From positions 1 through 64,000 of the forward strand of contig NZ_SMKO01000013.1 in assembly GCF_004348685.1 (NCBI RefSeq): a stretch of DNA of 64,000 nt. The letters are read 5' to 3'. Under the pieces are notes generated by a model. The model searched no databases, had not been told where the DNA came from, and saw nothing but the letters and a program-made list of their open reading frames with translations. Below, in pieces: positions 1 to 64,000 of the stretch; the first letter of the stretch is position 1, and each line of letters begins with the position of its first letter. The stretch is from Nonomuraea deserti. Its GTDB lineage: Bacteria > Actinomycetota > Actinomycetes > Streptosporangiales > Streptosporangiaceae. Position numbers and translations under genes: made by a program.

Positions 1-966
1 GAGGGGCGGGACGGCGGTCGCGTACTGGTGCGTTTCGACCAGTCGCAGCGTGCGGCGCAGCACCGGCGTGCTGATCGCCCACCTGGCCGACTTGGGCACC
101 GGGATGTAGTCGTCCTCGGCCGTGCGCGTCGTCGTGGTCGTGGTCCTGGACAGGGAGTACTGGATGAGCGCCCCGCCGTCCTCGGTGCGCAGCGCGTAGA
201 CCGGGTAGTTGTCGGCGCTGAAGATCGAGTCGTAGCTGAAGCCCTCGGTCTTGGCGTCCTCGCGGTGCGAGGCGATCTGCTCGGCCACCTCCGTCGTGTA
301 CGGCCCCTCCGCGACGAGGCCGGCGGTGACCCCGGCGGTGCCCGTCTCGGCCACGCTCGCGTGCACGGGCCCCATGAACTGCGGGCTGATCGTGACGGTC
401 TTGTCGTCGGAGGCGACCGCGTCGGCGTAGCCGTCGGCGTCGAGTCGGATCTCCGGCAGCTTCTGCCCGGGCACGAGCCGGGCCGCGGAGCTGATGCGCC
501 AGCGGTCGGACCTGGTGAACGTCAGGAGCGTCGGATGCCCGTCGCGGGTCGCCAGCGCGCTGAACCACGGCGACCCTTCGCCCTGCTCGAACCGCGGCAC
601 GAACAGGGTCGGCGACCCCCACGTGTAGCGGCGCGGCGCGTAGTCGGTGGACAGGTAGTCGGCCACGGTGATGCGGGTCTGCCCGCCGGCCGTGAGGTCG
701 ACGGCCAGCCCGAGGCGCCCCTGCAGGTCGCTCTTCACCCGCAGCACGTCGTCGGAGACGGTGATCTCGGCGAAGACCTCGGCCGCTTCTGTGCGCGTGA
801 CCTCCGGCTCGTCCGGCGACGGCGAGGGGGTGGTGGACGCGGCGGCGGCGGAGCTGGTGGGGGTCGACCGTGGCTGGGCATCGCTGGTGCAGGCGGTCGC
901 CGCGGCAAGCAAGCCGGCGGCGAGCGCCAGCGCTGTCCGCCGACCATGTACACGCACCTGGCCCAT
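1..966 (-). CDS. Putative secreted lipoprotein, C-terminus outside window
   Basis: The frame is open from an ATG at 966 to base 1 without a stop, so 322 codons are visible and the C-terminus is missing. The N-terminus has a basic stretch, a hydrophobic segment and a lipobox (AAATAC, Cys near residue 26), then a Ser/Thr/Pro/Ala-rich linker to about residue 55. This is the layout of an actinobacterial lipoprotein anchored outside the membrane. The globular part contains no catalytic motif I recognise, and I assign no family. It is divergent from prfB, and the roughly 110-bp gap between them must hold both promoters. Confidence 0.8.
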   Translation of the reverse strand, partial: MGQVRVHGRRTALALAAGLLAAATACTSDAQPRSTPTSSAAAASTTPSPSPDEPEVTRTEAAEVFAEITVSDDVLRVKSDLQGRLGLAVDLTAGGQTRITVADYLSTDYAPRRYTWGSPTLFVPRFEQGEGSPWFSALATRDGHPTLLTFTRSDRWRISSAARLVPGQKLPEIRLDADGYADAVASDDKTVTISPQFMGPVHASVAETGTAGVTAGLVAEGPYTTEVAEQIASHREDAKTEGFSYDSIFSADNYPVYALRTEDGGALIQYSLSRTTTTTTRTAEDDYIPVPKSARWAISTPVLRRTLRLVETHQYATAVPPL

Positions 967-1078
967 GGTATTCGCGCCGGAGGCACGCCGAGGCCCCCGA
1001 CACCGATCAGCCGGTCTCCAGCGCTGAACAGGGGCGCTTGGGAGGTGAAGTCCCCGGAGGAGGCTAGTGTAGGGAGAC

Positions 1079-2194
1079 GTGGCAGGTATGGATCCGGCAG
1101 AAGAGATCAACGAGCTCGCGGGCACGCTCCGCAGCATCCAGGACGTGCTCGACCTCGACGCGATGCGCAAGCAGATCGACGAGCTCGAGCAGCAGGTTGC
1201 CGCCCCTGACCTGTGGGACGACCCCGACCTGGCACAGAAGGTGACCAGCAAGCTCTCCCACCTCCAGGGCGAGCTCAACCGCGTCGAGGGCCTGGCGCGC
1301 AGGCTCGACGACCTGACGGTCCTCTACGAGCTGGCCGCCGAGGAGAGCGACGACGACACGCGTGCCGAGGCCGACAAGGAGCTCGACACGCTGAGGTCCG
1401 ACATCGGCGCCATGGAGGTCCGCACGCTGCTGTCGGGCGAGTACGACGCCCGCGAGGCGCTCGTCACGATCAACTCCCAGGCCGGTGGCGTCGACGCCGC
1501 CGACTGGGCCGAGATGTTGCTGCGGATGTATCTGCGCTGGGCCGAGCGCAAGGGCTATGCCACCGAGGTCTACGACACCTCCTACGCGGAGGAGGCCGGC
1601 ATCAAGTCGGCCACGTTCACGGTCAAGGCCCCCTACGCCTACGGCACGCTGCGCGGCGAGCACGGCACCCACCGTCTCGTGCGCATCAGCCCGTTCGACA
1701 ACCAGGGGCGCAGGCAGACGTCGTTCGCCGGGGTCGACGTCGTGCCGGTGGTCGAGCAGACCGACCACATCGACATCAACGAGGACGAGATCCGCGTCGA
1801 CGTCTACCGTTCGAGCGGCCCGGGCGGCCAGGGCGTCAACACGACCGACTCGGCGGTGCGCATCACCCACATCCCGACCGGCATCGTCGTCTCCTGCCAG
1901 AACGAACGTTCGCAGCTCCAGAACCGCGCCACCGCCATGAACGTGCTCCAGGCCAAGCTGCTCGAGCGCAAGCGGCAGGAGGAGGCGGAGAAGATGTCGG
2001 AGTTGCGCGGCGCGTCCACCACGTCATGGGGCACGCAGATCCGCAACTACGTGCTGCACCCCTACCAGATAGTGAAGGACCTGCGCACCAACACCGAGGC
2101 GGGCAACCCGTCGGCGGTGCTCGACGGCGACCTCGACGCGTTCATCGAGTCGGAGATCCGCTGGATGCGGCGGCAGGAGTCAGAAACCGAATAG
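1079..2194 (+). CDS. prfB: Peptide chain release factor 2
   Basis: This class I release factor recognises UGA and UAA and triggers hydrolysis of the finished peptide on the ribosome. At 371 aa it has the family length. It carries the SPF anticodon-like tripeptide ([10 protein letters not shown]) and the universal GGQ loop ([13 protein letters not shown]), whose Gln enters the peptidyl-transferase centre. The frame is continuous, so the programmed +1 frameshift of many bacterial prfB genes is absent, as is usual in actinobacteria. I chose the GTG at 1079 (GTG-GCA) because RF2 of related actinomycetes starts this way; an ATG at 1088 is the alternative. A TAGTGT box at 1065-1070 could serve as a -10 giving a very short leader. 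Confidence 0.97.
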
Positions 2195-2371
2195 ATGGTT
2201 GAGCACGAGGCTCACGAAGAGCAGCACGACGAGGAGCACGACGACGACGGCGGGTGACAGCCCGGCGAAGCCGTGCTGGTGCATGCGTTCTCTGCTGGCG
2301 CGGCAGAGGGGGCAGCGTCCCTCGATCACGGGGTGGGCGCATTGCGCGCATACGAGGTGTTCACAGCTCAT
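2180..2371 (-). CDS. Small zinc-ribbon-like protein with C-terminal membrane helix
   Basis: This is a 63-residue protein. Its N-terminal half has four closely spaced pairs of metal-type ligands (C3, C8, C11, then CPLC near 21-24), suggesting a small zinc ribbon. Residues about 40-60 are a continuous Val/Leu membrane helix. It is convergent with prfB, and the 3' ends overlap by 15 nt. The Cys spacing and the clean cytoplasm-to-membrane layout argue for a real gene rather than an antisense artefact. The function is unknown. A tail-anchored zinc-binding protein is all the sequence supports. Confidence 0.75.
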
Positions 2372-2573
2372 GACAGCCCCAAGTCTAGCCGCACAATCGT
2401 TTTGTTTCCGTTATGGACGTTCCATGCCAGTCTTCCCTCTAGACTGTCGTCTGGCCAATCGGAACGTCGATCAACGGTAAAGAAGACGCCCCCGGTCGGC
2501 CAGTGGCGGGAAGTGGGCATATGCCACCCTCGCTTCCGTCCTGACCCCTAGACTGGCATGCCGTGATGCTCTC

Positions 2574-3263
2574 GTGATCCATTTCGATAATGTCATCAAG
2601 GTCTACGCGAACCAGAACCGGCCCGCTCTCGACCACGTGTCTGTTGACGTGGACAAGGGCGAGTTCGTGTTCCTCGTCGGTCCTTCGGGATCAGGCAAGT
2701 CCACGTTCCTGCGTCTGATCCTGAAGGAGGAGCGGCCGAATGGCGGCGCGATCCACGTCGCCGGGAAAGATCTGTCCCGTCTCTCCAACTTCAAGGTGCC
2801 GCACCTGCGCCGCCGCATCGGCTGCGTGTTCCAGGACTTCCGGCTGCTCCCGAACAAGAACGTCTACGAGAACGTGGCGTTCGCGCTCGAGGTCATCGGT
2901 AAACCCCGGCGGTTCATCCGTAAGGTGGTCCCCGAGGTCATCGAGCTGGTCGGCCTGGAAGGCAAGGCCCACCGCATGCCCGACGAGCTGTCCGGCGGCG
3001 AGCAGCAGCGCGTCGCCATGGCCCGAGCGTTCGTCAACCGGCCGATGATCCTGCTGGCCGACGAGCCGACGGGCAACATCGACCCCGCGACGAGCATCGG
3101 CATCATGAAGGTGCTCGACCGCATCAACAGGACTGGCACCACGGTCGTCATGGCCACGCACGACGCGGCCATCGTCGACTCCATGCGCAAGCGTGTCGTG
3201 GAGCTGGAGGACGGCAAGATCGTCCGTGACCAGTCGCGTGGCGTGTACGGCCAGGCGTACTGA
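2574..3263 (+). CDS. ftsE: Cell division ATP-binding protein FtsE
   Basis: This is the ABC ATPase that pairs with FtsX to control peptidoglycan hydrolases at the division site. At 229 aa it has the family length. It has Walker A GPSGSGKS (residues 36-43), a Q-loop (CVFQDFR), the ABC signature LSGGEQQR, Walker B ILLADEPT and the switch His (MATHD). The GTG at 2574 is the start because the frame immediately upstream is closed. ftsX follows 20 nt downstream. A TAGACT box at 2549-2554 is a candidate -10 for an ftsEX promoter. Confidence 0.97.
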
Positions 3264-3283
3264 CAGGGAGCTGCAGACAGAAC

Positions 3284-4192
3284 ATGCGGGCGAATTTCAT
3301 CTTCTCCGAGGTCTGGATCGGCCTCCGTCGCAACTTGACCATGACGATCGCGGTGATCATCACCGTGGCGGTCGGTATGGCGATGCTGGGCGTCGGCTTG
3401 ATGATCAACGCCCAAGTCGGCCTGATGAAGGGCTACTGGGACGACAAGGTCGAGGTCTCCGTCTTCCTGTGTGGCAAGGGCACCGCCATGCCGGCGTGTA
3501 ACGGCAAGGAAGCCACCAACGGGCAGATCAAGGCCCTTGAGACACACATCAAGAGCATCCCAGGGGTCAAGGAGGTGTACTTCGAGGACCAGACGGCGGC
3601 ATACAAGAACTTCAAGGACTCCTACTCCGCCAACAAGGCTCTCGTGGACGCCGCCAAGGTCGAGGACATGCCGCAGTCGTTCCGCATCAAGCTGGTCGAC
3701 CCGGACAACTACCAGCCGATCGTCCAGGCGGTGCAGGGCCAGCCCGGCGTGGCGCAGGTCCTTGACCAGAAAGAGCTGATCGGCCCGTTCTTCGTCATGC
3801 TCGACAGGCTCGCCTTCGTCGCGCTGGCGGTGGCGATCATCCTGGTGCTTGCGGCCGCCCTGCTGATCGGCAACACGGTCCGGCTGTCGGCGTTCAACAG
3901 ACGCAGGGAGACCGGCATCATGCGGCTGGTCGGCGCGTCCAACCTGTACATCCAGCTCCCCTTCGTCATGGAAGGCGTCATCGCCGGCCTGATCGGCGGG
4001 GTGTTCTCGGCGATCATCCTGATCATGGCCAAGGTCTTCCTGTTCGAGGAGCTCGGCAGTTTCTTCGGCGACGCCACCTCCCAGCTCGGCTGGAACGACG
4101 TGGCCCAGACGATCACGATCACCATGGTCATCGGCGTCGTGATCTGTGTGCTGGCCTCGTTCGTGACACTCCGCCGCTACCTCAGGGTCTAG
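3284..4192 (+). CDS. ftsX: Cell division membrane protein FtsX
   Basis: This 302-aa polytopic membrane partner of FtsE has the expected topology. There is one N-terminal helix (about 22-45), a large extracytoplasmic loop (about 46-180), then three C-terminal helices with the conserved cytoplasmic segment RRRETGIMRLVGAS between the second and third. The extracellular loop contains a Cys pair (CGKGTAMPAC) that could form a disulfide, as seen in mycobacterial FtsX. The complex transmits ATP hydrolysis to NlpC/P60 or Rip-type cell-wall hydrolases. It is in one operon with ftsE. Confidence 0.96.
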   Translation: MRANFIFSEVWIGLRRNLTMTIAVIITVAVGMAMLGVGLMINAQVGLMKGYWDDKVEVSVFLCGKGTAMPACNGKEATNGQIKALETHIKSIPGVKEVYFEDQTAAYKNFKDSYSANKALVDAAKVEDMPQSFRIKLVDPDNYQPIVQAVQGQPGVAQVLDQKELIGPFFVMLDRLAFVALAVAIILVLAAALLIGNTVRLSAFNRRRETGIMRLVGASNLYIQLPFVMEGVIAGLIGGVFSAIILIMAKVFLFEELGSFFGDATSQLGWNDVAQTITITMVIGVVICVLASFVTLRRYLRV

Positions 4193-4233
4193 CCATGCGC
4201 GCGCGGATGGGCCGCCGCCGCTCCGGCCGCCGG

Positions 4234-4239
4234 TAAAGT
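4234..4239 (+). promoter_or_regulatory. Candidate -10 box (TAAAGT) for leaderless smpB
   Basis: TAAAGT matches the actinobacterial TANNNT -10 pattern and ends 6 nt before the smpB ATG, so transcription would start at or next to the A of ATG. No Shine-Dalgarno sequence is visible before smpB, consistent with a leaderless message. No convincing -35 is seen. Confidence 0.45.
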
Positions 4240-4245
4240 CGAAGC

Positions 4246-4713
4246 ATGCCACGTGAGACCGGGCGGAAGGTCATCGCCCAGAACAAACGTGCTCGGCACG
4301 ACTACCACGTCGACGAGACCTTCGAGGCGGGGCTCGTGCTGCAGGGCACCGAGGTGAAGTCGCTCCGCGAGGGCCGCGCCTCGCTCGCCGACGGCTACGC
4401 CAGCATCGACGGCGGCGAAGCGTGGCTGCTCAACGTCCACATCCCCGAATACTCGCAGGGCACGTGGACCAACCACACGGCCCGCCGCAAGCGCAAGCTG
4501 CTGCTGCACCGCAAGGAGATCGACAAGCTCGCCGCCAAGACCAAGGAGGGCGGGCTGACGATCGTGCCGCTGGTGCTCTACTTCAAGGACGGCCGGGCCA
4601 AGGTCGAGATCGGCCTGGCGCGCGGTAAGAAGGATTGGGACAAACGGCACGCGCTGGCGGAGCAGCAGGCCAAGCGCGAGATGGCCCGGGCGCTGCGGCA
4701 CCGTACCCGATGA
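4246..4713 (+). CDS. smpB: SsrA-binding protein SmpB
   Basis: This is the 155-aa OB-fold partner of tmRNA. It delivers alanyl-tmRNA to stalled ribosomes, and its C-terminal tail probes the empty mRNA channel. Family hallmarks are visible: an N-terminal [10 protein letters not shown] block, [13 protein letters not shown], the conserved HIPEYSQG segment, and a basic C-terminal tail containing [10 protein letters not shown]. The ssrA gene lies about 2.3 kb downstream on the same strand, with a PBP-like gene between them. There is no Shine-Dalgarno; see the TAAAGT box just upstream. Confidence 0.97.
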
Positions 4714-4732
4714 GAGCGGCGGCACCGCACCG

Positions 4733-6586
4733 ATGAGACGCGCCCGCCGCACCGCCACCGCCACCCTCACCCTGGCGGTGGCGAGCACGATGCTGACCGG
4801 CTGCTTCGAGGAGCCGTCACCGCACGACGCGGTGCGCGACTTCCTCGTGGGCTGGCAGTCGGGCGACTACGAGCTGGCGGCAGGTCGTGCCGACGGCAAC
4901 CTGGCGACCGTGCGCAAGGCGCTGGCCGACGCCAAGCTGGAGCTCGACGCGGCCTCCTTCCGCTTCAAGATCACGGACGTCAGCGTGACGGGCGAGGAGT
5001 CCAAGGCCGGCTTCCACGCCGAGGTCGATCTCGGGGAGAACAACCCGCTCTGGGAATACGACGGCGTGCTCCCGCTCCACCTGGTCGACGGCGTGTGGAA
5101 GGTGCGCTGGTCACCCTCCGTGCTGCATCCGCAGCTCAAGGAGGGCCAGCGATTCGCCGTCGACACCCACCCGACGCCACGCCAGCCGGTTCTCGACAGG
5201 TCGGGAGACTCGCTGCAGACCGACACCGTCCTCTACGTCGCGGGCGTCTATCCCGCCAAGCTGGGTGGCAAGGCGGAGGAGGTCGTGGCCAAGCTGTCCG
5301 AGGTCACCGGATACGCCCAGGACCGCCTGCTGAGCCGCATCAGGTCGTCACCGCCCGACAAGTTCGTCCAGCTGGTCACGTTCGGGCGCTCGCGCTACCA
5401 GACGATGTTGCCGAAGCTCGACGCCATCTCCGGGATCGAGATCCAGCGCCAAAGCCAGCCGGTCAATCCCGACGCGCCCCGGCAGATCGTCGGCACCGTC
5501 AGCGCGCTCACGCCGGAGAGCGAGCAGAAGCTCGGCGGCCCGCAGCGGGCCGGCGACTCGGTGGGCAAGAGCGGCCTGCAGCAGGCCTACCAGGAATACC
5601 TGACGGGCTCCACGCAGACCAAGGTGATCACCCTCGACATCAAGACCGGCGAGCAGGTCGCCCTGCTGAAGGAATGGCCGGGCCGGCGCAACATCTCGGT
5701 GGAGACCACGATCGACCGCGCCGTCCAGGCGGCGGCCGAGCGGGCGGTGGCCGTCACCGAAACCAGCGCGCTGGTGGCGGTCGACCGCAACACCGGCGAG
5801 ATCCGCGCGGTCGGCACCAAGAACCTGCACCAGGAGAAGCACGCGCTGGCCGGCAAGTTCCCCGCGGGCACGGCGTTCTCCATCGTGGCCGCGGACGCGC
5901 TGCTCAAGTCCGGGGTGAGCCCCAAACAGCGGCTGGCCTGCCCGCAGGAGCGCACCGTCGGCGGCGCGAAGTTCGCGAACTCCGGCGGGAGCGTCGGCAT
6001 GACGCAGTCGGCCACGTTCCAGGAACACTTCGCCAAGGGGTGCGTCACCGCGCTGGCCTCGCTCGCCCGCCGGGTCACGGCCGCCGACCTCGCCAAGAGC
6101 GCCAAGGCCTACGGCATCGGGCAGCCGTGGCGGCTGCCGCTCAAGTCGTTCAGCGGCGCCCTGCCCGAGCTGGCCAGCGACGCCGACAAGGCCAGGGTCA
6201 TCGCGGGCCAGAACGTCGAGGTGAGCCCGCTGAGCATGGCGCTGGTGGCCGCCGCCGTCGCCTCGGGCACCTGGCATCCGCCCGTGCTGGTCACCCACCC
6301 CAAGACGCCCGACCCCGCGGCCGAGGCCGTACCCACCGCCCAGCCCGCGCCGGCACCCCTCGATCCCAAGGTCCGCATGGCGCTGACGGCGATGATGCGG
6401 GCCGGCGCGGCCGGCACGCCCGCCCAGGCGGGCAGGGGCAGGGTCTACGGCGTGACGACGCCGGCGGCCGACGAGCACACCTGGTTCGTCGGCTGGCAGG
6501 GGGATGTGGCGATCGCGGTGCTGGCGAAGAACTACGACGCCGGCGCGGTGGCGGGCAGCTTCTTCGCGGCCCTCCGGAGCCCATGA
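4733..6586 (+). CDS. Lipoprotein with NTF2-like and degenerate penicillin-binding transpeptidase domains
   Basis: The protein has 617 aa. A signal peptide with lipobox LTGC (Cys near 24) is followed by an NTF2-like/MecA_N-type domain (about 30-140), a dimerisation-type linker domain, and a penicillin-binding transpeptidase fold (about 320-615). The fold is recognisable (LVAVDRNTGEIRAV, TWFVGW near the end), but all three catalytic motifs are lost. The SxxK position reads T380-A-F-S383. The SxN position reads G436-C-V438. The KTG(T/S) strand reads YGVTT near 572-576. It probably does not acylate beta-lactams or cross-link peptidoglycan. A structural or sensory role in the cell wall is inferred. 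It starts 19 nt after smpB. Confidence 0.85.
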   Translation: MRRARRTATATLTLAVASTMLTGCFEEPSPHDAVRDFLVGWQSGDYELAAGRADGNLATVRKALADAKLELDAASFRFKITDVSVTGEESKAGFHAEVDLGENNPLWEYDGVLPLHLVDGVWKVRWSPSVLHPQLKEGQRFAVDTHPTPRQPVLDRSGDSLQTDTVLYVAGVYPAKLGGKAEEVVAKLSEVTGYAQDRLLSRIRSSPPDKFVQLVTFGRSRYQTMLPKLDAISGIEIQRQSQPVNPDAPRQIVGTVSALTPESEQKLGGPQRAGDSVGKSGLQQAYQEYLTGSTQTKVITLDIKTGEQVALLKEWPGRRNISVETTIDRAVQAAAERAVAVTETSALVAVDRNTGEIRAVGTKNLHQEKHALAGKFPAGTAFSIVAADALLKSGVSPKQRLACPQERTVGGAKFANSGGSVGMTQSATFQEHFAKGCVTALASLARRVTAADLAKSAKAYGIGQPWRLPLKSFSGALPELASDADKARVIAGQNVEVSPLSMALVAAAVASGTWHPPVLVTHPKTPDPAAEAVPTAQPAPAPLDPKVRMALTAMMRAGAAGTPAQAGRGRVYGVTTPAADEHTWFVGWQGDVAIAVLAKNYDAGAVAGSFFAALRSP

Positions 6587-6596
6587 GGGCCGGTCG

Positions 6597-6698
6597 GCGA
6601 GGCCTGTGAGGGCGAGCCGGCGAGGCTCGTGGGGCGGCCTCGCATGGCTCGTGGGACGGCTCCGCGAGGCCTGTGAGGGCGACCGGCGAGGCTCGTGG
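6597..6698 (+). repeat. Imperfect ~66-bp tandem duplication
   Basis: A 19-mer (GCGAGGCCTGTGAGGGCGA) occurs at 6597-6615 and 6664-6682. A 16-mer (CCGGCGAGGCTCGTGG) occurs at 6617-6632 and 6683-6698. Further GGCGAGGC-like units fill the spacer and extend to about 6725. The block begins just after the stop of the PBP-like gene. Confidence 0.8.
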
Positions 6699-6786
6699 CG
6701 GCTCGGCGAGGCTTGCGAGGCGACTGCGTGTGAGATTTTCGTGACGGTGAGCAACCATTCGGGCGGCCGGCTGCGTCTTACTGAGT

Positions 6787-6890
6787 GACTGGGCTCGCTC
6801 GGGGGGTTGCGGACCCAGTCGCCGTGATGAGATCAGGACTTCATCTCGGGGGAAGTCCTGCCGTCCGGACCGGCTCGACCCTGCCGGTCG
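6787..6890 (+). other. Run of three stem-loops upstream of terminator
   Basis: Three perfect inverted repeats follow one another. The stems are 6787-6793 with 6814-6820 (GACTGGG/CCCAGTC), 6834-6841 with 6853-6860 (CAGGACTT/AAGTCCTG) and 6868-6874 with 6883-6889 (GACCGGC/GCCGGTC). They lead directly into the strong terminator at 6892-6930. No protein-like reading frame covers them. They may be part of a structured leader or a small RNA. I recognise no riboswitch family. Bases 6726-6786 hold nothing further that I can name. Confidence 0.5.
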
Positions 6891-6891
6891 G

Positions 6892-6930
6892 CCCCCGGGA
6901 GCGCGTGCCACCGTGCCACGCTCCCGGGGG
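6892..6930 (+). terminator. Intrinsic terminator between PBP-like gene and ssrA
   Basis: A perfect 12-bp stem (CCCCCGGGAGCG with CGCTCCCGGGGG) encloses a 15-nt loop and is followed by TTT. It isolates ssrA from upstream transcription and ends the stem-loop run. Confidence 0.8.
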
Positions 6931-6951
6931 TTTCGCCATCAGGGAATTAAG

Positions 6952-6982
6952 TTGGCGCAGAGGGTGTTGTCCCATGTACATT
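6952..6982 (+). promoter_or_regulatory. Possible ssrA promoter
   Basis: TTGGCG (6952-6957) and TACATT (6977-6982) are separated by 19 nt. A start near 6989 would give a precursor needing 5' processing before 7026. A TTGACA at 7012-7017 is too close to the mature 5' end to drive it. The spacing is one base longer than ideal. Confidence 0.3.
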
Positions 6983-7025
6983 CGTGTCGCGCAGCTCTTT
7001 CGAGAGATGTGTTGACAACTGCACA

Positions 7026-7409
7026 GGGGGTGACTGGCTTCGACTTTGGCCTTGCAAGCCAGGTGAAGCGGGCCGAGGACGGCGGACATAACCTCGTTAA
7101 TCCTGTGACCGCAAACAACAAGTGCCAATTCCAAGAGCACTGTGGCGGCCAGGGACTCCCTGGCCCTCGCTGCCTAAGCAGCGAAACCACTGTCAGCCCG
7201 GGAGTGCCTTCGGCCCGGTGTCTGGCATCGCTAGAAGGCTCAACCGGTCGACCCGGCCACGGGGGAGATCGGGAAACCTAACAGTGGCTGAGCCCGTCGG
7301 CGACTCGCCTGCGTGACCGCCGGGGCTGAGAAAAGCACAGCAGGCTGCGCCCGGAGAAGCCCTGACTTGGGGTTGAAGGACGCGGGTTCGATTCCCGCCA
7401 CCTCCACCA
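7026..7409 (+). ncRNA. ssrA: Transfer-messenger RNA (tmRNA)
   Basis: The mature RNA is about 384 nt. The 5' GGGGGTG pairs with CACCTCC at 7399-7405 to form the acceptor stem. The discriminator is A7406, and CCA is encoded at 7407-7409. The T-arm (GCGGGTTCGATTCCCGC) and the conserved start GACTGGCTTCGAC are present. The tag frame resumes at GCC 7124-7126, stops at TAA 7175-7177 and encodes ANSKSTVAARDSLALAA, with the ANSK start and ALAA degron expected in actinomycetes. With SmpB it rescues stalled ribosomes. Its 3' end serves as the attachment site of the island that follows. Confidence 0.97.
7382..7407 (+). repeat. Left attachment repeat (attL-like) inside ssrA 3' end
   Basis: These 26 nt, covering the T-arm and acceptor strand of tmRNA, are repeated exactly at 36280-36305. 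The copy here keeps ssrA functional and includes the start of the encoded CCA. Integration into tRNA/tmRNA 3' ends by tyrosine recombinases typically leaves such repeats. Confidence 0.85.
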
Positions 7410-7417
7410 CTGAAAAT

Positions 7418-7454
7418 CGCCTCTTGCCTGCGGAAACATCGCAGGCAAGGGGCG
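7418..7454 (+). terminator. ssrA terminator, left copy
   Basis: A perfect 15-bp stem (one G-T pair; CGCCTCTTGCCTGCG with CGCAGGCAAGGGGCG) with a 7-nt loop is followed by GTTTCG. A related hairpin lies at 36319-36354 beyond the right repeat. Downstream, GGGGGCA occurs twice (near 7471 and 7482), possibly old recombinase arm sites. Confidence 0.85.
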
Positions 7455-7526
7455 GTTTCGTGTCTGTGGGGGCACCATGGGGGCACGGCCCTGCCGAGGC
7501 AGGACGTAAGCCCAGGTCAGCCAGGG

Positions 7527-8654
7527 TCACCCTCCGGCTGAGGTGCCGTCCTCTTCCGCCAGCACCCGCTGGGCCGTCGCGAACGCGGAGTTCGCCGCCG
7601 GCACCCCGCAGTAGACCGCCGTCTGGAGCAGCACCGCGCCGATCTCCTCGGGGGTGAGGCCGTTGCGGCGGGCCGCGCGGACGTGCATGGCCAGTTCGTC
7701 GTAGTGGCCGTGCGCGACCAGCGCGGTGAGCGTGATCATGCTGCGTTCGCGGCGTGACAGGGTCGGGTCGGTCCAGATCTCGCCCCAGGCGTAGCGGGAG
7801 ATGAAGTCCTGGAAGCGGGCGGTGAAGGGGGTCTGCCGGGTCTGCGCCCGGTCGACGTGCGTGTCGCCGAGCACCTCGCGCCGTACGGCCATGCCCTGGA
7901 GGGCCCCCTGACCGAAGTGGGCGCGGAGCGCGGTCAGCACCGCCTTCGGGCACTGCGCGGGCGCCAGGTGCGAGGCGCCCGGCAGTTCCACGAGCGTCGC
8001 GCCCGGCACCGCGTCGGCGATCTCCCGCAGATGCGCGGGCGGCGTCGCGGGATCCTCACGGCCTGCGACCAGCAGGGTCGGCACGGTGACGCCGTCCAGC
8101 CGGTCCCGCAGATCGAACGCGGCGAGCGCGTCACAGCAGGCGGCGTACGCGTCCGGGTCCGCGTCCCGGTGGTCCTGCACCAGACGCGGCACGGTGAAGC
8201 CGCCGGCGAACCAGCGCGCGTCGGCGTCGTCCGCCAGCCCGGTCAGCCCCTCCCGCCGCACCAGCGCGGCCCGCTTCTCCCACGGCCCGGACCCGTTGAA
8301 GTGCGCCGACGAGCAGATCACGGCCAGTGACGACAGCCGCTCCGGACGGTGCACCGCGAGATGCAGTCCCACGGCCCCGCCCAGCGACACACCCGCGTAC
8401 GCGAACCGCTCGATGCCGAGTGAGTCGGCGAGCGCCAGCACCAGAGCGGCGAGGTCGCCGACCGTCGCGCCCTCCTGGACGAGACCGGCCGCCGAACCGC
8501 CGTGACCCGGCAGATCCCAGCGCACCACCCGATGGCTGATCGACAGCTCGGGCGCTATCTCGTCCCACAGGGCGTACGACGTGCCGAGCGATGGGCCGAG
8601 CAGCAGCGGGGGAGCGGAAACGGGACCTTCGGCATGGTGGTTCAGGAGGGTCAA
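7527..8654 (-). CDS. pcaL: 3-oxoadipate enol-lactonase / 4-carboxymuconolactone decarboxylase fusion
   Basis: This 375-aa fusion catalyses two consecutive steps of protocatechuate breakdown. It decarboxylates gamma-carboxymuconolactone and then hydrolyses beta-ketoadipate enol-lactone to beta-ketoadipate. The N-terminal alpha/beta-hydrolase domain (about 1-255) has the nucleophile elbow GVSLGG and a C-terminal His in GASHLAP. The C-terminal domain (about 260-375) is the carboxymuconolactone decarboxylase type (RYAWGEIW, ERSMITLTALVAHG). The start is TTG at 8654, whose TTGA overlaps the pcaB stop, and translation is presumably coupled. No better start lies downstream. The PcaD-PcaC fusion order is typical of actinomycetes. 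It is the last gene of the pca operon. Confidence 0.93.
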   Translation of the reverse strand: MTLLNHHAEGPVSAPPLLLGPSLGTSYALWDEIAPELSISHRVVRWDLPGHGGSAAGLVQEGATVGDLAALVLALADSLGIERFAYAGVSLGGAVGLHLAVHRPERLSSLAVICSSAHFNGSGPWEKRAALVRREGLTGLADDADARWFAGGFTVPRLVQDHRDADPDAYAACCDALAAFDLRDRLDGVTVPTLLVAGREDPATPPAHLREIADAVPGATLVELPGASHLAPAQCPKAVLTALRAHFGQGALQGMAVRREVLGDTHVDRAQTRQTPFTARFQDFISRYAWGEIWTDPTLSRRERSMITLTALVAHGHYDELAMHVRAARRNGLTPEEIGAVLLQTAVYCGVPAANSAFATAQRVLAEEDGTSAGG

Positions 8655-9946
8655 CGTCGCTCCAGAGCACGGTCGGTGAGGGCCCCGGCGGACCCCGTGT
8701 AGTGGGTGGGATCGAGGTCGGCGTCCGCCAGCTCCGGGGCATCGGCGAGTGGTTGTCCCTCGGAGGCCAGCCGGGCCAGGAGCTCCTTGGCGCGGGCGCG
8801 GCCCAGCACCGGGGTCAGTTCGGCGGACAGCCGCTCGGAGACGATCAACCCGTGCGTGAGGTCCAGGTGTTCGCGCATGGCCCCGGGCCTGACCCGCAGC
8901 CCCTGCGCCAGTTCGGCGGCGTCCCGGGCGGCCCCGCCGACCAGCCGCAGCAGGTCCCGCAGCGGCTCCCACTCGGCGTGCCAGGCGCCGGCCGGCCGCT
9001 CGTCCTCCGCGGCCATCGCGCCGTACAGCGTGGCCGCGAGCTGCGGTGCCCGCCGCGCGGCGGAGGCGATCAGGGTGGAACGTACGGGGTTGGACTTGTG
9101 CGGCATGGCGGACGAGCCCCCGCCACTGCCCTCCACGACCTCGGCGATCTCGGTGCGCGACAGGGTGAGGACGTCCACGGCGAGTTTGCCGAGCGCACCC
9201 GCCGTGAAGACCAGGCACCCGGCGAGATCGCCGATCGGCGTCCGCAGCGTGTGCCAGGGCAACTCAGGTGCCCGCAGGCCGAGTTGTTGGGCGTACGCCT
9301 CCGGCAGCCCGGCCGGATCGCTCGCGCCGTACGCTCCGAAAGCCGCCAGCGTCCCTGCCGCACCCCCGAGTTGGGCGGGCAGCGACTCCCGTACGGCCCG
9401 CACCCGGTCCCGGGCGTCCAGTACCAGCGACCGCCACCCGGCCGCCTTCAGCCCGAACGTGGTCGGCACGGCGTGCTGGGTGAGGGTCCGCCCCGGCATC
9501 GCGGTGTCGCGGTGCTCGGTGGCCAGCCGGGACAGGGCCTGCTCGGTACGGCTGAGGTCGGCGAGGACCGGGCCGAGGGTCCGCGTGGCGACCAGCATCG
9601 TCGCCGTGTCCAAGATGTCCTGGCTGGTCGCGCCCCGGTGGACATAGGGGCCGTGCGCGTCGCCCACGGCCTTCGTCAGATCCGCGACCAGGGGGATGAC
9701 GGGGTTGCCGCCCGCGCGGGCGCGTTCGGCGAGGGACCGTACGTCGAAGGCACCGGTGCCGGCCGCCTCGGTCACCGCCGTAGCCGCCTCGGCCGGGGCG
9801 AGTCCCATGGCGGCCTGGGCGCGGGTCAGCGCGGCCTCCGCGTCGAGCAGCGCCCGCAGATACGCGTGGTCGCTCGTGGTGGAGGAGGCCGCCGAGCCGG
9901 CCCATCCGGGGGCGAGCAGGCTGGTGTCGCCGGAGGCAACTGTCAC
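8651..9946 (-). CDS. pcaB: 3-carboxy-cis,cis-muconate cycloisomerase
   Basis: This 431-aa member of the fumarase/aspartase superfamily converts beta-carboxy-cis,cis-muconate to gamma-carboxymuconolactone. The family signature GSSAMPHKSNPV is present near residue 280, with the conserved GATSQDILDT segment upstream. The GTG start at 9946 lies in a GTGA overlap with the pcaG stop, and the gene overlaps pcaL at its own end. It is the fifth cistron after pcaG in the order pcaI-J-F-H-G-B-L. Confidence 0.94.
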   Translation of the reverse strand: MTVASGDTSLLAPGWAGSAASSTTSDHAYLRALLDAEAALTRAQAAMGLAPAEAATAVTEAAGTGAFDVRSLAERARAGGNPVIPLVADLTKAVGDAHGPYVHRGATSQDILDTATMLVATRTLGPVLADLSRTEQALSRLATEHRDTAMPGRTLTQHAVPTTFGLKAAGWRSLVLDARDRVRAVRESLPAQLGGAAGTLAAFGAYGASDPAGLPEAYAQQLGLRAPELPWHTLRTPIGDLAGCLVFTAGALGKLAVDVLTLSRTEIAEVVEGSGGGSSAMPHKSNPVRSTLIASAARRAPQLAATLYGAMAAEDERPAGAWHAEWEPLRDLLRLVGGAARDAAELAQGLRVRPGAMREHLDLTHGLIVSERLSAELTPVLGRARAKELLARLASEGQPLADAPELADADLDPTHYTGSAGALTDRALERR

Positions 9947-10548
9947 TGGAACTCCAGGAAGACCGTCTCGCCTTCGCCCTGAAGACGGATGTCGAAACGG
10001 TACGTGCCGTCCTCCTCCTCCGCGGCGATAAGCGTGTCGCGGCGAGCGTCCTCCAGCCCGGACAGCAGCGGATCGGCGCCGAGCACCGCCGCGTCACCGG
10101 GCAGATAGATCCGGGTGTACAGGTGCACGAGCAGCCCGCGCGCGAAGACGCACACACTGAGGTACGGGGCGCTCCGCCCGCGAGCGCCGGGCCGCAGCGT
10201 GCGCGCGTACCAGTGGCCGTTCGCATCGGTCTGGACACGCCCCCAGCCGGTGAACTCCACGCCGTTGCGCCCGAGGAAGCCGCCCGAGGCCGGGTCGCGC
10301 CGCATCGATCCGTCGGCCGTCGGCAGGTTGCCGTCGGGGTCCGGTCCCCACAGCTCGATCAGGGCGTCCGGCAGCGGCTTGCCCGCGCCGTCGGTGACGT
10401 AGCCGTGCACGGTGACCGTGTCCGGATGCCCGAGGGGCGCGATGTCCTCGCCGCCGCGGAACGGCAGGGCGTGGCCGTAGAACGGGCCGACGGTGTGCGA
10501 GGGGGTGGGCAGCACGCTCTCCGGCCGGCGGGAGTCGATCTTCGTCAT
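9943..10548 (-). CDS. pcaG: Protocatechuate 3,4-dioxygenase, alpha subunit
   Basis: This 201-aa subunit, with PcaH, forms the Fe(III) intradiol dioxygenase that cleaves protocatechuate to beta-carboxymuconate. It shows the family beta-sandwich motifs (PSHTVGPFYGHAL, DALIELWGPDPDG, PYLSVCVFARGL). The alpha chain normally lacks the iron ligands, as here. It starts with ATG six bases after pcaH ends, and its stop overlaps the pcaB start. Confidence 0.95.
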   Translation of the reverse strand: MTKIDSRRPESVLPTPSHTVGPFYGHALPFRGGEDIAPLGHPDTVTVHGYVTDGAGKPLPDALIELWGPDPDGNLPTADGSMRRDPASGGFLGRNGVEFTGWGRVQTDANGHWYARTLRPGARGRSAPYLSVCVFARGLLVHLYTRIYLPGDAAVLGADPLLSGLEDARRDTLIAAEEEDGTYRFDIRLQGEGETVFLEFQ

Positions 10549-10554
10549 GGCTGG

Positions 10555-11328
10555 TCAGCGCCCTTCTTCGATCCAGGTGGCGTGCGGGCCGTCCAGCACG
10601 ATGTCCCAGTGGTAGCCCATCGAGAACTCCGGCACCGACAGGCTGTGGTCGTACGTCGCGACCAGCCGCTGCCGGGCCGCGTCGTCCGTCACGGACTGGA
10701 TGATCGGGTCGTAGGGGAACAGCGGGTCGCTCGGGAAGTACATCTGCGTCACGAGCCGCTGGGTGAACGCCGTGCCGAAGAGCGAGAAGTGGATGTGCGC
10801 CGGCCGCCAGGCGTTGACGTGCTGGCGCCACGGGTACGGTCCGGGCTGGACGGTGGTGAACCGGTAGTGGCCGTCGTCGTCGGTGAGGGTGCGGCCCACA
10901 CCCGTGAAGTTGGGGTCGAGCGGGGCGTCGTGCTGCTCGCGCTGGTGGGCGTAGCGGCCCGCCGAGTTGGCCTGCCAGATCTCCACGAGCTGGCCGCGCA
11001 CCGGGCGGCCGTCGCGGTCCAGGAGCCGCCCGGAGACGGTGATGCGCTCACCGATCGGCTCGCCGTCGTGCTGCCGGGTGAGATCGTTGTCGATCTCGGT
11101 GATGTCCCGCTCCCCGAAGGCGGGAGAGGACAGCTCCACCAGCTCCGGGTCCTTGCCGACGTCGATGGTGACGGGCGGCTGCTGGGGATGCCGGAGCATC
11201 GAGGACCGGTACGGCGCGTAGTCACGCCGCGGCTGGTGCTCGACGGGTCCTCCGTCGGCGAGCCGCTGCTCGTACGCGGCGTGCCGGGCCGCGATCTCCT
11301 GGTCGATGTCGTGCTGAGTGAGAGTCAT
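10555..11328 (-). CDS. pcaH: Protocatechuate 3,4-dioxygenase, beta subunit
   Basis: This 257-aa catalytic subunit carries the non-haem Fe(III) site. The two Tyr and two His ligands fit the segments GRYAHQ, GPYPWRQH and RPAHIHFS of the intradiol dioxygenase family. I set the start at ATG 11328 (MTLTQHDIDQ), preceded by AGGATCACC. A longer open frame upstream is not protein-like. It lies 17 nt after pcaF and is followed by pcaG. Confidence 0.95.
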   Translation of the reverse strand: MTLTQHDIDQEIAARHAAYEQRLADGGPVEHQPRRDYAPYRSSMLRHPQQPPVTIDVGKDPELVELSSPAFGERDITEIDNDLTRQHDGEPIGERITVSGRLLDRDGRPVRGQLVEIWQANSAGRYAHQREQHDAPLDPNFTGVGRTLTDDDGHYRFTTVQPGPYPWRQHVNAWRPAHIHFSLFGTAFTQRLVTQMYFPSDPLFPYDPIIQSVTDDAARQRLVATYDHSLSVPEFSMGYHWDIVLDGPHATWIEEGR

Positions 11329-11345
11329 GGTGATCCTGCGTCTCG

Positions 11346-12548
11346 TCAACGTTCGAGGACAAGGGCGAGGCCCTGGCCCACCCCGATACAAAGCGTCGCG
11401 ACCCCTACACCGCCGCCCCGCCGGGCCAGCTGATGGGCCACCGTCCCGGCGAGCCGGGCTCCGGACGCACCCAGCGGATGTCCCAGGGCGATCGCGCCAC
11501 CCAGCGGATTGAGGATCGCGGGGTCGAACTCGGGCCACTCGGCCACACACCCCAGCACCTGCGCGGCGAACGCCTCGTTCAGCTCCAGCACGGACAGGTC
11601 GCCGAACCCCCTGCCCGCCTTGGCCAGCGCCCGGTCGACTGCCTCGACTGGCGCCAGCCCGAAGTAGTGCGGGTCGGTCGCCGAGACACCCGTCGCACGG
11701 ACGCGGGCGAGCGGTTCGCGGCCCGTCGCCTTCAACCCCTCGTCATCGACGAGTAGCAGGGCCGCCGCACCGTCGTTCAGCGGTGAGGCGTTGCCCGCCG
11801 TCACCGTGCCGCCCTCCGCGCGGAACGACGGCTTCAGCTTGGCCATCGCCGCCAGGGAGGCGTCCGGCCGGACGCACTCGTCGACGGCGAAGACCACCGG
11901 CTCGCCCTTGCGCTGCGGGATGGCCACGGGCGCCAGCTCGGCGTCGAACAGGCCCTCGGCCCGCGCCCGGGCGGCCTTATCGTGGCTGCGCAGCGCGAAC
12001 TCGTCCTGCTGTTCCCGGCCGATCTTGTGCTTGTCCGCGATGAGTTCCGCCGACTCGCCCAGCGGGATCGTCCACTGCGGCTCCATCCGCGGGTTGACCA
12101 TCCGCCAGCCGAGCGTCGTCGAGTACAGCTCGGTGTGCCCGGCAGGGAAGGGCTTGTCGCTCTTCGGCAGCACGTACGGTGCCCGGGTCATGGACTCGAC
12201 ACCGCCGGCCAGCGCGATGGACGCGTCGCCGAGCGCGATGGCCCGAGCCGCCTGGATCACGGCCTCCAACCCGGAGGCGCACAGCCGGTTGACCGTAACG
12301 CCCGGCACGGACGTGGGCAGACCCGCGAGCAGCGCGGCCATCCGGCCGACGTTGCGGTTCTCCTCGCCGGCCCCGTTGGCGTTGCCGAAGTACACGTCCT
12401 CGATCCGCGCCGGGTCCAGCTCCGGCGTACGGCCGAGGAGTTCGCGGACGGCATGCGCGGCCAGGTCGTCCGGGCGCACGTTCGCGAGGCCTCCGTTGTA
12501 GCGGCCGATCGGCGTGCGGACCGCGTCGACGATGTAGACGTCCTTCAC
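11346..12548 (-). CDS. pcaF: 3-oxoadipyl-CoA / acetyl-CoA C-acyltransferase (thiolase)
   Basis: This 400-aa thiolase performs the last step of the pathway: 3-oxoadipyl-CoA plus CoA gives succinyl-CoA and acetyl-CoA. It has the acyl-accepting Cys in [11 protein letters not shown], the NEAFAAQ segment, the [10 protein letters not shown] His and the second catalytic Cys in CIGVGQG. The GTG start at 12548 overlaps the pcaJ stop by 4 nt. The usual family length is about 400 aa. Substrate assignment rests on operon context as well as sequence. Confidence 0.93.
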
Positions 12549-13189
12549 TTCATGCCCTCCGGAACGGTCAGTTCGGCGCCGGTCCTGGTCACGATCTCGT
12601 CGGTGGTCACGCCCGGCGCGGTCTCGACCAGGACGAGACCGTCCTCGGCGACGTCGAGGACGCCGAGGTCGGTGATGATCCGGTTCACGCACCCCTTGCC
12701 GGTCAGCGGCAGGGCGCACTCGGTGAGGATCTTCGGCGAGCCGTCCTTGGCGGTGTGCGTCATGACGACCATGACCGTACGGGCGCCGTGCACCAGGTCC
12801 ATCGCCCCGCCGATGCCGGTGATCAGCTTGCCGGGGACGGCCCAGTTGGCCAGGTCGCCCCGCTCGGACACCTGCATGGCACCGAGCACAGCCACGTCGA
12901 TGTGCCCGCCCCGGACCATCGAGAAGGACAGTGCCGAGTCGAAGAAGGAGGCGCCCGGCAGCACCGTCACGGTCTCCTTCCCGGCGTTGATCAGGTCCGG
13001 GTCGACGGCGTCCTCGGTGGGGTAGGGGCCGGTGCCCAGGATGCCGTTCTCCGATTCGAGGACGACCTCGACGCCCTCGGGGAGGTGGTTCGGGATGAGC
13101 GTGGGCAGGCCGATGCCGAGGTTGACGTACTGGCCGTCCCGCAGCTCCCCGGCCGCCCGTGCGGCCATCTCCTCGCGCGTCCACGTCAT
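12545..13189 (-). CDS. pcaJ: 3-oxoadipate CoA-transferase, subunit B
   Basis: This 214-aa beta subunit transfers CoA from succinyl-CoA to beta-ketoadipate. The catalytic Glu lies in the SENG motif (LESENGILG near residue 46). Glycine-rich CoA-transferase motifs ([26 protein letters not shown]) are intact. The ATG at 13189 overlaps the pcaI stop by one base (TGATG), so the two subunits are translationally coupled for equal synthesis. Confidence 0.94.
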
Positions 13190-13944
13190 CAGGACCTCAC
13201 CGTCCGCTGCTCGATCTTCTTGTCCGCCGCCTGTTCCGGGGTGAGCGCGAGCACCCGCTGAACGAAGATGCCCGGCAGGTGCACCGCGTCCGGGTCGATC
13301 TCGCCGGGCTCCACCAGCTCCTCCACCTCGGCGATCGTGACCCGCCCGGCCATCGCGGAGAGGGGGTTGAAGTTGCGGGAGGACTTGTTGAAGACCAGGT
13401 TGCCGTGCCGGTCGCCGCGCGCGGCCCGGACCAGGGCGAAGTCGGTGCGGATGCCCCGCTCCAGCACGTACGCGGTGCCGTCGAACTCCCGGACCTCCTT
13501 CGGCGGCGAGGCGAGCGCGACCCCGCCCTCCCCGTCGTAGCGCCACGGCAGCCCGCCGTCGGCGACCTGGGTGCCGACGCCGGCCGGGGTGTAGAAGGCG
13601 GGGATCCCGGCGCCGCCGGCCCGCAGCCGCTCGGCCAGCGTGCCCTGCGGGATCAGCTCGACCTCCAGCTCCCCGGCCAGGTACTGCCGGGCGAACTCCT
13701 TGTTGGCGCCGATGTAGGAACCCGTGACCCGGGCGATCCGGCCCGCGGAGAGCAGGACGGCAAGCCCCGACTCCATCGCCCCGCAGTTGTTGGAGATCAC
13801 CGACAGCCCGGCCACGCCGCGCTCGTACAGCGCTTCGATCAGCACGTTCGGCACACCGCTCAGCCCGAAACCGCCCACCGCGAGCGATGCGCCGTCCGGC
13901 ACGTCGGCCACCGCCTCCAGGGCTGTGGCGACCACCTTGTCCAT
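13189..13944 (-). CDS. pcaI: 3-oxoadipate CoA-transferase, subunit A
   Basis: This 251-aa alpha subunit of the heteromeric CoA-transferase has the family glycine motif ([15 protein letters not shown]) and the conserved NNCG and [14 protein letters not shown] segments. It is the first cistron of pcaIJFHGBL, the order found in Streptomyces. The roughly 200-bp region upstream is shared with divergent pcaV and carries inverted TCAGTGC half-sites. Confidence 0.94.
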
Positions 13945-13990
13945 CCGAGGAGCCCCATCTCTTCCGAGTGACCCGACCAGATTAATCAGG

Positions 13991-14123
13991 GCACTGAGTA
14001 TTTTTGCGAGGTGTCCCTCACCCTGCCATCGGGACAGTGGGGCGTCAAGGCCTCGGCATACGTGCCTGCGATCCCTTGCGCGGGCTACAGACAGCCCTCG
14101 CAGCTTTGCGTATTGTTCAGTGC
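13991..14123. promoter_or_regulatory. pcaV-pcaI divergent regulatory region
   Basis: GCACTGA (13991-13997) and TCAGTGC (14117-14123) are inverted copies, one on the pcaI side and one on the pcaV side. Each is flanked by AT-rich sequence, rare in this genome. In Streptomyces a MarR repressor PcaV controls this promoter pair and is released by protocatechuate. That these half-sites are its contacts is inference. Confidence 0.35.
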
Positions 14124-14150
14124 ACCATCGAAAACGACCGAGGGGTGCTC

Positions 14151-14606
14151 ATGGCGGCCGCGGACCTCACCACCCACCCCGGGCACCTGGCCCGGCGACT
14201 CCAGCAGGCGCACTACCTGCTGTGGAACGCGATGGTCTCCGAGGAGGTCACCTCGCCCCAGTTCGCGGTCCTCAACACACTCGTCGCCGAGCCCGGCCTG
14301 GACCAGCGCACGGTGGGGGAGCGGGTGGGGCTCGACCGGTCCACCATCGCCGAGGTGATCAGCCGACTCGGCAGGCGCGGCCTGCTCGACAAGGTCCGTG
14401 ACCCCCAGGACGGCCGCCGCTCCCTGCTGCACCTCACGGACGAGGGGGCGCGCACGCATCGCAGGCTGACCGTGCGCACCGCCCGGATGAACCAGGTGTT
14501 CCTCGCTCCGCTGACCGCCGACGAACGGACGGTCTTCTTCGACCTCATCCGGCGGGTCGCGGACGCGGCCGAGGGGCTCCGCAATCCCGAGGAGCCCATT
14601 GACTGA
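14151..14606 (+). CDS. pcaV: MarR-family repressor of the pca operon
   Basis: This 151-aa winged-helix protein is divergent from pcaIJFHGBL, the arrangement of the protocatechuate-responsive repressor PcaV of Streptomyces coelicolor. Helix-turn-helix and wing segments are clear (LDQRTVGERVGLDRSTIAEV; RDPQDGRRS). With the ATG at 14151, Arg15 and His21 fall in the first helix, and Arg15 is the residue reported as essential for protocatechuate binding in PcaV. AGGGG about 6 nt before the ATG supports this start over the GTG at 14145. The gene name rests on context plus these residues. Confidence 0.85.
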   Translation: MAAADLTTHPGHLARRLQQAHYLLWNAMVSEEVTSPQFAVLNTLVAEPGLDQRTVGERVGLDRSTIAEVISRLGRRGLLDKVRDPQDGRRSLLHLTDEGARTHRRLTVRTARMNQVFLAPLTADERTVFFDLIRRVADAAEGLRNPEEPID

Positions 14607-14617
14607 GTGGTCGTACG

Positions 14618-16339
14618 TCAGGCGCGGGCTCCGCCCCGGCCCCGGGCGGCGTGGCGGGCTGCCAGGTATCCGAAGGTCAGGCCCGCGCCGATCTGACAGC
14701 CCGCTCCGGGGTATTCGGACGCCATGATCGAGTTCGCGTCGTTGCCGCAGGCGTACAGCCCGGGGACCGGTTCGCCTTCCTCGTCGAGGACTTGGGCGTC
14801 GGTGTTGGTCCGCAGGCCGAGTGCGGTGGCCAGCGGGGTGGGGACGACGGCGATCGCGTAGAACGGCGCTTTCTCGATCGGGCCGAGGTTGACGTTGGGC
14901 GTGTGGGCGGGGTCTCCGTACTGGTGGCCGAAGGGACTGCGCCCCTTGCCGAACTCCTCGTCGATCCCGGTGCGGGCGGAGCGGTTGTTGTCGGACACGG
15001 TGCGTTCCAGGCCGTCGGCGTCGACGCCGACGGCGGCCGCGAGTTCGCGGACCGTGCGGCCGGTGTACAGGTAGCCGGCATCGACGTACCGCTTGAGTCT
15101 GGCCCTGGGCAGGTGCGGGCGGACCATGCCGAGCCCGTAAACGGCCAGCTTGGCGGAGTCGATCACGAGCCAGGCCGGGACGGTCGGCACGAACTTGTGC
15201 GAGTCGTACATCGCGCGGGTGAAGCGGTGGTAGGAGACCGACTCGTCGACGAACCGGCGTCCGGCGGCGTTGACGGCGACGATGCCGGGCTTGGCCCGGT
15301 CCCAGATGTGCGGGAAGACCGCCGTGGAACCGTCCGGGCGGCGGCCGACGGAGCTGGGGAACCACAGGGCGTTGTCGTCCCTCGGGTCGCCGAGCGCCCC
15401 GCCTACGGCGCGGGCGAGGGCTAGGGTGTCGCCGGTGGCGCCCTCGCCGGCGCGGGTGAACTGCGGGGTCGGCCGTGGCAGGTACTGGGCGCGCAGTTCC
15501 GGGCTGGCGGAGAACCCGCCGGCGGCCAGGACGACGCCGCGGCGGGCCGCGACGCGGACCGTACGGCCCCGGTGCGAGACGACCGCGCCCACGACGCGGC
15601 CGGTGCGGTCGGTGACCAGTTCGGTGGTGCGCGCGGTGAACCACACGGCGCCGGAGCGCTGCAGGAGCTTGTGGTACAGGTTCGCCACGAGCGCGTTGCC
15701 CATGGCCAGGCGGGTGCCGCGCGGGTAGGTGAGCCGGTCCGCGGCCCAGCGGACGCCGAGGCGCGCGGCGACGGCCATGCCGCGCACCGAGCCGTCGAAG
15801 ACGGTCAGGAGTTGGTTGACCTCGGGGCGGCGCACCATGAGCGTTCCGTGGAAGAGCGAGAACTCCGGCACCGGGCGGCGGATCCTGCCGAAGCGGGCCT
15901 TGCCGAGCTTGCGGCCGTCGAAGGTGTGGGGTTCCAGGGCGCGGCCGGTCCCGGATCCGGTGATCTCCGGGTGGTAGTCGACGACGGTCTTGGAGTGCCA
16001 GAACCTGACGCCGATCCGGTCCAGGTAGTCGACCATGGCGGGGCCGTGCGCGAGATAGGCCTCTCGCAGTTCGCGCGGGGCGCGGTCGCCGACCAGGGAG
16101 TCGAGGTAGCCGCTCGCGGCGGCGGTGTCCGCGGCGGCGTCGTCCTGATACCGGTGTCCGGGGATCCAGCAGGTGCCAGCGGAGTAGGCGGTGGTGCCGC
16201 CGAGCCACTCGGTCTTCTCCAGCACCAGCACGGACAGGCCCTCCTGAGCGCCGACGACCGCCGCGCCCATGCCGCCCGCGCCGGAACCGAGGACGAGGAG
16301 ATCGACCTCGTGCTGCCAGGTTGCGTCGTTGTCAGTCAT
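14618..16339 (-). CDS. FAD-binding dehydrogenase (fumarate reductase / ketosteroid dehydrogenase-like)
   Basis: The protein has 573 aa. It begins with a dinucleotide-binding motif ([17 protein letters not shown]) and the conserved [15 protein letters not shown] segment. It contains [10 protein letters not shown] and ends with the flavoprotein motif [18 protein letters not shown]. The family (FAD_binding_2, which includes KstD-like 3-ketosteroid dehydrogenases) oxidises C-C bonds of alicyclic rings. Next to pca genes and a shikimate-type dehydrogenase paralogue cluster, it may desaturate an alicyclic acid toward an aromatic, but this is inference. A second, truncated copy lies at 35866. It is convergent with pcaV. 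Confidence 0.85.
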
Positions 16340-16440
16340 GAAGCTGTTCCGTCTAGTGGGTGGGGAGAGCCGGCCGAGGCGCCCGCACGCGGTGGGCCGC
16401 GACGTTCGGGCCGGGCAGGTGGCGTGCCGGGACGGGTGCG

Positions 16441-16659
16441 TCAGGCACGGGCGTTCACCGCGGTCAGGGTGGCGCGCAGGCCCTGGAGGTTGCGGCGCGC
16501 GTACTCGAGCGGGGTGAGGCGGGACTGCAGGGCGGCGTGGGGGAAGAAGCCGTAGTACTCGAGGGTGCTTCCCAGGAAGCCCGAGATCGCGGCCTTCCTG
16601 GGATGGTTGATGGTTCCGGAGGTACTGGCCGAGTGGGGGGCCGATGTCGTGGCGGACAT
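16441..16659 (-). CDS. Small fused ORF: MFS N-terminal stub joined to TIM-barrel-type C-terminus
   Basis: This 72-aa frame has an excellent ribosome site (AAAGGAG, 6 nt before the ATG at 16659). Residues about 20-39 ([19 protein letters not shown]) look like the start of an MHS-type MFS transporter. The rest ([17 protein letters not shown]...) resembles the C-terminus of a xylose-isomerase-like TIM-barrel protein such as dehydroshikimate dehydratase. I interpret it as an in-frame deletion fusion of two adjacent genes. A similar fusion sits at 34795-35001. The gap 16340-16440 to the FAD dehydrogenase holds nothing recognised. Whether a protein is made is unknown. Confidence 0.5.
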
Positions 16660-16744
16660 GGGCGCTCCTTTCGATCCGGCGTCGTTGATGGAGACCCGGC
16701 CCCGGGCTGTGGTGCTCGAGCGGGGTCCGTTGTGGGTGTCAACA

Positions 16745-16816
16745 GAGAGTCGCAGGACCGAATGTGGCCTGTCCAATACTTGATTTCGCTCACACTTTGT
16801 GTGGGTGGCACATAAT
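16745..16816 (-). promoter_or_regulatory. Conserved block downstream of LysR gene (copy A)
   Basis: Reading the minus strand, ATTATGTG (16816-16809), 27 nt and AAGTATTGGAC (16781-16771) match the block at 28192-28237 with identical spacing, followed by a further CTGCGAC. Copy A contains CACAC-AAA-GTGTG between the boxes. The position, after each LysR gene and before the next gene, suggests operator and promoter elements. Confidence 0.5.
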
Positions 16817-17712
16817 TACGTCTCCGGCGTGGGCAGCACCTCCTCCGCCACCTCAAGTACCGCGCGCAGCACGGGCGAAGGGTTGTCCTCCCGCCACGCC
16901 AGGGCGTGGTCCACGTAGGTCGGCTCGTCGCGCAGCGGCACGAACACCGCGGCCGAGGACATGATCCCCGCGACGCTCGACGGCACCAACGCGACACCGA
17001 CGCCGGCCGACACCAGGGTCAGGATCATGTACGCGTCGGTGATCTCCTGGACCACCCGGGGGCGGAAACCGGCCGTGACGCAGGCGCGCAGCGTCGACTC
17101 CTGCAGCGCGGAGCCGGCCGCGGCCGGCGGGGTGATGAACCCGTCCTCGGCCAGGTCGACCAGGGAGATCGCCTTCTGGCCGGCCAGCGGATGGTCGATC
17201 GACAACGCCGCGCCGATCGGTTCGCGGCCGATCAGCCGCGTGCGCACCGGGGAGTGGCTGATGGGCAGGCCGACGAAGGCGAGGTCCAGGCCACCCTGCT
17301 CCAGTTGCTCGACCCCCTCCCTGGTCATGACGCGTGCGGTCAGCGACAGTGTGACCTCGGGATAGCGCTGACGGACCGCGCGGGTCAGCGGCGGCAGCGT
17401 GAGGTGATTGAGGGCGCCGAAGAACCCTATGGAGACGGTCCCGTACACCTCCCCCGCGGTGGCCCGTGTCGACTGACGCCCGAGCTCCAACTCCTCGAAG
17501 ACGCGATGGGCGTGCGGCAGGAACGCCTGGCCCGCCGGGGTGAGTGCGACGCTGCGGGTGCTGCGGTCGAACAGCCTGACCCCGAGATCCTTCTCCAGCC
17601 TGCGAATGGTCTGGCTCAGCGGCGACTGGGCCAGCCTGAGGCGCGCGGCGGCACGGCCGAAGTGCAACTCCTCGGCGACGGCGATGAACGCCTCGAGCCA
17701 GCGGATCTCCAT
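16816..17712 (-). CDS. LysR-family transcriptional regulator (paralogue A)
   Basis: This 298-aa regulator has an N-terminal winged HTH (FGRAAARLRLAQSPLSQTIR) and a C-terminal periplasmic-binding-like effector domain. It is very close along its length to the LysR at 27293-28192. I set the start at ATG 17712 (MEIRWLEAF), with GGAGAGG about 8 nt upstream. The longer frame to 17769 adds a non-conserved segment. Its effector is probably an aromatic or alicyclic acid of the island pathways, by context. Its stop overlaps the conserved block that precedes the small fusion ORF. Confidence 0.9.
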   Translation of the reverse strand: MEIRWLEAFIAVAEELHFGRAAARLRLAQSPLSQTIRRLEKDLGVRLFDRSTRSVALTPAGQAFLPHAHRVFEELELGRQSTRATAGEVYGTVSIGFFGALNHLTLPPLTRAVRQRYPEVTLSLTARVMTREGVEQLEQGGLDLAFVGLPISHSPVRTRLIGREPIGAALSIDHPLAGQKAISLVDLAEDGFITPPAAAGSALQESTLRACVTAGFRPRVVQEITDAYMILTLVSAGVGVALVPSSVAGIMSSAAVFVPLRDEPTYVDHALAWREDNPSPVLRAVLEVAEEVLPTPET

Positions 17713-17826
17713 GAGCACAACCTCTCCGGTCACGGGGGTTGCGCTGCCTCGCACCCCGCATATAGACACTCATGAGCACAGTGAGCGCATGTTTGAGATG
17801 CGATATTACATAGCCCCGGACGGTGC

Positions 17827-17965
17827 GGCACGGAGACCGGGCAGATCACCTCTCCCGCCCCCGGCGCCGCCCTCACCACGGGCAAGCCGGTCACGGTCAA
17901 GGCGACCGTCACGGACGCCTGCTCCGCCACCCTGACCCTGCGCGCGCAGCTCCCAGCTGTGAAGT
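17827..17965 (+). pseudogene. Fragment of secreted Ig-like-domain protein
   Basis: One plus-strand frame reads GQITSPAPGAALTTGKPVTV and continues VKATVTDACSATLTL. This is typical of an Ig-like repeat in actinobacterial secreted enzymes. It has no start and its frame has no continuation on either side, so it is a gene scar at a joint between the LysR and IclR regions. The rest of the 17713-18109 gap holds the palindrome at 17989 and nothing else I recognise. Confidence 0.4.
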
Positions 17966-17988
17966 CTTGTCAGTGTTCCTACAGTCAC

Positions 17989-18005
17989 GTATGGAATGTC
18001 CATAC
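17989..18005. promoter_or_regulatory. Perfect palindromic operator GTATGGA-ATG-TCCATAC
   Basis: Seven-base arms are separated by three bases. The site lies about 105 bp beyond the 3' end of the IclR gene at 18110, in sequence that no longer precedes an intact gene. Its length and symmetry are typical of a dimeric repressor site, and IclR proteins use sites of about this size. The cognate regulator is unknown. Confidence 0.5.
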
Positions 18006-18109
18006 GCCATCTTCAGCAAGCCGAAGCGATCAGCCGGTGCCACACCGCAAGCCCGTCGACCCCTGATGGTGAAGCCCAGCAGCACCACAGCGGTCCGGCG
18101 GAGCGCCGG

Positions 18110-18907
18110 TCAAGCGCCGCGCGGACGTTCCATGTGCAGCACCGATTCGATTCGTTCACTGGCGAGCCGCAGTGTGCGGAGACCGGCGTCGACGAGCTCG
18201 GCCGAAGTGAACCGGCTCGTGTGGCTCGACACGTTGATCGCCGCAACGGTGGCGCCCGATGCGTCGCGGATCGGAACGGCGAGCGAGAGCAGGCCCACCT
18301 CGAGTTCCTGATCGACGACGGCCCATCCCTGGCGCCGTATCCGCGCGAGCTCTCGCCGCAGGCGTGACCGGTCCGTCACGGTGAGAGCGGTATAAGGCGC
18401 GAAAGACGCCGAAGTCAGATATCGGTCGAGCCAGTCCTCCGGCCGGGCCGATAGCAGGACCCTGCCCAGCGCCGTCGGGTACGCCGGCAGCCTGCTCCCG
18501 ACCGACAAGGTGAGTGACATGAGTCGCCCAACCGGCACCCGTGCAACGTATACGATCTCGTCGCCGTCGAGCACCGCCATCGAGACCGATTCGTCGAGGA
18601 GCCGGCTCACCTCGGCGAAGTGGGGCTGTGCGATCTCCGGGAGGGCGAGGCTCGCCAGGTAGGCGTTTCCGATCTCGAGCACCCTGGGGTGCAACGCGTA
18701 GGCAGCGCGCTCGGTGCGCACGTATCCACGCAGGACCAGCGAGTGCAGGAGCCGACGCGCGCCCGACCTGTCGAGGCCGGTGGCCCGTGCGACCTCGCTG
18801 AGCGTCAGCGGCGATCGATCGAGCTCGAACGACAACAGGACTGCAAGACCCCGCTCGAGGGAGGTCAACACGTTGTTCTCGGGGCCGGATCCGTGGTCCA
18901 CCGTCAT
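18110..18907 (-). CDS. IclR-family transcriptional regulator (first of two)
   Basis: The protein has 265 aa. An N-terminal winged HTH (LTLSEVARATGLDRSGARRLL) is followed by the IclR effector domain (LDGDEIVYVARVP, GWAVVDQELEVGLLSLAVPI, NVSSHTSRF). These are the features of PcaR/PcaU-type regulators of aromatic catabolism. Effector and targets are not shown by the sequence. It is transcribed away from the ABC importer, and a second IclR gene lies just upstream on the same strand. A TTGACC about 50 bp before the ATG may be a -35. Confidence 0.88.
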   Translation of the reverse strand: MTVDHGSGPENNVLTSLERGLAVLLSFELDRSPLTLSEVARATGLDRSGARRLLHSLVLRGYVRTERAAYALHPRVLEIGNAYLASLALPEIAQPHFAEVSRLLDESVSMAVLDGDEIVYVARVPVGRLMSLTLSVGSRLPAYPTALGRVLLSARPEDWLDRYLTSASFAPYTALTVTDRSRLRRELARIRRQGWAVVDQELEVGLLSLAVPIRDASGATVAAINVSSHTSRFTSAELVDAGLRTLRLASERIESVLHMERPRGA

Positions 18908-18972
18908 CCTCGCGTTCGCGCCTCACGCGCTGTGATTTTGGTCAACTTGAGTGCTTCCGCCGTCGGCATCCC

Positions 18973-19797
18973 TCACTCCGGCCTCCGTACGAATGCTCGG
19001 ATAGGGAGCGGAACGTGGGCGGTGAGGTCGCGCTCCAGCTCGTCGGCGGCCGCGAGCAGGTGCGGCAGGATTCCGGTGGTCAGGGTCGGCACGTCGACCC
19101 TGCTGACGTTCGTAGCGAGGGAGATCGCGGCGAGGACCGTGCCAGTGCGGCTTCGCACTGGCACGGCGACCTCGCGGACGCCCAGCTCGAGTTCCTGGTC
19201 CACCAATGCCCAGCCCTGCCGGCGCACCTCGTCGATGCGTCGTACGAGCTCGTCGACGTCGGTGACCGTCCGGTCGTTGTAGCCCTTCAGTCGCAGCCCA
19301 TGCAGATAGGGCCGCAGCTGCACCTCGTCCACATCGGACAGCAGCACCCGCCCCAGCGCCGAGGCGAAGGCGGGCACCCGACTACCCGGGGCGAGGGAGA
19401 TCGACAGGGCTTGACGGACGGCGGCCCTGGCGACGCACACGGCGGCGTCTCCGTCCAGCACGCCCAGCGAGCACGATTGGCCGCTCGATTCCGCGACTTG
19501 CTCGAGGTACGGCTGCGCGAGCTCGGAAAAGTCCCGGGCAGCGAGCGCCGCGTAGCCCAGGTCGAGCACCTTGGCGGTGAGCCGGTAGCGCGTGCCGACG
19601 GCCTCGAGGTACCCGAGGGCTTGGAGGGTGCGCACCACCCGTCGCACCGATGTCCGGTCGAGGCCGGTCTCGGCCGCGATCTCGCTCGTGCTCTGCGCGT
19701 GCCTCGTGCGTGAGAAGCTCGTCAGGACGTCCAAGCCTCGGTCGAACGTGCGCACGGCGGGGCCGAGCCGTTCCCCGGTCGAATCGATCGAATTCAC
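18973..19797 (-). CDS. IclR-family transcriptional regulator (second of two)
   Basis: The protein has 274 aa from a GTG at 19797, preceded by GGAGGT. A TTG at 19866 would add 23 non-conserved residues. The HTH (STSEIAAETGLDRTSVRRVV) and IclR effector domain (LGVLDGDAAVCVARAAV, GWALVDQELELGVREVAVPV) are intact. It is divergent from the nitrate/sulfonate-type ABC importer at 20109 and is the likely regulator of that operon. The intergenic region 19798-20108 holds a good promoter at 19939-19968. Confidence 0.88.
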   Translation of the reverse strand: MNSIDSTGERLGPAVRTFDRGLDVLTSFSRTRHAQSTSEIAAETGLDRTSVRRVVRTLQALGYLEAVGTRYRLTAKVLDLGYAALAARDFSELAQPYLEQVAESSGQSCSLGVLDGDAAVCVARAAVRQALSISLAPGSRVPAFASALGRVLLSDVDEVQLRPYLHGLRLKGYNDRTVTDVDELVRRIDEVRRQGWALVDQELELGVREVAVPVRSRTGTVLAAISLATNVSRVDVPTLTTGILPHLLAAADELERDLTAHVPLPIRAFVRRPE

Positions 19798-19938
19798 GAC
19801 ACCTCCAGTCGAGATCTTACGAGCACAGCTGTCGTCGCACGAGCCGGTCCGGACGCGGCCCCTCAACCGTCACCGTCCTGGGCACGGTCGTCGGCTTGGT
19901 GCTCATCACAGGTCCTCCCTTCCGGCTGGTCAGCGGCC

Positions 19939-19968
19939 TTGACAGCCCGCTCGTCGAAGTCGTACGGT
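19939..19968 (+). promoter_or_regulatory. Promoter for the ABC importer operon
   Basis: TTGACA (19939-19944), an 18-nt spacer and TACGGT (19963-19968) make a good vegetative-type promoter, with a leader of about 130 nt before the ATG at 20109. The bases just downstream (to about 20000) are a plausible place for IclR repression. Confidence 0.55.
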
Positions 19969-20108
19969 CACCCAGAGAATGGCTGTTCGCATACTGCCCA
20001 CTCTAGCGGTCAGGGGTCGGTCCCGATCCGCTGCCTGCCGCAGCCGGTACCCCCGCCTGTCCCCGCCCCACTGCGCACAGTGCCGCCGGGCTGGAGAAGG
20101 AGACAACG

Positions 20109-21149
20109 ATGCCCCCACCGTCACCGGTTCGTTCCCCCCGCCGGAAGCGGCGGATCCGGCCGGCCGCGCTCCTGCGCCGGTTCGTCGCCGTCGCCGCAGC
20201 GGCGACCCTGGCCGGGTGCGGGGCCTCGGCCGGCCCGAGCACGAACGAGCACGGCACGACGACCATCAAGGTCGGTGTCATCCCGTCCGCGATGGTCGCC
20301 CCGCTGTACCTCGGCATCTCCAAGGGAATCTTCGAGAAGGCCGGTCTGAAGATCGAGCCGCAACAGGCGGAGGGCGGGGCCGCACTGTTGCCGGCGCTGC
20401 TGAACAACCAGACGCAGGTCGCCTACTCGAACGTGGTCTCCCTGATGCTGGCGCAGCAGCAAGGGCTGCCCGTGCAGGTCGTGGCGAACGGGGCGCTGCA
20501 GGTGGCTCCGGGCAGCGGGCCGCAGACCGGCCGCACCAACGAGGCGGTCGTGGTCGCACCCGGCAGCCCCATCAAATCCGCCAAGGACCTGAACGGCAAG
20601 ACGGTCGCGGTGAACACCCTGAAGAACGTCGAGGAGGTGCTGACCAAGTACTCCATCGATAAGGCCGGCGGCGATTCCTCCACCGTGCGGCTGATCGAGA
20701 TGCCGACCTCGCAGATGCTGCCGGCCCTGGAGCAGGGCCGGATCGACGCGGCCAACGTCATCGAGCCCTACACGACCGTGGCCATCGACGCCGGGGCACA
20801 GATTCTGTTGCGCCCGTTCACCGACATGCCCGACCCTGCGGCGAACATCCCGGTCTACTTCGCGTCCGCCCAGTTCATGCAGCAGGAACCCGAACTGATG
20901 CAGCGGTTCACGACGGCGATGAACGAGGCGCTCGACTACGCCCAGGCGCACTCCAAGGAGGCACGCGACGTGGTCCGCACCTACACGAAGATCGAACCGG
21001 ATCTGGTCGAGCGGATGGTCCTGCCGCACTGGACACCGAAGCTGAACGTCGAGTCGATCAAGATGATCGGCGATCTCTCCGTGCAGTACGGCCTGCTCAG
21101 CGGTCCACCGGACCTCGACAGGCTGCTCGGCACGACCCCGCGCCTGTGA
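20109..21149 (+). CDS. ABC transporter substrate-binding lipoprotein (NMT1/SsuA type)
   Basis: This 346-aa lipoprotein has a basic N-terminus, a hydrophobic segment and lipobox LAGC. The mature part is the NMT1/THI5/SsuA-like fold (VGVIPSAMVAPLYLGISKG near the start, then KDLNGKTVAVNT). Relatives bind taurine, alkylsulfonates, nitrate, pyrimidine precursors or aromatic acids such as phthalate. The exact ligand cannot be read here, and the island context favours an aromatic or alicyclic carboxylate. GAAGGAG precedes the ATG, and the stop overlaps the next gene by 4 nt. Confidence 0.9.
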   Translation: MPPPSPVRSPRRKRRIRPAALLRRFVAVAAAATLAGCGASAGPSTNEHGTTTIKVGVIPSAMVAPLYLGISKGIFEKAGLKIEPQQAEGGAALLPALLNNQTQVAYSNVVSLMLAQQQGLPVQVVANGALQVAPGSGPQTGRTNEAVVVAPGSPIKSAKDLNGKTVAVNTLKNVEEVLTKYSIDKAGGDSSTVRLIEMPTSQMLPALEQGRIDAANVIEPYTTVAIDAGAQILLRPFTDMPDPAANIPVYFASAQFMQQEPELMQRFTTAMNEALDYAQAHSKEARDVVRTYTKIEPDLVERMVLPHWTPKLNVESIKMIGDLSVQYGLLSGPPDLDRLLGTTPRL

Positions 21150-21937
21150 GCGGCGGGGGGAGGGCTCGCGCGGGCCGGCGATGGTTGTGGCCACTCGCGT
21201 CGGCGGTGCTCGCGCTGGCGGTGCTGCAGCTGGCCGTCGTGGCGGGCGCCCTGCCGTCCCGCTACTTCCCGGACGTTCCCGAGCTGCTGAGCGCGTTCGG
21301 CGCCGCCCTCGGAACCGGGGTGTTCTGGACGGCGGTCCTCGACACCGCCGGGTGCGCCGCAGCGGGGCTCGCACTCGCGGCGTTGATCGCGGTGCCGACG
21401 GGAGTGTTCGTGGGGAGGAGCGGCGTGCTGTTCCACGCGACGAGGTTCATCATCGAGTTCCTCCGGCCGATCCCGGTCGTGGCGATCATTCCGCTGGTCG
21501 TGCTGCTCTACGGCACGGGGTTCGAGGCGACGCTTTTCCTGGTCGTGTTCGCGGCGGTCTTCCCGATCCTCCTGCAGACCGTTTACGGCGTCCGGGACAC
21601 CGACCCGGTCGCGCTCGCCACCGCGCGCTCGTACCGGCTCGGTCGGCTCCGGGAGTTCCTCGTGGTCGTGCTGCCGAGCGCCCTGCCATTCGTGGTCACC
21701 GGGCTGCGGATCTCCGCCTCGCTGGCGCTGCTGGTCGCCCTGTCGGCGGAGATCGTCATCGGTGCGCCCGGACTGGGGCAGCAGATCGTGCTCGCACAGA
21801 GCGGGAACGCCACTGCGCAGATGTACGCGCTCATCCTCGCGACCGGCCTGGTCGGCGTCCTCTTCAACGGGCTGCTCGCCAGGGCGGCCGGGATGGCGGC
21901 GCCATGGGCGGCGCAACGACGGGGGGACGAATCGTGA
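21146..21937 (+). CDS. ABC transporter permease (SsuC/TauC type)
   Basis: This 263-aa inner-membrane permease has about six helices and the EAA-like loop (DPVALATARSYRLGRLREF) that docks the ATPase. The GTG start at 21146 overlaps the binding-protein stop, and its own stop overlaps the second permease. Two distinct permeases in one SsuABC-type system imply a heterodimeric channel. Confidence 0.88.
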   Translation: MSGGGRARAGRRWLWPLASAVLALAVLQLAVVAGALPSRYFPDVPELLSAFGAALGTGVFWTAVLDTAGCAAAGLALAALIAVPTGVFVGRSGVLFHATRFIIEFLRPIPVVAIIPLVVLLYGTGFEATLFLVVFAAVFPILLQTVYGVRDTDPVALATARSYRLGRLREFLVVVLPSALPFVVTGLRISASLALLVALSAEIVIGAPGLGQQIVLAQSGNATAQMYALILATGLVGVLFNGLLARAAGMAAPWAAQRRGDES

Positions 21938-22707
21938 GCCGCCGGCGTGGGCTGCTGATCGGGCTGGAGATCGGCGTGCCGCTCGCGGCCGTCGCGACGT
22001 GGTGGGCGCTGTCGAGCAGCAGCAGATCCCTCTACTTCCCGCCGCTGCAGCAGATCATGGAGCGGTTCTGGGTCAACTGGGCCCAGGAGCGGCTGGCCAC
22101 CGACGTCGCGCCCAGCCTCGGCCGGCTCGGCGCCGGGTACGCCATCGCCGTCGTCGCCGGCGTGGCGCTCGGCGTCGTGCTCGGCCTGTCCCCGTGGGCG
22201 CGGAAGCTGGCCGACCCGCTCGTCGGCTTCCTCCGATCGATCCCCTCCGCGGCGCTGCTGCCGTTCGCCATCCTGGTGTTCGGCGTGGGCGACGAGATGA
22301 AGGTGTTCATCATCGCCTTCGTCTCGCTGTGGCCGATCCTGCTCAACACGGTCGACGGCGTCGACGACGCCGACCCGGTGATGCTGCAGTCGACCCGGAT
22401 CTACGGGATCCGCGGCGCACGACGGCTGTTCCGCGTGGTGCTCCCGGCAGCAGGCCCACGGATCGCCGCCGGCATGCGGACCAGCCTGTCCCTGGCGATC
22501 ATCGTGATGATCATCAGCGAGATGGTGGCCAGCACCAGCGGGATCGGCCACTTCACCCTCCAGGCGCAGCGCAGCTTCCAGATCACCGACATGTGGTCCG
22601 GGATCGTCCTGCTCGGAGTGCTCGGATATCTGCTGAACCTCGCCTTCCTGCTGTTCGAACGGTGGCTGCTGCGCTGGTACCAGGCGAGCCGCGGGATGCG
22701 GACGTGA
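21934..22707 (+). CDS. ABC transporter permease (SsuC/TauC type), second subunit
   Basis: This 257-aa permease has the family coupling loop (DDADPVMLQSTRIYGIRGARR). It starts at GTG 21934 inside the preceding stop (GTGA). It is paired with the permease at 21146 in the same importer. Confidence 0.88.
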   Translation: MSRRRGLLIGLEIGVPLAAVATWWALSSSSRSLYFPPLQQIMERFWVNWAQERLATDVAPSLGRLGAGYAIAVVAGVALGVVLGLSPWARKLADPLVGFLRSIPSAALLPFAILVFGVGDEMKVFIIAFVSLWPILLNTVDGVDDADPVMLQSTRIYGIRGARRLFRVVLPAAGPRIAAGMRTSLSLAIIVMIISEMVASTSGIGHFTLQAQRSFQITDMWSGIVLLGVLGYLLNLAFLLFERWLLRWYQASRGMRT

Positions 22708-22727
22708 TGACACCTCCAGGAGAACCG

Positions 22728-23567
22728 ATGTCAATGACTCTGTCCGTCTCCCATCTGCGGCGGTCCTACGGCCGCGACGGCGCCGACGTCGCGATCGCCG
22801 ACGTCGACTTCACAGTGCGACGCGGGGAGTTCCTCTGCGTGGTCGGGCCATCGGGGTGCGGCAAGACGACACTGCTCAAATGCCTCTCGGGGCTGCTCCC
22901 ACCGTCCTCGGGCGAGGTGCGGCTGGGCGAGAAGGTGATCGAGGAGCCGCCCGACGAGTTGGCGATGGTCTTCCAGGACTACAGCCGGTCGCTGTACCCG
23001 TGGCTCACGGTCGAGCAGAACGTCGTGCTGCCGCTGAAGGCGCGCCGGGTGCCCCGGGCCGAGCGCACCGATCGGACGCGGGAGGCATTGGCCGCCGTCG
23101 GGCTCCTGCAGGCGCGCACCAAGCGCCCCTACCAGCTCTCCGGTGGCATGCAGCAGCGCGTCGCGATCGCGCGGGCGCTGGCCTACCGGCCCGAGATCCT
23201 GCTCATGGACGAGCCGTTCGCGTCGATCGACGCCCAGACCCGCGCGGAGCTGGAGGACCTGACGCTGCGCACGCGGGACCTGTTCGGCATCACGGTCCTG
23301 TTCGTCACCCACGACATCGACGAGGCCGTCTACCTGTCCGACCGCGTCGTGATCCTCTCGCCGTCACCCGCGACCGTGGCCGAGATCGTCGACGTCGACC
23401 TCCCCCGGCCCCGCGACCAGATCAGCACGAAGGAACTCCCGGAATTCGCGGCGTTGCGCGGGCACGTCTTCCGCGCGGTGCGCAACCGCCCGGCCGGAAC
23501 CGACGACCCGGAACCGCCCGAGCCCGCACAGGGCGCAGCGGCGCGTCCCGGGAACGTCCGGACCTGA
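22728..23567 (+). CDS. ABC transporter ATP-binding protein (SsuB/TauB type)
   Basis: This 279-aa ATPase has Walker A GPSGCGKT, Q-loop VFQDYS, signature LSGGMQQR, Walker B ILLMDEPF and switch VTHDIDEA. The start is ATG 22728, with AGGAGA 5 nt upstream. It completes the importer of 20109-22707. The last 30 or so residues are a Pro/Ala/Glu tail of no known function. Confidence 0.92.
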   Translation: MSMTLSVSHLRRSYGRDGADVAIADVDFTVRRGEFLCVVGPSGCGKTTLLKCLSGLLPPSSGEVRLGEKVIEEPPDELAMVFQDYSRSLYPWLTVEQNVVLPLKARRVPRAERTDRTREALAAVGLLQARTKRPYQLSGGMQQRVAIARALAYRPEILLMDEPFASIDAQTRAELEDLTLRTRDLFGITVLFVTHDIDEAVYLSDRVVILSPSPATVAEIVDVDLPRPRDQISTKELPEFAALRGHVFRAVRNRPAGTDDPEPPEPAQGAAARPGNVRT

Positions 23568-23581
23568 GCAGAGGACGGAGC

Positions 23582-24928
23582 ATGGTGACCAAGAACGCCA
23601 CCGCGGCGCGTACCGCGGAAGCCGACGTCGTTGTGGCCGGCGGCGGGCCCGCAGGCGTGTGCGCCGCGATCGCGGCAGCCCGTTCCGGTGCGCGCACCAC
23701 CCTGCTGGAGCGCGCCGCGTTCCTCGGGGGCACCGCGACCGGCGCGATGATGGCCAGTTTCATGGGCTTCTATTGGCGCGACACCCGCGTGACCGGTGGG
23801 ATCGGCTACGAGATCACCCGCCGCCTGGTCGACGCGGGCGGCGCGACAGACTTCCTGGACTACACCATGGGCGAGGCAGCGGGAAATCCGTTCGTGCAGC
23901 GGACGTTCCCGTTCGACCCGGAGGTGCTGAAGTTCGTCCTGGACGACATGGTCTGCGAGGCGGGCGTGGACGTGTGGCTGCACACCCAGGCGGTCGACCC
24001 GATCGTGACCGACGGCCGCGCGGGCGGGGTGATCGCGCAGGGTGTGATGGACCGCACCGCCATCTCCGCGCCCGTCACCGTCGACACCGGTGGGAACGGC
24101 GCGCTGGCCCGCGGGGCGGGCGCCGACTTCCAGAACGGCTCGGACGACCGCCACGACCTCCAGCCCATGACGCTGATGGCGCGGCTGAGCAAGGTCGACG
24201 TCGCCCGGTTCCGGGCGCTGCCACGCGCGGAGAAGCAGCGGCTGTCCAAGCACGGGATGGCGACGGGCGAGCTGGCGCAGCGCATCTTGTCGCTGGTCAG
24301 CTCCCCCAGCGGGGACGACGCGTTCATCCTGATGACGCGGGTGAGCGGCTGGGACGGCGCTGACGAGCGCGATCTCACCCGCGCCGAGATGGAGGGCCGC
24401 CGCCAGCTGCGCGGGGTGCTCGGGTTCCTGCGCCGCGAGGTGCCGGGTTTCGAGCGGTGCGGGCTCACCGCGACGGCCCCGTGGATCGGGGTGCGGGAGA
24501 CCTGGCGCATCGTCGGCGACCACGTGCTCGAGGCCGAGGACGTGCTGGAGGGTCGGCAGTTCCCGGACGCGATCGCCCAGGGCGGGGGTCCGCTCGACAT
24601 CCACCACCCCCGAGGTGGGGGGCTCACGCTGACCGAACCGTCCACGCCGTTCTCGACCCCCTACCGGTGCCTGCTCCCCCGCGGCGTCGAGAACATGCTC
24701 GTCGCGGGCCGCTGCGCCTCGGCGACCGGCGAGGCCATGGGCGCGCTGCGACACATGGGCTCGGCGATGGCTCTCGGCCAGGCCGCCGGGACCGCAGCGG
24801 CACTCGCCGCCGCACAGGGCATCCCACCGAGAAAGGTCGACCCAGAGGAACTGCGACGGGTGCTGCGCACACAGGACGCCATCATCGACAACCCGGTCAC
24901 CACCGGGCGACCGGCCGTCGCGCAGTGA
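23582..24928 (+). CDS. FAD-dependent oxidoreductase
   Basis: This 448-aa flavoprotein starts with an ADP-binding motif (VVVAGGGPAGVCAAIAAARSG) and the GGTATGAMMASFMGFYW segment of the FAD_oxidored (PF12831-like) family. It ends with the second FAD contact (LVAGRCASATGEAMGALRHMG). It lies 14 nt after the ABC ATPase and is probably co-transcribed, so it likely acts on the imported substrate. The reaction cannot be specified. The start is ATG 23582 with a GGACGGAG site. Confidence 0.85.
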   Translation: MVTKNATAARTAEADVVVAGGGPAGVCAAIAAARSGARTTLLERAAFLGGTATGAMMASFMGFYWRDTRVTGGIGYEITRRLVDAGGATDFLDYTMGEAAGNPFVQRTFPFDPEVLKFVLDDMVCEAGVDVWLHTQAVDPIVTDGRAGGVIAQGVMDRTAISAPVTVDTGGNGALARGAGADFQNGSDDRHDLQPMTLMARLSKVDVARFRALPRAEKQRLSKHGMATGELAQRILSLVSSPSGDDAFILMTRVSGWDGADERDLTRAEMEGRRQLRGVLGFLRREVPGFERCGLTATAPWIGVRETWRIVGDHVLEAEDVLEGRQFPDAIAQGGGPLDIHHPRGGGLTLTEPSTPFSTPYRCLLPRGVENMLVAGRCASATGEAMGALRHMGSAMALGQAAGTAAALAAAQGIPPRKVDPEELRRVLRTQDAIIDNPVTTGRPAVAQ

Positions 24929-24940
24929 GGACGTGACGAC

Positions 24941-25012
24941 ATGACAGGACCCGACCACGACGTGATCAGCGAGCCGGCCCGCGACGTCCCGATGATCGGG
25001 GAGGGCGACCGG
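24941..25012 (+). pseudogene. 5' remnant of a second FAD oxidoreductase
   Basis: After the previous gene a frame opens with HDVISEPARDVPMIGEGD. This resembles the N-terminal lead-in of FAD oxidoreductases just before their dinucleotide-binding motif, but the motif itself is absent and the sequence becomes non-protein-like. The frame stays open into the MFS gene at 25136. I read it as a truncated paralogue. Confidence 0.35.
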
Positions 25013-25135
25013 CATCGTTCCCGTCCGCATCGGGGGAGCCCGCAGCACGGCCCCCAGTCCGGCTCATCGCCACCTGCACTGCGCCCGTCACCAGTCGGTG
25101 ATGGGATCCCTCGCTGCACTGAGAGAGGTAGTCCC

Positions 25136-27085
25136 GTGACGAACCAGCCCACCTCACCCCTGGTCGAGCGGCCCCTGCGGTTGACCAGACGATCAACGCC
25201 GCAGGCACGCCGTGCGCTCGGCAGCGGCGCGGCCGGCTCCGTGCTGGAGTGGTTCGACTTCGCCCTCTACGGCGCGACGTCCGCGACGGTCTTCCCGCTG
25301 GTGTTCTTCAGCAGCGAGGACCAGGCGACCGCGATCCTGTTGTCCTTCGCGACCTTCGGCGTCGGCATCCTCGCTCGCCCGCTCGGAGCCGTCGTCTTCG
25401 GCTACTTCGGTGACCGCGTGGGCAGGCGGGCCGTCCTGCTCACCACTTTCATCATGATGGGCGCATCCTCGATCGTCATCGGGCTGCTGCCGGGCTACGC
25501 CCAGATCGGGTTCGCGGCACCGATGTTGCTGGTAGTGATGCGCTTCCTGCAGGGTTTCGCCCTCGGCGGGGAGGCGACCGGTGCCCAACTGCTGACCATG
25601 GAGCATGCCCCGCGCGACCGAAGGGCCCTCTACTCGTCGCTGATGACAATGGGCGCACCCGCGAGCCAGGTCCTGGCGAACCTGATGCTGGTCCTGCTCA
25701 GCGCGACCCTGACCGACCAGGCCTTCCTGTCGTGGGGCTGGCGGATCCCGTTCCTGCTCAGCGTGCTTCTGGTACTGGTCGGCATTTACATCCGGCTGAA
25801 GGTGGAGGAGACCCCGCTGTTCAAGGCCGGTGTCGAGAGCGTCGCCGGCGCGCCGGACGGCCCCCTCACCGTCGTGCGCGCGCACTGGCGCACGCTCCTG
25901 CGCATGATCCTGGCGTACGCGCCGAGCGTCGTCACCTTCTACGTCATCACCGTCTTCGGGACCGGCTACCTCACCAAGACGGTCGGGCTCAGCAACGACG
26001 AGACGTTCACGATCATTATGGTGTCGAACCTGCTCTCGGTCGGCGCCATCGTCTTCGGCGGCTGGATGGCCGACATCTTCGGGCGCATCCGCATCCTCAG
26101 CATCGGCAGCCTCGGGTGCCTGGCCGGCGCGTTCGTCTTCTTCGCCGTCGCCGACACCGCGAATTTCTGGCTCATCCTCGCCGTCGTCAGCATCGCGCTC
26201 TCGTTCGCACAGATCGGCAACGCCGCCATCGCGGCGCTGTTCGCCGAGGCCTTCCCCACCCACCACCGTTACACCGGCTCGGCCCTCTCGACCACCGGCT
26301 CGACCCTGGTCTTCTCCGCGCCGGCGCCTTTCGTGGCAGCATGGCTGACCCAGTCGGTGACACCCGGCAGCACCGTCCTCGTCACCGTGATCTGGATCGT
26401 CATCATCGTCGCCGCGCTCGTGAACCTGGCACTGATGAAGGAGGGCCCCAGCCTGGAGGGTGACCGCCAGTACTTCGGTCGCCGTATCCCCGCCGATGCC
26501 GCCGAACTCCTCGCCAAGGACCCCGAGTCCGAAATCGTGGACGTGCGCTCCGCAAACGGCCGCGCGGTGATGGACCAGCAGCGCCGACCGGGCCCGGACC
26601 GGACCTCGCCCGCCGACCCCGATCCGTCCGAGGACGCCGGTTCGGATTCCGACGCGATCCGCAACGTCATGGGCCGCTACGTCCGCCTGATCGACACGGG
26701 ACGGTACGCGATGCTGGGCGAGTGCTTCACCGACGACGTCGCGGCCACCTTCGCGGGGGCGAGCGTCGATCCGGGGCTTCCCGGGGCCATCTCCTACATA
26801 TCTAACCTTGGCCGGTTCGCGTCCTGCCAGCACCTCCTCTTCCCGCTGAATGTCACCACATCGGGCGACACCGCGACGGCCCACATGTACGGCACCGCGG
26901 TCCTCGTCAGCGATGACGGCCCCCGCGCCGAGGCCGTGGTCCGCGGCCTGTCGTACGACCTGCGGCTGCGACGCACGGAGGCGGGGTGGCGAATCGCCGT
27001 CCTGGAGCAGCAGGCCCTGTGGTCGTTCCGCACCAGGGCGACCCTCGCTCCCGGTTCCGCGTTCTCGGGTACGACGACGGCGTAG
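25136..27085 (+). CDS. MFS (metabolite:H+ symporter) transporter fused to a SnoaL-like domain
   Basis: The protein has 649 aa. Residues about 25-445 are a 12-helix MFS permease of the MHS/shikimate-proline type (SVLEWFDFALYG at the first helix; GYFGDRVGRRAVLL between helices 2 and 3). After a charged linker (about 450-505), the frame continues without a stop into a SnoaL/NTF2-like domain (AIRNVMGRYVRLIDTGRYAML, then GWRIAVLEQQALW near the end). Such domains are usually small enzymes or sensors. The GTG at 25136 follows GAGAGAGGT. The fusion could couple uptake with first-step chemistry. That is inference. Confidence 0.82.
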   Translation: MTNQPTSPLVERPLRLTRRSTPQARRALGSGAAGSVLEWFDFALYGATSATVFPLVFFSSEDQATAILLSFATFGVGILARPLGAVVFGYFGDRVGRRAVLLTTFIMMGASSIVIGLLPGYAQIGFAAPMLLVVMRFLQGFALGGEATGAQLLTMEHAPRDRRALYSSLMTMGAPASQVLANLMLVLLSATLTDQAFLSWGWRIPFLLSVLLVLVGIYIRLKVEETPLFKAGVESVAGAPDGPLTVVRAHWRTLLRMILAYAPSVVTFYVITVFGTGYLTKTVGLSNDETFTIIMVSNLLSVGAIVFGGWMADIFGRIRILSIGSLGCLAGAFVFFAVADTANFWLILAVVSIALSFAQIGNAAIAALFAEAFPTHHRYTGSALSTTGSTLVFSAPAPFVAAWLTQSVTPGSTVLVTVIWIVIIVAALVNLALMKEGPSLEGDRQYFGRRIPADAAELLAKDPESEIVDVRSANGRAVMDQQRRPGPDRTSPADPDPSEDAGSDSDAIRNVMGRYVRLIDTGRYAMLGECFTDDVAATFAGASVDPGLPGAISYISNLGRFASCQHLLFPLNVTTSGDTATAHMYGTAVLVSDDGPRAEAVVRGLSYDLRLRRTEAGWRIAVLEQQALWSFRTRATLAPGSAFSGTTTA

Positions 27086-27292
27086 GCGTCGCGCCACACC
27101 CCGGCACCCCCGACCGCGGGTCGCAGCCTCGGCCGGCCGCCGTTCGAGCGGGGTGCCGGCCAGGACGGACATCGGTGGTGGCTCGCAGCAGAGCGACCGC
27201 GCCGCGCGTCGTACTCGGTGTCAGATCCACTGCGCCGATCGGAAGCATATGTGGAACGCGGGGCGGCGCAAGCCCTGTTGTCGGGAGGTCCG

Positions 27293-28192
27293 GTGCTGGA
27301 GACCCGCTGGCTCGAAGCCTTCATCGCGGTCGCCGAGGAGCTGCACTTCGGTCGCGCCGCCGCGCGGCTGCGGCTCGCGCAGTCCCCGCTCAGCCAGACC
27401 ATTCGGAGGCTGGAGAAGGAGCTCGGGACGAAGCTGTTCGACCGCAGCACCCGCAGCGTCGCGCTCACCCCGGCCGGGCACGCGTTCCTGCCGTACGCGC
27501 GTCGTGTGTTCGAGGAGCTGGAGCTCGGCCGGCAGGCGGCCCGGGCGACCGACGGCGTCGTCTACGGCGCGGTGTCCATCGGGTTCTCCGGTGCTCTCAA
27601 CCACCTCATGCTGCCGCCGCTGACCAGGGCGGTCCATCAGCGGTTCCCGGACGTCACGCTGTCGCTGAACGGTGGGGTGATGACCCACGACGGCGTCGAG
27701 CGGCTCGAGCGCGGTGGCCTGGACATCGCCTTCGTCGGGCTGCCGATCGACCCGTCGCCGGTGCGGACCCGGCTGATCGGCCGGGAGCCGCTCGGCGCGG
27801 CGCTGCCCGTCGACCATCCGCTGGCGGGGGAGGCTGCGATCGATCTCGCCGACCTGGCCGATGACGGGTTCATCACCACACCGGTCGCGGCGGGCTCCGC
27901 ACTGGAGCGGCTCGCGATGCAGGCGTGTGTGGCGGCGGGCTTCCGGCCGCGCGTGGTGCAGGAGATCACCGACCCGTACATGATCCTCACCCTCGTGTCG
28001 ACGGGTGTCGGCGTCGCGCTGATGCCCTCCGAGGTCGCCGGGATCATGCCCTCGGCAGCGGTGTTCGTGCCGCTGCGCGGGGAGCCGACCTACATGGAAC
28101 ACGGCCTGGCCTGGCTCGAGGAGAACCCGTCGCCGGTGGTGCACGCCGTGCTCGACGTCGCCGAAGAAGTCCTCCCGACTCCTCCGACCTGA
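27293..28192 (+). CDS. LysR-family transcriptional regulator (paralogue B)
   Basis: This 299-aa paralogue of the LysR at 16816 is nearly superimposable through the HTH (ELHFGRAAARLRLAQSPLSQ) and effector domain (GLDIAFVGLPIDPSPVRTRL). The start is GTG 27293, with GGGAGG at 27283-27288. The upstream 200 bp carry no other gene. Directly after its stop comes the block shared with copy A. It probably controls the amidase/ABC genes downstream, which run in the same direction. Confidence 0.9.
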   Translation: MLETRWLEAFIAVAEELHFGRAAARLRLAQSPLSQTIRRLEKELGTKLFDRSTRSVALTPAGHAFLPYARRVFEELELGRQAARATDGVVYGAVSIGFSGALNHLMLPPLTRAVHQRFPDVTLSLNGGVMTHDGVERLERGGLDIAFVGLPIDPSPVRTRLIGREPLGAALPVDHPLAGEAAIDLADLADDGFITTPVAAGSALERLAMQACVAAGFRPRVVQEITDPYMILTLVSTGVGVALMPSEVAGIMPSAAVFVPLRGEPTYMEHGLAWLEENPSPVVHAVLDVAEEVLPTPPT

Positions 28193-28259
28193 TTATGTGT
28201 GCAGCAAGCATGGTGTATGTGCAACTAAGTATTGGACGCGGCATAGTTCCGGCTGCGAC
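28192..28259 (+). promoter_or_regulatory. Conserved block downstream of LysR gene (copy B)
   Basis: ATTATGTG (28192-28199), 27 nt, AAGTATTGGAC (28227-28237) and CTGCGAC further on match copy A without gaps, while the bases between differ. Selection on the boxes rather than on coding is the simplest reading. TTGGAC could be a -35, but no good -10 follows at normal spacing. Confidence 0.5.
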
Positions 28260-28283
28260 GCTCGTCTACGACCGGACGCGCCA

Positions 28284-28430
28284 GGCATAACCGCGTACCA
28301 GGACGCCGGCATGGACCACGCGGTGATCGGCTTTCTGCCGGTTACGGGCACCGAGCGATTTATGGGCCTCTTCCAGCGCACGGTCGCACCGCAGCTCGCC
28401 GTGCACGGCGGCAACCGAAGGAGTACGTGA
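28284..28430 (+). pseudogene. C-terminal remnant of a luciferase-like monooxygenase
   Basis: The frame reads GITAYQDAGMDHAVIGFLPV, then TGTERFMGLFQRTVAPQL, and ends at TGA 28428-28430. This is the style of the C-terminus of LLM-class flavin-dependent oxidoreductases. No start or body of the protein lies upstream, where the LysR operator block is found. It is a remnant whose end now supplies the ribosome site of the amidase. Confidence 0.45.
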
Positions 28431-30004
28431 TGCGCAATGTGGACCGAGAAGAGGTGCGCGCCCTCGCCGTCCAGGCGGGGTTCGGGCTGGACGAGAGGGA
28501 GGTCGACGGTTTCGTCGAGCTGATGGCCACGCAGATCGAGACGCTCAAGGAATTCGAGGCACTCTCGGAGCCGGCCCCAGACACCTTCCCCGCCGTTCGA
28601 GTGGTCGGTGCCCGCCCGAGCCGGGAAGAAGACCCTCTCAACGCCGTGATCCGGCACGTCCGGGTCACCGGCGCGGGGGAGGGCGTCCTGGCCGGCAAGC
28701 GGATCGGCTTGAAGGACCTGATCGCCGTCGCGGGCGTGCCGATGACTTGCGGCTCCCGGGTGCTCCAGGGTTTCGTTCCGGACGAGGACTCGGTACTGAC
28801 CCGTCGCCTGCTCGAGGCGGGCGGCGAGATCGTGGCGATGCTCAACATGGACGACATGGCGTTCTCCGGCGGGGGAGAGACCTCAGCCTTCGGCGCGATC
28901 CGTAACCCCTTCGATATCGAGCGCACGGCCTCCGGCTCGTCGGGCGGCTCCGCCGCGGCACTGGCCTACGACGACATCGATATCACCTACGGGACCGACC
29001 AAGGCGGCTCGATCCGGCTGCCCGCCGCGTGGTGTGGGGTGCTCGGTCTCAAACCAACGTACGGATTGGTGCCGTACACAGGGATCGTCCCGCTCGACCG
29101 GGCCTTCGACCACGTCGGTCCGCTAGCCACGACAGCCGAGGACCTGGCCCGCGGGCTCGAGGCCGTCGCCGGGTACGACCCGTCGGATCCGCGGCAGCAG
29201 CCGGGGTGCACCGCCGGTAGTTACGTCGACGCCGTCCGGCAGGCGCCTGAGTCGTTCGCCGGCCTGCGCGTGGGCGTCTTGGCAGAGGGGTTTCCCGCAG
29301 CCCGGCCTGACTCACCCCCGGGGACCGCAGAAACCAATGAGGCAGTCCGCGGCGTGATCGACCAACTCGCCGCGGCCGGCGCGAGGATCACCGACGTCTC
29401 CATCCCCGAACATGCGCTCGGCCAACAGATGGTCTTCGTCGCGCTGGTCGAGGGGTCCAGTGCGATGCTCGCGGCGCACGGCAACGGGTACCACGCCAAG
29501 GGCCGCTACGATGTCGCGCTGGCCCGTGCGCTCGGGCCCGCCCTGAAGGCGTCCGGCTCCGAGCTTCCGCCCACCGTCAAGCTCACCGGAATGCTCGGCG
29601 CCTACATGCGAAACGAGCAATTCGGCTCCCTGTACGGCCGGGCGATGAACCTCGCGCCGCGTATCACGGACGCGTTTGACCGTGCTCTCGCAGACGTCGA
29701 CGTCCTGGTGATGCCTACGGCCACGCACACCGCCCACAAGGCCGCCCCGGACGCCGGGTTGGCCGAGCACGTGTTGCGCGGTTGGACGATGCTCGCCAAC
29801 TCGCCCTCGACCAACGTCTCGGGACATCCAGCGATCAGCATCCCCGCCGCGGTCGCCGACGGGCTGCCCGTCGGCGTCCAGTTCGTCGCCCCCCACTTCG
29901 CCGACGACCGGTTGATCTCGGTCGCGGCGACCTGGGAGGCGCTGCACGGCTGGCACCCCGTTCCCACGATCAGTCCCACACGACTCACAAAGGAGCAGCA
30001 ATGA
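28430..30004 (+). CDS. Amidase (amidase-signature family)
   Basis: This 524-aa hydrolase of the Ser-cisSer-Lys amidase-signature family cleaves a carboxamide to acid plus ammonia. The catalytic Lys is in RIGLKDLIAVAG, and the Gly/Ser-rich signature contains GSSGGSAAAL and TDQGGSIRLPA. The start is ATG 28430, 6 nt after AAGGAG; a GTG three bases earlier is possible. The stop overlaps the start of an amide/branched-chain-amino-acid-type ABC importer. The operon therefore imports and hydrolyses an amide. The substrate is not evident. Confidence 0.9.
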   Translation: MRNVDREEVRALAVQAGFGLDEREVDGFVELMATQIETLKEFEALSEPAPDTFPAVRVVGARPSREEDPLNAVIRHVRVTGAGEGVLAGKRIGLKDLIAVAGVPMTCGSRVLQGFVPDEDSVLTRRLLEAGGEIVAMLNMDDMAFSGGGETSAFGAIRNPFDIERTASGSSGGSAAALAYDDIDITYGTDQGGSIRLPAAWCGVLGLKPTYGLVPYTGIVPLDRAFDHVGPLATTAEDLARGLEAVAGYDPSDPRQQPGCTAGSYVDAVRQAPESFAGLRVGVLAEGFPAARPDSPPGTAETNEAVRGVIDQLAAAGARITDVSIPEHALGQQMVFVALVEGSSAMLAAHGNGYHAKGRYDVALARALGPALKASGSELPPTVKLTGMLGAYMRNEQFGSLYGRAMNLAPRITDAFDRALADVDVLVMPTATHTAHKAAPDAGLAEHVLRGWTMLANSPSTNVSGHPAISIPAAVADGLPVGVQFVAPHFADDRLISVAATWEALHGWHPVPTISPTRLTKEQQ

Positions 30005-31245
30005 CTCAGCAGTCCCTTGTCTCCCGGCGAGATTTCCTGCAGGGCAGCCTGGCGGTCTCGGCGCTCGCCGTGGCATCCCCGGTCCTGGCCGCATGCGGCG
30101 CGGAGTCCCCCGGTAGCAGCAACACCATTACCGTCGGGGCGATCGCCGACAAGACCGGTGCCTTCGCCACTTACGGCGCCCCGACGATCCAGGGCATGAA
30201 CCTGGCGGTTGAAGAGATCAACGCCGCAGGCGGTGTCCTCGGCAAGGACATCAAGCTCAAGTTCCTCGACGGCAAGACCGACGTCGCGGTGTGGACCTCC
30301 AACGCTCGAGAACTGCTCCGCGACCCGTCGATCACGACGCTGATGAACGGCGGTGCCTCGAACCAGCGCGAGGCCTACCGCGCGATGGTGACGCCGGCGA
30401 AGAAGATGCTGTTCTATAACCACCAGTACGAGGGCGGCCTGTGCGACAAGAACGTCTTCAGCACCGGCATCGTGCCGAGCCAGCAGGTCAAACCACTGGT
30501 GGAGCACATGATCGAGCAGTACGGACCCAAAATGTATGTGCTCGCCGCCGATTACAACTACGGCCACATCGCCACCGACCTGACCAAGAAGTTCGCCAAG
30601 GCCGCCGGTGGTCAGGTGATCGCGTCCGAGTTCTTTCCCCTCGACGTCTCCGATTTCGGCACCACGGTCGCGAAAATCCAGCGGACCCGGCCCGACTTCA
30701 TCATCTCCCACCTGGTCGGCAACGATCACCTCAACTTCCACCGACAGATGGCCTCGACCGGCCTGAACAAGACGCTCTGGACGGGAGCGCCCACGTTCGG
30801 TCTTGGCAACGAGCAGTTCAAGCTCGGACCCGCCGACAGCCAAGGCATCCTGTCCGCGCTGAACTACTACGAGGAAATCGACACCCCGGAGAGCAAGGAC
30901 TTCGTCGCCAAGGCGAAGGCCAAGTACCCGGACGTGCAGTACGTCAACAGCGAGATCGCCACGTCCTACACGGCCTGGATGCTCTGGGCTGCCGCGGTCG
31001 AGAAGGCCGGCAGTACTGATCTGGACAAGGTGACCAAGGTTCTCGAGGCGGGCCTTACGGTCAAGGGCCCCGAGGGCGCCTTGACTATGGACGGCAAGAC
31101 CCACCAGCTCTCGCACAACATCTCGTTCGCCAAGGTGAACGGCTCAGGCCGGTTCGAGATCATCAAGACCATCGAGAACCTGGTGGCCGAGCCCTCTTGT
31201 GACCTGATCGCCAACCCGAACCAACACACCCAACTGGTCTCCTGA
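30001..31245 (+). CDS. ABC transporter substrate-binding protein (LivK/amide type), Tat lipoprotein
   Basis: The protein has 414 aa. The N-terminus has a twin-arginine motif (SRRDFL) and a lipobox (LAAC), so it is probably exported folded and lipid-anchored. The mature part is the type I periplasmic-binding fold used for branched-chain amino acids, urea and short amides (VGAIADKTGAFATYGAPTIQ; DVSDFGTTVAKIQRTRPDFI). It overlaps the amidase stop by 4 nt, which links ligand and enzyme. Confidence 0.9.
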   Translation: MTQQSLVSRRDFLQGSLAVSALAVASPVLAACGAESPGSSNTITVGAIADKTGAFATYGAPTIQGMNLAVEEINAAGGVLGKDIKLKFLDGKTDVAVWTSNARELLRDPSITTLMNGGASNQREAYRAMVTPAKKMLFYNHQYEGGLCDKNVFSTGIVPSQQVKPLVEHMIEQYGPKMYVLAADYNYGHIATDLTKKFAKAAGGQVIASEFFPLDVSDFGTTVAKIQRTRPDFIISHLVGNDHLNFHRQMASTGLNKTLWTGAPTFGLGNEQFKLGPADSQGILSALNYYEEIDTPESKDFVAKAKAKYPDVQYVNSEIATSYTAWMLWAAAVEKAGSTDLDKVTKVLEAGLTVKGPEGALTMDGKTHQLSHNISFAKVNGSGRFEIIKTIENLVAEPSCDLIANPNQHTQLVS

Positions 31246-32105
31246 TGGATTCATTTCTCAACGGAACCGTCATCCTGCTGGGCACCGTCGCGACCCTCGT
31301 GCTGGTCGCGGCGGGTCTGGCAGTGATCTTCGGGTTCATGCGAATCATCAATTTCGCCCACGGCGAGTTCGTCGCGCTCGGTGCCTTCGCGGTACTGGTG
31401 TGCGACCGAAACGGCATCCCGTTCCCTCTGGCCGTGGTGATCGCGACGCTGGTGGGCGCGATCTTCGGGCTGATCGTGGAACGGGTGCTGATCCGCCCGC
31501 TATACGGCCGGCTGGTGGACACCCTTTTGGTGACGTTCGCGCTCAGCCTGCTGCTTCAGCAGGGCTTCCTGATCGGCTTCGGTACCAGCCCAGCGGGCAT
31601 CGGCTCGATGGGCGGTTCCTGGAAGGTCGGCCAATACTCCATCCCCCAGTACCAACTGTTCCTCATCGTGATGACCGGCGTGTTGGTCGGGGTGCTGTGG
31701 TGGGTTTTCACCCGCACCATGTACGGCGCTCGAGCCAGGGCGGCGTCATCGGCGTCCAGCGTGGCCAGCACTCTGGGTATGGACCCTGTGCGAATCAACG
31801 CCGCCACCTTCACCCTGGGGAGTGCGTGTGCGGCCCTCGCCGGTGCGCTGCTCACCCCGGTGATCGCAGTGCAGCCATTCATGGGTGTCTCCTACCTCCC
31901 GCTCGCCTTCCTCACGGTCGTGACGGGAGGGTCGGCGCCGCTCACCGGAACCACCGCGGCGGGATCGTTGTTGGGTGTTTCGCAGTACACCGCCAGCGTG
32001 CTCACCAACCCTTTCCTCGGCACCGTCGCCGTACTGGTGGTGGCCGTGGTCGTGCTTCGGTTCCTTCCCCGGGGAATGTCGGCAAAGTGGAGGTCGAAGG
32101 TATGA
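31245..32105 (+). CDS. Branched-chain amino acid/amide ABC permease (LivH type)
   Basis: This 286-aa permease shows the LivH signature FGFMRIINFAHGEFVALGA near the N-terminus and the conserved coupling region (SVASTLGMDPVRINAATF). Its ATG shares one base with the binding-protein stop. The end overlaps the next gene by 4 nt. Confidence 0.9.
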   Translation: MDSFLNGTVILLGTVATLVLVAAGLAVIFGFMRIINFAHGEFVALGAFAVLVCDRNGIPFPLAVVIATLVGAIFGLIVERVLIRPLYGRLVDTLLVTFALSLLLQQGFLIGFGTSPAGIGSMGGSWKVGQYSIPQYQLFLIVMTGVLVGVLWWVFTRTMYGARARAASSASSVASTLGMDPVRINAATFTLGSACAALAGALLTPVIAVQPFMGVSYLPLAFLTVVTGGSAPLTGTTAAGSLLGVSQYTASVLTNPFLGTVAVLVVAVVVLRFLPRGMSAKWRSKV

Positions 32106-33913
32106 GCGGCGTACGCTCCTGTTTCCTCGGGACCCGGGGCAACTTGCTGCTGGTCGCCTTCACGACCGTGGTCGTGCTGCTAGTCGCTCAGGCGTTCGAC
32201 TACTCGCTGCTCGACCGGGCGACATCCTGGGTGATCTATGGCCTGCTCGCGCTGAGCATGTCGTTCGTGTGGGGCAAGCTGGGCATCTTCAGCTTTGGCC
32301 AGACCGCCTTTTTCGCGGTCAGCGCCTACGGCTACGGCATCACGGTCGGCAACATCGGTGGCACCGCCGGCAGCTTGGTTGGCATCGTGGTCGGCATCGG
32401 TGCCGCGACTCTGGTAGCGACTCTGCTCGGATACTGCATGTTCTACGGCGGGATCACCGACCTGTTCGTCGCGATCGTCACCATGGCGATGACGCTGATC
32501 CTCGGCATCATGGTCACCTCCATGTCCGGACCACAGTGGAAGGTCGGCGATGTGCCGATCGGCGGGTACAACGGCATGGCGGGCATCCGCCCGCTGGAGT
32601 TCGGCACGGAGATGCTCTCGGGTTACACGCTCTTCGTGGTGGTCGTGCTGGTCGCTCTGGCCGCGTACGTGGCGATCCGGGTTCTGCTCAGTCGGCCCCT
32701 GGGAAGGATCGTGCTGGCCACCGCCGACAACGAGACCCGAGCCGAACTGCTGGGGTTCGATGTCCGCGCATACCGGCTCATTGGCTTCGCCATCGGTGGC
32801 GCGGTCGCAGGTGTCGCTGGGGTACTGTTCGCGTCCTGGCAACAGATTGTGACCCCCGACCTGTTCGCGCTCTCCCTGGCCGGCTCGGTCGCCATCTGGG
32901 TGCTCGTCGGTGGGCGCACCTCGCTCGGCGGCGCCTTCGTCGGCGCGGTACTGATCAACGCGATCAACTCCTACTCCGACCGGCTCACCATCGGCGGCTC
33001 CGCGCCGCTTGCCGGGCACGGTCCGATAGCGCTCGGGGTCATCCTCATCGTGTTCGTGTTGGTCCTTCCCAACGGGCTTGTTCCTGGTGCCGGCTCGCTT
33101 GTCAAGCGTCTGCTGAACCGTGCCGGCCCCGATGTCAGTGACCAGCCGTCCTACGACCTGAAGGCCCTACCGGGCCTCTTCCCGCGCCGTACCGAGGGGC
33201 CCGTTCCGCAGCTGCGCGCCGCAGCGGTAAGCAAGCACTTCGGCGGCGTCCGAGCGGTCGAGCACGTGGACCTCTCGCTCGACCGGGGCGTGCGCAGCCT
33301 CATTGGGCCGAACGGGGCCGGCAAGTCGACGTTCTTCGCCGTGCTGACCGGGCGGCTCGCGCCGACGAGCGGTCGGGTCCACCTCGGTGAGCGGGACGTG
33401 ACCCGGATGCGGCCGTACAAGCGGGCCCGGCTCGGAGTCGGCCTGAAGATGCAGGCGCCCTGCGTCTTCCCGACCTTGAGCGTCCAGGAGAATATCTGGC
33501 TCGCTGCGTACAGCGCTGATCGCAACGCCGCCCGGGCGACAGCCCGCAGCAGGGAGCTGAGCGGCTGGCTTGGCCTGACGCTTCCCGCCGACCTCGCCGG
33601 GGCGCAGTCGCACGGCACCCAGCAGGTGCTCGAGGTGATGATGGTCCTCGCCGCCCGGCCCGGCGTGGTGCTGCTCGATGAACCGGCGGCCGGGATGACC
33701 TCGAACGAGACGGCCGCCCTCGCCGACGCGATCCGGGATCTAGGCCGGGAGCGCACCGTGGTCGTTGTGGAGCACGACATGGAATTCGTCGAAAGTCTGG
33801 AGTCCGACGTCACGCTGCTCGTCGAGGGCTCAGTCTTCTTGGAGGGTTCGATGGAAGACCTGCGCGCGGACCAGCGGGTGCTGGACATCTACTTGGGGAG
33901 GGCCGTCTCGTGA
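32102..33913 (+). CDS. LivM-LivG fusion: permease plus ATP-binding protein
   Basis: The protein has 603 aa. Residues about 1-345 are a LivM permease (ALSMSFVWGKLGIFSFGQTA, LLGFDVRAYRLIGFAIGG). After a short linker, residues about 365-603 form a LivG ATPase with Walker A GPNGAGKS, Walker B VVLLDEPAAGM and switch VVEHDMEF. The ABC signature region reads SHGTQQVLEVMMV, replacing the usual LSxGQ with a weak form. M-G fusions are known in this transporter class. Confidence 0.88.
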   Translation: MSGVRSCFLGTRGNLLLVAFTTVVVLLVAQAFDYSLLDRATSWVIYGLLALSMSFVWGKLGIFSFGQTAFFAVSAYGYGITVGNIGGTAGSLVGIVVGIGAATLVATLLGYCMFYGGITDLFVAIVTMAMTLILGIMVTSMSGPQWKVGDVPIGGYNGMAGIRPLEFGTEMLSGYTLFVVVVLVALAAYVAIRVLLSRPLGRIVLATADNETRAELLGFDVRAYRLIGFAIGGAVAGVAGVLFASWQQIVTPDLFALSLAGSVAIWVLVGGRTSLGGAFVGAVLINAINSYSDRLTIGGSAPLAGHGPIALGVILIVFVLVLPNGLVPGAGSLVKRLLNRAGPDVSDQPSYDLKALPGLFPRRTEGPVPQLRAAAVSKHFGGVRAVEHVDLSLDRGVRSLIGPNGAGKSTFFAVLTGRLAPTSGRVHLGERDVTRMRPYKRARLGVGLKMQAPCVFPTLSVQENIWLAAYSADRNAARATARSRELSGWLGLTLPADLAGAQSHGTQQVLEVMMVLAARPGVVLLDEPAAGMTSNETAALADAIRDLGRERTVVVVEHDMEFVESLESDVTLLVEGSVFLEGSMEDLRADQRVLDIYLGRAVS

Positions 33914-34620
33914 GTCTCGACGTGACCGGGCTACGCGCGGCGCACGACATCACTCCAGTGCTGCACGGTGTCGACCTGCACCTCGCGGGTGGCGAGGCAA
34001 TCGGGCTGGTCGGGCGTAACGGTGTCGGCAAGACGTCCTTCGCGAACACGCTGACCGGCCTGCTCCGCACCACCGGCGGGCGGATCGACTTCCTCGGCGA
34101 GGACATCACTGGCCTGTCAGCGACCAAGCGGGGCCGCAGAGGCATCGCGTACATTGGTCAGGACAGCGCGGTCTTTCCGACCTTGACGGTGCTCGAGAAC
34201 CTCATGGTGGGGATCAGCACGTGGCGTCGCTCGGAGGCGGAGCAGAAGGCGCTCGCCGTCGTCGACGAACTTTTTCCGGCGCTGCGGCAGCGGCTGACTC
34301 ACGCCGGCTTCGAGCTCAGCGGTGGTCAGCGCAGATTGGTCGAGCTCGCCCGGGTGATGCTCCGGCGCCCAAAGCTGCTGGTGCTCGACGAGCCGACCGA
34401 GGGCGTGCAGCCTTCGTTCGTCCAGGACCTGCTGGACCGCCTGATCCAGCTGAAGCATGACTCCGGGCTCTCCGTCATTGTGATCGAGCACCGGCTGGAC
34501 TTTGTGGCAGCGCTCGCCGACACGGTAAGCGTGATGGTGAAGGGTCAAATCGTCACGACGGTACCCGCCGACCAGCTACTCACTGACGACGAGCTCCACC
34601 GTCGCTACCTCGCGGTGTGA
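33910..34620 (+). CDS. Branched-chain amino acid/amide ABC ATPase (LivF type)
   Basis: This 236-aa ATPase has Walker A GRNGVGKT, signature LSGGQRRLVELARVM, Walker B LLVLDEPTEGVQP and switch VIEHRLDF. The GTG start overlaps the fusion gene stop. As the canonical second ATPase it probably pairs with the LivG half of the preceding protein. It is the last intact gene of the amidase operon. Confidence 0.92.
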   Translation: MSLDVTGLRAAHDITPVLHGVDLHLAGGEAIGLVGRNGVGKTSFANTLTGLLRTTGGRIDFLGEDITGLSATKRGRRGIAYIGQDSAVFPTLTVLENLMVGISTWRRSEAEQKALAVVDELFPALRQRLTHAGFELSGGQRRLVELARVMLRRPKLLVLDEPTEGVQPSFVQDLLDRLIQLKHDSGLSVIVIEHRLDFVAALADTVSVMVKGQIVTTVPADQLLTDDELHRRYLAV

Positions 34621-35001
34621 GAGATCATGACCCATCGGCCCCACCGGGTCGTGGCTCTACGCGCCCATCGCCGCGTTCGTGGGCACGGCCTCGCGGCTGC
34701 TGTACGACGTACTCGCCGAGATGTTCACCAGCCTGGGCTTCGAGCGGGCGGCCCGGACCGGGTCGACGTCGCTGCAGGCGACCAGGTCGGCGCCGTGCAG
34801 CCGAGAAAGGCCGCGACCTCCGCCTTCCTCGGCAGCACGCTCGAGCTTCCGTTGGCCGAGCTGGTGGCCGCCGCGCCGGCGGGGACGCCGCTCGGCGTCG
34901 AGGTCCCGCACGCGGTTCCGCAGGCCGGCCTGTCCGATCTCGACCTCGCCCGTCGCGACCTGCGGGCGAACCGCGCCCTCCTCGGCGGCGCCCGTGTCTG
35001 A
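34621..35001 (+). pseudogene. Decayed MFS/TIM-barrel fusion (second copy of the stub)
   Basis: From GTG 34795 one frame reads VQPRKAATSAFLGSTLE (MFS first-helix lead-in), then LPLAELVAAAPAGTPLGVEV, PHAVPQAGLSDLDLARRDLR and a TGA ending at 35001. The second part looks like the C-terminus of a xylose-isomerase-like barrel, as in dehydroshikimate dehydratases. It parallels the 72-aa ORF at 16441-16659. A different frame near 34640-34750 (PTGSWLYAPIAAFVGTASRL) also looks like coding debris. I find no intact gene between 34621 and 34993. Confidence 0.45.
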
Positions 35002-35869
35002 CGTCGTCCTCGACCCAGCCCGCCATCGGATCGCACTGGTCGGAGCGGGTATCGGCGGCTCGCTCTCGCCGGCCCTGCACGAACGCGAGGCCCGCGCGCT
35101 CGGGCTCGATTACCGCTACTCCCTGCTCGATCTCGATGACCTTCCGCCTGGCTGGACCCTGCGCGATGCCGTCCGTCGCGGGGTGACCGGCTTCAACGTC
35201 ACCCATCCCGTCAAGCAGGCCGTGCTCACCCAGCTGGACGACCTGTCCGCCGACGCCCGGGCGCTGGGCGCGGTCAACACGGTCAGCGTGCGGGATGGGC
35301 GCCTGACCGGGCACAACACCGACCACAGCGGCTTCCTGGCCGGCGTGCGGCACGGGTTGCCCGACGTCCGACTCGGCCGGGTCGTCGTGGTCGGCGCCGG
35401 GGGAGCCGGGTCCGCCGTCGCCTACACCCTCGCCGGTGCCGGTGCCGGTGCCGGCGTCGCGATCGCCGACGCCGACGCCGATCGGACGGCGGCGCTCGTG
35501 GCCCGGCTGCGGGGCGCGTTCCCCACCGGCGAGATCCACGGGCTGGCGGCGGAGCAGGTTCCGGCCGCGCTCGCGGACGCCGACGGCATCGTCAACGCCA
35601 CCCCCGTCGGGATGACCGGGCATCCGGGGCTGCCGTTCGACGCCCGCGTCCTCCGCGATCGGCACTGGGTCGCCGACGTCGTCTACCGCCCCCTCGACAC
35701 GGCGCTGCTCGTGGCCGCCCGTGCCGCCGGCTGCCGGGTGCTCGACGGCGGCGCGATGCTCGTCGCCCAGGCGGCGCAGACGCTCGCTCTGCTCACCGGC
35801 GTCACGCCCGACCTCGACCGCATGCGGCGCCACCTCACCGCCCTCACCCGACGAGAAGGAAAGCAATGA
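34994..35869 (+). CDS. Shikimate/quinate 5-dehydrogenase family protein
   Basis: The protein has 291 aa. It has the substrate-binding GGSLSPALHE, the catalytic Lys in NVTHPVKQ, the Asp of NTDHSGF, a nucleotide-binding GAGGAGSAVAYTL, NATPVGMTG and the C-terminal GGAMLVAQAAQ. Next to catabolic genes it is more likely a QsuD/YdiB-like catabolic quinate/shikimate dehydrogenase than biosynthetic AroE. Cofactor preference cannot be read by eye. The GTG at 34994 overlaps the previous remnant, and the stop overlaps the truncated FAD gene (ATGA). Confidence 0.85.
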   Translation: MSDVVLDPARHRIALVGAGIGGSLSPALHEREARALGLDYRYSLLDLDDLPPGWTLRDAVRRGVTGFNVTHPVKQAVLTQLDDLSADARALGAVNTVSVRDGRLTGHNTDHSGFLAGVRHGLPDVRLGRVVVVGAGGAGSAVAYTLAGAGAGAGVAIADADADRTAALVARLRGAFPTGEIHGLAAEQVPAALADADGIVNATPVGMTGHPGLPFDARVLRDRHWVADVVYRPLDTALLVAARAAGCRVLDGGAMLVAQAAQTLALLTGVTPDLDRMRRHLTALTRREGKQ

Positions 35870-36036
35870 GTGACGACCACGCCTGGGACCACGAGGTCGA
35901 CCTGCTCGTCCTCGGCTCCGGAGCAGGCGGCCTCGGCGCCGCGGTCGTCGGAGCGGGAGAAGGACTGTCGGTCCTGGTCCTGGAGAAGTCCGAGTGGCTC
36001 GGCGGCACCACCGCCTACTCCGCAGGCACCTGCTGG
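35866..36036 (+). pseudogene. Truncated FAD-binding dehydrogenase (5' end only)
   Basis: The first 57 residues closely match the start of the intact FAD dehydrogenase at 14618-16339 ([29 protein letters not shown]). Similarity stops at the Trp codon 36034-36036. Beyond it the sequence belongs to something else on the opposite strand. The gene was cut by recombination near the right end of the island. Confidence 0.85.
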
Positions 36037-36250
36037 GTCCGGTACACCGCATGCAGGACGAGCTCCGAGACCCGCTTGCCCTCCGGCACGTCGAGCAGCC
36101 CGGCCAGCGCCGGTGCGAGCGCCATCGTCTCGAATTCGCGTGACGTGGTGAGAGAGAGCCACCACAATCGGCGACGTTGCCGCGTTCGTAGAGAACGCCT
36201 GCCGCGGCGGCGGCGAGCAGGGCGGCGGGGATCTTGCGGGTGCGACTATG
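36015..36250 (-). pseudogene. Coding debris at island right end
   Basis: On the minus strand one frame reads RTRKIPAALLAAAAAGVLYERG (about 36245-36180) and, after a frame change, EFETMALAPALAGLLDVPEG, then KRVSELVLHAVYRTQQ, ending at TAG 36015-36017. The first part is reminiscent of a TetR N-terminus. I cannot name the second. Both look like remnants of one disrupted gene next to the right attachment repeat. Confidence 0.3.
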
Positions 36251-36279
36251 TAAACCCGCAGGTGAGAGAGAGTGGAATA

Positions 36280-36305
36280 GCGGGTTCGATTCCCGCCACC
36301 TCCAC
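36280..36305 (+). repeat. Right attachment repeat (attR-like), ssrA 3'-end copy
   Basis: This is an exact 26-nt copy of 7382-7407 (T-arm and acceptor strand of tmRNA). The following bases are CTG rather than CCA, so an RNA ending here would need CCA added. No upstream tmRNA sequence accompanies it, as expected for the displaced 3' end at the far side of an integrated element. Confidence 0.85.
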
Positions 36306-36318
36306 TGCGACATCAGGT

Positions 36319-36354
36319 CGCCTCTTACTTGTGTAACAGCGCAGGTAAGGGGCG
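36319..36354 (+). terminator. Displaced ssrA terminator, right copy
   Basis: A fully paired 15-bp stem (36319-36333 with 36340-36354) with a 6-nt loop is followed by GTTTCC. It matches the left hairpin in geometry. One position changes on both arms (G-C to A-T), which keeps the pair, and two others become G-T. Confidence 0.8.
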
Positions 36355-36408
36355 GTTTCCTGGTGCTGGGGGCGTTATGAGAGCCCGGTCAGCCCCACGT
36401 GCACAGCA

Positions 36409-37230
36409 CTACAACCGGCCCGTCTCGCACGCCTCCTGGGCGAGCCGGCGGCTGTCGGGGTCGCCGGCGTTCTGCGCGGTCGTGACCGCGAAGAGGCCCA
36501 CCTTCTCCATGCGGCTGACGACGTCCTCGAAGCCTGCTTCCCGCGCCCAGCCGTGCGCCTGCTGCACCGACCTGCACTCCATGACCCACAGTGCGCCGTC
36601 GCGGTTGGGCAGCACGTTGGCGATGAACTCGAGTTGTGGATGGCGGGTCTGGGTGGTGAAGATCAGGACACCGTCGGGCGCGAGCAGGTCACGCAGGCGG
36701 GCCACCGATTTTCTGATCAGTTCCTCGGTCAGGATCAGCTCGTACAGCCCGGAGACCACGATGATGTCGGCGGGGCGGTCGAGCGGTGCGGGTTCGAAGG
36801 CGTCGCCCTGCTGGTACACGATGTTGGTCAGGCCGCGTGCCGCCGCCTGCTTCTCCCCGAGCGCCAGCCCGTCGGGCGTCAGGTCGCGGCAGACCACCTG
36901 GGTCTCCGGCTGTTCCTTGGCCAGGTCCTGCAGGTAGCGGCCGGGGCCTGAGGCCACGTCGAGGATCAGCGCCCGGCCGGCTCTGGCCGAGACCTCCTCC
37001 CTGAGCACGTTGTGCAGCAGGGCCCGTCTGGCTCGGATGGCACGCCATCCGACGGCGTTCAGGTAGACGCGGTCGATGAGCTTGCCCAGGCCGAGCCGCC
37101 CGCGCGGCTCGTTGGCGTAGACGTAGTCGAGCATGGTGCCGCTGTCGAAGCCGTGCCGGTAGCCGATGCGGATGCCGTCGCTCAGCTGCCCGACCGTGCG
37201 CAGCAGGAGCCGCATGATGGTCCACTTCAT
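36409..37230 (-). CDS. Class I SAM-dependent methyltransferase (YnbC C-domain-like)
   Basis: This 273-aa Rossmann-fold methyltransferase has SAM motif I ALILDVASGPGRYL, the acidic motif VVCRDLTPDG and VSGLYELILTEELI. It resembles the methyltransferase half of YnbC-like proteins, which in other bacteria are encoded with CDP-alcohol phosphatidyltransferases. No hydrolase half is attached here. ATG 37230 follows AAAGGAG and overlaps the plsC-like stop (ATGA). A phospholipid head group or acyl-linked product is the likely acceptor, by context only. Confidence 0.8.
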   Translation of the reverse strand: MKWTIMRLLLRTVGQLSDGIRIGYRHGFDSGTMLDYVYANEPRGRLGLGKLIDRVYLNAVGWRAIRARRALLHNVLREEVSARAGRALILDVASGPGRYLQDLAKEQPETQVVCRDLTPDGLALGEKQAAARGLTNIVYQQGDAFEPAPLDRPADIIVVSGLYELILTEELIRKSVARLRDLLAPDGVLIFTTQTRHPQLEFIANVLPNRDGALWVMECRSVQQAHGWAREAGFEDVVSRMEKVGLFAVTTAQNAGDPDSRRLAQEACETGRL

Positions 37231-37787
37231 GAAATATCTCCTTTGATGATGTTGTGTGCGGTTTCCAGGTCGTGAACTGGCCGGCAGAAGCGGACGAGGA
37301 CCCGCCCCCGCCGCACTCGCCCGTGTACGGGCAGCACCTCGGAGGTGCCGTGGATGGTGACGGGCTGGAGCGGCACTCCCGCCTTGCCGGCGATGCGCGC
37401 GGCCCCGGAGCGGAACTCGCCCACGCGCCCGTCCCGCGAGCGCGTGCCCTCGGGGAAGACGACGACGATGCGTCCCTGCTCCAGGAGTTGTACGGCGCGC
37501 GCGAGGTCGGCCGAGCCGCCTCCGCCCCGCCGTACGGGAAAGCCGGCGACGAGGGAGCGGCAGGCGAGTGAGCGCAGCCGGCCCGCGAACCAGTAGTCGG
37601 CGGCGGCGGCCACCACGGGTCGTCCGCGCGCGGGCAATGCGGCGAGCAGCGCAGCCGTGTCGGCGTGCGAGGAGTGGTTGGCGACGACCACGCACGGCCC
37701 GTCGGGAACCGCCCCTTCCACCCGCAACCCGCCGTTGCAGGTGAAGGCGGTCCGCCACAACCATCGCCGCAGGAGAGCGCCGTTCAT
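37227..37787 (-). CDS. 1-acyl-glycerol-3-phosphate acyltransferase-like protein (PlsC family)
   Basis: This 186-aa membrane-associated acyltransferase has the HX4D catalytic motif (NHSSHADT) and the phosphate-binding FPEGTRSRDG. The PlsC family acylates lysophosphatidic acid or related lysolipids. It starts at ATG 37787 within the end of the CdsA-like gene and ends overlapping the methyltransferase start. Confidence 0.85.
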   Translation of the reverse strand: MNGALLRRWLWRTAFTCNGGLRVEGAVPDGPCVVVANHSSHADTAALLAALPARGRPVVAAAADYWFAGRLRSLACRSLVAGFPVRRGGGGSADLARAVQLLEQGRIVVVFPEGTRSRDGRVGEFRSGAARIAGKAGVPLQPVTIHGTSEVLPVHGRVRRGRVLVRFCRPVHDLETAHNIIKGDIS

Positions 37788-38578
37788 GGAAGCACCACCG
37801 CCACGGCCAGGGCGATCAGGAGGGAGTCGACGCGGTCCAGCAGGCCACCGAAGCCGGGGAGCCAGGCGCCCGCGTCCTTGACGCCCGCGCCGCGCTTGAC
37901 CATCGACTCGACCAGGTCGCCGAGGGGCGCGCCGACGGCGACGGCGACGGCCAGAGCGGGGGTGAGCGACCCGAGCAGGGCCAGCACGCCGAGCCCGCCC
38001 GCCGCGCCGCACAGCACGCCGCTCCAGGTCTTGCCCGGTGACAGCGGTGACAGCCGCGGGCCGCCGACGAGGTTGCCGCCGCACCACGCCGCCACATCGG
38101 CGATGGCGACGGCCAGGCAGAGCGCGAACGCCTGGGCGGGGCCGAGCAGGACGAGCCCGGCCAGCGGGGCGAACCAGAGCAGCCCGAACATCCCGAAGGC
38201 GGCCCTGCGGGATCCGTCCTCCGCGTCGCCGGACAGGACCGGCGCCAGCGCCACGGCCAGTAAGCACACGGCCGCCGGCCGGTACATGTCGCCCATCAGG
38301 GCGGCGACGGGGAGCAGGGCGGCGTGGGCGAGCAGGACGGCGCGTTCGGGGGCGCGCAGCCGTACCAGGCGGGAGTATTCGAGGGCGCAGACGACGCCGA
38401 GCACGACCGCGAGCGCGGCGGCGCCCTGAGGGCCGAGCAGGAGGCTGCCCGTCACGAGTGGCGCGGCGACGGCCCAGGTGGTCCAGCGGCGCACCAGCTC
38501 GCGCTGCCTGGACCACCACACCGCCAGCCCGCTCACCCCGAGGGCCCCGGCCAGGTAGGGGGCGGCGTCGAGGATCAT
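37784..38578 (-). CDS. Phosphatidate cytidylyltransferase (CdsA family)
   Basis: The 264-aa protein has about seven membrane helices. The CdsA signature lies near the C-terminus (GDLVESMVKRGAGVKDAG, then LDRVDSL) and would make CDP-diacylglycerol from CTP and phosphatidate. The usual His of the PGHGG part is Phe here (PGFGG). A dedicated copy beside a CDP-alcohol transferase suggests a private CDP-lipid supply, as with ynbB beside ynbA in E. coli. The ATG overlaps the upstream stop. Confidence 0.85.
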   Translation of the reverse strand: MILDAAPYLAGALGVSGLAVWWSRQRELVRRWTTWAVAAPLVTGSLLLGPQGAAALAVVLGVVCALEYSRLVRLRAPERAVLLAHAALLPVAALMGDMYRPAAVCLLAVALAPVLSGDAEDGSRRAAFGMFGLLWFAPLAGLVLLGPAQAFALCLAVAIADVAAWCGGNLVGGPRLSPLSPGKTWSGVLCGAAGGLGVLALLGSLTPALAVAVAVGAPLGDLVESMVKRGAGVKDAGAWLPGFGGLLDRVDSLLIALAVAVVLP

Positions 38579-39177
38579 GACCCGGTCTCCTGAAGGGCGG
38601 GGGCGGTGCGCAGCTCGCGGTGGACGCGCGCGAGCCGTACGACCGCTGTGATCAGGGAGCCGGCGGCGAGCACCACCAGCCAGGCCGGCCAGCCCGTGAG
38701 GGCGAACAACACCAGCAGGACGCAGCGCTCGGTCTTGCCGGCGGGGCCGCCCTGCGGGCGCCGCGCCCCTGCGGCGGCGCCCGCGAGCGCGGCCCACGAG
38801 GGGAGGGTGGCGGCCAGCGCGGCGCAGGCCACGAGCGCGGGGTCGGCCAGCGCCAGGCATCCGGCCAGCGCCGCGTACTCGGCGAGCCGGTCGCCCAGCT
38901 CGTTGACCACGGCGCCGAACCTGGTGGTCCCGCCCCCGTCGCGAGCGACGCCGCCGTCGAGGTTCGCGCAGGCCAGGCGGCCGGCGAGGGCCGCCGCGAC
39001 GGCCACCGCCACCCACGGTCCCGTCTCGCCCAGAGCGAGTACGGCTCCCGCCACCGCGCCGAAGACGATGCCTGACACGGTGATGGCCGTAGGGCGGACG
39101 CCGTGGGCGACCAGGAAGGCCCGCACTCCGCTGAGCCGGGCGGCGTACCAGGGTTTGAGGGCGTAGAGACCGTTCAT
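38575..39177 (-). CDS. CDP-alcohol phosphatidyltransferase family protein (YnbA-like)
   Basis: The 200-aa protein has several helices. The family motif is altered. Instead of D-x2-D-G-x2-A-R-x8-G-x3-D-x3-D, the sequence is A-N-L-D-G-G-V-A-R, then G-x3-N-x3-D (LDGGVAR, GAVVNELGD). Two of four metal-binding Asp are replaced, by Ala and Asn. It may be a divergent subfamily with a different metal site, or inactive. I prefer ATG 39177 over TTG 39186. It is the first gene of the four-gene lipid operon 39177-36409. Confidence 0.78.
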   Translation of the reverse strand: MNGLYALKPWYAARLSGVRAFLVAHGVRPTAITVSGIVFGAVAGAVLALGETGPWVAVAVAAALAGRLACANLDGGVARDGGGTTRFGAVVNELGDRLAEYAALAGCLALADPALVACAALAATLPSWAALAGAAAGARRPQGGPAGKTERCVLLVLFALTGWPAWLVVLAAGSLITAVVRLARVHRELRTAPALQETGS

Positions 39178-39371
39178 GTCGGCCAATGTCTCGCGTCACG
39201 GCAGGCCGATACATGGGGTGTTCAGCGCATTTGTCCCTAGGTAGCGCTACTTACGTGTGGGGCGCCGCATGACCTTGAACGATTCGGTATCACGCTGATC
39301 GTATTTGTCCGCGGGCCTGTTGGATCAGGGGAGGGCGTACATTCGCGGCAAGGTGAACGGGTGGGTAGACG

Positions 39372-39626
39372 TTGAGTTATTCGTCTGGCGAATACCGTAG
39401 GGGCGAGAGCAGCGGCAAGGCGACGGCGGCTCTGGTGCTGGGCATCTTGAGCCTGGTCATGTGCGGCATTCTGAGCATCGTCGCCGTGATCGTCGGGCAC
39501 AGTGCGATGACGGAGATCGACCGGTACGGCCTGGAGGGCCGAGGGCCGGCGACGGCGGGGCTGGTGCTCGGCTACATCGCCCTGGTGCTGTGGGGGATCG
39601 GCCTTCTCGTCTATCTGTCGAACTGA
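39372..39626 (+). CDS. DUF4190 small membrane protein
   Basis: This 84-residue protein has two membrane helices (about 18-42 and 60-82), separated by a conserved short loop (GHSAMTEIDRYGLEGRGPAT), the DUF4190 pattern common in actinobacteria. The start is TTG 39372. The function is unknown. The 39187-39371 gap holds its promoter and that of the lipid operon; I see no clear boxes. Confidence 0.85.
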   Translation: MSYSSGEYRRGESSGKATAALVLGILSLVMCGILSIVAVIVGHSAMTEIDRYGLEGRGPATAGLVLGYIALVLWGIGLLVYLSN

Positions 39627-39634
39627 GCGTGCCA

Positions 39635-39679
39635 GGACGCCCCTTCGCCCACGCGAACGGCGTGGGCGGAGGGGCGTCC
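39635..39679. terminator. Bidirectional terminator
   Basis: GGACGCCCC and CGCCCACGC pair with GCGTGGGCG and GGGGCGTCC around a 5-nt loop, with one 2-nt internal mismatch. This very stable hairpin sits between the convergent DUF4190 and DoxX-like genes. Confidence 0.8.
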
Positions 39680-39686
39680 CGCGTGC

Positions 39687-40034
39687 TCAGGCCATGAACC
39701 CCAGCACCAGGGAGGCGGCGACCGGCGCCATGTAGAGCAGCGGGAACGGTATGTGCGCGTACGAGCGGGCGCGGATCACGGTGATGACGGCCCCGGTGAA
39801 GTACACCACCAGGCCGATCCCGGCCAAGACGCCGATGACGGGGACCAACAGCCCGACGAGCAGGCCCGCCGCGCCCGCGGCCTTGGCGACGCCGAGCCAG
39901 GGCCACCACTTGCGGGGCACCCCGTAGTCCGCCAGGGGACCCACCACCCAGGAGGCGCGGATGAAGATGGAGACGGCGGAGAAGCCGACCCAGGCGGCGG
40001 TGAGGATGGCGACGATGACGTACGTAGTGGACAT
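39687..40034 (-). CDS. DoxX-like family membrane protein
   Basis: The 115-aa protein has four predicted helices (VAILTAAWVGFSAVSIF, LGVAKAAGAAGLLVGLLVPV and others) in the DoxX/DoxD-like arrangement. Relatives are linked to redox or disulfide stress. It lies 26 nt after the AhpD-like gene, in one operon. Confidence 0.82.
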   Translation of the reverse strand: MSTTYVIVAILTAAWVGFSAVSIFIRASWVVGPLADYGVPRKWWPWLGVAKAAGAAGLLVGLLVPVIGVLAGIGLVVYFTGAVITVIRARSYAHIPFPLLYMAPVAASLVLGFMA

Positions 40035-40060
40035 CAGATGGTTCTCGATTCCTGATCTCG

Positions 40061-40522
40061 TCAGGCCCAGGACGTGCCGGCGGGCTCTTTGACGGTGGCG
40101 TTGATGCGGTTGAAGAAGTTGGTCATGGAGATCGTCAGGATGATCGCGGACAGTTGCCGCTCGTCGAAGTGGTCGGCGACCTCGTCCCAGAGGTCGTCGG
40201 GCACGGCGTCCGCGGACCGGTCGGCGATCCGGGTGACGCACTCCGTGAGGGCCAGTGCGGCGCGTTCGACGTCGCTGTAGAACGGCGCCTCGCGCCAGGC
40301 GGCCACGTTGCCCACGCGCTCGTCGGACTCGCCGGACTTCTTGAGGTTCTGGATGTGGGCGTGGACGCAGGCGCCGCAGCCGTTGATCTGGCTGGCACGC
40401 AGGGCGACGATCTCCAGCAGTTCGCTGGGCGCGCCGCCCTGGTTGATGCCCTTGTAGATCGACTGGATCCCCTTCATGGTCTCGGGGAGGACGAACGCCG
40501 GGTTCTTCATGCGGGCTTCCAT
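40061..40522 (-). CDS. AhpD-like / carboxymuconolactone decarboxylase-family protein
   Basis: The 153-aa alpha-helical protein has the AhpD-type redox motif (NGCGACVHAH), with two Cys and a downstream His acting in disulfide chemistry toward peroxides. It is unrelated in function to PcaL despite the family name. GAGAGGAG precedes ATG 40522. It is divergent from the SARP gene, and the 100-bp gap likely holds both promoters. Confidence 0.88.
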   Translation of the reverse strand: MEARMKNPAFVLPETMKGIQSIYKGINQGGAPSELLEIVALRASQINGCGACVHAHIQNLKKSGESDERVGNVAAWREAPFYSDVERAALALTECVTRIADRSADAVPDDLWDEVADHFDERQLSAIILTISMTNFFNRINATVKEPAGTSWA

Positions 40523-40625
40523 GATCGAAATCTCCTCTCACCTGTGCACTCATCATGGGAAGCCGGGTTGATACATTCGCGATGCGTCCGCTATGGATGG
40601 ATATGCGGCGCTGGGGGAGGTGAGG

Positions 40626-43490
40626 GTGGGCGTACGGTTCGGTGTTCTCGGTCCCGTTCAGGTCATGGCCGACGGCCGGGAGCTGACCGGCCTGGCGCCG
40701 CGTCACCGTGCGGTGCTGGCGTACCTGCTGCTGCACGCCCGCACTGTGCTCAGCGCCGACCAGCTGAGCGACGCGGTGTGGGGCGTGACGCCGCCGGACA
40801 CCGCCCGCGCGCAGATCCAGGCCGCCGTCACCGCCATCCGCAGGGTGCTCCGCGAAGCGGGCGAGGCGCGGCTGCTCATGACCCGCTCGGGCGGATACCA
40901 GATCGAACCGGAACAGCTCGACCTGGAGGAGTTCATCGGCCGGATGGCGGCTGTCCAGAAGGAGGCCGATCCGGACACCGCCGCCCGCCAGGTGCGCGAT
41001 GCGCTCGCGCTGTGGCGGGGCCAGCCGCTGGCGGACGTGCACGCCGACTACGTCGAGAGCGTGCGCAGCCGGCTGGAGCAGCGGCGGCTGGCCGCGATCG
41101 AGCGCCTGGCCGACCTGGAGCTGTCCCTGGGCCGGCACGAGGACCTGATCGACGAGCTGTCCGCGCACGTGGCCGCGCACCCTCTGCGTGAGCGGCTGTC
41201 GGGCCAGCTGATGCTCGCACTGCACCGCGCGGGACGGCAGGCCGACGCGCTGTCGGTGGCCAGGGCGTTCCGCGGGTCGCTGGTGGAACAGCAGGGGCTG
41301 GATCCCGGCCGGGCGTTCGTGGCGATCGAGCAGGCCGTGCTGCGGGGCGATGCGGGCCCGCAGGCCCAGCCGCGGGACAAGCCCGCTGTACGGGAGCCCG
41401 GCCGGCGGGCGAATTTCCTGCCGTACGACATCCCCGACTTCGCCGGCCGGGCCGTCGAGCTGGAGCGGATCGCCGGACTCCGGCCAGGGGCGACGATCTT
41501 GGCCATCGACGGGATGGCGGGCATCGGGAAGACCGCGCTGGCGATTCACGCCGCGCATCGGCTGGCCGGCCGGTACCCCGACGGGCAGCTGTTCGTCGAC
41601 CTGCAGGCGCACACGGCGGGGCACGAGCCGATCGAGGCGGGCGCCGCGCTGGAGACGCTGTCGCGCCAGCTCGGGGTGCCGGCCGAACGTGTTCCCTCCT
41701 CGACCGCCGCGCGGGCCGCGCTGTGGCGGGCCGAGCTCGCCCAGCGCAGGGTCGTGATCGTCCTGGACAACGCCGCCGACACGGACCACGTCAGGCCCCT
41801 GCTGCCGGGCGCCTCCGACAGCCTCGTCCTGGTCACCAGCCGCCGCCGGCTGGTCGATCTCGACGGTGCCCGCACGCTGTCCATGGACGTGCTGCCGGCC
41901 AGGGACGGCCTGCGGCTGTTCACCTCGATCGTGGGGGAACGGGCGACGGCCGAACCGAGCGCGGTCCTCGACGTGCTGCAGCTGTGCGGGTTCCTGCCGC
42001 TGGCCGTGCGGATCGCCGCCGCGCGGCTGCATCATCGCCCGCGCTGGACCGTCGGCTACCTGGCCGGCCGGCTGCGGGACGAGCGCCGCCGGCTGGCGGA
42101 GCTGTCCACCCCGGACCGGGGTGTCGCGGCCGCGTTCACCCTGTCGTACCGGCATCTGGATGCCGAGCGGCAACGGATGTTCCGGCTGCTGGGCCTGCAT
42201 CCCGGGCGCGACGTCGATGTCCACGCCGCCGCCGCGCTGGCCGGAGTGGCCTGCGACCATGCGGAGACGTTGCTGGAGGACCTGCTGGACGCCCATGTCC
42301 TGGCGCAGCACGAGCCCGGGCGGTACACGTTCCACGACCTGCTCCGCGAGCACGCGCGCGCCACCGCGTCCGCCGAGGAGACCGGTGAGGCCCGGCACGA
42401 CGCCCTGACCCGCCTGCTCGACCATTACCTGCGCACGGCGGCCGCGGCGATCGCCGTTCTCTACCCGTTCGGCGGGCTGCGCAGGCCGTCACTCGCCGAG
42501 CCGGCGACCGTGTCGTTCCAGGACGACGCCGAGGCGGGCGCGTGGCTGGATGCCGAGCGCGCCAACCTCGTCGCCGCCGGCAGCCGGGCGGCCGACGGCG
42601 ACTGGCCGGTGCACGCGGGCCGGCTGGCCACCATCGTGCATCCCTACCTCGACGGTCACGCCCACCACGCCGACGCGATCATCATGCACACGAAGGCGCT
42701 GGAGGCCGCCCGCCGTCGGGGCGACCCGGCAGGCGAGGCGCTGGCCCTGCTCGATCTGGCCTGGGTGCGCTGGCGGCAGGGCCGTTACGAGGACTCGTAC
42801 GAGGTCTGCGGGCCGGCCCTGGACCTGTGCCGCGCGGTCGGCGACCGGCTGGGCGAGTCGCGGGCGCACAACACGCTCGGCAACGTGTGCCTGCGACGGC
42901 ACGAGTACGAGCGGGCGGACCGTCATCTGGAGCAGGCCCTCGCTCTGAGCCGTGAGATCGGCAATCCCGTCGGGGAGGCCTACACGCTGAGCAGCCTCGG
43001 CGTCAGCCACCAGCGGCAGGGACGCCACCGCGCGGCGCTCGATCACCATCGCCGGGCCCTCGCGCTGCACCGCCGGCTGGGGAACCGGCGTGGTGAGGCC
43101 GGCGTGCTCGACCTTCTCGGCCAGGTCCACCGGGCGCAGGGGCAGTACGAGCGGGCCCGTGACCAGCACCGGCAAGCGCTGGAGCTCTATCGCGAGCTGG
43201 GCGGCCGGAGTGACGAGGCAGCGCCGCTCAACGGGCTGGGGGAGGCCGGCCGGTGCCTCGGCGATCACGACCAGGCCGTCGCGCGTCACTGTGACGCCCT
43301 CGCCATCGCGCGCGAGCTGGGCAACCGGGCCGAGGAGGCGCGCGCCCACGAGGGACTGGCGCGCGTCCATCACGATCGTGGCCGCGTCGACGCGGCGCGG
43401 GACCACGCGGAACGGGCCCTGCGCGTCTACGCCGACCTGGGCGTGCCCGAGGCCGCGGCGGTCGAGGCGTTCCTGGCGGAGCTCGGCTGA
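40626..43490 (+). CDS. SARP-family regulator with NB-ARC and TPR domains (AfsR-like)
   Basis: The protein has 954 aa. Residues about 1-95 are an OmpR-type winged HTH (FGVLGPVQVMADGREL), about 95-245 the bacterial transcriptional activation domain, about 270-560 an NB-ARC STAND ATPase with P-loop GMAGIGKT (about 296-303), and 690-950 a row of TPR units (HLEQALALSREIGNPVGEAY and repeats). AfsR-like proteins activate secondary-metabolism or stress genes. I chose GTG 40626, 5 nt after GGGGGAGG; ATG 40593 has no such site. The downstream MFS gene could be a target. Confidence 0.9.
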   Translation: MGVRFGVLGPVQVMADGRELTGLAPRHRAVLAYLLLHARTVLSADQLSDAVWGVTPPDTARAQIQAAVTAIRRVLREAGEARLLMTRSGGYQIEPEQLDLEEFIGRMAAVQKEADPDTAARQVRDALALWRGQPLADVHADYVESVRSRLEQRRLAAIERLADLELSLGRHEDLIDELSAHVAAHPLRERLSGQLMLALHRAGRQADALSVARAFRGSLVEQQGLDPGRAFVAIEQAVLRGDAGPQAQPRDKPAVREPGRRANFLPYDIPDFAGRAVELERIAGLRPGATILAIDGMAGIGKTALAIHAAHRLAGRYPDGQLFVDLQAHTAGHEPIEAGAALETLSRQLGVPAERVPSSTAARAALWRAELAQRRVVIVLDNAADTDHVRPLLPGASDSLVLVTSRRRLVDLDGARTLSMDVLPARDGLRLFTSIVGERATAEPSAVLDVLQLCGFLPLAVRIAAARLHHRPRWTVGYLAGRLRDERRRLAELSTPDRGVAAAFTLSYRHLDAERQRMFRLLGLHPGRDVDVHAAAALAGVACDHAETLLEDLLDAHVLAQHEPGRYTFHDLLREHARATASAEETGEARHDALTRLLDHYLRTAAAAIAVLYPFGGLRRPSLAEPATVSFQDDAEAGAWLDAERANLVAAGSRAADGDWPVHAGRLATIVHPYLDGHAHHADAIIMHTKALEAARRRGDPAGEALALLDLAWVRWRQGRYEDSYEVCGPALDLCRAVGDRLGESRAHNTLGNVCLRRHEYERADRHLEQALALSREIGNPVGEAYTLSSLGVSHQRQGRHRAALDHHRRALALHRRLGNRRGEAGVLDLLGQVHRAQGQYERARDQHRQALELYRELGGRSDEAAPLNGLGEAGRCLGDHDQAVARHCDALAIARELGNRAEEARAHEGLARVHHDRGRVDAARDHAERALRVYADLGVPEAAAVEAFLAELG

Positions 43491-43555
43491 GCCGGTGATC
43501 GGCGCTCGCCGGGTCCCGTGTCTACCGGCGTAGACAGGCGAGTCCAGCCATACTG

Positions 43556-43690
43556 CGGACAATTGTCCGAGGTCGCTCCTCCTGGTGGGAACAGACCCTT
43601 GACAGGCGACTCTGCGCACATCATTCTGAGGCCAGCCCATGGTGACCACTGTACGGACGAGTGTCCGCCTGACGCGCGGACGCGTGCCCG
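43556..43690. promoter_or_regulatory. Three CGGAC-N4-GTCCG operator copies before MFS gene
   Basis: The sites are 43556-43569 (CGGAC-AATT-GTCCG, a perfect 14-bp palindrome), 43654-43667 (CGGAC-GAGT-GTCCG) and 43677-43690 (CGGAC-GCGT-GCCCG, one mismatch). The TTGACA at 43599 lies between the first and second. Two GACAGGCGA(G/C)TC repeats (43533, 43601) and the inverted repeat GTCTAC-CGGC-GTAGAC (43520-43535) share the region. Confidence 0.6.
43599..43627 (+). promoter_or_regulatory. Possible promoter of MFS gene
   Basis: TTGACA (43599-43604) is a perfect -35. The base run 17 nt later (CATTCT, 43622-43627) is a poor -10. It is placed between two operator copies, so regulation by repression is likely if it is real. 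Confidence 0.4.
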
Positions 43691-43728
43691 ACGGTGGTCT
43701 CGTGCCCTCCAGCGCATAGGAGCGCCAG

Positions 43729-44973
43729 ATGAGCAGCACCACAGAGCGCCCTCAGGGCGGCGCCTCCCAGCAGGTGACGAAGGCCTCCGTCGCGATCGGG
43801 TTCGCGGTCCTGTGCGCGTCGTACATGCTCAACGCGATGGACCGGCAGATCTTCTACCCCCTCCTGCCCGAGATCCGGACCGAGCTCGGCTTCTCCCTGG
43901 AGCAGGGCGGGCTGCTGGCCACCGGCTTCACGCTGGGGCTCGCGCTCGCCGGGCCCCCTGCCGGCTACCTGGCCGACCGGCTCTCCCGCAGGACGATCAT
44001 CGTCATCAGCGTGCTGGTCTACTCCATCGGCACGCTGGCCATCCCGCTCGCCGTCGGGTTCGTAGACATGAGCATCTACCGCCTCGTCTCGGGCGTCGGC
44101 GAGGGCGTCCAGGCCACCGCACTCTACGCGGTGATCGGCGCGTTCTTCTTCCACCGGCGCGCGCTGGCCGCGGGCGTCGTGGGCGTGGCGTTCGGACTGG
44201 GCGTCTTCCTCGGCCCGCTCGTCGGCACGGGGCTCGCCGAGAGCTCCGGCACCTGGCGCACGCCGTTCTTCCTGTTCGCCGCCGCGGGTCTCGCCATGAG
44301 CCTGCTCATCGCGTTCACCGTGTCACGCAAGATGACCGAGGCGGTCACCGGAGCGGCCTCACAGGCCGACGCCGCGGCGTACGAGCACGTGCCGGCCTCC
44401 CCCTACAACCGCAACACCCTCGGCGTGGGCATCGCCTGCGCCGTGTCCGGCCTGGTCTTCTACGGCTATCTCGGGCTTTACCCGACCTTCCTCCGCGAAG
44501 CGCTCGGCTTCACCGCGGACCAGGCGGCCTTCGCGGTGTCCATGGGCGGTCTGGGCGCCATGATGGCCCTGCCGGCCGGCTGGCTGGGCGACCGGTTCAA
44601 CCAGGCCCGCCTCCTGATGCTCGCCATGGTCGCCACGTCGGTCACCGCGTACCTCATGTACCAGGTCGCGACCGCGCCGCCGGCGCAGTACCTGCTCTCG
44701 TTCCTCATGGGCACCTTCGCCAGCGGCTTCCTGTTCACCAACTGCTCCACCGCCATGCAGCGGGCCGTCCGCCCGCACCACGTCGGCCGGGGCGCGGGGC
44801 TGTTCATCCTCACCTACTACGTCGCCGCCGCCTTCTCCGGGCTGCTGTTCGCCCGTCTCGTCGGCGCGCTCGGCTGGGACGGCGCCGGCCTCTGGCAGCT
44901 CACCCTCCTGCCCGTGCTCGGCGTCGCGGGCCTCCTGCTGGTCGATCCCGCCAGGATGATCCTGCGGCGGTAG
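43729..44973 (+). CDS. MFS transporter
   Basis: This 414-aa 12-helix permease has the motif between helices 2 and 3 (GYLADRLSRRTIIV) and its counterpart in the second half (GWLGDRFNQARLL). The N-terminal helix AMDRQIFYPLLPEIRTELGF resembles the ACS/spinster-like part of the family. AGGAGCG lies about 6 nt before the ATG. The substrate is unknown. The triple operator upstream suggests inducible efflux or uptake. A strong terminator follows. Confidence 0.88.
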   Translation: MSSTTERPQGGASQQVTKASVAIGFAVLCASYMLNAMDRQIFYPLLPEIRTELGFSLEQGGLLATGFTLGLALAGPPAGYLADRLSRRTIIVISVLVYSIGTLAIPLAVGFVDMSIYRLVSGVGEGVQATALYAVIGAFFFHRRALAAGVVGVAFGLGVFLGPLVGTGLAESSGTWRTPFFLFAAAGLAMSLLIAFTVSRKMTEAVTGAASQADAAAYEHVPASPYNRNTLGVGIACAVSGLVFYGYLGLYPTFLREALGFTADQAAFAVSMGGLGAMMALPAGWLGDRFNQARLLMLAMVATSVTAYLMYQVATAPPAQYLLSFLMGTFASGFLFTNCSTAMQRAVRPHHVGRGAGLFILTYYVAAAFSGLLFARLVGALGWDGAGLWQLTLLPVLGVAGLLLVDPARMILRR

Positions 44974-44989
44974 GCCGGTCCGGCTCCAG

Positions 44990-45019
44990 AACGGCGGTGT
45001 CCCGGTGGACACCGCCGTT
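44990..45019 (+). terminator. Intrinsic terminator after MFS gene
   Basis: A perfect 13-bp stem (AACGGCGGTGTCC with GGACACCGCCGTT) and tetraloop CGGT are followed by TTTG. Confidence 0.85.
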
Positions 45020-45242
45020 TTGCGTGATAAATCCGGCGCTAAACGTGGGATCAGCATCCGCCTGCTCAAATAATGGCCAAGGAAATGTTGCCGAGCGGCG
45101 CGGTGATTTCGCCCTTCACGTATTCGATTTTCGCCGGGCGGTGGAGCTACGATCAAGGCGCTCGCTGCGGGATTGTTCGCGTATTGCCTAGGAAAGCCCC
45201 TGCTCAACGCCTATGCCGCGGCTGGTTGCCGAAAAGGTGACT
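45020..45242 (+). promoter_or_regulatory. AT-richer leader region of polysaccharide cluster
   Basis: About 220 bp without a credible gene and visibly richer in A/T than its surroundings lie before the first gene of the polysaccharide cluster. Promoter and leader elements are expected here. I could not fix a convincing -35/-10 pair. Confidence 0.4.
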
Positions 45243-45326
45243 ATGGGCTTCATGGGTGGACCGGATTGGCCGATTGAAGGTCAGTCCGGTCGAACGAGCT
45301 ACGTCCGGAGAAGCAGTGGCTGTTAG
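45243..45326 (+). CDS. Possible 27-aa leader peptide before sugar transferase
   Basis: ATG 45243 is preceded by AAAAGGTGA at ideal spacing. The frame encodes 27 residues ending in GC, and its TAG (45324-45326) lies 8 nt inside the next gene's start. The overlap would allow translational coupling or attenuation. There is no homology that I recognise, so it may be chance. Confidence 0.3.
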   Translation: MGFMGGPDWPIEGQSGRTSYVRRSSGC

Positions 45327-46665
45327 CGTTGGGGGCGACCGCCGGGCCGCGCGGCCGGCGGGGCGTCGGAGCTCACGACTATGGCGAGCAGCTCAGCCAC
45401 TCGTCCTGGCCGGCGTCGACCTTTTGTGCATGGCCTTCACCGCCGCCCAGGTGGGCCGGGGCATCCCGCCCGTCGTCGTCGCGGGCGTCCTGGTCGTCGT
45501 GCTCAACGGCCTCGGCCGGGTGTACGCGCCGCGGGTCCTGCCCTCCAGCCTCGACCGTGGCGGCTGGATCGCGGGATCCGGCTTCGTGGCCGCCTGCGTG
45601 GCCTTCAAGGAGTCGGCGTCGTTCGTCACGATCGCGCTGTGCGCGCTGCTCTACACCTTCCTCGCCGTGTGCGGCAGGAGCATGCTCGCCTTCGCGGTCC
45701 GCAGAGCGCACCAGTACGCACGGTCGGCGCCCACGCTGGTGATCGGCGCGGGACCGCACGGTCACCGGCTGGCGGAGAGCCTGCTCGCCCACCCGGAGTA
45801 CGGCCTGCTCCCCCTGGGCTTCCTGGACGAGGCGGCCGGAGACGACCCCGGCCTGCCCGTGCTCGGCCGCCCCAGCGAGGTCGCGCACATCATCCAGGCC
45901 TACGAGGTGCGCGCGGTGATCCTCGCGGGTCAGGGGCAGCAGCCGATCGCGCGGACGGCGCGGGCGTTGGGCTGCGACGTGTACCTCGCGCTCGACCTGA
46001 GCGAGCTGATCGTCGACTTCGTCACGCTGCGCGAGCACGTACGCGGTTTCCCGCTGCTCCGCATGCGTCCCGCCGCGCAGCACAGCGCGCTCTGGCCGCT
46101 GAAGCGGGCACTCGACATCACGATCGCGCTGACCGGCCTCATCCTGACCGCGCCCGCCCTGGCGCTCTGCGCGCTGATCATCCGCGCGGAGGTCGGCCAG
46201 AGCCCGCTGTTCCGGCAGCGGCGGGTGGGCTACCAGGGGGAGCCGATCGAGGTGATCAAGCTCAGGACCATGAAACCCGCCGACGCGCACGAGTCGGCGA
46301 CCCTGTGGAGCATCGCCCACGACAGCCGGGTCGGCCGGGTGGGCAGGCTGCTGCGCAGGACGTCGGTCGACGAGCTCCCGCAGTTGTGGAACGTTCTCAA
46401 GGGAGACATGAGCATCGTCGGCCCCCGGCCGGAACGCCCGCACTTCGTCGACGAGTTCTCCCGGACCGTTCCCGGCTACGGCCTGCGCCACCGGATGCCG
46501 GTCGGGATCACCGGGTGGGCCCAGATCCACGGCCTGCGCGGCGACACCTCGATCGAGGACCGCGCCCGTTTCGACAACCACTACATCGACGGGTGGTCCA
46601 TCGGCGCCGACATCAAGATCATGATGCGGACCCTGTGGTCCCTGCTCCGGCTGGGCGGGAGCTGA
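45316..46665 (+). CDS. Polyprenyl-phosphate sugar-1-phosphate transferase (priming glycosyltransferase)
   Basis: The protein has 449 aa. The N-terminal half has four to five helices and a CoA-binding-like/Rossmann segment (PTLVIGAGPHGHRLAESLL). The C-terminal bacterial sugar transferase domain has a membrane helix (KRALDITIALTGLILTAPAL), KLRTMK, RRTSVDELPQLWNVLKGDMS and IVGPRPERP. It loads the first sugar phosphate on undecaprenyl phosphate to begin polysaccharide assembly. GTG 45316 with GGAG 5 nt upstream is preferred; a GTG at 45256 is in frame. Confidence 0.92.
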   Translation: MAVSVGGDRRAARPAGRRSSRLWRAAQPLVLAGVDLLCMAFTAAQVGRGIPPVVVAGVLVVVLNGLGRVYAPRVLPSSLDRGGWIAGSGFVAACVAFKESASFVTIALCALLYTFLAVCGRSMLAFAVRRAHQYARSAPTLVIGAGPHGHRLAESLLAHPEYGLLPLGFLDEAAGDDPGLPVLGRPSEVAHIIQAYEVRAVILAGQGQQPIARTARALGCDVYLALDLSELIVDFVTLREHVRGFPLLRMRPAAQHSALWPLKRALDITIALTGLILTAPALALCALIIRAEVGQSPLFRQRRVGYQGEPIEVIKLRTMKPADAHESATLWSIAHDSRVGRVGRLLRRTSVDELPQLWNVLKGDMSIVGPRPERPHFVDEFSRTVPGYGLRHRMPVGITGWAQIHGLRGDTSIEDRARFDNHYIDGWSIGADIKIMMRTLWSLLRLGGS

Positions 46666-46668
46666 CCC

Positions 46669-47946
46669 TTGAAAGCCCTTCACCGACCCAGCCTCGTGGC
46701 GGCCGCGACCGTGCTCCTGACCTGCCTGCCGGCGGGGCTCGACGGCCCCTTCGCCGAGGTGCGGGTGACGGCCGCCGACGTCGCCTCCGTCGCGCTGGCC
46801 GCCGTCGCGCTCGCCCTCCTGGTCGCGGGCCCGCGCGCGGCCGAACTGCCCGCCCGCGCGCTGGTGCTCGCACCCGTCGCGGGCGCGGCCGCCATCGCCG
46901 TGCTGGCCTCGCCCGACATGCTGGCGAGCGTGCCGGGCTACCTCAGGTACGTCCAGGTGTTCGTGATCGTCCCGCTGGCCGTCATGGTGACGGTGCGCGA
47001 CCGCGCCGACGGCCTGATCGTGGGCGGGGCCGTCGTCGGCGCCGCGCTCGTGCAGGGCGTGGTCGGGTGCGTTCAGACGCTCACCGGCACCGGGGCGTCG
47101 TACGCCGGAGAGCGGGTGCGGGCCGTCGGCACGTTCGGCGCCCTCGACGTCATGGGCATGGCGAGCGTGGTCAGCTTCGGCGCGATCATCCTGCTGGGCG
47201 TGGGCCTCGCCGTACGCGGCCGGTGGCGCGCCGCCGCGCTCGCGGGCGCCGCCCTGCTCTGCGTCCCCCTCGCCCTGTCGCTCAGCCGGGGCGCCTGGCT
47301 CGCCCTGCTGTGCGCGGCACTGGTCATGCTCTTCATGCGCAGCCGGGTGCTCGCCGCCCGGGTGCTGCTCGCCGGCGCCGCCGCCGGGATCGTGCTCGTC
47401 GCCGGCCTCGGCACGGGATCGGACGTGCTGGGACGGCGGGTCGCCTCGATCGCCTCCGCCGTGACCCAGCCCGACCAGTCGCTGAGCGACCGGTACACCC
47501 TGTGGCGCACCGCCGCCGGCATGTGGCTCGACCACCCGCTGACCGGGGTCGGCCCGCGCCGGTTCGCGGAACTGCGCGACACGTACGCGCCCATCGAGCT
47601 GTCGTCCGGCAGCGACACCGACGACCCGGTGCACGGCTTCCAGCGCCGGCCGCTGCTCTCCCCGCACAACATGTACCTGCTGACCCTCAGCGAACAGGGC
47701 CTGCTCGGGCTGGCCGCCCTGGGCGTCTGCCTGGGGGCCATGGCGTGGTGGGCGGTCCGAGGGGGCGCGGTGATCGCGGCCGGGCTGCTGACCTGGCAGC
47801 TGGCCGACTTCGTCTACGGCGACATCGGCGGCCCTCCGACGCTGGTCATGTCGGTCGTCCTGGGACTGGTCCTGTCGCGCGTCACCAGGGGCGCGGCGCT
47901 GCCGCCGCTGAGCGGCGCCCCGGGCGGGCACGGCGGGGACCGATGA
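46669..47946 (+). CDS. O-antigen ligase / Wzy-type polymerase family protein
   Basis: The 425-aa protein has about ten to eleven helices. A long external loop (about 265-330) carries the Wzy_C-like pattern (LWRTAAGMWLDHPLTGVGPR and SPHNMYLLTLSEQGL). The family polymerises or ligates lipid-linked repeat units on the outer face of the membrane. TTG 46669 is the start, directly after the transferase stop, and its end overlaps the flippase. Confidence 0.82.
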   Translation: MKALHRPSLVAAATVLLTCLPAGLDGPFAEVRVTAADVASVALAAVALALLVAGPRAAELPARALVLAPVAGAAAIAVLASPDMLASVPGYLRYVQVFVIVPLAVMVTVRDRADGLIVGGAVVGAALVQGVVGCVQTLTGTGASYAGERVRAVGTFGALDVMGMASVVSFGAIILLGVGLAVRGRWRAAALAGAALLCVPLALSLSRGAWLALLCAALVMLFMRSRVLAARVLLAGAAAGIVLVAGLGTGSDVLGRRVASIASAVTQPDQSLSDRYTLWRTAAGMWLDHPLTGVGPRRFAELRDTYAPIELSSGSDTDDPVHGFQRRPLLSPHNMYLLTLSEQGLLGLAALGVCLGAMAWWAVRGGAVIAAGLLTWQLADFVYGDIGGPPTLVMSVVLGLVLSRVTRGAALPPLSGAPGGHGGDR

Positions 47947-49448
47947 CGACGGCCACCTCGCCCGCGGTCAAGGCCGTCAGCGTCACCGCGCTGCTCATCG
48001 GGCTCGGCTCGCTGCTCGGCTTCGTCCGCGACCTGCTGCTGGGCACGACGTTCGGGGCCGACGCCGGCACCGACGCGTTCCTCGTCGCCTGGACGATCCC
48101 GGAGACCGCGGCGCCCCTGCTCATCGAGGGTGCGATGGCCTTCGTGCTGGTCCCGCTGTTCAGCCGGGCGGTGGAGGCGGGCGACGACCCGCGGGTCCTG
48201 GTGTCGTCGACGTTGCCGTATCTGTGTCTCGCGCTCGCGGCGCTGAGCGCGGTGGCCGCCGCGGGCGCGCCGTGGCTGGTCGGCGTGCTCGCCCCCGGCA
48301 TACCGAGGGCCGACCTCGCGGCCGACTGCATGCGTGTCGCCTCGGTCACGATCCTGACGTTCGGGCTGGCCGGGTACCTCAGCGCGGCACTCCGCTCGCA
48401 CCAGGCGTTCGCGCCGCCGGCCGCCATCTACGTCGCCTACAACCTGGGGATCATCGTCTGCCTGTGGTCGCTGCGCGACCAGGGCGCGTACGGCGCCGCG
48501 GTGGGCGTGGCCGTGGGCGGCGTGGGCATGGTGCTCGTCCAGGCCCCGGCGTTCGTCCGGCGCTTCGGCCCGCCCCGCCGCCCCACCCGCGGGGTGCCGC
48601 TGCCCCTGGCCGCGTTCCTGCCGATCGCGATCTTCACGCTCGCGCGCCAGAGCCAGGTCTTCATCGAGAGGTTCGTCGGTTCCTCGTTGCCCGAGGGGTC
48701 GATCTCGCACCTCAACTACGCGCAGAAGATCGCGCAGGTGCCGATGGTGCTGTCGCTGATCGTGGCGACGGTGACCTTCCCCGACCTGGCCCGCGCCGTC
48801 GCCGCCGGTGACGGCGCGCAGGCGCGCAGGCGGCTGGTCGGGGACCTGGTCGCCGCCTCGGCGATCGTGCTGCCCGCCACGGCGGCGCTGCTGGTCTGCG
48901 CTCCCGACGTCGTGGCCGTCCTGCTGCGGTACGGCGCGTTCACCGAGGCGGACACCGCCGCCACCGCGCGGATCATGCAGGTGTACACGCTGGGGCTGCT
49001 CGGCCAGGCGGTGGTCGGGGTCGTGTGCCGTACGTACTTCTGCGGGCCCCGCGCCTCCTGGTACCCGGCGCTCGCGATGGCCGCGGGGCTGGCCGCGACG
49101 GCCGTGCTGGCCCGGCCGGCGTGGGGGGTCACGGGGCTGGCCGCGGCCAACGCGGCCGGGATCACGCTGACCGGCGTGGTGCTGCTGGCCGGGCTGCGCA
49201 GGCGCGTCGTCGCCCTGCCGCTGCGCGCCGCCGCCACGCCCGTCGGCGTGCTGCTCCTGGCCGCCGCGGCGGCCGCCGGAGCGGGCTGGGCGACGCGGCC
49301 GCTGCTGGCGGACCTGCCGCGGCCGGCGGCCCTGGGCCTGACCTGCGCCGCGATCGCCGCCGCCTTCTGCGCCGTCGCGGCCCTCGCGGGGGCCACGACC
49401 ACGCTCACCGAAATCACCCGCTCGATCAGGACGCGAGGTCGCGGATGA
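47943..49448 (+). CDS. MurJ/MviN-family lipid-linked oligosaccharide flippase
   Basis: The 501-aa protein has fourteen or so helices with MurJ features (SLLGFVRDLLLGTTFGADAG, ALRSHQAFAPPAAIYVAYNL, LNYAQKIAQVPMVLSLIVAT, LLRYGAFTEADT). In this cluster it probably exports the lipid-linked repeat unit in place of a Wzx flippase. The ATG overlaps the preceding stop. Confidence 0.85.
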   Translation: MTTATSPAVKAVSVTALLIGLGSLLGFVRDLLLGTTFGADAGTDAFLVAWTIPETAAPLLIEGAMAFVLVPLFSRAVEAGDDPRVLVSSTLPYLCLALAALSAVAAAGAPWLVGVLAPGIPRADLAADCMRVASVTILTFGLAGYLSAALRSHQAFAPPAAIYVAYNLGIIVCLWSLRDQGAYGAAVGVAVGGVGMVLVQAPAFVRRFGPPRRPTRGVPLPLAAFLPIAIFTLARQSQVFIERFVGSSLPEGSISHLNYAQKIAQVPMVLSLIVATVTFPDLARAVAAGDGAQARRRLVGDLVAASAIVLPATAALLVCAPDVVAVLLRYGAFTEADTAATARIMQVYTLGLLGQAVVGVVCRTYFCGPRASWYPALAMAAGLAATAVLARPAWGVTGLAAANAAGITLTGVVLLAGLRRRVVALPLRAAATPVGVLLLAAAAAAGAGWATRPLLADLPRPAALGLTCAAIAAAFCAVAALAGATTTLTEITRSIRTRGRG

Positions 49449-50146
49449 CCGCCATGCCGTACGTGCTCATGTACCACTCCGTCGAGAAGTGTGACGACGA
49501 TCCCTTCCAGATCACCGTCTCGCCCGACCGCTTCGACCGGCAGCTGCGCTGGCTGGCCCGGTGCGGCCTGACCGGCGTCTCCATGCGCGAGCTGCTGCGC
49601 GCCCACGCGGAGGGTGACGCCGGGCGCCTGGTCGGGCTCACTTTCGACGACGGGTACGCCGACTTCCTCGGCGAGGTCGTCCCCGCGCTGCTGGAGCGCG
49701 GGTTCACCGCCACGGTCTTCGTGGTGTCCGACCTGATCGGCGAGCACAACGCCTGGGACGCCGCGGGGCCGCGCAAGCGCCTCATGGACGCCGACGGCGT
49801 GCGCCGGGCTGCGCGGCAGGGCATGGAGGTCGGCTCGCACTCGGCCGGGCACCGCTCGCTGACCGGCCTGAGCGAGGCCGACCTCTGGCACGAGGTGACG
49901 GCCGGCAAGGCGGCGCTGGAGAACCTGCTCGGCGAGCCGGTGAGCGGGTACTGCTACCCGTACGGGCACGCCGGCGCGCGCGAGGTGGACGCCGTCCGCA
50001 GGGCCGGCTACGGCTACGGCTGCGCGATCTGGAAGTCCGAGCTCAGCGGCCGCTACGCGCTGCCGCGTACCTACGTCGGCGAGCGGGACGGCGCGCTGCG
50101 GTTGCGCGCCAAGCGGATGCGTCACCGGGTCCGGTGGGGCTGGTGA
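49445..50146 (+). CDS. Polysaccharide deacetylase (NodB-type, CE4)
   Basis: The 233-aa protein has the metal/catalytic motif TFDDGYADF, the HSAGHRSL zinc-binding motif and CYPYGH. CE4 enzymes remove N- or O-acetyl groups from sugars. No signal peptide is seen, so it may act on cytoplasmic lipid-linked precursors. The ATG overlaps the flippase stop, and the stop overlaps the GT4 gene. Confidence 0.88.
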   Translation: MTAMPYVLMYHSVEKCDDDPFQITVSPDRFDRQLRWLARCGLTGVSMRELLRAHAEGDAGRLVGLTFDDGYADFLGEVVPALLERGFTATVFVVSDLIGEHNAWDAAGPRKRLMDADGVRRAARQGMEVGSHSAGHRSLTGLSEADLWHEVTAGKAALENLLGEPVSGYCYPYGHAGAREVDAVRRAGYGYGCAIWKSELSGRYALPRTYVGERDGALRLRAKRMRHRVRWGW

Positions 50147-51243
50147 AGGTCCTGCATGTCATCACCGGTCTGGCGGCGGGCGGCGCGGAGCAGCAGTTGC
50201 GCTTCCTGCTGCCGCACCTGCGGGCCCGGTGCGACGTCGCGGTCCTCACCGGCTCCGGCGTGGTCGCGGACGCCATCGCGCGTACCGGCGTGCCCGTCCA
50301 CCAGGTCGGGATGCGCGGCAACCGGGACCTGCGGGCCGTCGGGCGGCTGGCCCGGCTCATACGCAGGCACCGCTACGAAGTGGTGCACACCCATCTGTAC
50401 CGCGCCTGCGTGTACGGCAGGCTGGCCGCGCGGCTGGCGAACGTCCCCGCGATCGTGGCGACCGAGCACTCGATCGGCCGCGAGCACATCGAGGGGCGCC
50501 GCCTCACCCGCCCCGTCAGGGCGCTGTACCTCGCCAGCGAGCTGCTCGGGCACCTGACCGTGGCCGTCTCGCCGACCGTGGCCGACCGGCTGGCCGGCTG
50601 GGGCGTGCCGCGCTCGCGCATCGTGGTGATCCCCAACGGCGTCGACGGCGGTGCGTTCGGCTTCGACGCGGGGCTGCGCCGGCGCACCCGTCAGCGGCTG
50701 GGCGTGCCCGCGCACGCCTTCGTGATCGGCGGGGTCGGCCGGCTGGAGCCGGGCAAACGTTTCGACGCGCTGATCGAGGCCCTGCCGGCGCTCGGATCCG
50801 CCGTCCTGCTCCTGGTCGGCTCGGGTTCGTGCGAGCCGCGCCTGCGGCAGCTGGCCGGTGCGGTGGGCGCGGGACACCGGGTGATCTTCGCCGGCGAGTC
50901 GACCGACGTCCGGGCGATGTTGTCGGCGATGGACGTGCTGGCCGCGCCGTCGGCGGAGGAGACGTTCGGGCTGGCGGTCGTCGAGGCGCTCGCCGCGGGC
51001 CTCCCGGTCCTGTACGACACCTGCCCGGCCGTCGACGACCTGCCGCCGGGTTCGGCGCCCGGGGCCAGGCGCGTCCCGCCGGACCGGCTCGCCGCCGAAC
51101 TGGCCGCGCTCGCCGCCCGCCCGCCCGGTCGCCTGACCCCGCCCGACGCCGTCCGCCTCTACGACATCCGCCGCCAGGCCGACCGGCTGGAGTCGCTCTA
51201 CCTGCGCCTGCTGGGCGCCGCACCCACGGAGGATCAACGATGA
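50143..51243 (+). CDS. Glycosyltransferase family 4
   Basis: The 366-aa GT-B-fold enzyme has the N-terminal acceptor loop VITGLAAGGAEQQL, and the donor-binding half contains GGVGRLEPGKRFDALI and the E-x7-E motif (SAEETFGLAVVEALAAGLPV). GTG 50143 overlaps the deacetylase stop and is preferred to GTG 50134. Sugar specificity is unknown. Confidence 0.88.
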   Translation: MKVLHVITGLAAGGAEQQLRFLLPHLRARCDVAVLTGSGVVADAIARTGVPVHQVGMRGNRDLRAVGRLARLIRRHRYEVVHTHLYRACVYGRLAARLANVPAIVATEHSIGREHIEGRRLTRPVRALYLASELLGHLTVAVSPTVADRLAGWGVPRSRIVVIPNGVDGGAFGFDAGLRRRTRQRLGVPAHAFVIGGVGRLEPGKRFDALIEALPALGSAVLLLVGSGSCEPRLRQLAGAVGAGHRVIFAGESTDVRAMLSAMDVLAAPSAEETFGLAVVEALAAGLPVLYDTCPAVDDLPPGSAPGARRVPPDRLAAELAALAARPPGRLTPPDAVRLYDIRRQADRLESLYLRLLGAAPTEDQR

Positions 51244-51815
51244 CATGGACCCGGGCCCGCATCATGGGCGTGCTCGCGCGATGGTGGCTGCCGCTGTCCC
51301 TGACGCTGGGGGCGGCGGGCGGGGCCGCGTACGCCGTGGCCAGGGACGCCGTCTACGCCGCCGACGCCTACGTCGTGGTGGTGGCGGGTGGCGACCCGGC
51401 GCAGGCGATCGACTTCGCCTCCGCCTACGCCCGGATCTCCGCCCACCCCGGCCTGCTTACCGGCGACGAGACCGAATGGGGCAGCCTGAGCGTGGCGGCC
51501 TCCCCGGACGCCCCGCTGGTGCGTCTCACGTCCGTGGCGCCCACCGGGTGGGAGGCCGCGGACCGCGCCAACCGGGCGGCCACCGCGCTGATCACGTACG
51601 CCAACAGGCACGCCACCGACACCCGCGTGCGGCTGGCGCCCTTCGCCAGCGCGTCCATCCCGACCCACCCCTCGGCCCCGGTGCCGCTGGTCAGCGTGGC
51701 CGTCGGCGCTTTCGGGGCGGGCCTGGTCGCCGGCCTGGTCCGCCTGGCCGCGCCGCAGGCGCTCCGGCAGGCGCGGCGCGAGCCTGCGCCGGTGCTGAGC
51801 GGGGCGGAGGCGTGA
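51240..51815 (+). CDS. Wzz-like polysaccharide chain-length/export protein
   Basis: The 191-aa protein has one helix near the N-terminus (about 16-35) and one near the C-terminus (about 145-170) with an external domain between, the layout of Wzz/PCP co-polymerases. There is no tyrosine-kinase domain. Similarity is to topology and position more than to motifs. Confidence 0.65.
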   Translation: MTWTRARIMGVLARWWLPLSLTLGAAGGAAYAVARDAVYAADAYVVVVAGGDPAQAIDFASAYARISAHPGLLTGDETEWGSLSVAASPDAPLVRLTSVAPTGWEAADRANRAATALITYANRHATDTRVRLAPFASASIPTHPSAPVPLVSVAVGAFGAGLVAGLVRLAAPQALRQARREPAPVLSGAEA

Positions 51816-52975
51816 GCGCCGCGACGCCCGGCGCGTCCACGTCGAACAGCGCGCCGCCGCTCTCGCCCTCGCGCACCGCGCGGATCACGCTGCGGGTCGT
51901 GCCGCGGAACGCGCTCGCGGGGCTGTCGGAGGACTGGGCCGACCTGTACGCGCGCAGCTCGGCGGCCACGCCGTTCCAGTCGTACAGCTGGCTCTGCTCC
52001 TGGTGGCGGGCCTATGGAACCCCGGGGCGGCTGCGGGTGTTCCTGGCGTACCGGGGCGGGCGGCTGGTCGCGGCGGCGCCCCTCAGGCTGGAGTACCGGC
52101 TGGGCTGCCGGGTGCTGACGCCCGTCGGCGGCGGGCAGTCCGACTTCACGGACATCATGGTGGACGACGCCGAGGGGGACGCGGGCCTGCGCGAGTTGCG
52201 CGCCGGGCTGCTCGCCCAGCCGGGCTGGGACGTGATCGACCTGCCCGAGGCGCGGCCGGGCGCGGCCGTCCTGAGGCTGGCGGGGCTGTGGGGCGGAAGG
52301 GCCTGGACCCTGCCCGCGTCCACCTGCCTGCAGCTGCCGGGACGGCCGATCGAGCAGGTGATGGCCGGGCTCAACAGCCGGCGGGCGCGCCGGCTGCGGA
52401 CGGCGTTGCGCAAGCTCGACGCGATGGACCTGTCGGTGGACGTGGTCGAGCCGGACCGCGTCGAGCACTCGGTGACCGAGCTGCTGCGGCTGCACACCCT
52501 GCAGTGGGAGAGCCGGGGGATCAACGTGCAGCACACGCAGCCGCAGTTCATGGACCACCTGACGCGGGCCACGCGGTCCCTGGTGGTGGAGGACCGCGCG
52601 GTGTTGAAGGAGTTCAGGGTACGCGGGCGGCTGCGGGCCTGCGATCTGACCGTGGTCGGCAAGGACTTCGTGGGCGGCTACCTGTACGGCGCCGATCCGG
52701 AGCTGCGCGCCGAGGCCGACGTCCTCACGATGTTGCTGCGCGACAACCTGGAGACGACCCACCGGCTGGGCAGGCCGGTGCTGAGCCTGCTGCGCGGCGA
52801 CGAGCCCCACAAGGCGAAGTTCGGCTGCGAGGCGGTCGTCAACCAGCGGGTGATGCTCGGCCGCGGCGTCCGGTCCGCCGCCTACGCCGCGAGCGCCGGC
52901 GCCCGCGCGGCGGGCCAGGAACTGCTGAAGCGGCGCTGCCCGCGGCTGGCGGAGAGGTTCGCGTCATGGCGGTGA
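51812..52975 (+). CDS. CelD/BioF2-like GNAT-fold acyltransferase
   Basis: This 387-aa protein of the PF13480 type has FQSYSWLCSWWRAYG near the start, a double GNAT core, LQWESRGI and the conserved late segment LSLLRGDEPHKAKFG. Such proteins occur in cellulose and exopolysaccharide clusters and transfer acyl or aminoacyl groups to sugars. The GTG at 51812 overlaps the Wzz-like stop. Confidence 0.82.
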   Translation: MSAATPGASTSNSAPPLSPSRTARITLRVVPRNALAGLSEDWADLYARSSAATPFQSYSWLCSWWRAYGTPGRLRVFLAYRGGRLVAAAPLRLEYRLGCRVLTPVGGGQSDFTDIMVDDAEGDAGLRELRAGLLAQPGWDVIDLPEARPGAAVLRLAGLWGGRAWTLPASTCLQLPGRPIEQVMAGLNSRRARRLRTALRKLDAMDLSVDVVEPDRVEHSVTELLRLHTLQWESRGINVQHTQPQFMDHLTRATRSLVVEDRAVLKEFRVRGRLRACDLTVVGKDFVGGYLYGADPELRAEADVLTMLLRDNLETTHRLGRPVLSLLRGDEPHKAKFGCEAVVNQRVMLGRGVRSAAYAASAGARAAGQELLKRRCPRLAERFASWR

Positions 52976-54153
52976 CGCCGCGCGTCCTGCACGTCACGCA
53001 GCCGGTGGACGGCGGCGTCGGCGCCTACGTGGCGACGGCCGCCGCCGATCAGGCGCGGCGGGGCTGGCGGGTCGCGGTCGCCTGCCCGCCGGCCGGTCCG
53101 CTGGCCGGCGAGCTGGCCGGCCTGGGGGTGCCCTGCCTGGCCTGGGCGGCGACCCGCGCGCCGGGGCTCGCCGACGCCGGGCAGGCGGCCCGGCTGGCGC
53201 GGATCGTCAGGGAGTTCGGCCCCGACGTGGTCCACCTGCACTCGTCCAAGGCCGGGCTGGCGGGCAGGGCAGCGCTGCGGGGACGGGTGCCCACGCTCTT
53301 CCAGCCGCACGGCTGGTCGTGGCTGGCGGCCCGCGGCGCGCTCGCCCCCGCGGCGCTGGGCTGGGAACGGCTGGCCGCGCGCTGGGCCGACCTGGTGATC
53401 TGCGTCGGTGCGGGCGAAGCGGCGCTGGCCAGGCGGCACGGCGTGCCCGCCGAGCTCGTGGTGGTGCGCAACGGCGTGGACCTGCGCCGGTTCCGGCCCG
53501 CCGGCCCGGGGGAGCGCGCGGCGGCCCGCGCGGGCCACGGCATCCCGGAGGGGACGCCGCTGGCGGTCTGCGTCGGCAGGGTCACCCGGCAGAAGGGCCA
53601 GGACCTGCTGCTGTCGGCGTGGGAGCGGGTGGCCGCGCGCGACGGCGCGGCCCGGCTGGTCGTCGTCGGCGACGGCCCGCTGCTGCCCGCGCTGCGGGCG
53701 CGGGCCGTGCCGCGCGTTCACTTCGCCGGCGACGTGGCCGACGCCAGGCCCTGGTACGTCGCGGCCGACGTGGTGGTGCTGCCCTCCCGCTGGGAGGGGT
53801 TGCCGTTCACGGCGCTGGAGGCGCTGGCCACGGGACGCTCCCTCATCGCCTGCGGGGTGCCGGGGATCTCGGAGCTGGTGTCCGCCGGAGTCGGCGCGGT
53901 CGTCGCGCCCGGCGACGTGGCGGCGTTGGCCGAGGCGCTGCTGCTCAGGCTCGGGAGCCCTTCGCTCGCCGCCGCGGAGGGGTCGGCCGCCGTGGCGCTG
54001 GCGGGCGGGTTCGACGTGGGCCGGTCGATGGACGCGCTCGCCTCGTGCACGCTCGGGCTGCTGGGGGTCGGTACGGGGAACGGGCGGCGATGCAGCCGCT
54101 CGCGGAAGACCTCCGCCGAGCGCGGGTTCGATGAGCACTGCCAGATGCCGTGA
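52966..54153 (+). CDS. Glycosyltransferase family 4 (second)
   Basis: This 395-aa GT-B enzyme has N-terminal TQPVDGGVGAYVATAA and VVHLHSSKAGLAGR. Donor-side motifs are CVGRVTRQKGQDLLL and PSRWEGLPFTALEALATGRS. GGAGAGG precedes ATG 52966, which lies inside the previous gene. The last 25 or so residues are antisense to the hydrolase gene and unlike the family, so the natural stop may have been lost. The 3' end overlaps the opposite gene by 436 bp. Confidence 0.85.
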   Translation: MAVTPRVLHVTQPVDGGVGAYVATAAADQARRGWRVAVACPPAGPLAGELAGLGVPCLAWAATRAPGLADAGQAARLARIVREFGPDVVHLHSSKAGLAGRAALRGRVPTLFQPHGWSWLAARGALAPAALGWERLAARWADLVICVGAGEAALARRHGVPAELVVVRNGVDLRRFRPAGPGERAAARAGHGIPEGTPLAVCVGRVTRQKGQDLLLSAWERVAARDGAARLVVVGDGPLLPALRARAVPRVHFAGDVADARPWYVAADVVVLPSRWEGLPFTALEALATGRSLIACGVPGISELVSAGVGAVVAPGDVAALAEALLLRLGSPSLAAAEGSAAVALAGGFDVGRSMDALASCTLGLLGVGTGNGRRCSRSRKTSAERGFDEHCQMP

Positions 54154-55058
54154 GGACAGTAATCGGAGATCGAGTGATAGAGCACGTTGTGACTGTCGAT
54201 CCAGTCGAGCATCCGGCGCACGTAGTCGGGCCGGTCGCCGTGGCGGAACAACCCCCACTCGGGGAACGAGATGGCCTTGCCGTGCTGGGCGGCGAAGTCG
54301 GCGTGCGCCTGCAGCCCGTACGGCTGGTTGACGTAGTCGGAGAAGTCCTGGCCGGGCCCCTGGTCGTAGCTGTCCATGCCGATGATGTCGACGACGTCGT
54401 CACCCGGGTAGCACTCCGTCCAGGGGATCGCGTCGAGCCCGCGGCTGGGCGCGAAGTCGAAGCGGAACCGCTGGCCGGGCGCCGCGCGCATGGCCGCCAC
54501 GATGCGCCGCCAGTACTGCTTCCACGCCTCCGGGTTCGGCGCGCAGCGGCTGGAGTAGGTCGTGCCGTTCATCTCCCAGCCGAGCACGATGATCGTGTCG
54601 CCGGCGCCGGCGGAGACCAGCTTCCTGCCGAGCTCCCCGAAATGGTGGTCGTGGTCGCCGCGCGCGCCCTCGGCCAGCCGCTGCGCCACTTCCGCGTCGG
54701 GCATCCCGGACTCGTTCGGAGCGATCATCGGCACGTTCAGCGCCAGGACCCGGTCCGGCTCGGCGGCTCGCCAGCGGGTCCAGGGGCCGAGGACGAACTC
54801 GGCCCCCTCGATCGACTCCCAGGTCTCGCCGGGCAGGTAGGTGCGTCCCACCGTCACGCTGCTCTTCAACCAGGACTCGAAGCGTTCCAGGTGCACGGGG
54901 CCGCGCGAGTCGGAGCCCAGGAAGACACCCAGCGCCGCGCCGTGACCTCGCCGGTCGTCCGGCGGGTCGTCGCCCCATGCGCCCAGGCCCAGCCACACCG
55001 CCGCCGCGATCGTGACGATCGCCAGCGAACAGCGCAGATAGCCCTTTCTCATCACCAT
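53718..55058 (-). CDS. GH26-like glycoside hydrolase, membrane-anchored or secreted
   Basis: The 446-aa protein has an N-terminal hydrophobic anchor (about 8-27). The TIM-barrel domain (about 40-335) has candidate acid/base E162 (GWEMNGT) and nucleophile E267 (SFPEWGLF), spaced as in GH26 mannanases/glucanases. It may trim the polysaccharide made by the flanking genes. Residues after about 335 (Ser/Pro/Ala/Thr-rich) are encoded entirely antisense to the GT4 gene and are doubtful as a functional tail. I prefer ATG 55058; 55088 is possible. Confidence 0.8.
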   Translation of the reverse strand: MVMRKGYLRCSLAIVTIAAAVWLGLGAWGDDPPDDRRGHGAALGVFLGSDSRGPVHLERFESWLKSSVTVGRTYLPGETWESIEGAEFVLGPWTRWRAAEPDRVLALNVPMIAPNESGMPDAEVAQRLAEGARGDHDHHFGELGRKLVSAGAGDTIIVLGWEMNGTTYSSRCAPNPEAWKQYWRRIVAAMRAAPGQRFRFDFAPSRGLDAIPWTECYPGDDVVDIIGMDSYDQGPGQDFSDYVNQPYGLQAHADFAAQHGKAISFPEWGLFRHGDRPDYVRRMLDWIDSHNVLYHSISDYCPHGIWQCSSNPRSAEVFRERLHRRPFPVPTPSSPSVHEASASIDRPTSNPPASATAADPSAAASEGLPSLSSSASANAATSPGATTAPTPADTSSEIPGTPQAMRERPVASASSAVNGNPSQREGSTTTSAATYQGLASATSPAK

Positions 55059-55175
55059 CGCATATCCCCCGTCGGAGTTTTCCCTCATTCCCTACACCCC
55101 GAATAACGGCCGATCGGATACTCAACCTGCGATTTGCCGGATCAATAGCTTTTCGTAAGGAGTAGGACGTAAATC

Positions 55176-56336
55176 ATGCTCGATTGCACCGTCCCGGCGC
55201 TCGTGCTGCGACTGGACTCCAATGTCTTTCATCACGGGACGCTCGGCGCCATTCGCTCGCTCGGCAGGGCCGGAGTGGAGGTGCACGGGCTCGTCGAGGG
55301 CGCGCACGCGCCGACGTACCGCTCCCGGTATCTGGCGCGGATGCACACGTGGTTGCGCGGCCGGGACACCGTTCAGGCGCTCACGCGGGCCGCCGACCGC
55401 ATCGGACGCCGGGCCGTGCTCCTGACGCTGGACGACGCGGGGGCCATCGCCGTCGCCGAGCACGCGGCCGATCTGCGTCCCTTCTACCTCATGCCCGACC
55501 AGACGCCCGGCCTGCCGCGCACGCTGGCGGACAAGCGCCTGCTGCACCAGCTCTGCTCCACGCTCGGCGTCGTCCAGCCGGAGACCCGCCTGATCACGGG
55601 CGCAGGCGACGCGGCGGCGGCCGTCGCCGACTTCGGGCTGCCGCTGGTCGCCAAGTGGGCGCAGCCGTGGCTCCTGCCCGCGGGCACGGGGCTGCGCAGG
55701 ACCAGTCTGGTGCGCAGGGGCCAGCAGGTGGAGCGGCTGCTCCAGCACGTGGAGGGGCGCGAGCTGCTGTTCCAGCGCTTCGTGCCGGGAGGGCCGGGCG
55801 CGGACTGGTTCTTCCACGGCTATTTCGACGAGAACTCGCGCTGCCTGTACGGGGGCGCGGGACGGAAGGAGCGCGCCTACCCGAGAGGCGCCGGGCTCAC
55901 CACCTGGGGACGGTGGCTGCCCAACCCGGTCGTGGAGGGCGCGGCGCGCGAGCTCGCGGTGACACTGGGGTATCGCGGGGTCGTCGACATCGACTTCCGC
56001 CACGACCCGGCGGCGAACATCTACCACCTGCTGGACTTCAATCCCCGGCTCGGCGCCCAGTTCCGCCTGTTCACCGACCGCGACGGCCTCGACCTCGTGC
56101 GCGCCGCCCACCTGCATCTCTCCGGCCGGTGGACGACGCGGGGCCGGGCCGGTCACGGACGGACGTACGTGGTGGAGAACTACGACCTCTTCACGGCCGG
56201 CCCGAAAAGCCTGCGCGCCCTGTGCGCGGCCGATGAATACGCCTGGTTGTCGGCCGACGACCTCCGGCCTTTCGTGGGAATGGCCGGACAGACGATAAAG
56301 CGTGGTTTCGCCCGGCTCGCCGGGCCGCGGAAATGA
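55176..56336 (+). CDS. ATP-grasp family ligase
   Basis: The 386-aa carboxylate-amine/thiol ligase type has the ATP-grasp lysine strand (GLPLVAKWAQPWLL), the central FQRFVPGGPGADWFFHGY, and the metal-binding segment VDIDFRHDP with LLDFNPRLGAQFRL (D and N ligands). It probably attaches an amino acid or similar group to a carboxylate, perhaps on the sugar or its carrier. AAGGAG lies 14 nt before ATG, slightly far. It precedes an FAD oxidoreductase in the same direction. Confidence 0.85.
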   Translation: MLDCTVPALVLRLDSNVFHHGTLGAIRSLGRAGVEVHGLVEGAHAPTYRSRYLARMHTWLRGRDTVQALTRAADRIGRRAVLLTLDDAGAIAVAEHAADLRPFYLMPDQTPGLPRTLADKRLLHQLCSTLGVVQPETRLITGAGDAAAAVADFGLPLVAKWAQPWLLPAGTGLRRTSLVRRGQQVERLLQHVEGRELLFQRFVPGGPGADWFFHGYFDENSRCLYGGAGRKERAYPRGAGLTTWGRWLPNPVVEGAARELAVTLGYRGVVDIDFRHDPAANIYHLLDFNPRLGAQFRLFTDRDGLDLVRAAHLHLSGRWTTRGRAGHGRTYVVENYDLFTAGPKSLRALCAADEYAWLSADDLRPFVGMAGQTIKRGFARLAGPRK

Positions 56337-56349
56337 CGATGGAGGAAAT

Positions 56350-57564
56350 TTGCGCACGCCGGTGATTGACGTGGCGATCGTGGGCGCGGGCCCGTACGGG
56401 CTTTCCGTGGCGGCTCACGCGCTGGGCGCGGGACTCGACGTCCGGATATTCGGAAAACCGATGCGGGCGTGGGAATTCCACATGCCCCGTGGAATGCTGC
56501 TGAAGTCGGAGGCGGCCGCGTCCCATCTCGGCGACCCCGAGCGGCGCTACGGCCTCGACGCCTTCCACCGCTACGCGTACGGCGAGCCGGTGCCCGTGGA
56601 GCGGTTCGCCGCGTACGGCAAGTGGTTCCGCGCGCGGGCGGTGGGCCAGGCCCTGGACGAGTCGGAGGTGACGGCCGTCGGCTCCGAGGGGCACCTGTTC
56701 GCGCTCTCGTTGTCGTCGGGGGCGTCCGTGCTGGCCAGGAGCGCGGTGCTGGCCGTGGGGCATCTGCCCTTCGCCCACCGGCCCGGCGTCCTGGCCGGGC
56801 TGCCGCCCGAGGCGGCCACGCACAGCTGCGACCATCACGATCTGGGCGCGTTCGCGGGCCGCGACGTGACCGTGCTGGGTGCGGGGCAGTCGGCGCTGGA
56901 GACCGCGACGCTGCTGGCGGAGGCGGGGGCGAGCGCCCGCATCGTGGCCAGGGCGGACGCGCTGGCCTGGAACGACGTCCCAGCGGAGCGGCGCTCGCTC
57001 CTCGACCGCGTACGGGCGCCCCGGTCCAGGCTCGGCGGCGGCTGGCCCTCCGTGGCCTGGTCGCGGTTGCCGGGCGCGATCAGGTACCTGCCGGACGCGA
57101 CCCGCGACCACATCGTGCGCAACACGCTCGGACCCGCCGGCTCCTGGTGGTTGCGGGACCGCTTCGACGGCGCCGTCAAGGTGATCCTGGGCACGCGGCT
57201 GACCGGCGCCGAGCACGGTGACGGCGTCCGGCTGCACCTGAGGGACCTGTCGGGAGCGGCCGGCACGCTCGACACCGAGCACGTGATCGCGGCCACCGGC
57301 TACCGGGTGGACGTGGAGAGGATCGCGATACTCCGGGAGGACCTGCGGCGCGCGGTGGCGTCGTCGGGCCCCGCGCCGCGGCTCAGCGCCACCTTCGAGA
57401 CGCCCGTCGCCGGGCTCCACCTGGTCGGGCTGGCGGCGGCGGCCACGTTCGGGCCTTCCATGCGGTTCGTGTGCGGGTGCGACTTCGCCGCCCGCCGCGT
57501 GACCAGGGGTCTCGTGAGCCGCCTGCGCGGAGCGCGGCGTACGGCGAAATTGCCGATGTCTTGA
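56350..57564 (+). CDS. FAD/NAD(P)-binding oxidoreductase (flavin monooxygenase-like)
   Basis: The 404-aa protein has an N-terminal FAD motif (VAIVGAGPYGLSVAAHALGAG), a second nucleotide motif (VTVLGAGQSALETATLLAEAG) and late ATGYRVDVER, the pattern of the ornithine/lysine-hydroxylase and thioredoxin-reductase-like group. The start is TTG 56350 after GGAGGAAA; GTG 56362 is the alternative. Fourteen nt separate it from the ATP-grasp gene, so the two likely act on one product. Confidence 0.85.
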   Translation: MRTPVIDVAIVGAGPYGLSVAAHALGAGLDVRIFGKPMRAWEFHMPRGMLLKSEAAASHLGDPERRYGLDAFHRYAYGEPVPVERFAAYGKWFRARAVGQALDESEVTAVGSEGHLFALSLSSGASVLARSAVLAVGHLPFAHRPGVLAGLPPEAATHSCDHHDLGAFAGRDVTVLGAGQSALETATLLAEAGASARIVARADALAWNDVPAERRSLLDRVRAPRSRLGGGWPSVAWSRLPGAIRYLPDATRDHIVRNTLGPAGSWWLRDRFDGAVKVILGTRLTGAEHGDGVRLHLRDLSGAAGTLDTEHVIAATGYRVDVERIAILREDLRRAVASSGPAPRLSATFETPVAGLHLVGLAAAATFGPSMRFVCGCDFAARRVTRGLVSRLRGARRTAKLPMS

Positions 57565-57631
57565 CCGTGTCCCGCCGCCCGCGGATCAGGCAGGACGGTA
57601 GATCTGGATCACCAGCTTCGGGGGAGCAAGA

Positions 57632-58807
57632 ATGGCTTTTCGCGTGATGGTGGCCTGCACGGCCACGGCGTTCGTCGGCGTCTCGGGGGTCGCTCCCGTC
57701 GCGCGTGCCGACAGCGCGCCATCGTCGTTCACCAACTCGACCACGGTGGCCTCGGGCCGCACGCCGTCCGGTGTGACGGTGACGGTGCGTAAGGAGATGA
57801 TCGGGACGGCGCGGGTGGCGTCGGCCGAGGCGTCGTCCGCCAACCCCGCGGCGCCCGACGACGAATACCTGGTCCCGGCCAACACCAAGACGTCCGCGGG
57901 TTTCGTCGACCTCTACGAGGGCTTCGCGGCCGAGGACGGCGAGTGGAGCGACGTCGCCCTGCTGACGTTCACGTTCTCCAGGCCCGTACGCGACCCGCGG
58001 CTGCACGTGTTCGGCACGGGCGGCGCCTCGGGCGAGTCCAGGAAGCGCCGCGACGACTACTGGCCCGCCGTCGAGCTGGTCGGCGGCGTACCTGCCAGGC
58101 CCACCTTCTCGTGGGCGGCCGGGTTCCCCGGGTACCGCGTCACGAGCGACGCGATCACCCCGGAGAGGGTCTACTCCGCCCGTTCCACGACCTGCGGGGT
58201 CGTCTACACCTGCGGCACGGCCAAGGTGAACGGCACGGTCAGCACGTTCACGGTCAAGCTGAAGGCGCATGACGTGCGCCACGGGCGTGGCGGGTCCATG
58301 CCGCAGTTGTGGGCAGCGTTCAAGCTGTCGCTGGCCGAGGACGTCTCCGACGCGCCCACCTCGTACGGCGTGGCCTCCCACGCGATCACCGACTCCCATC
58401 TGGGGTGGTCCGTCAGCGACGACCACACCGGCGCGGTGAGCATGACCCCGCGCGCCCTGCCCCTGGACACGGGCGACGACGCCATGGAGGCCGGGGAGGA
58501 GCGGAGCGTGCTCAGCGGCCGGAGGTGCAGGATCTCGGTGCCCGTGACCGCGGGATCGCCGTCGAAGGTCGCCGGCTGGATCGACTTCGACCGTGACGGC
58601 CGCTTCGACGCCGACGAGCGGGCCACCACGCTGGCCGACGAGGGCGCCACGGACGCCGAGCTGACCTGGCTCCTTCCCGAGTCGCTGCCGGCCGGCCCCG
58701 TCTGGATGCGGCTGCGCCTGGTCGCAAGGGCGGAGTCCGTGGACTCGGCGACGGGCTGGGCCGACAGCGGCGAGGTCGAGGACCACCAGATCCAGTTCGT
58801 CGAGTGA
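57632..58807 (+). CDS. Secreted protein with C-terminal GEVED domain
   Basis: The 391-aa protein has a Sec signal peptide (cut after about ARA near 26). The middle part is a beta-rich domain with a Cys pair (TTCGVVYTCG). The end is the GEVED module (GWIDFDRDGRFDADE, then WADSGEVEDHQIQF), common in cell-surface proteins and often calcium-binding in style. The function is unknown. AGCAAG-type sequence precedes ATG, and the ribosome site is GGGGGAGC. Confidence 0.82.
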   Translation: MAFRVMVACTATAFVGVSGVAPVARADSAPSSFTNSTTVASGRTPSGVTVTVRKEMIGTARVASAEASSANPAAPDDEYLVPANTKTSAGFVDLYEGFAAEDGEWSDVALLTFTFSRPVRDPRLHVFGTGGASGESRKRRDDYWPAVELVGGVPARPTFSWAAGFPGYRVTSDAITPERVYSARSTTCGVVYTCGTAKVNGTVSTFTVKLKAHDVRHGRGGSMPQLWAAFKLSLAEDVSDAPTSYGVASHAITDSHLGWSVSDDHTGAVSMTPRALPLDTGDDAMEAGEERSVLSGRRCRISVPVTAGSPSKVAGWIDFDRDGRFDADERATTLADEGATDAELTWLLPESLPAGPVWMRLRLVARAESVDSATGWADSGEVEDHQIQFVE

Positions 58808-58909
58808 GCCTCGTGACCGCCGCCGACAATTAGGCGAGATGTCACCCGTGTCACAACTTGCACGCGTAACGTGTCACGCATCCCTTACCTCACATGTCAA
58901 GGAGATGCG

Positions 58910-59746
58910 ATGTTGCGTCGAACCCTCGGCGTGCTGGTCGCGGCAGGAACCATGCTGCTGGCGGCCGCTCCCGCTCAGGCGGCCGGCCGGCCGGAGCCGC
59001 TGCCACGTGCCCACGCGCACAACGACTACGAGCACGAGCGGCCGCTCCTTGACGCGCTCGACCACGGGTTCACGAGCGTCGAGGCCGACATCTACCTGGT
59101 GGACGGCGAACTGCGGGTCGGGCACGACCCCGAGGACCTGCGGCCCGGCCGCACGCTGCAGTCGCTCTACCTCGACCCGCTGATCCGCCGGGCCCGCCAC
59201 GGAAGCGTCTTCCCCGGCACCCGGCAGCGGCTCCAGCTGCTCGTGGACATCAAGAACAACGGGGAGGCCACGTACACCGAGCTCGACCGGGTGCTCAAGG
59301 CGTACAAGAGGATGCTCACCACCTACCACAAGGGCAAGGTGCGGCCCGGCGCGGTGACCGTGGTGGTCAGCGGCGAACGGCCGCGCGAACTCATGGCCGG
59401 CCAGGATCGGCGCTACGCCTTCTACGACGGCCGCATGGACGACTTGGGGCAGGGCAACCCGGGCCTGATCCCGCTCATCAGCGACAACTGGACCAACCAC
59501 TTCAGCTGGCTGGGCGAGGGCGAGATGCCCGACGCGGAGCGGGCCAAGCTGCGCCAGATCGTGGCGACCGCCCACCGCGACGGGCAGAGGGTGCGGTTCT
59601 GGGCCACCCCCGACACGGCCGGTCCCGCGCGTGACGCGCTCTGGCGAGAGCTCGTCGCGGCCGACGTGGACCACGTCAACACCGACGACCTGGCGGGACT
59701 CCGGGACTTCCTGCGCGAGCACGACCGCGAGCGCGCCGCTGCGTAG
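58910..59746 (+). CDS. Secreted PI-PLC/GDPD-like phosphodiesterase
   Basis: The 278-aa protein has a signal peptide (AAPAQA, cleaved near 26). The TIM-barrel phosphodiesterase signatures are HAHNDYEHERPL (first catalytic His), EADIYLVDGELRVGHD and LLVDIKN. It likely hydrolyses glycerophosphodiesters or phosphoinositide-type lipids outside the cell. AAGGAG lies before ATG 58910. Confidence 0.86.
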   Translation: MLRRTLGVLVAAGTMLLAAAPAQAAGRPEPLPRAHAHNDYEHERPLLDALDHGFTSVEADIYLVDGELRVGHDPEDLRPGRTLQSLYLDPLIRRARHGSVFPGTRQRLQLLVDIKNNGEATYTELDRVLKAYKRMLTTYHKGKVRPGAVTVVVSGERPRELMAGQDRRYAFYDGRMDDLGQGNPGLIPLISDNWTNHFSWLGEGEMPDAERAKLRQIVATAHRDGQRVRFWATPDTAGPARDALWRELVAADVDHVNTDDLAGLRDFLREHDRERAAA

Positions 59747-59834
59747 GCCCCGCGCGGACCATCATGACCGCCCGGTCGGGCCTGACCGGCCCCGCCGGGC
59801 GGTTGGCCGGGGGTGGCAGATGCCGGGATCTGGC

Positions 59835-59840
59835 TACTCT
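59835..59840 (+). promoter_or_regulatory. Candidate -10 (TACTCT) for leaderless kinase gene
   Basis: TACTCT fits TANNNT and ends 7 nt before the kinase ATG. No ribosome site is present, which suits a leaderless transcript. Confidence 0.4.
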
Positions 59841-59847
59841 GTCTGCG

Positions 59848-61698
59848 ATGGACGGCGACCGGGTCATAGGCGGGTACGCGCTGCGGCGCGTCCTCGGCCG
59901 GGGCGGCATGGGAGAGGTGCACCTCGCGGCCACGCCCACCGGCGGCCTGGCCGCGGTCAAGCTCATCCACCCCGCGCTGGCCAGGGATCCGGCCTTCCGC
60001 CGGCGGTTCGAGCGGGAGGTGGCGGCGGCCCGCCGGGTGGCCAGGTTCTGCACCGCGCCCGTCCTGGACGCCGGCATCGACGGCGACGTCGCCTACCTCG
60101 TCACCGAATACGTCAAAGGGCCCGACCTCGCGCAGGCCGTACACGACCAGGGGCCGCTGTCGGGCGGCAACCTGGAGGCGCTGGCGGTGGGCATCGCGAC
60201 CGCGCTGAGCGCCATCCACGGGGCCGGGGTGATCCACCGCGACCTCAAACCGTCCAACGTGCTCCTTTCGCCGCTCGGCCCCCGCGTCATCGACTTCGGC
60301 ATCGCCCAGCTCGTGGACAACGACAGCCTGGCCAGCCAGGCGATCCTCGGGACGCCCGCCTTCATGGCGCCGGAACAGGTGCGCGGGGAACCGCTCACCC
60401 CCGCCGCCGACGTGTTCGCCTTCGGCGGGGTGATCGCCTTCGCGGGGACGGGACGGCTGCCGTTCGGGGGCGGACCCCCAGGGGAGGTCCTCTACCGGAT
60501 CATGCAGGACGGGCCCCGGCTGGACGGGCTGGAGGAGGGCATCAGGGGGATCGTGGAGCGTACCCTGGCCAAGGACCCCCGCCTGCGGCCGGGCGCGCAG
60601 GCCCTGCTGTCGGAGCTGGTGGGCGGCACCCGGCTCGCCGCCGCCACCGAAGTGGTCGAGCGCACCTGGACGGGCACGGTCCCCACCGGCCCCCGCCCCA
60701 TCCCGGACACCCGGATCCTGGAGCCCTCCCACGAGCCGCCGCCCCCCGACGGTCACGCCCGACCACGGGACCTCCCAGAAGGCCGGCCTCCCGCCGGGCC
60801 TGAGGACCACCCCGAACGTCAGCCTCTCGCCTGGCCGGGGGATCTTCGTGAGGGTCGGCCTCCTGTCGGGCCGGGGGATCACCGCGAGCGTCTGTCTCCC
60901 GTCCGGCCTGAGGACCACCGCGAGAGCCGGTCTCCCGAGCGGCCTGGGAATCGTGAGGGCCGGTTCCCCGTCAGGCCGGGGGACGGGCGTGAGGGATGGC
61001 CGCCCGACGGGCCCGGAGGCGGCCATGAAGGACGGGCGCCGGTCCGGCCGGGTGCCTGGCGGGGGAAGCGGTGGTGGCCGTGGGTGGCGGGCGCGGCCGT
61101 GCTCGTGGCCGCCGTCACCGCCGCCGCGACCGTGCCCGGCCTCTGGCGGGTGAGCTGGCCGTACGAGGCCGGCTTCGGGGAGTCCTGGGCGGTCGGCCCG
61201 TCGGAGGGCGGGAACGCCCGGCTGGCGGGCCCGGCGTACGAGCTGACCGTGAAACCGTCATGGCGGTTGTGGAAGTCGGCGCCCCGGCGCGAGCCGGACG
61301 GCGGCGTGATCATCAGCGCGAAGGCCACGCTGGAGGAGGGAGCCGGGGAGTACGGTGTGTGGTGCCATGGCTCGGCCCGATCCGGAGATCGTTACGAGTT
61401 CGCGGTGAGCGGTTCGGGCAGGGTCACGATCGTCAAGCGCCGTACGGGCACCCGAGGCCAGACCCTGTTCGGCCCGGCGGATGTGGAGAAGGCGGCCGGC
61501 AACCGCATCGTGGCGGAGTGCGGCCAGAGCGGGGGCAAGGTGACGCTGCGCATGTGGCTCAACGAACGCCTGGTCGTGGAGGCGTCCGACGCCGACGCTC
61601 CCTATGGGCCCGACGAGGCCGGCGTGCACGCGGCCTCCGGCGACGCCGAGCCCGCCCGCGTGCGCTTCGACTCCTTCGCGCTCAGGCCCGTGGGCTAG
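59848..61698 (+). CDS. Transmembrane serine/threonine protein kinase
   Basis: The 616-aa protein has a PknB-type kinase domain at 1-265 with glycine loop GRGGMGEV (17-24), catalytic Lys38, HRD 130-132, DFG starting D149 and APE. Residues about 292-405 are a low-complexity linker made of about seven imperfect 13-14-residue repeats (REGRPPVGPGDHRE-like). A single helix at about 411-432 leads to an extracellular domain of about 180 residues with a beta-sandwich, LamG-like flavour (GEYGVWCHGS, FDSFALRPV). It is probably a cell-surface sensor kinase. No ribosome site precedes the ATG. Confidence 0.9.
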   Translation: MDGDRVIGGYALRRVLGRGGMGEVHLAATPTGGLAAVKLIHPALARDPAFRRRFEREVAAARRVARFCTAPVLDAGIDGDVAYLVTEYVKGPDLAQAVHDQGPLSGGNLEALAVGIATALSAIHGAGVIHRDLKPSNVLLSPLGPRVIDFGIAQLVDNDSLASQAILGTPAFMAPEQVRGEPLTPAADVFAFGGVIAFAGTGRLPFGGGPPGEVLYRIMQDGPRLDGLEEGIRGIVERTLAKDPRLRPGAQALLSELVGGTRLAAATEVVERTWTGTVPTGPRPIPDTRILEPSHEPPPPDGHARPRDLPEGRPPAGPEDHPERQPLAWPGDLREGRPPVGPGDHRERLSPVRPEDHRESRSPERPGNREGRFPVRPGDGREGWPPDGPGGGHEGRAPVRPGAWRGKRWWPWVAGAAVLVAAVTAAATVPGLWRVSWPYEAGFGESWAVGPSEGGNARLAGPAYELTVKPSWRLWKSAPRREPDGGVIISAKATLEEGAGEYGVWCHGSARSGDRYEFAVSGSGRVTIVKRRTGTRGQTLFGPADVEKAAGNRIVAECGQSGGKVTLRMWLNERLVVEASDADAPYGPDEAGVHAASGDAEPARVRFDSFALRPVG

Positions 61699-61720
61699 TG
61701 ATGCGGAAAGGTGCGTGAAC

Positions 61721-64000
61721 GTGCGGTTCGGTGTGCTCGGGCCGCTGCGGGTCGAGGGCCTGCAGGCGCCGGGGCCGGCCAAGCACCGGGCGTTGCTGGC
61801 CGCGCTGCTGCTGGAGGCCCGCGAGCAGGTGCCGGTCGAGCGGCTGATGTCCGTGGTCTGGGACGACCGGCCGCCCGCGTCGGCGGAGTCGGTGCTCAGG
61901 GTGTACGTCAGCGCGCTGCGCAAGCTGGTCGACGGCATCCGTACGGTGCCCGGCGGCTACCTGCTGGACGTGGAGCCGGACGACGTCGACTGCCACCGGT
62001 TCGAGCGGCTGGTCGCGGAGGCCAGGCGGCGGCGGGAGGAGGGGCGGATCGCGGAGGCGGCCGACGGGTTCAGGGCGGCCCTGGGGTTGTGGCGAGGCCG
62101 GGCGCTGGCCGATGTCGAGTCGTCCGTGCTGCGCAGGTCGCACGCCGTGCCGCTGGAGGAGCTGCGCCTGGCGGCGATCGAGGAGCGGGTGCGGCTGGAC
62201 CTGAGCCTGGGCAGGGGCGCCGAGGTGGTCGGGGAGCTGCGGGCGCTGGTGGGCGCCCATCCGCTGCGCGAGCGGGCGTGGGTACGCCTCATCGAGGCGC
62301 TGCACCAGGCGGGCCGCCGGTCCGAGGCGCTCGGGGCCTACCAGGACGCGCGCCGCACGCTGGTCGAGGAGCTGGGGCTGGAGCCGGGCGCCGAGCTGGC
62401 CGAGGCGCACCGGCGGGTGTTGTCGGATGAGCAGCCGGGGCCAGCCGGCCGGCGGAGCCGCGAGGACGCGGCGCCGATCAACGAGCTGCCGCCGGACGTC
62501 TCCGACTTCGCCGGGCGCCGGCAGGTGCTCGACTGGATCGGCACGGCGGCCCGCGAGCAGGCGGCCGCCCCCGTGCACCTGGTGCTGCACGGCCCTCCCG
62601 GCTGCGGGAAGTCGGCCGTCGCCGTGCACGCCGCCGCCGGGATCGAGCGTCCCGGCGGCCGCCTCTACGCCGCGCTCGGCGCCCGGCCGCCCGGCGCCGT
62701 GCTCGAGGACCTGCTGCGCTCGCTGGGCTGCCCCGACGGCGCGGTCCCGCCCGCGCTGGACGAGCGGGTCCGGCTCTACCGCAGCATGACGGCGGGCAGG
62801 CGGCTGCTCGTGCTGCTGGACGCCGCCGCCGACGAGGCCCAGGTGCGCCCGCTGCTGCCGACGGGTCCCGGCAGCCTGACGCTGGTCACGAGCCGGTCGC
62901 CGCTGGCCGGGCTGGAGGCGGCGCGGGCGTACGAGCTGGGGGTGCTCGACGACGACGAGGCCGTGGCCATGCTCGGCGGGGTGACAGGTCACGACCGGGT
63001 GCGCGCGGAGCCGGAGGCGGCCCTGCGCATCGTCCGGCTCTGCGGAGGGCTGCCCCTGGCCCTGCGCATCGCCGGGTCCCGGCTGGCCAGGAAGCCGGGC
63101 TGGACGCTCGATCATCTCGCGGGACGGCTGGGCGACGAGCGGCGCAGGCTCGACGAGCTCAGCGCGGGCGACCTGGCCGTACGCGGCAGCCTCGCGCTCG
63201 GCTACCGCGGTCTCCCCGATCCGGAGCGGCGGCTGCTGCGCGAGCTCGGCGCCCTGTCCGCGCCGGACTTCGCGCCGTGGGTCCTGGGGGCGGACCTGGA
63301 ACCGCTGGTGGAGGCGGGCCTGCTGCAGTCGCGCGGTCTGGACGAAGCGGGCCAGGAACGTTACGGCTGGCACGACCTGACCCGGCTCTACGCCGCCGAG
63401 CGCCTGGCCGAGGAGGGCGGCGGCGCCCGTACGATCCTGGAGGCCAGGGCGGCGACCGTCCTGGAGCGGACGAGGCAGGCCAGGGCCGCCCTCCTGCCCG
63501 CGGAGCCGGGCACGGGCCGCACGGAGATCCACCCGCCCGGCCGGACCGGCGCCCCGCCGGAGGCAGCCGACTGGGACGCCGGCTTCAGCCGCTGGCCCTT
63601 CACGGGCTCGGCTCTGACAGGCTCGGCTCCTACCGGGGCGGGGCTTGGTGGGCCCGGGCGTGGGTCCGGGCTGGAGACCGGGTGGGCGCGGCGGGAGGCG
63701 CGGTGGCTGAGCGCCGAGCGCCGGTTCCTGGTGGCCACCGTCGACGACTTCTATCGGGCCGGCCTGTACGAGGCCGCATGGCGGCTGGCGTTCTACCTGA
63801 CCCCGCTGTTCGAGCTGGGCGCGCACCACGACGACTGGCACGCCACGACGGCGACCGGCCTCGACGCGGCCAGGGCGGCGGGCCACCGGCAGGGCGAGGC
63901 GCTGCTGCTGCGCGGCCTGGCCGATCTGCACAGGGCCGAAGGGCGCACCGAGGCGGCCGCGGCGGCGTTGCGGGCGGCGCAGCCGCTGGTCGAGGGGCTG
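61721..64000 (+). CDS. SARP-family regulator with NB-ARC domain, C-terminus outside window
   Basis: The frame is open for 760 codons to the window end. It encodes an OmpR-type HTH (VRFGVLGPLRVEG, SVLRVYVSALRKLV), a transcriptional activation domain to about 230, and an NB-ARC ATPase with P-loop GPPGCGKS (about 291-298), followed by NB-ARC motifs (TLVTSRSPL, GLPLALRIAG). TPR repeats are beginning at the end. GTG 61721, nine bases after GGAAAGG, gives the same N-terminus as the SARP at 40626; GTG 61715 is also possible. It follows the kinase by 22 nt, so they may be co-transcribed. Confidence 0.88.
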   Translation, partial: MRFGVLGPLRVEGLQAPGPAKHRALLAALLLEAREQVPVERLMSVVWDDRPPASAESVLRVYVSALRKLVDGIRTVPGGYLLDVEPDDVDCHRFERLVAEARRRREEGRIAEAADGFRAALGLWRGRALADVESSVLRRSHAVPLEELRLAAIEERVRLDLSLGRGAEVVGELRALVGAHPLRERAWVRLIEALHQAGRRSEALGAYQDARRTLVEELGLEPGAELAEAHRRVLSDEQPGPAGRRSREDAAPINELPPDVSDFAGRRQVLDWIGTAAREQAAAPVHLVLHGPPGCGKSAVAVHAAAGIERPGGRLYAALGARPPGAVLEDLLRSLGCPDGAVPPALDERVRLYRSMTAGRRLLVLLDAAADEAQVRPLLPTGPGSLTLVTSRSPLAGLEAARAYELGVLDDDEAVAMLGGVTGHDRVRAEPEAALRIVRLCGGLPLALRIAGSRLARKPGWTLDHLAGRLGDERRRLDELSAGDLAVRGSLALGYRGLPDPERRLLRELGALSAPDFAPWVLGADLEPLVEAGLLQSRGLDEAGQERYGWHDLTRLYAAERLAEEGGGARTILEARAATVLERTRQARAALLPAEPGTGRTEIHPPGRTGAPPEAADWDAGFSRWPFTGSALTGSAPTGAGLGGPGRGSGLETGWARREARWLSAERRFLVATVDDFYRAGLYEAAWRLAFYLTPLFELGAHHDDWHATTATGLDAARAAGHRQGEALLLRGLADLHRAEGRTEAAAAALRAAQPLVEGL

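Follow-up and report, generated by a model that had tools for sequence, protein, structure and literature searches.

Between positions 45256 and 57564 of the window, a 64,000-nucleotide stretch of the Nonomuraea deserti genome, we found eleven genes for a polysaccharide pathway of the Wzx/Wzy type with a MurJ-family flippase. They are given here with domain calls from Pfam and NCBIfam profiles, together with gev, a linked candidate outside the core.

45256..46665, + strand: pgt, polyprenyl-phosphate sugar-phosphate transferase (priming); PF02397 E 4e-60, TIGR03025 above cut-off
46669..47946, + strand: wzy, Wzy/O-antigen-ligase-like polymerase; PF04932 (Wzy_C) E 2e-22
47943..49448, + strand: murJ, MurJ-family flippase, likely Wzx role; PF03023 E 9e-57, below the TIGR01695 cut-off
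49445..50146, + strand: ce4, polysaccharide deacetylase with no obvious signal peptide; PF01522 E 2e-24
50134..51243, + strand: gt4a, GT4 glycosyltransferase; PF13439/PF00534, kept across clusters
51240..51815, + strand: wzz-like, chain-length protein without kinase domain; weak orthologue matches, conserved slot
51812..52975, + strand: celD-like, GNAT/FemAB-type acyltransferase; PF13480 (Acetyltransf_6) E 7e-17
52966..54153, + strand: gt4b, GT4 glycosyltransferase; PF13692 E 2e-33
53718..55088, - strand: gh26, GH26-like glycanase, exported; PF02156 E 7e-6, above cut-off, and PDB mannanase matches
55176..56336, + strand: atpg, ATP-grasp ligase; predicted model (pLDDT 91), fold matches and invariant residues
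56302..57564, + strand: fad, flavin monooxygenase-like protein, N-hydroxylase relative; predicted model (pLDDT 89), Pyr_redox_2 and Lys_Orn_oxgnase
57632..58807, + strand: gev, GEVED-domain protein, probably exported; PF20009 E 2e-15

The eight genes from pgt to gt4b lie on a single strand, separated by 3 bp between pgt and wzy and overlapping by 4 bp at four junctions and by 10-13 bp at two. The gh26 gene is on the opposite strand, divergent from atpg, which overlaps fad by 35 bp with the fad start used here; in most relatives this start lies ∼13-16 residues further in. In most Nonomuraea clusters, and in Thermocatellispora, gev follows fad. An earlier sequence-only reading of this DNA had placed all the genes that it named correctly, but its list left out the two GT4 genes, gt4a (50134-51243) and gt4b (52966-54153).

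Gene order is maintained in Nonomuraea, Planomonospora, Planobispora, Thermocatellispora, Actinomadura and Streptomyces, and since the same order recurs in these relatives it is far from what chance would give. Within Nonomuraea the distribution of the cluster is patchy, and wzy was present in 20 of 99 relatives. The celD-like gene is absent in Planomonospora, Planobispora and some Streptomyces, and gt4b is not at its slot in Streptomyces. Catalytic residues are well preserved: the DE pair of Pgt (D372, E373) is kept in 95% or more of 66 copies, D68, D69, H132 and H136 of the CE4 protein in 88 copies, and E172 and E277 of the GH26 protein in 93. Our search of the open-access literature found no description of the cluster, nor did a search on SCO2703, SCO2704 and SCO2706-SCO2715 find a study of these genes. 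We regard the cluster as a widely conserved and apparently unstudied surface-polysaccharide pathway.

Assignment to the Wzx/Wzy class is well supported; profile matches and conserved order both bear out the earlier proposal of a Wzy-type system with a MurJ-type flippase. In the conserved clusters the MurJ-family protein takes the Wzx position; it scores 209.9 bits against the TIGR01695 equivalog, below the cut-off of 235.55. In E. coli MurJ, R18, R24, D39, R52 and R270 are important residues. The cluster protein retains R24 and D39 and has replacements at R18, R52 and R270, but in our alignment R52 and R270 are likewise not retained in the probable housekeeping copy, and by themselves these differences would be a weak argument against a housekeeping role. 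We set aside a role as the housekeeping lipid II flippase, given a stronger MurJ match elsewhere in the genome (contig C139) and the location of this copy in a patchily distributed accessory cluster. It likely acts as the Wzx of this pathway.

Because PF04932 takes in ligases as well as polymerases, and wzy has weak matches to TfpM, RfaL and an XrtA-associated ligase, the glycan might be built for transfer onto proteins or the cell wall, with the Wzy_C protein as ligase and no free polymer; the chaplins, discussed below, would be possible acceptors. We consider this improbable, as a conserved Wzz-like chain-length protein fits polymerisation. A Pfam search with the Wzz-like protein itself gave no match, and its orthologues match TIGR01006 (E 9e-9) and PF02706 (E 0.002), both under the curated cut-offs; its slot is conserved among the relatives' clusters.

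Whether the ATP-grasp ligase and the flavoprotein belong to the cluster, as the sequence-only reading had held, was judged by their co-occurrence in relatives: 19 of the 20 Wzy-bearing relatives have both genes and the remaining one has neither, which supports their membership. The cluster ATP-grasp copies form a single clade (100/100 support), the sub-clades of which mostly match taxonomy. ATP-grasp relatives from outside the class (36-38% identity) do not have the conserved cluster, and a search of plasmid records revealed no ATP-grasp relative. Although a Pfam search with the protein gave no match, structure comparison of its predicted model returned PurK, PurT, biotin carboxylase and 2pn1, and it has the three-domain fold, the ATP-binding lysines and the metal-binding acidic/Asn residues of the ATP-grasp superfamily; K120, K160, D271, D273, D287 and N289 are invariant.

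The PDB entries that best match the flavoprotein are N-hydroxylases of cadaverine, putrescine, ornithine and lysine. The protein shares its full-length fold with DesB, putrescine N-hydroxylase, KtzI, PvdA and SidA, albeit at 15-20% identity, and carries the FAD motif GxGP, the NADPH motif GxGQSAxE and the ATG(Y/F) motif of the N-hydroxylating monooxygenases. The earlier suggestion of an N-oxidising enzyme gains support from fold and motifs. The protein could instead be a reductase or other oxidoreductase, with the precursor of the pair unrelated to N-oxidation: YpdA/Bdr and thioredoxin reductases match as well (YpdA TM by target 0.80), and the top NCBIfam match is YpdA, far under its cut-off. 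We think this rather unlikely, given that N-hydroxylases are the best full-length structural matches and that the GQSA-E and ATG(Y/F) motifs suit them, while the matched thioredoxin reductases have GDSA. We view the flavoprotein as a relative of the flavin N-hydroxylases by fold and motifs; together with the ATP-grasp ligase it seems suited to attaching an unusual group that contains nitrogen. Of the 65 Streptomyces type I loci, 13 have no fad gene, with a handful of these lying at contig ends, so the oxidation would not be essential.

We compared the cluster with known systems that resemble it in part. The Caulobacter holdfast pathway (HfsE, HfsH, HfsK; PMC5362036) shares a priming transferase, a cytosolic CE4 deacetylase and a GNAT acyltransferase, the proposed substrates of the last being the amines that the deacetylase exposes; the passages compared here make no mention of the ATP-grasp/FAD pair present in the Nonomuraea cluster. 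The holdfast equivalog scores are well short of those required, at 170 bits against 750 for HfsE (pgt) and 26 against 400 for HfsH (ce4). Exosortase (XrtA)-associated exopolysaccharide clusters likewise share priming transferase, ligase-like and deacetylase kinds of protein, but the XrtA/PEP-CTERM models give 196 bits against 393 (TIGR03013) and 31 against 276 (TIGR03006), and the match to TIGR03097 is far under its cut-off. The imp and wps sporangium-matrix clusters of Actinoplanes missouriensis are also actinomycete systems of the Wzx/Wzy type and are required for its reproductive surface; wps-1 has a GH26 as here, and wps-3 a deacetylase, a BioF2-like acyltransferase and an FAD monooxygenase (PMC12691653, PMC13390465). 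Their gene sets differ, with ATP-grasp and MurJ unmentioned, and we set them aside as the same system on described gene content, a separation that reflects the published descriptions only. In agreement with the sequence-only reading, which could match the glycan to no known polymer, we found no match among characterised polymers.

The main finding concerns where the cluster lies in relatives. In Streptomyces the cluster lies beside chaplins or rodlins at 30 of 34 named loci and, in further genomes, in at least 30 of 40 (both counts uncorrected for kinship), compared with 0 of 15 type II control pairs. The S. coelicolor genes chpG, chpF, chpA and chpD are SCO2699, SCO2705, SCO2716 and SCO2717, respectively (PMC5650626), and a cluster of this kind would be expected at SCO2706-SCO2715. 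The neighbours of the Streptomyces cluster build the water-repellent coat that covers aerial hyphae and spores, which makes a sugar component of this coat the probable product of the pathway. A plain capsule or exopolysaccharide locus for vegetative growth, with the chaplin linkage an inherited neighbourhood devoid of functional meaning, is a possibility to which we give less weight. No chaplin adjoins the cluster in Nonomuraea, Planomonospora or Planobispora, its occurrence in Nonomuraea is patchy as noted, and because the sub-clades mostly track taxonomy, inherited position alone could account for much of the chaplin count. However, at least 17 of the 40 Streptomyces genomes have chaplins to either side of the cluster, and chaplin-like genes recur 3-4 kb from some copies in Actinomadura, a different family, where a sortase is also nearby. 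Alignment of the upstream regions allowed no developmental promoter motif to be assigned.

On balance we favor, with moderate confidence, a surface polysaccharide of sporulating actinomycetes made by a Wzx/Wzy-type pathway, most likely as a sugar constituent of the surface of aerial hyphae or spores; the developmental role is inferred from the neighbourhood in relatives rather than from the Nonomuraea locus. In the order of steps that we infer, Pgt would charge polyprenyl phosphate with the initial sugar phosphate and the GT4 enzymes would lengthen the repeat unit. Nitrogen decoration, including the amide-linked or N-oxidised groups that the sequence-only reading proposed for the glycan, is speculative: the cytosolic CE4 enzyme may free an amine, the CelD-like enzyme, possibly also the ATP-grasp ligase, may re-acylate it, and the flavoprotein may oxidise an amine on the added group. 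The MurJ-family protein would then flip the unit, Wzy with the Wzz-like protein would polymerise it, and the exported GH26 would trim the polymer. The chaplin/rodlin sheath that covers aerial hyphae and spores may include a dedicated glycan, for which a conserved polysaccharide cluster within the chaplin/rodlin locus offers a concrete, deletable candidate. A bolder version, which we hold to be a long shot, is a dedicated aerial-sheath polysaccharide bearing N-hydroxylated (e.g. hydroxamate-type) amide groups added by the ATP-grasp ligase and the N-hydroxylase-like flavoprotein, on or with which chaplins and rodlins assemble; an N-oxidised surface glycan would, if true, be unusual chemistry.

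An ATP-grasp/FAD pair without the cluster also exists in Streptomyces and falls outside the cluster ATP-grasp clade. Like the wide conservation of the cluster and its chaplin/rodlin location in Streptomyces, this pair goes beyond the sequence-only reading.

The genome that carries the window (contig C44) is that of a 10.7-Mb actinomycete, and the cluster's closest named relatives belong to Nonomuraea. The start codons of its genes are predicted, having been picked from overlap and homology. The sequence-only reading had named its genes correctly and had left out the two GT4 glycosyltransferase genes.

Gene layout of the cluster and its downstream neighbour
45256-57564: cluster of eleven genes
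Plus strand, in this order: pgt (priming transferase), wzy (polymerase/ligase-like), murJ (flippase), ce4 (deacetylase), gt4a (GT4 glycosyltransferase), wzz-like (putative chain-length protein), celD-like (acyltransferase), gt4b (GT4 glycosyltransferase)
Minus strand, after gt4b: gh26 (glycanase)
Plus strand, after gh26: atpg (ATP-grasp ligase), then fad (flavin monooxygenase-like)
57632-58807: GEVED-domain protein, probably exported, downstream of fad

The cluster is real, conserved and coherent, and we assign it with high confidence to the Wzx/Wzy-type polysaccharide pathways. Scanning of genome contigs yielded 424 confirmed ATP-grasp relatives, the best 80 of which came from Nonomuraea, Planomonospora, Planobispora, Thermocatellispora, Thermoactinospora, Actinomadura and Streptomyces. 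The order pgt-wzy-murJ-ce4-gt4a-wzz-gh26(reverse)-atpg-fad was kept in nearly all sufficiently long loci, with celD-like and gt4b as its variable parts. We found no description of the cluster in a literature search that covered mainly open-access papers; among published systems the closest are those of Actinoplanes missouriensis, imp and wps (PMC12691653, PMC13390465), whose described gene content is different.

It had been proposed from the sequence that the ATP-grasp and flavin genes are part of the polysaccharide system, and their distribution in relatives bears this out. Matches to atpg were present in 22 of 99 relatives and to fad in 21, and around these matches the cluster-bearing genomes shared one gene order. 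An independent Wzy search gave matches in 20 of the 99 genomes; both atpg and fad were present in 19 of these 20 versus 1 of the 79 Wzy-negative genomes (Fisher p about 4e-18, kinship ignored). The sole Wzy-positive exception, relative genome G022 (locus L175, contig C9), has a complete core, pgt through gh26, but within the stretch read its cluster contains no atpg and no fad. From the co-occurrence and G022 we therefore conclude that atpg and fad are part of the cluster and behave as a module of two genes. The G022 core also offers a natural test of the pair's contribution.

Across 150 Streptomyces genomes a cluster-type ATP-grasp (about 47-57% identity) occurs at 65 places and a more distant copy (about 35-40%) at 43; fad adjoins 52 and 39 of these, respectively. 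In the tree the cluster ATP-grasps form one clade (support 100/100) whose sub-clades for the most part track taxonomy; a separate clade holds four type II copies. The type II pairs examined adjoin fumarylacetoacetase and nuo or polyprenyl-synthase genes, and none has a polysaccharide core beside it. Streptomyces loci L162, L163, L166 and L170 carry such a second ATP-grasp/FAD pair without polysaccharide genes, and the distant copies at L164 and L171 lie in other polysaccharide-like neighbourhoods.

The position of the cluster in relatives suggests, with moderate confidence, a surface role tied to aerial growth. In Streptomyces, chaplins and rodlins are encoded downstream of fad (examples confirmed with PF03777 and NF041022). 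Of the named Streptomyces loci, 34 extend 5 kb or more downstream; tblastn found a chaplin in 30 of these, and a motif search found a chaplin or rodlin in 30. In 40 other cluster-bearing Streptomyces, chaplin-domain matches lay within 12 kb downstream in at least 18, within 25 kb upstream in at least 29, on both sides in at least 17 and on at least one side in at least 30; all these linkage counts ignore kinship. As controls, 15 type II pairs of these same genomes were compared, and among the matches listed no chaplin lay near any of them; a few of the controls are close to contig ends. Four Actinomadura loci have chaplin-like matches 3-4 kb downstream; PF03777 confirmed two, one of which adjoins a sortase. 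Nonomuraea genomes do have chaplin-like domains, but away from the cluster. In S. violaceoruber NRRL S-981 (L113:12597-13466, 14098-16526) an LPXTG-anchored protein with no recognisable chaplin domain occupies the chaplin position, with several similar small secreted proteins after it. Sigma-BldN targets include the chaplin and rodlin genes (PMC4125116, PMC4255298). Going by the numbers of the chaplin genes in S. coelicolor (PMC5650626), the cluster would be expected at SCO2706-2715 in that species.

The cluster flippase is a MurJ-family protein scoring under the murJ equivalog cut-off. It retains R24, D25, D39 and E57 of E. coli MurJ, and R18, R52, D269 and R270 are replaced by S, A, Q and K, respectively; nearly all of 39 cluster copies have the same or similar residues. 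This pattern would fit a flippase for another lipid-linked sugar. The strongest MurJ match of the genome (contig C139) likewise differs from the E. coli protein at R52 and R270 in the alignment, so R18 alone clearly separates the two. MurJ and Wzx-type flippases can partially replace each other (PMC11706664).

An amide or N-oxidised decoration of the glycan is plausible, if putative. In CE4 the metal-binding and catalytic residues are present, and no signal peptide is evident. Like HfsK of the Caulobacter holdfast, the CelD-like protein is an acyltransferase of the GNAT/FemAB type; HfsK has been proposed to add acyl groups to amines that the CE4 enzyme HfsH uncovers (PMC5362036). The modelled ATP-grasp structure (pLDDT 91) resembles PurK, PurT, biotin carboxylase and a carbamoyl-phosphate-synthase-like protein, and the lysines and D..N residues are invariant; fold and residues thus point to the ATP-grasp class, not to a substrate. 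For the modelled flavoprotein (pLDDT 89) the top matches are DesB, putrescine N-hydroxylase, KtzI, PvdA and SidA, and the protein shares the GQSA-E and ATG(Y/F) motifs with the N-hydroxylase matches. Because YpdA-type reductases match as well, N-hydroxylation is the favoured but still putative activity. GH26 keeps two glutamates predicted from their position to be catalytic.

The gh26 and gt4b frames overlap convergently by 436 bp (53718-54153), the gh26 frame's tail, rich in Ser, Ala and Pro, running antisense to gt4b. Relatives also show long overlapping frames, which may simply be a high-GC effect. Upstream of an MFS transporter gene lies a large AfsR/SARP-like regulator (BTAD, NB-ARC, TPR; 40593-43490); neither gene is conserved next to the cluster. 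A tmRNA gene is found at 7026-7409. Three more priming transferases occur in the same genome, on contigs C107, C448 and C61, and since C448 also has a MurJ-family match, it may hold another polysaccharide cluster.
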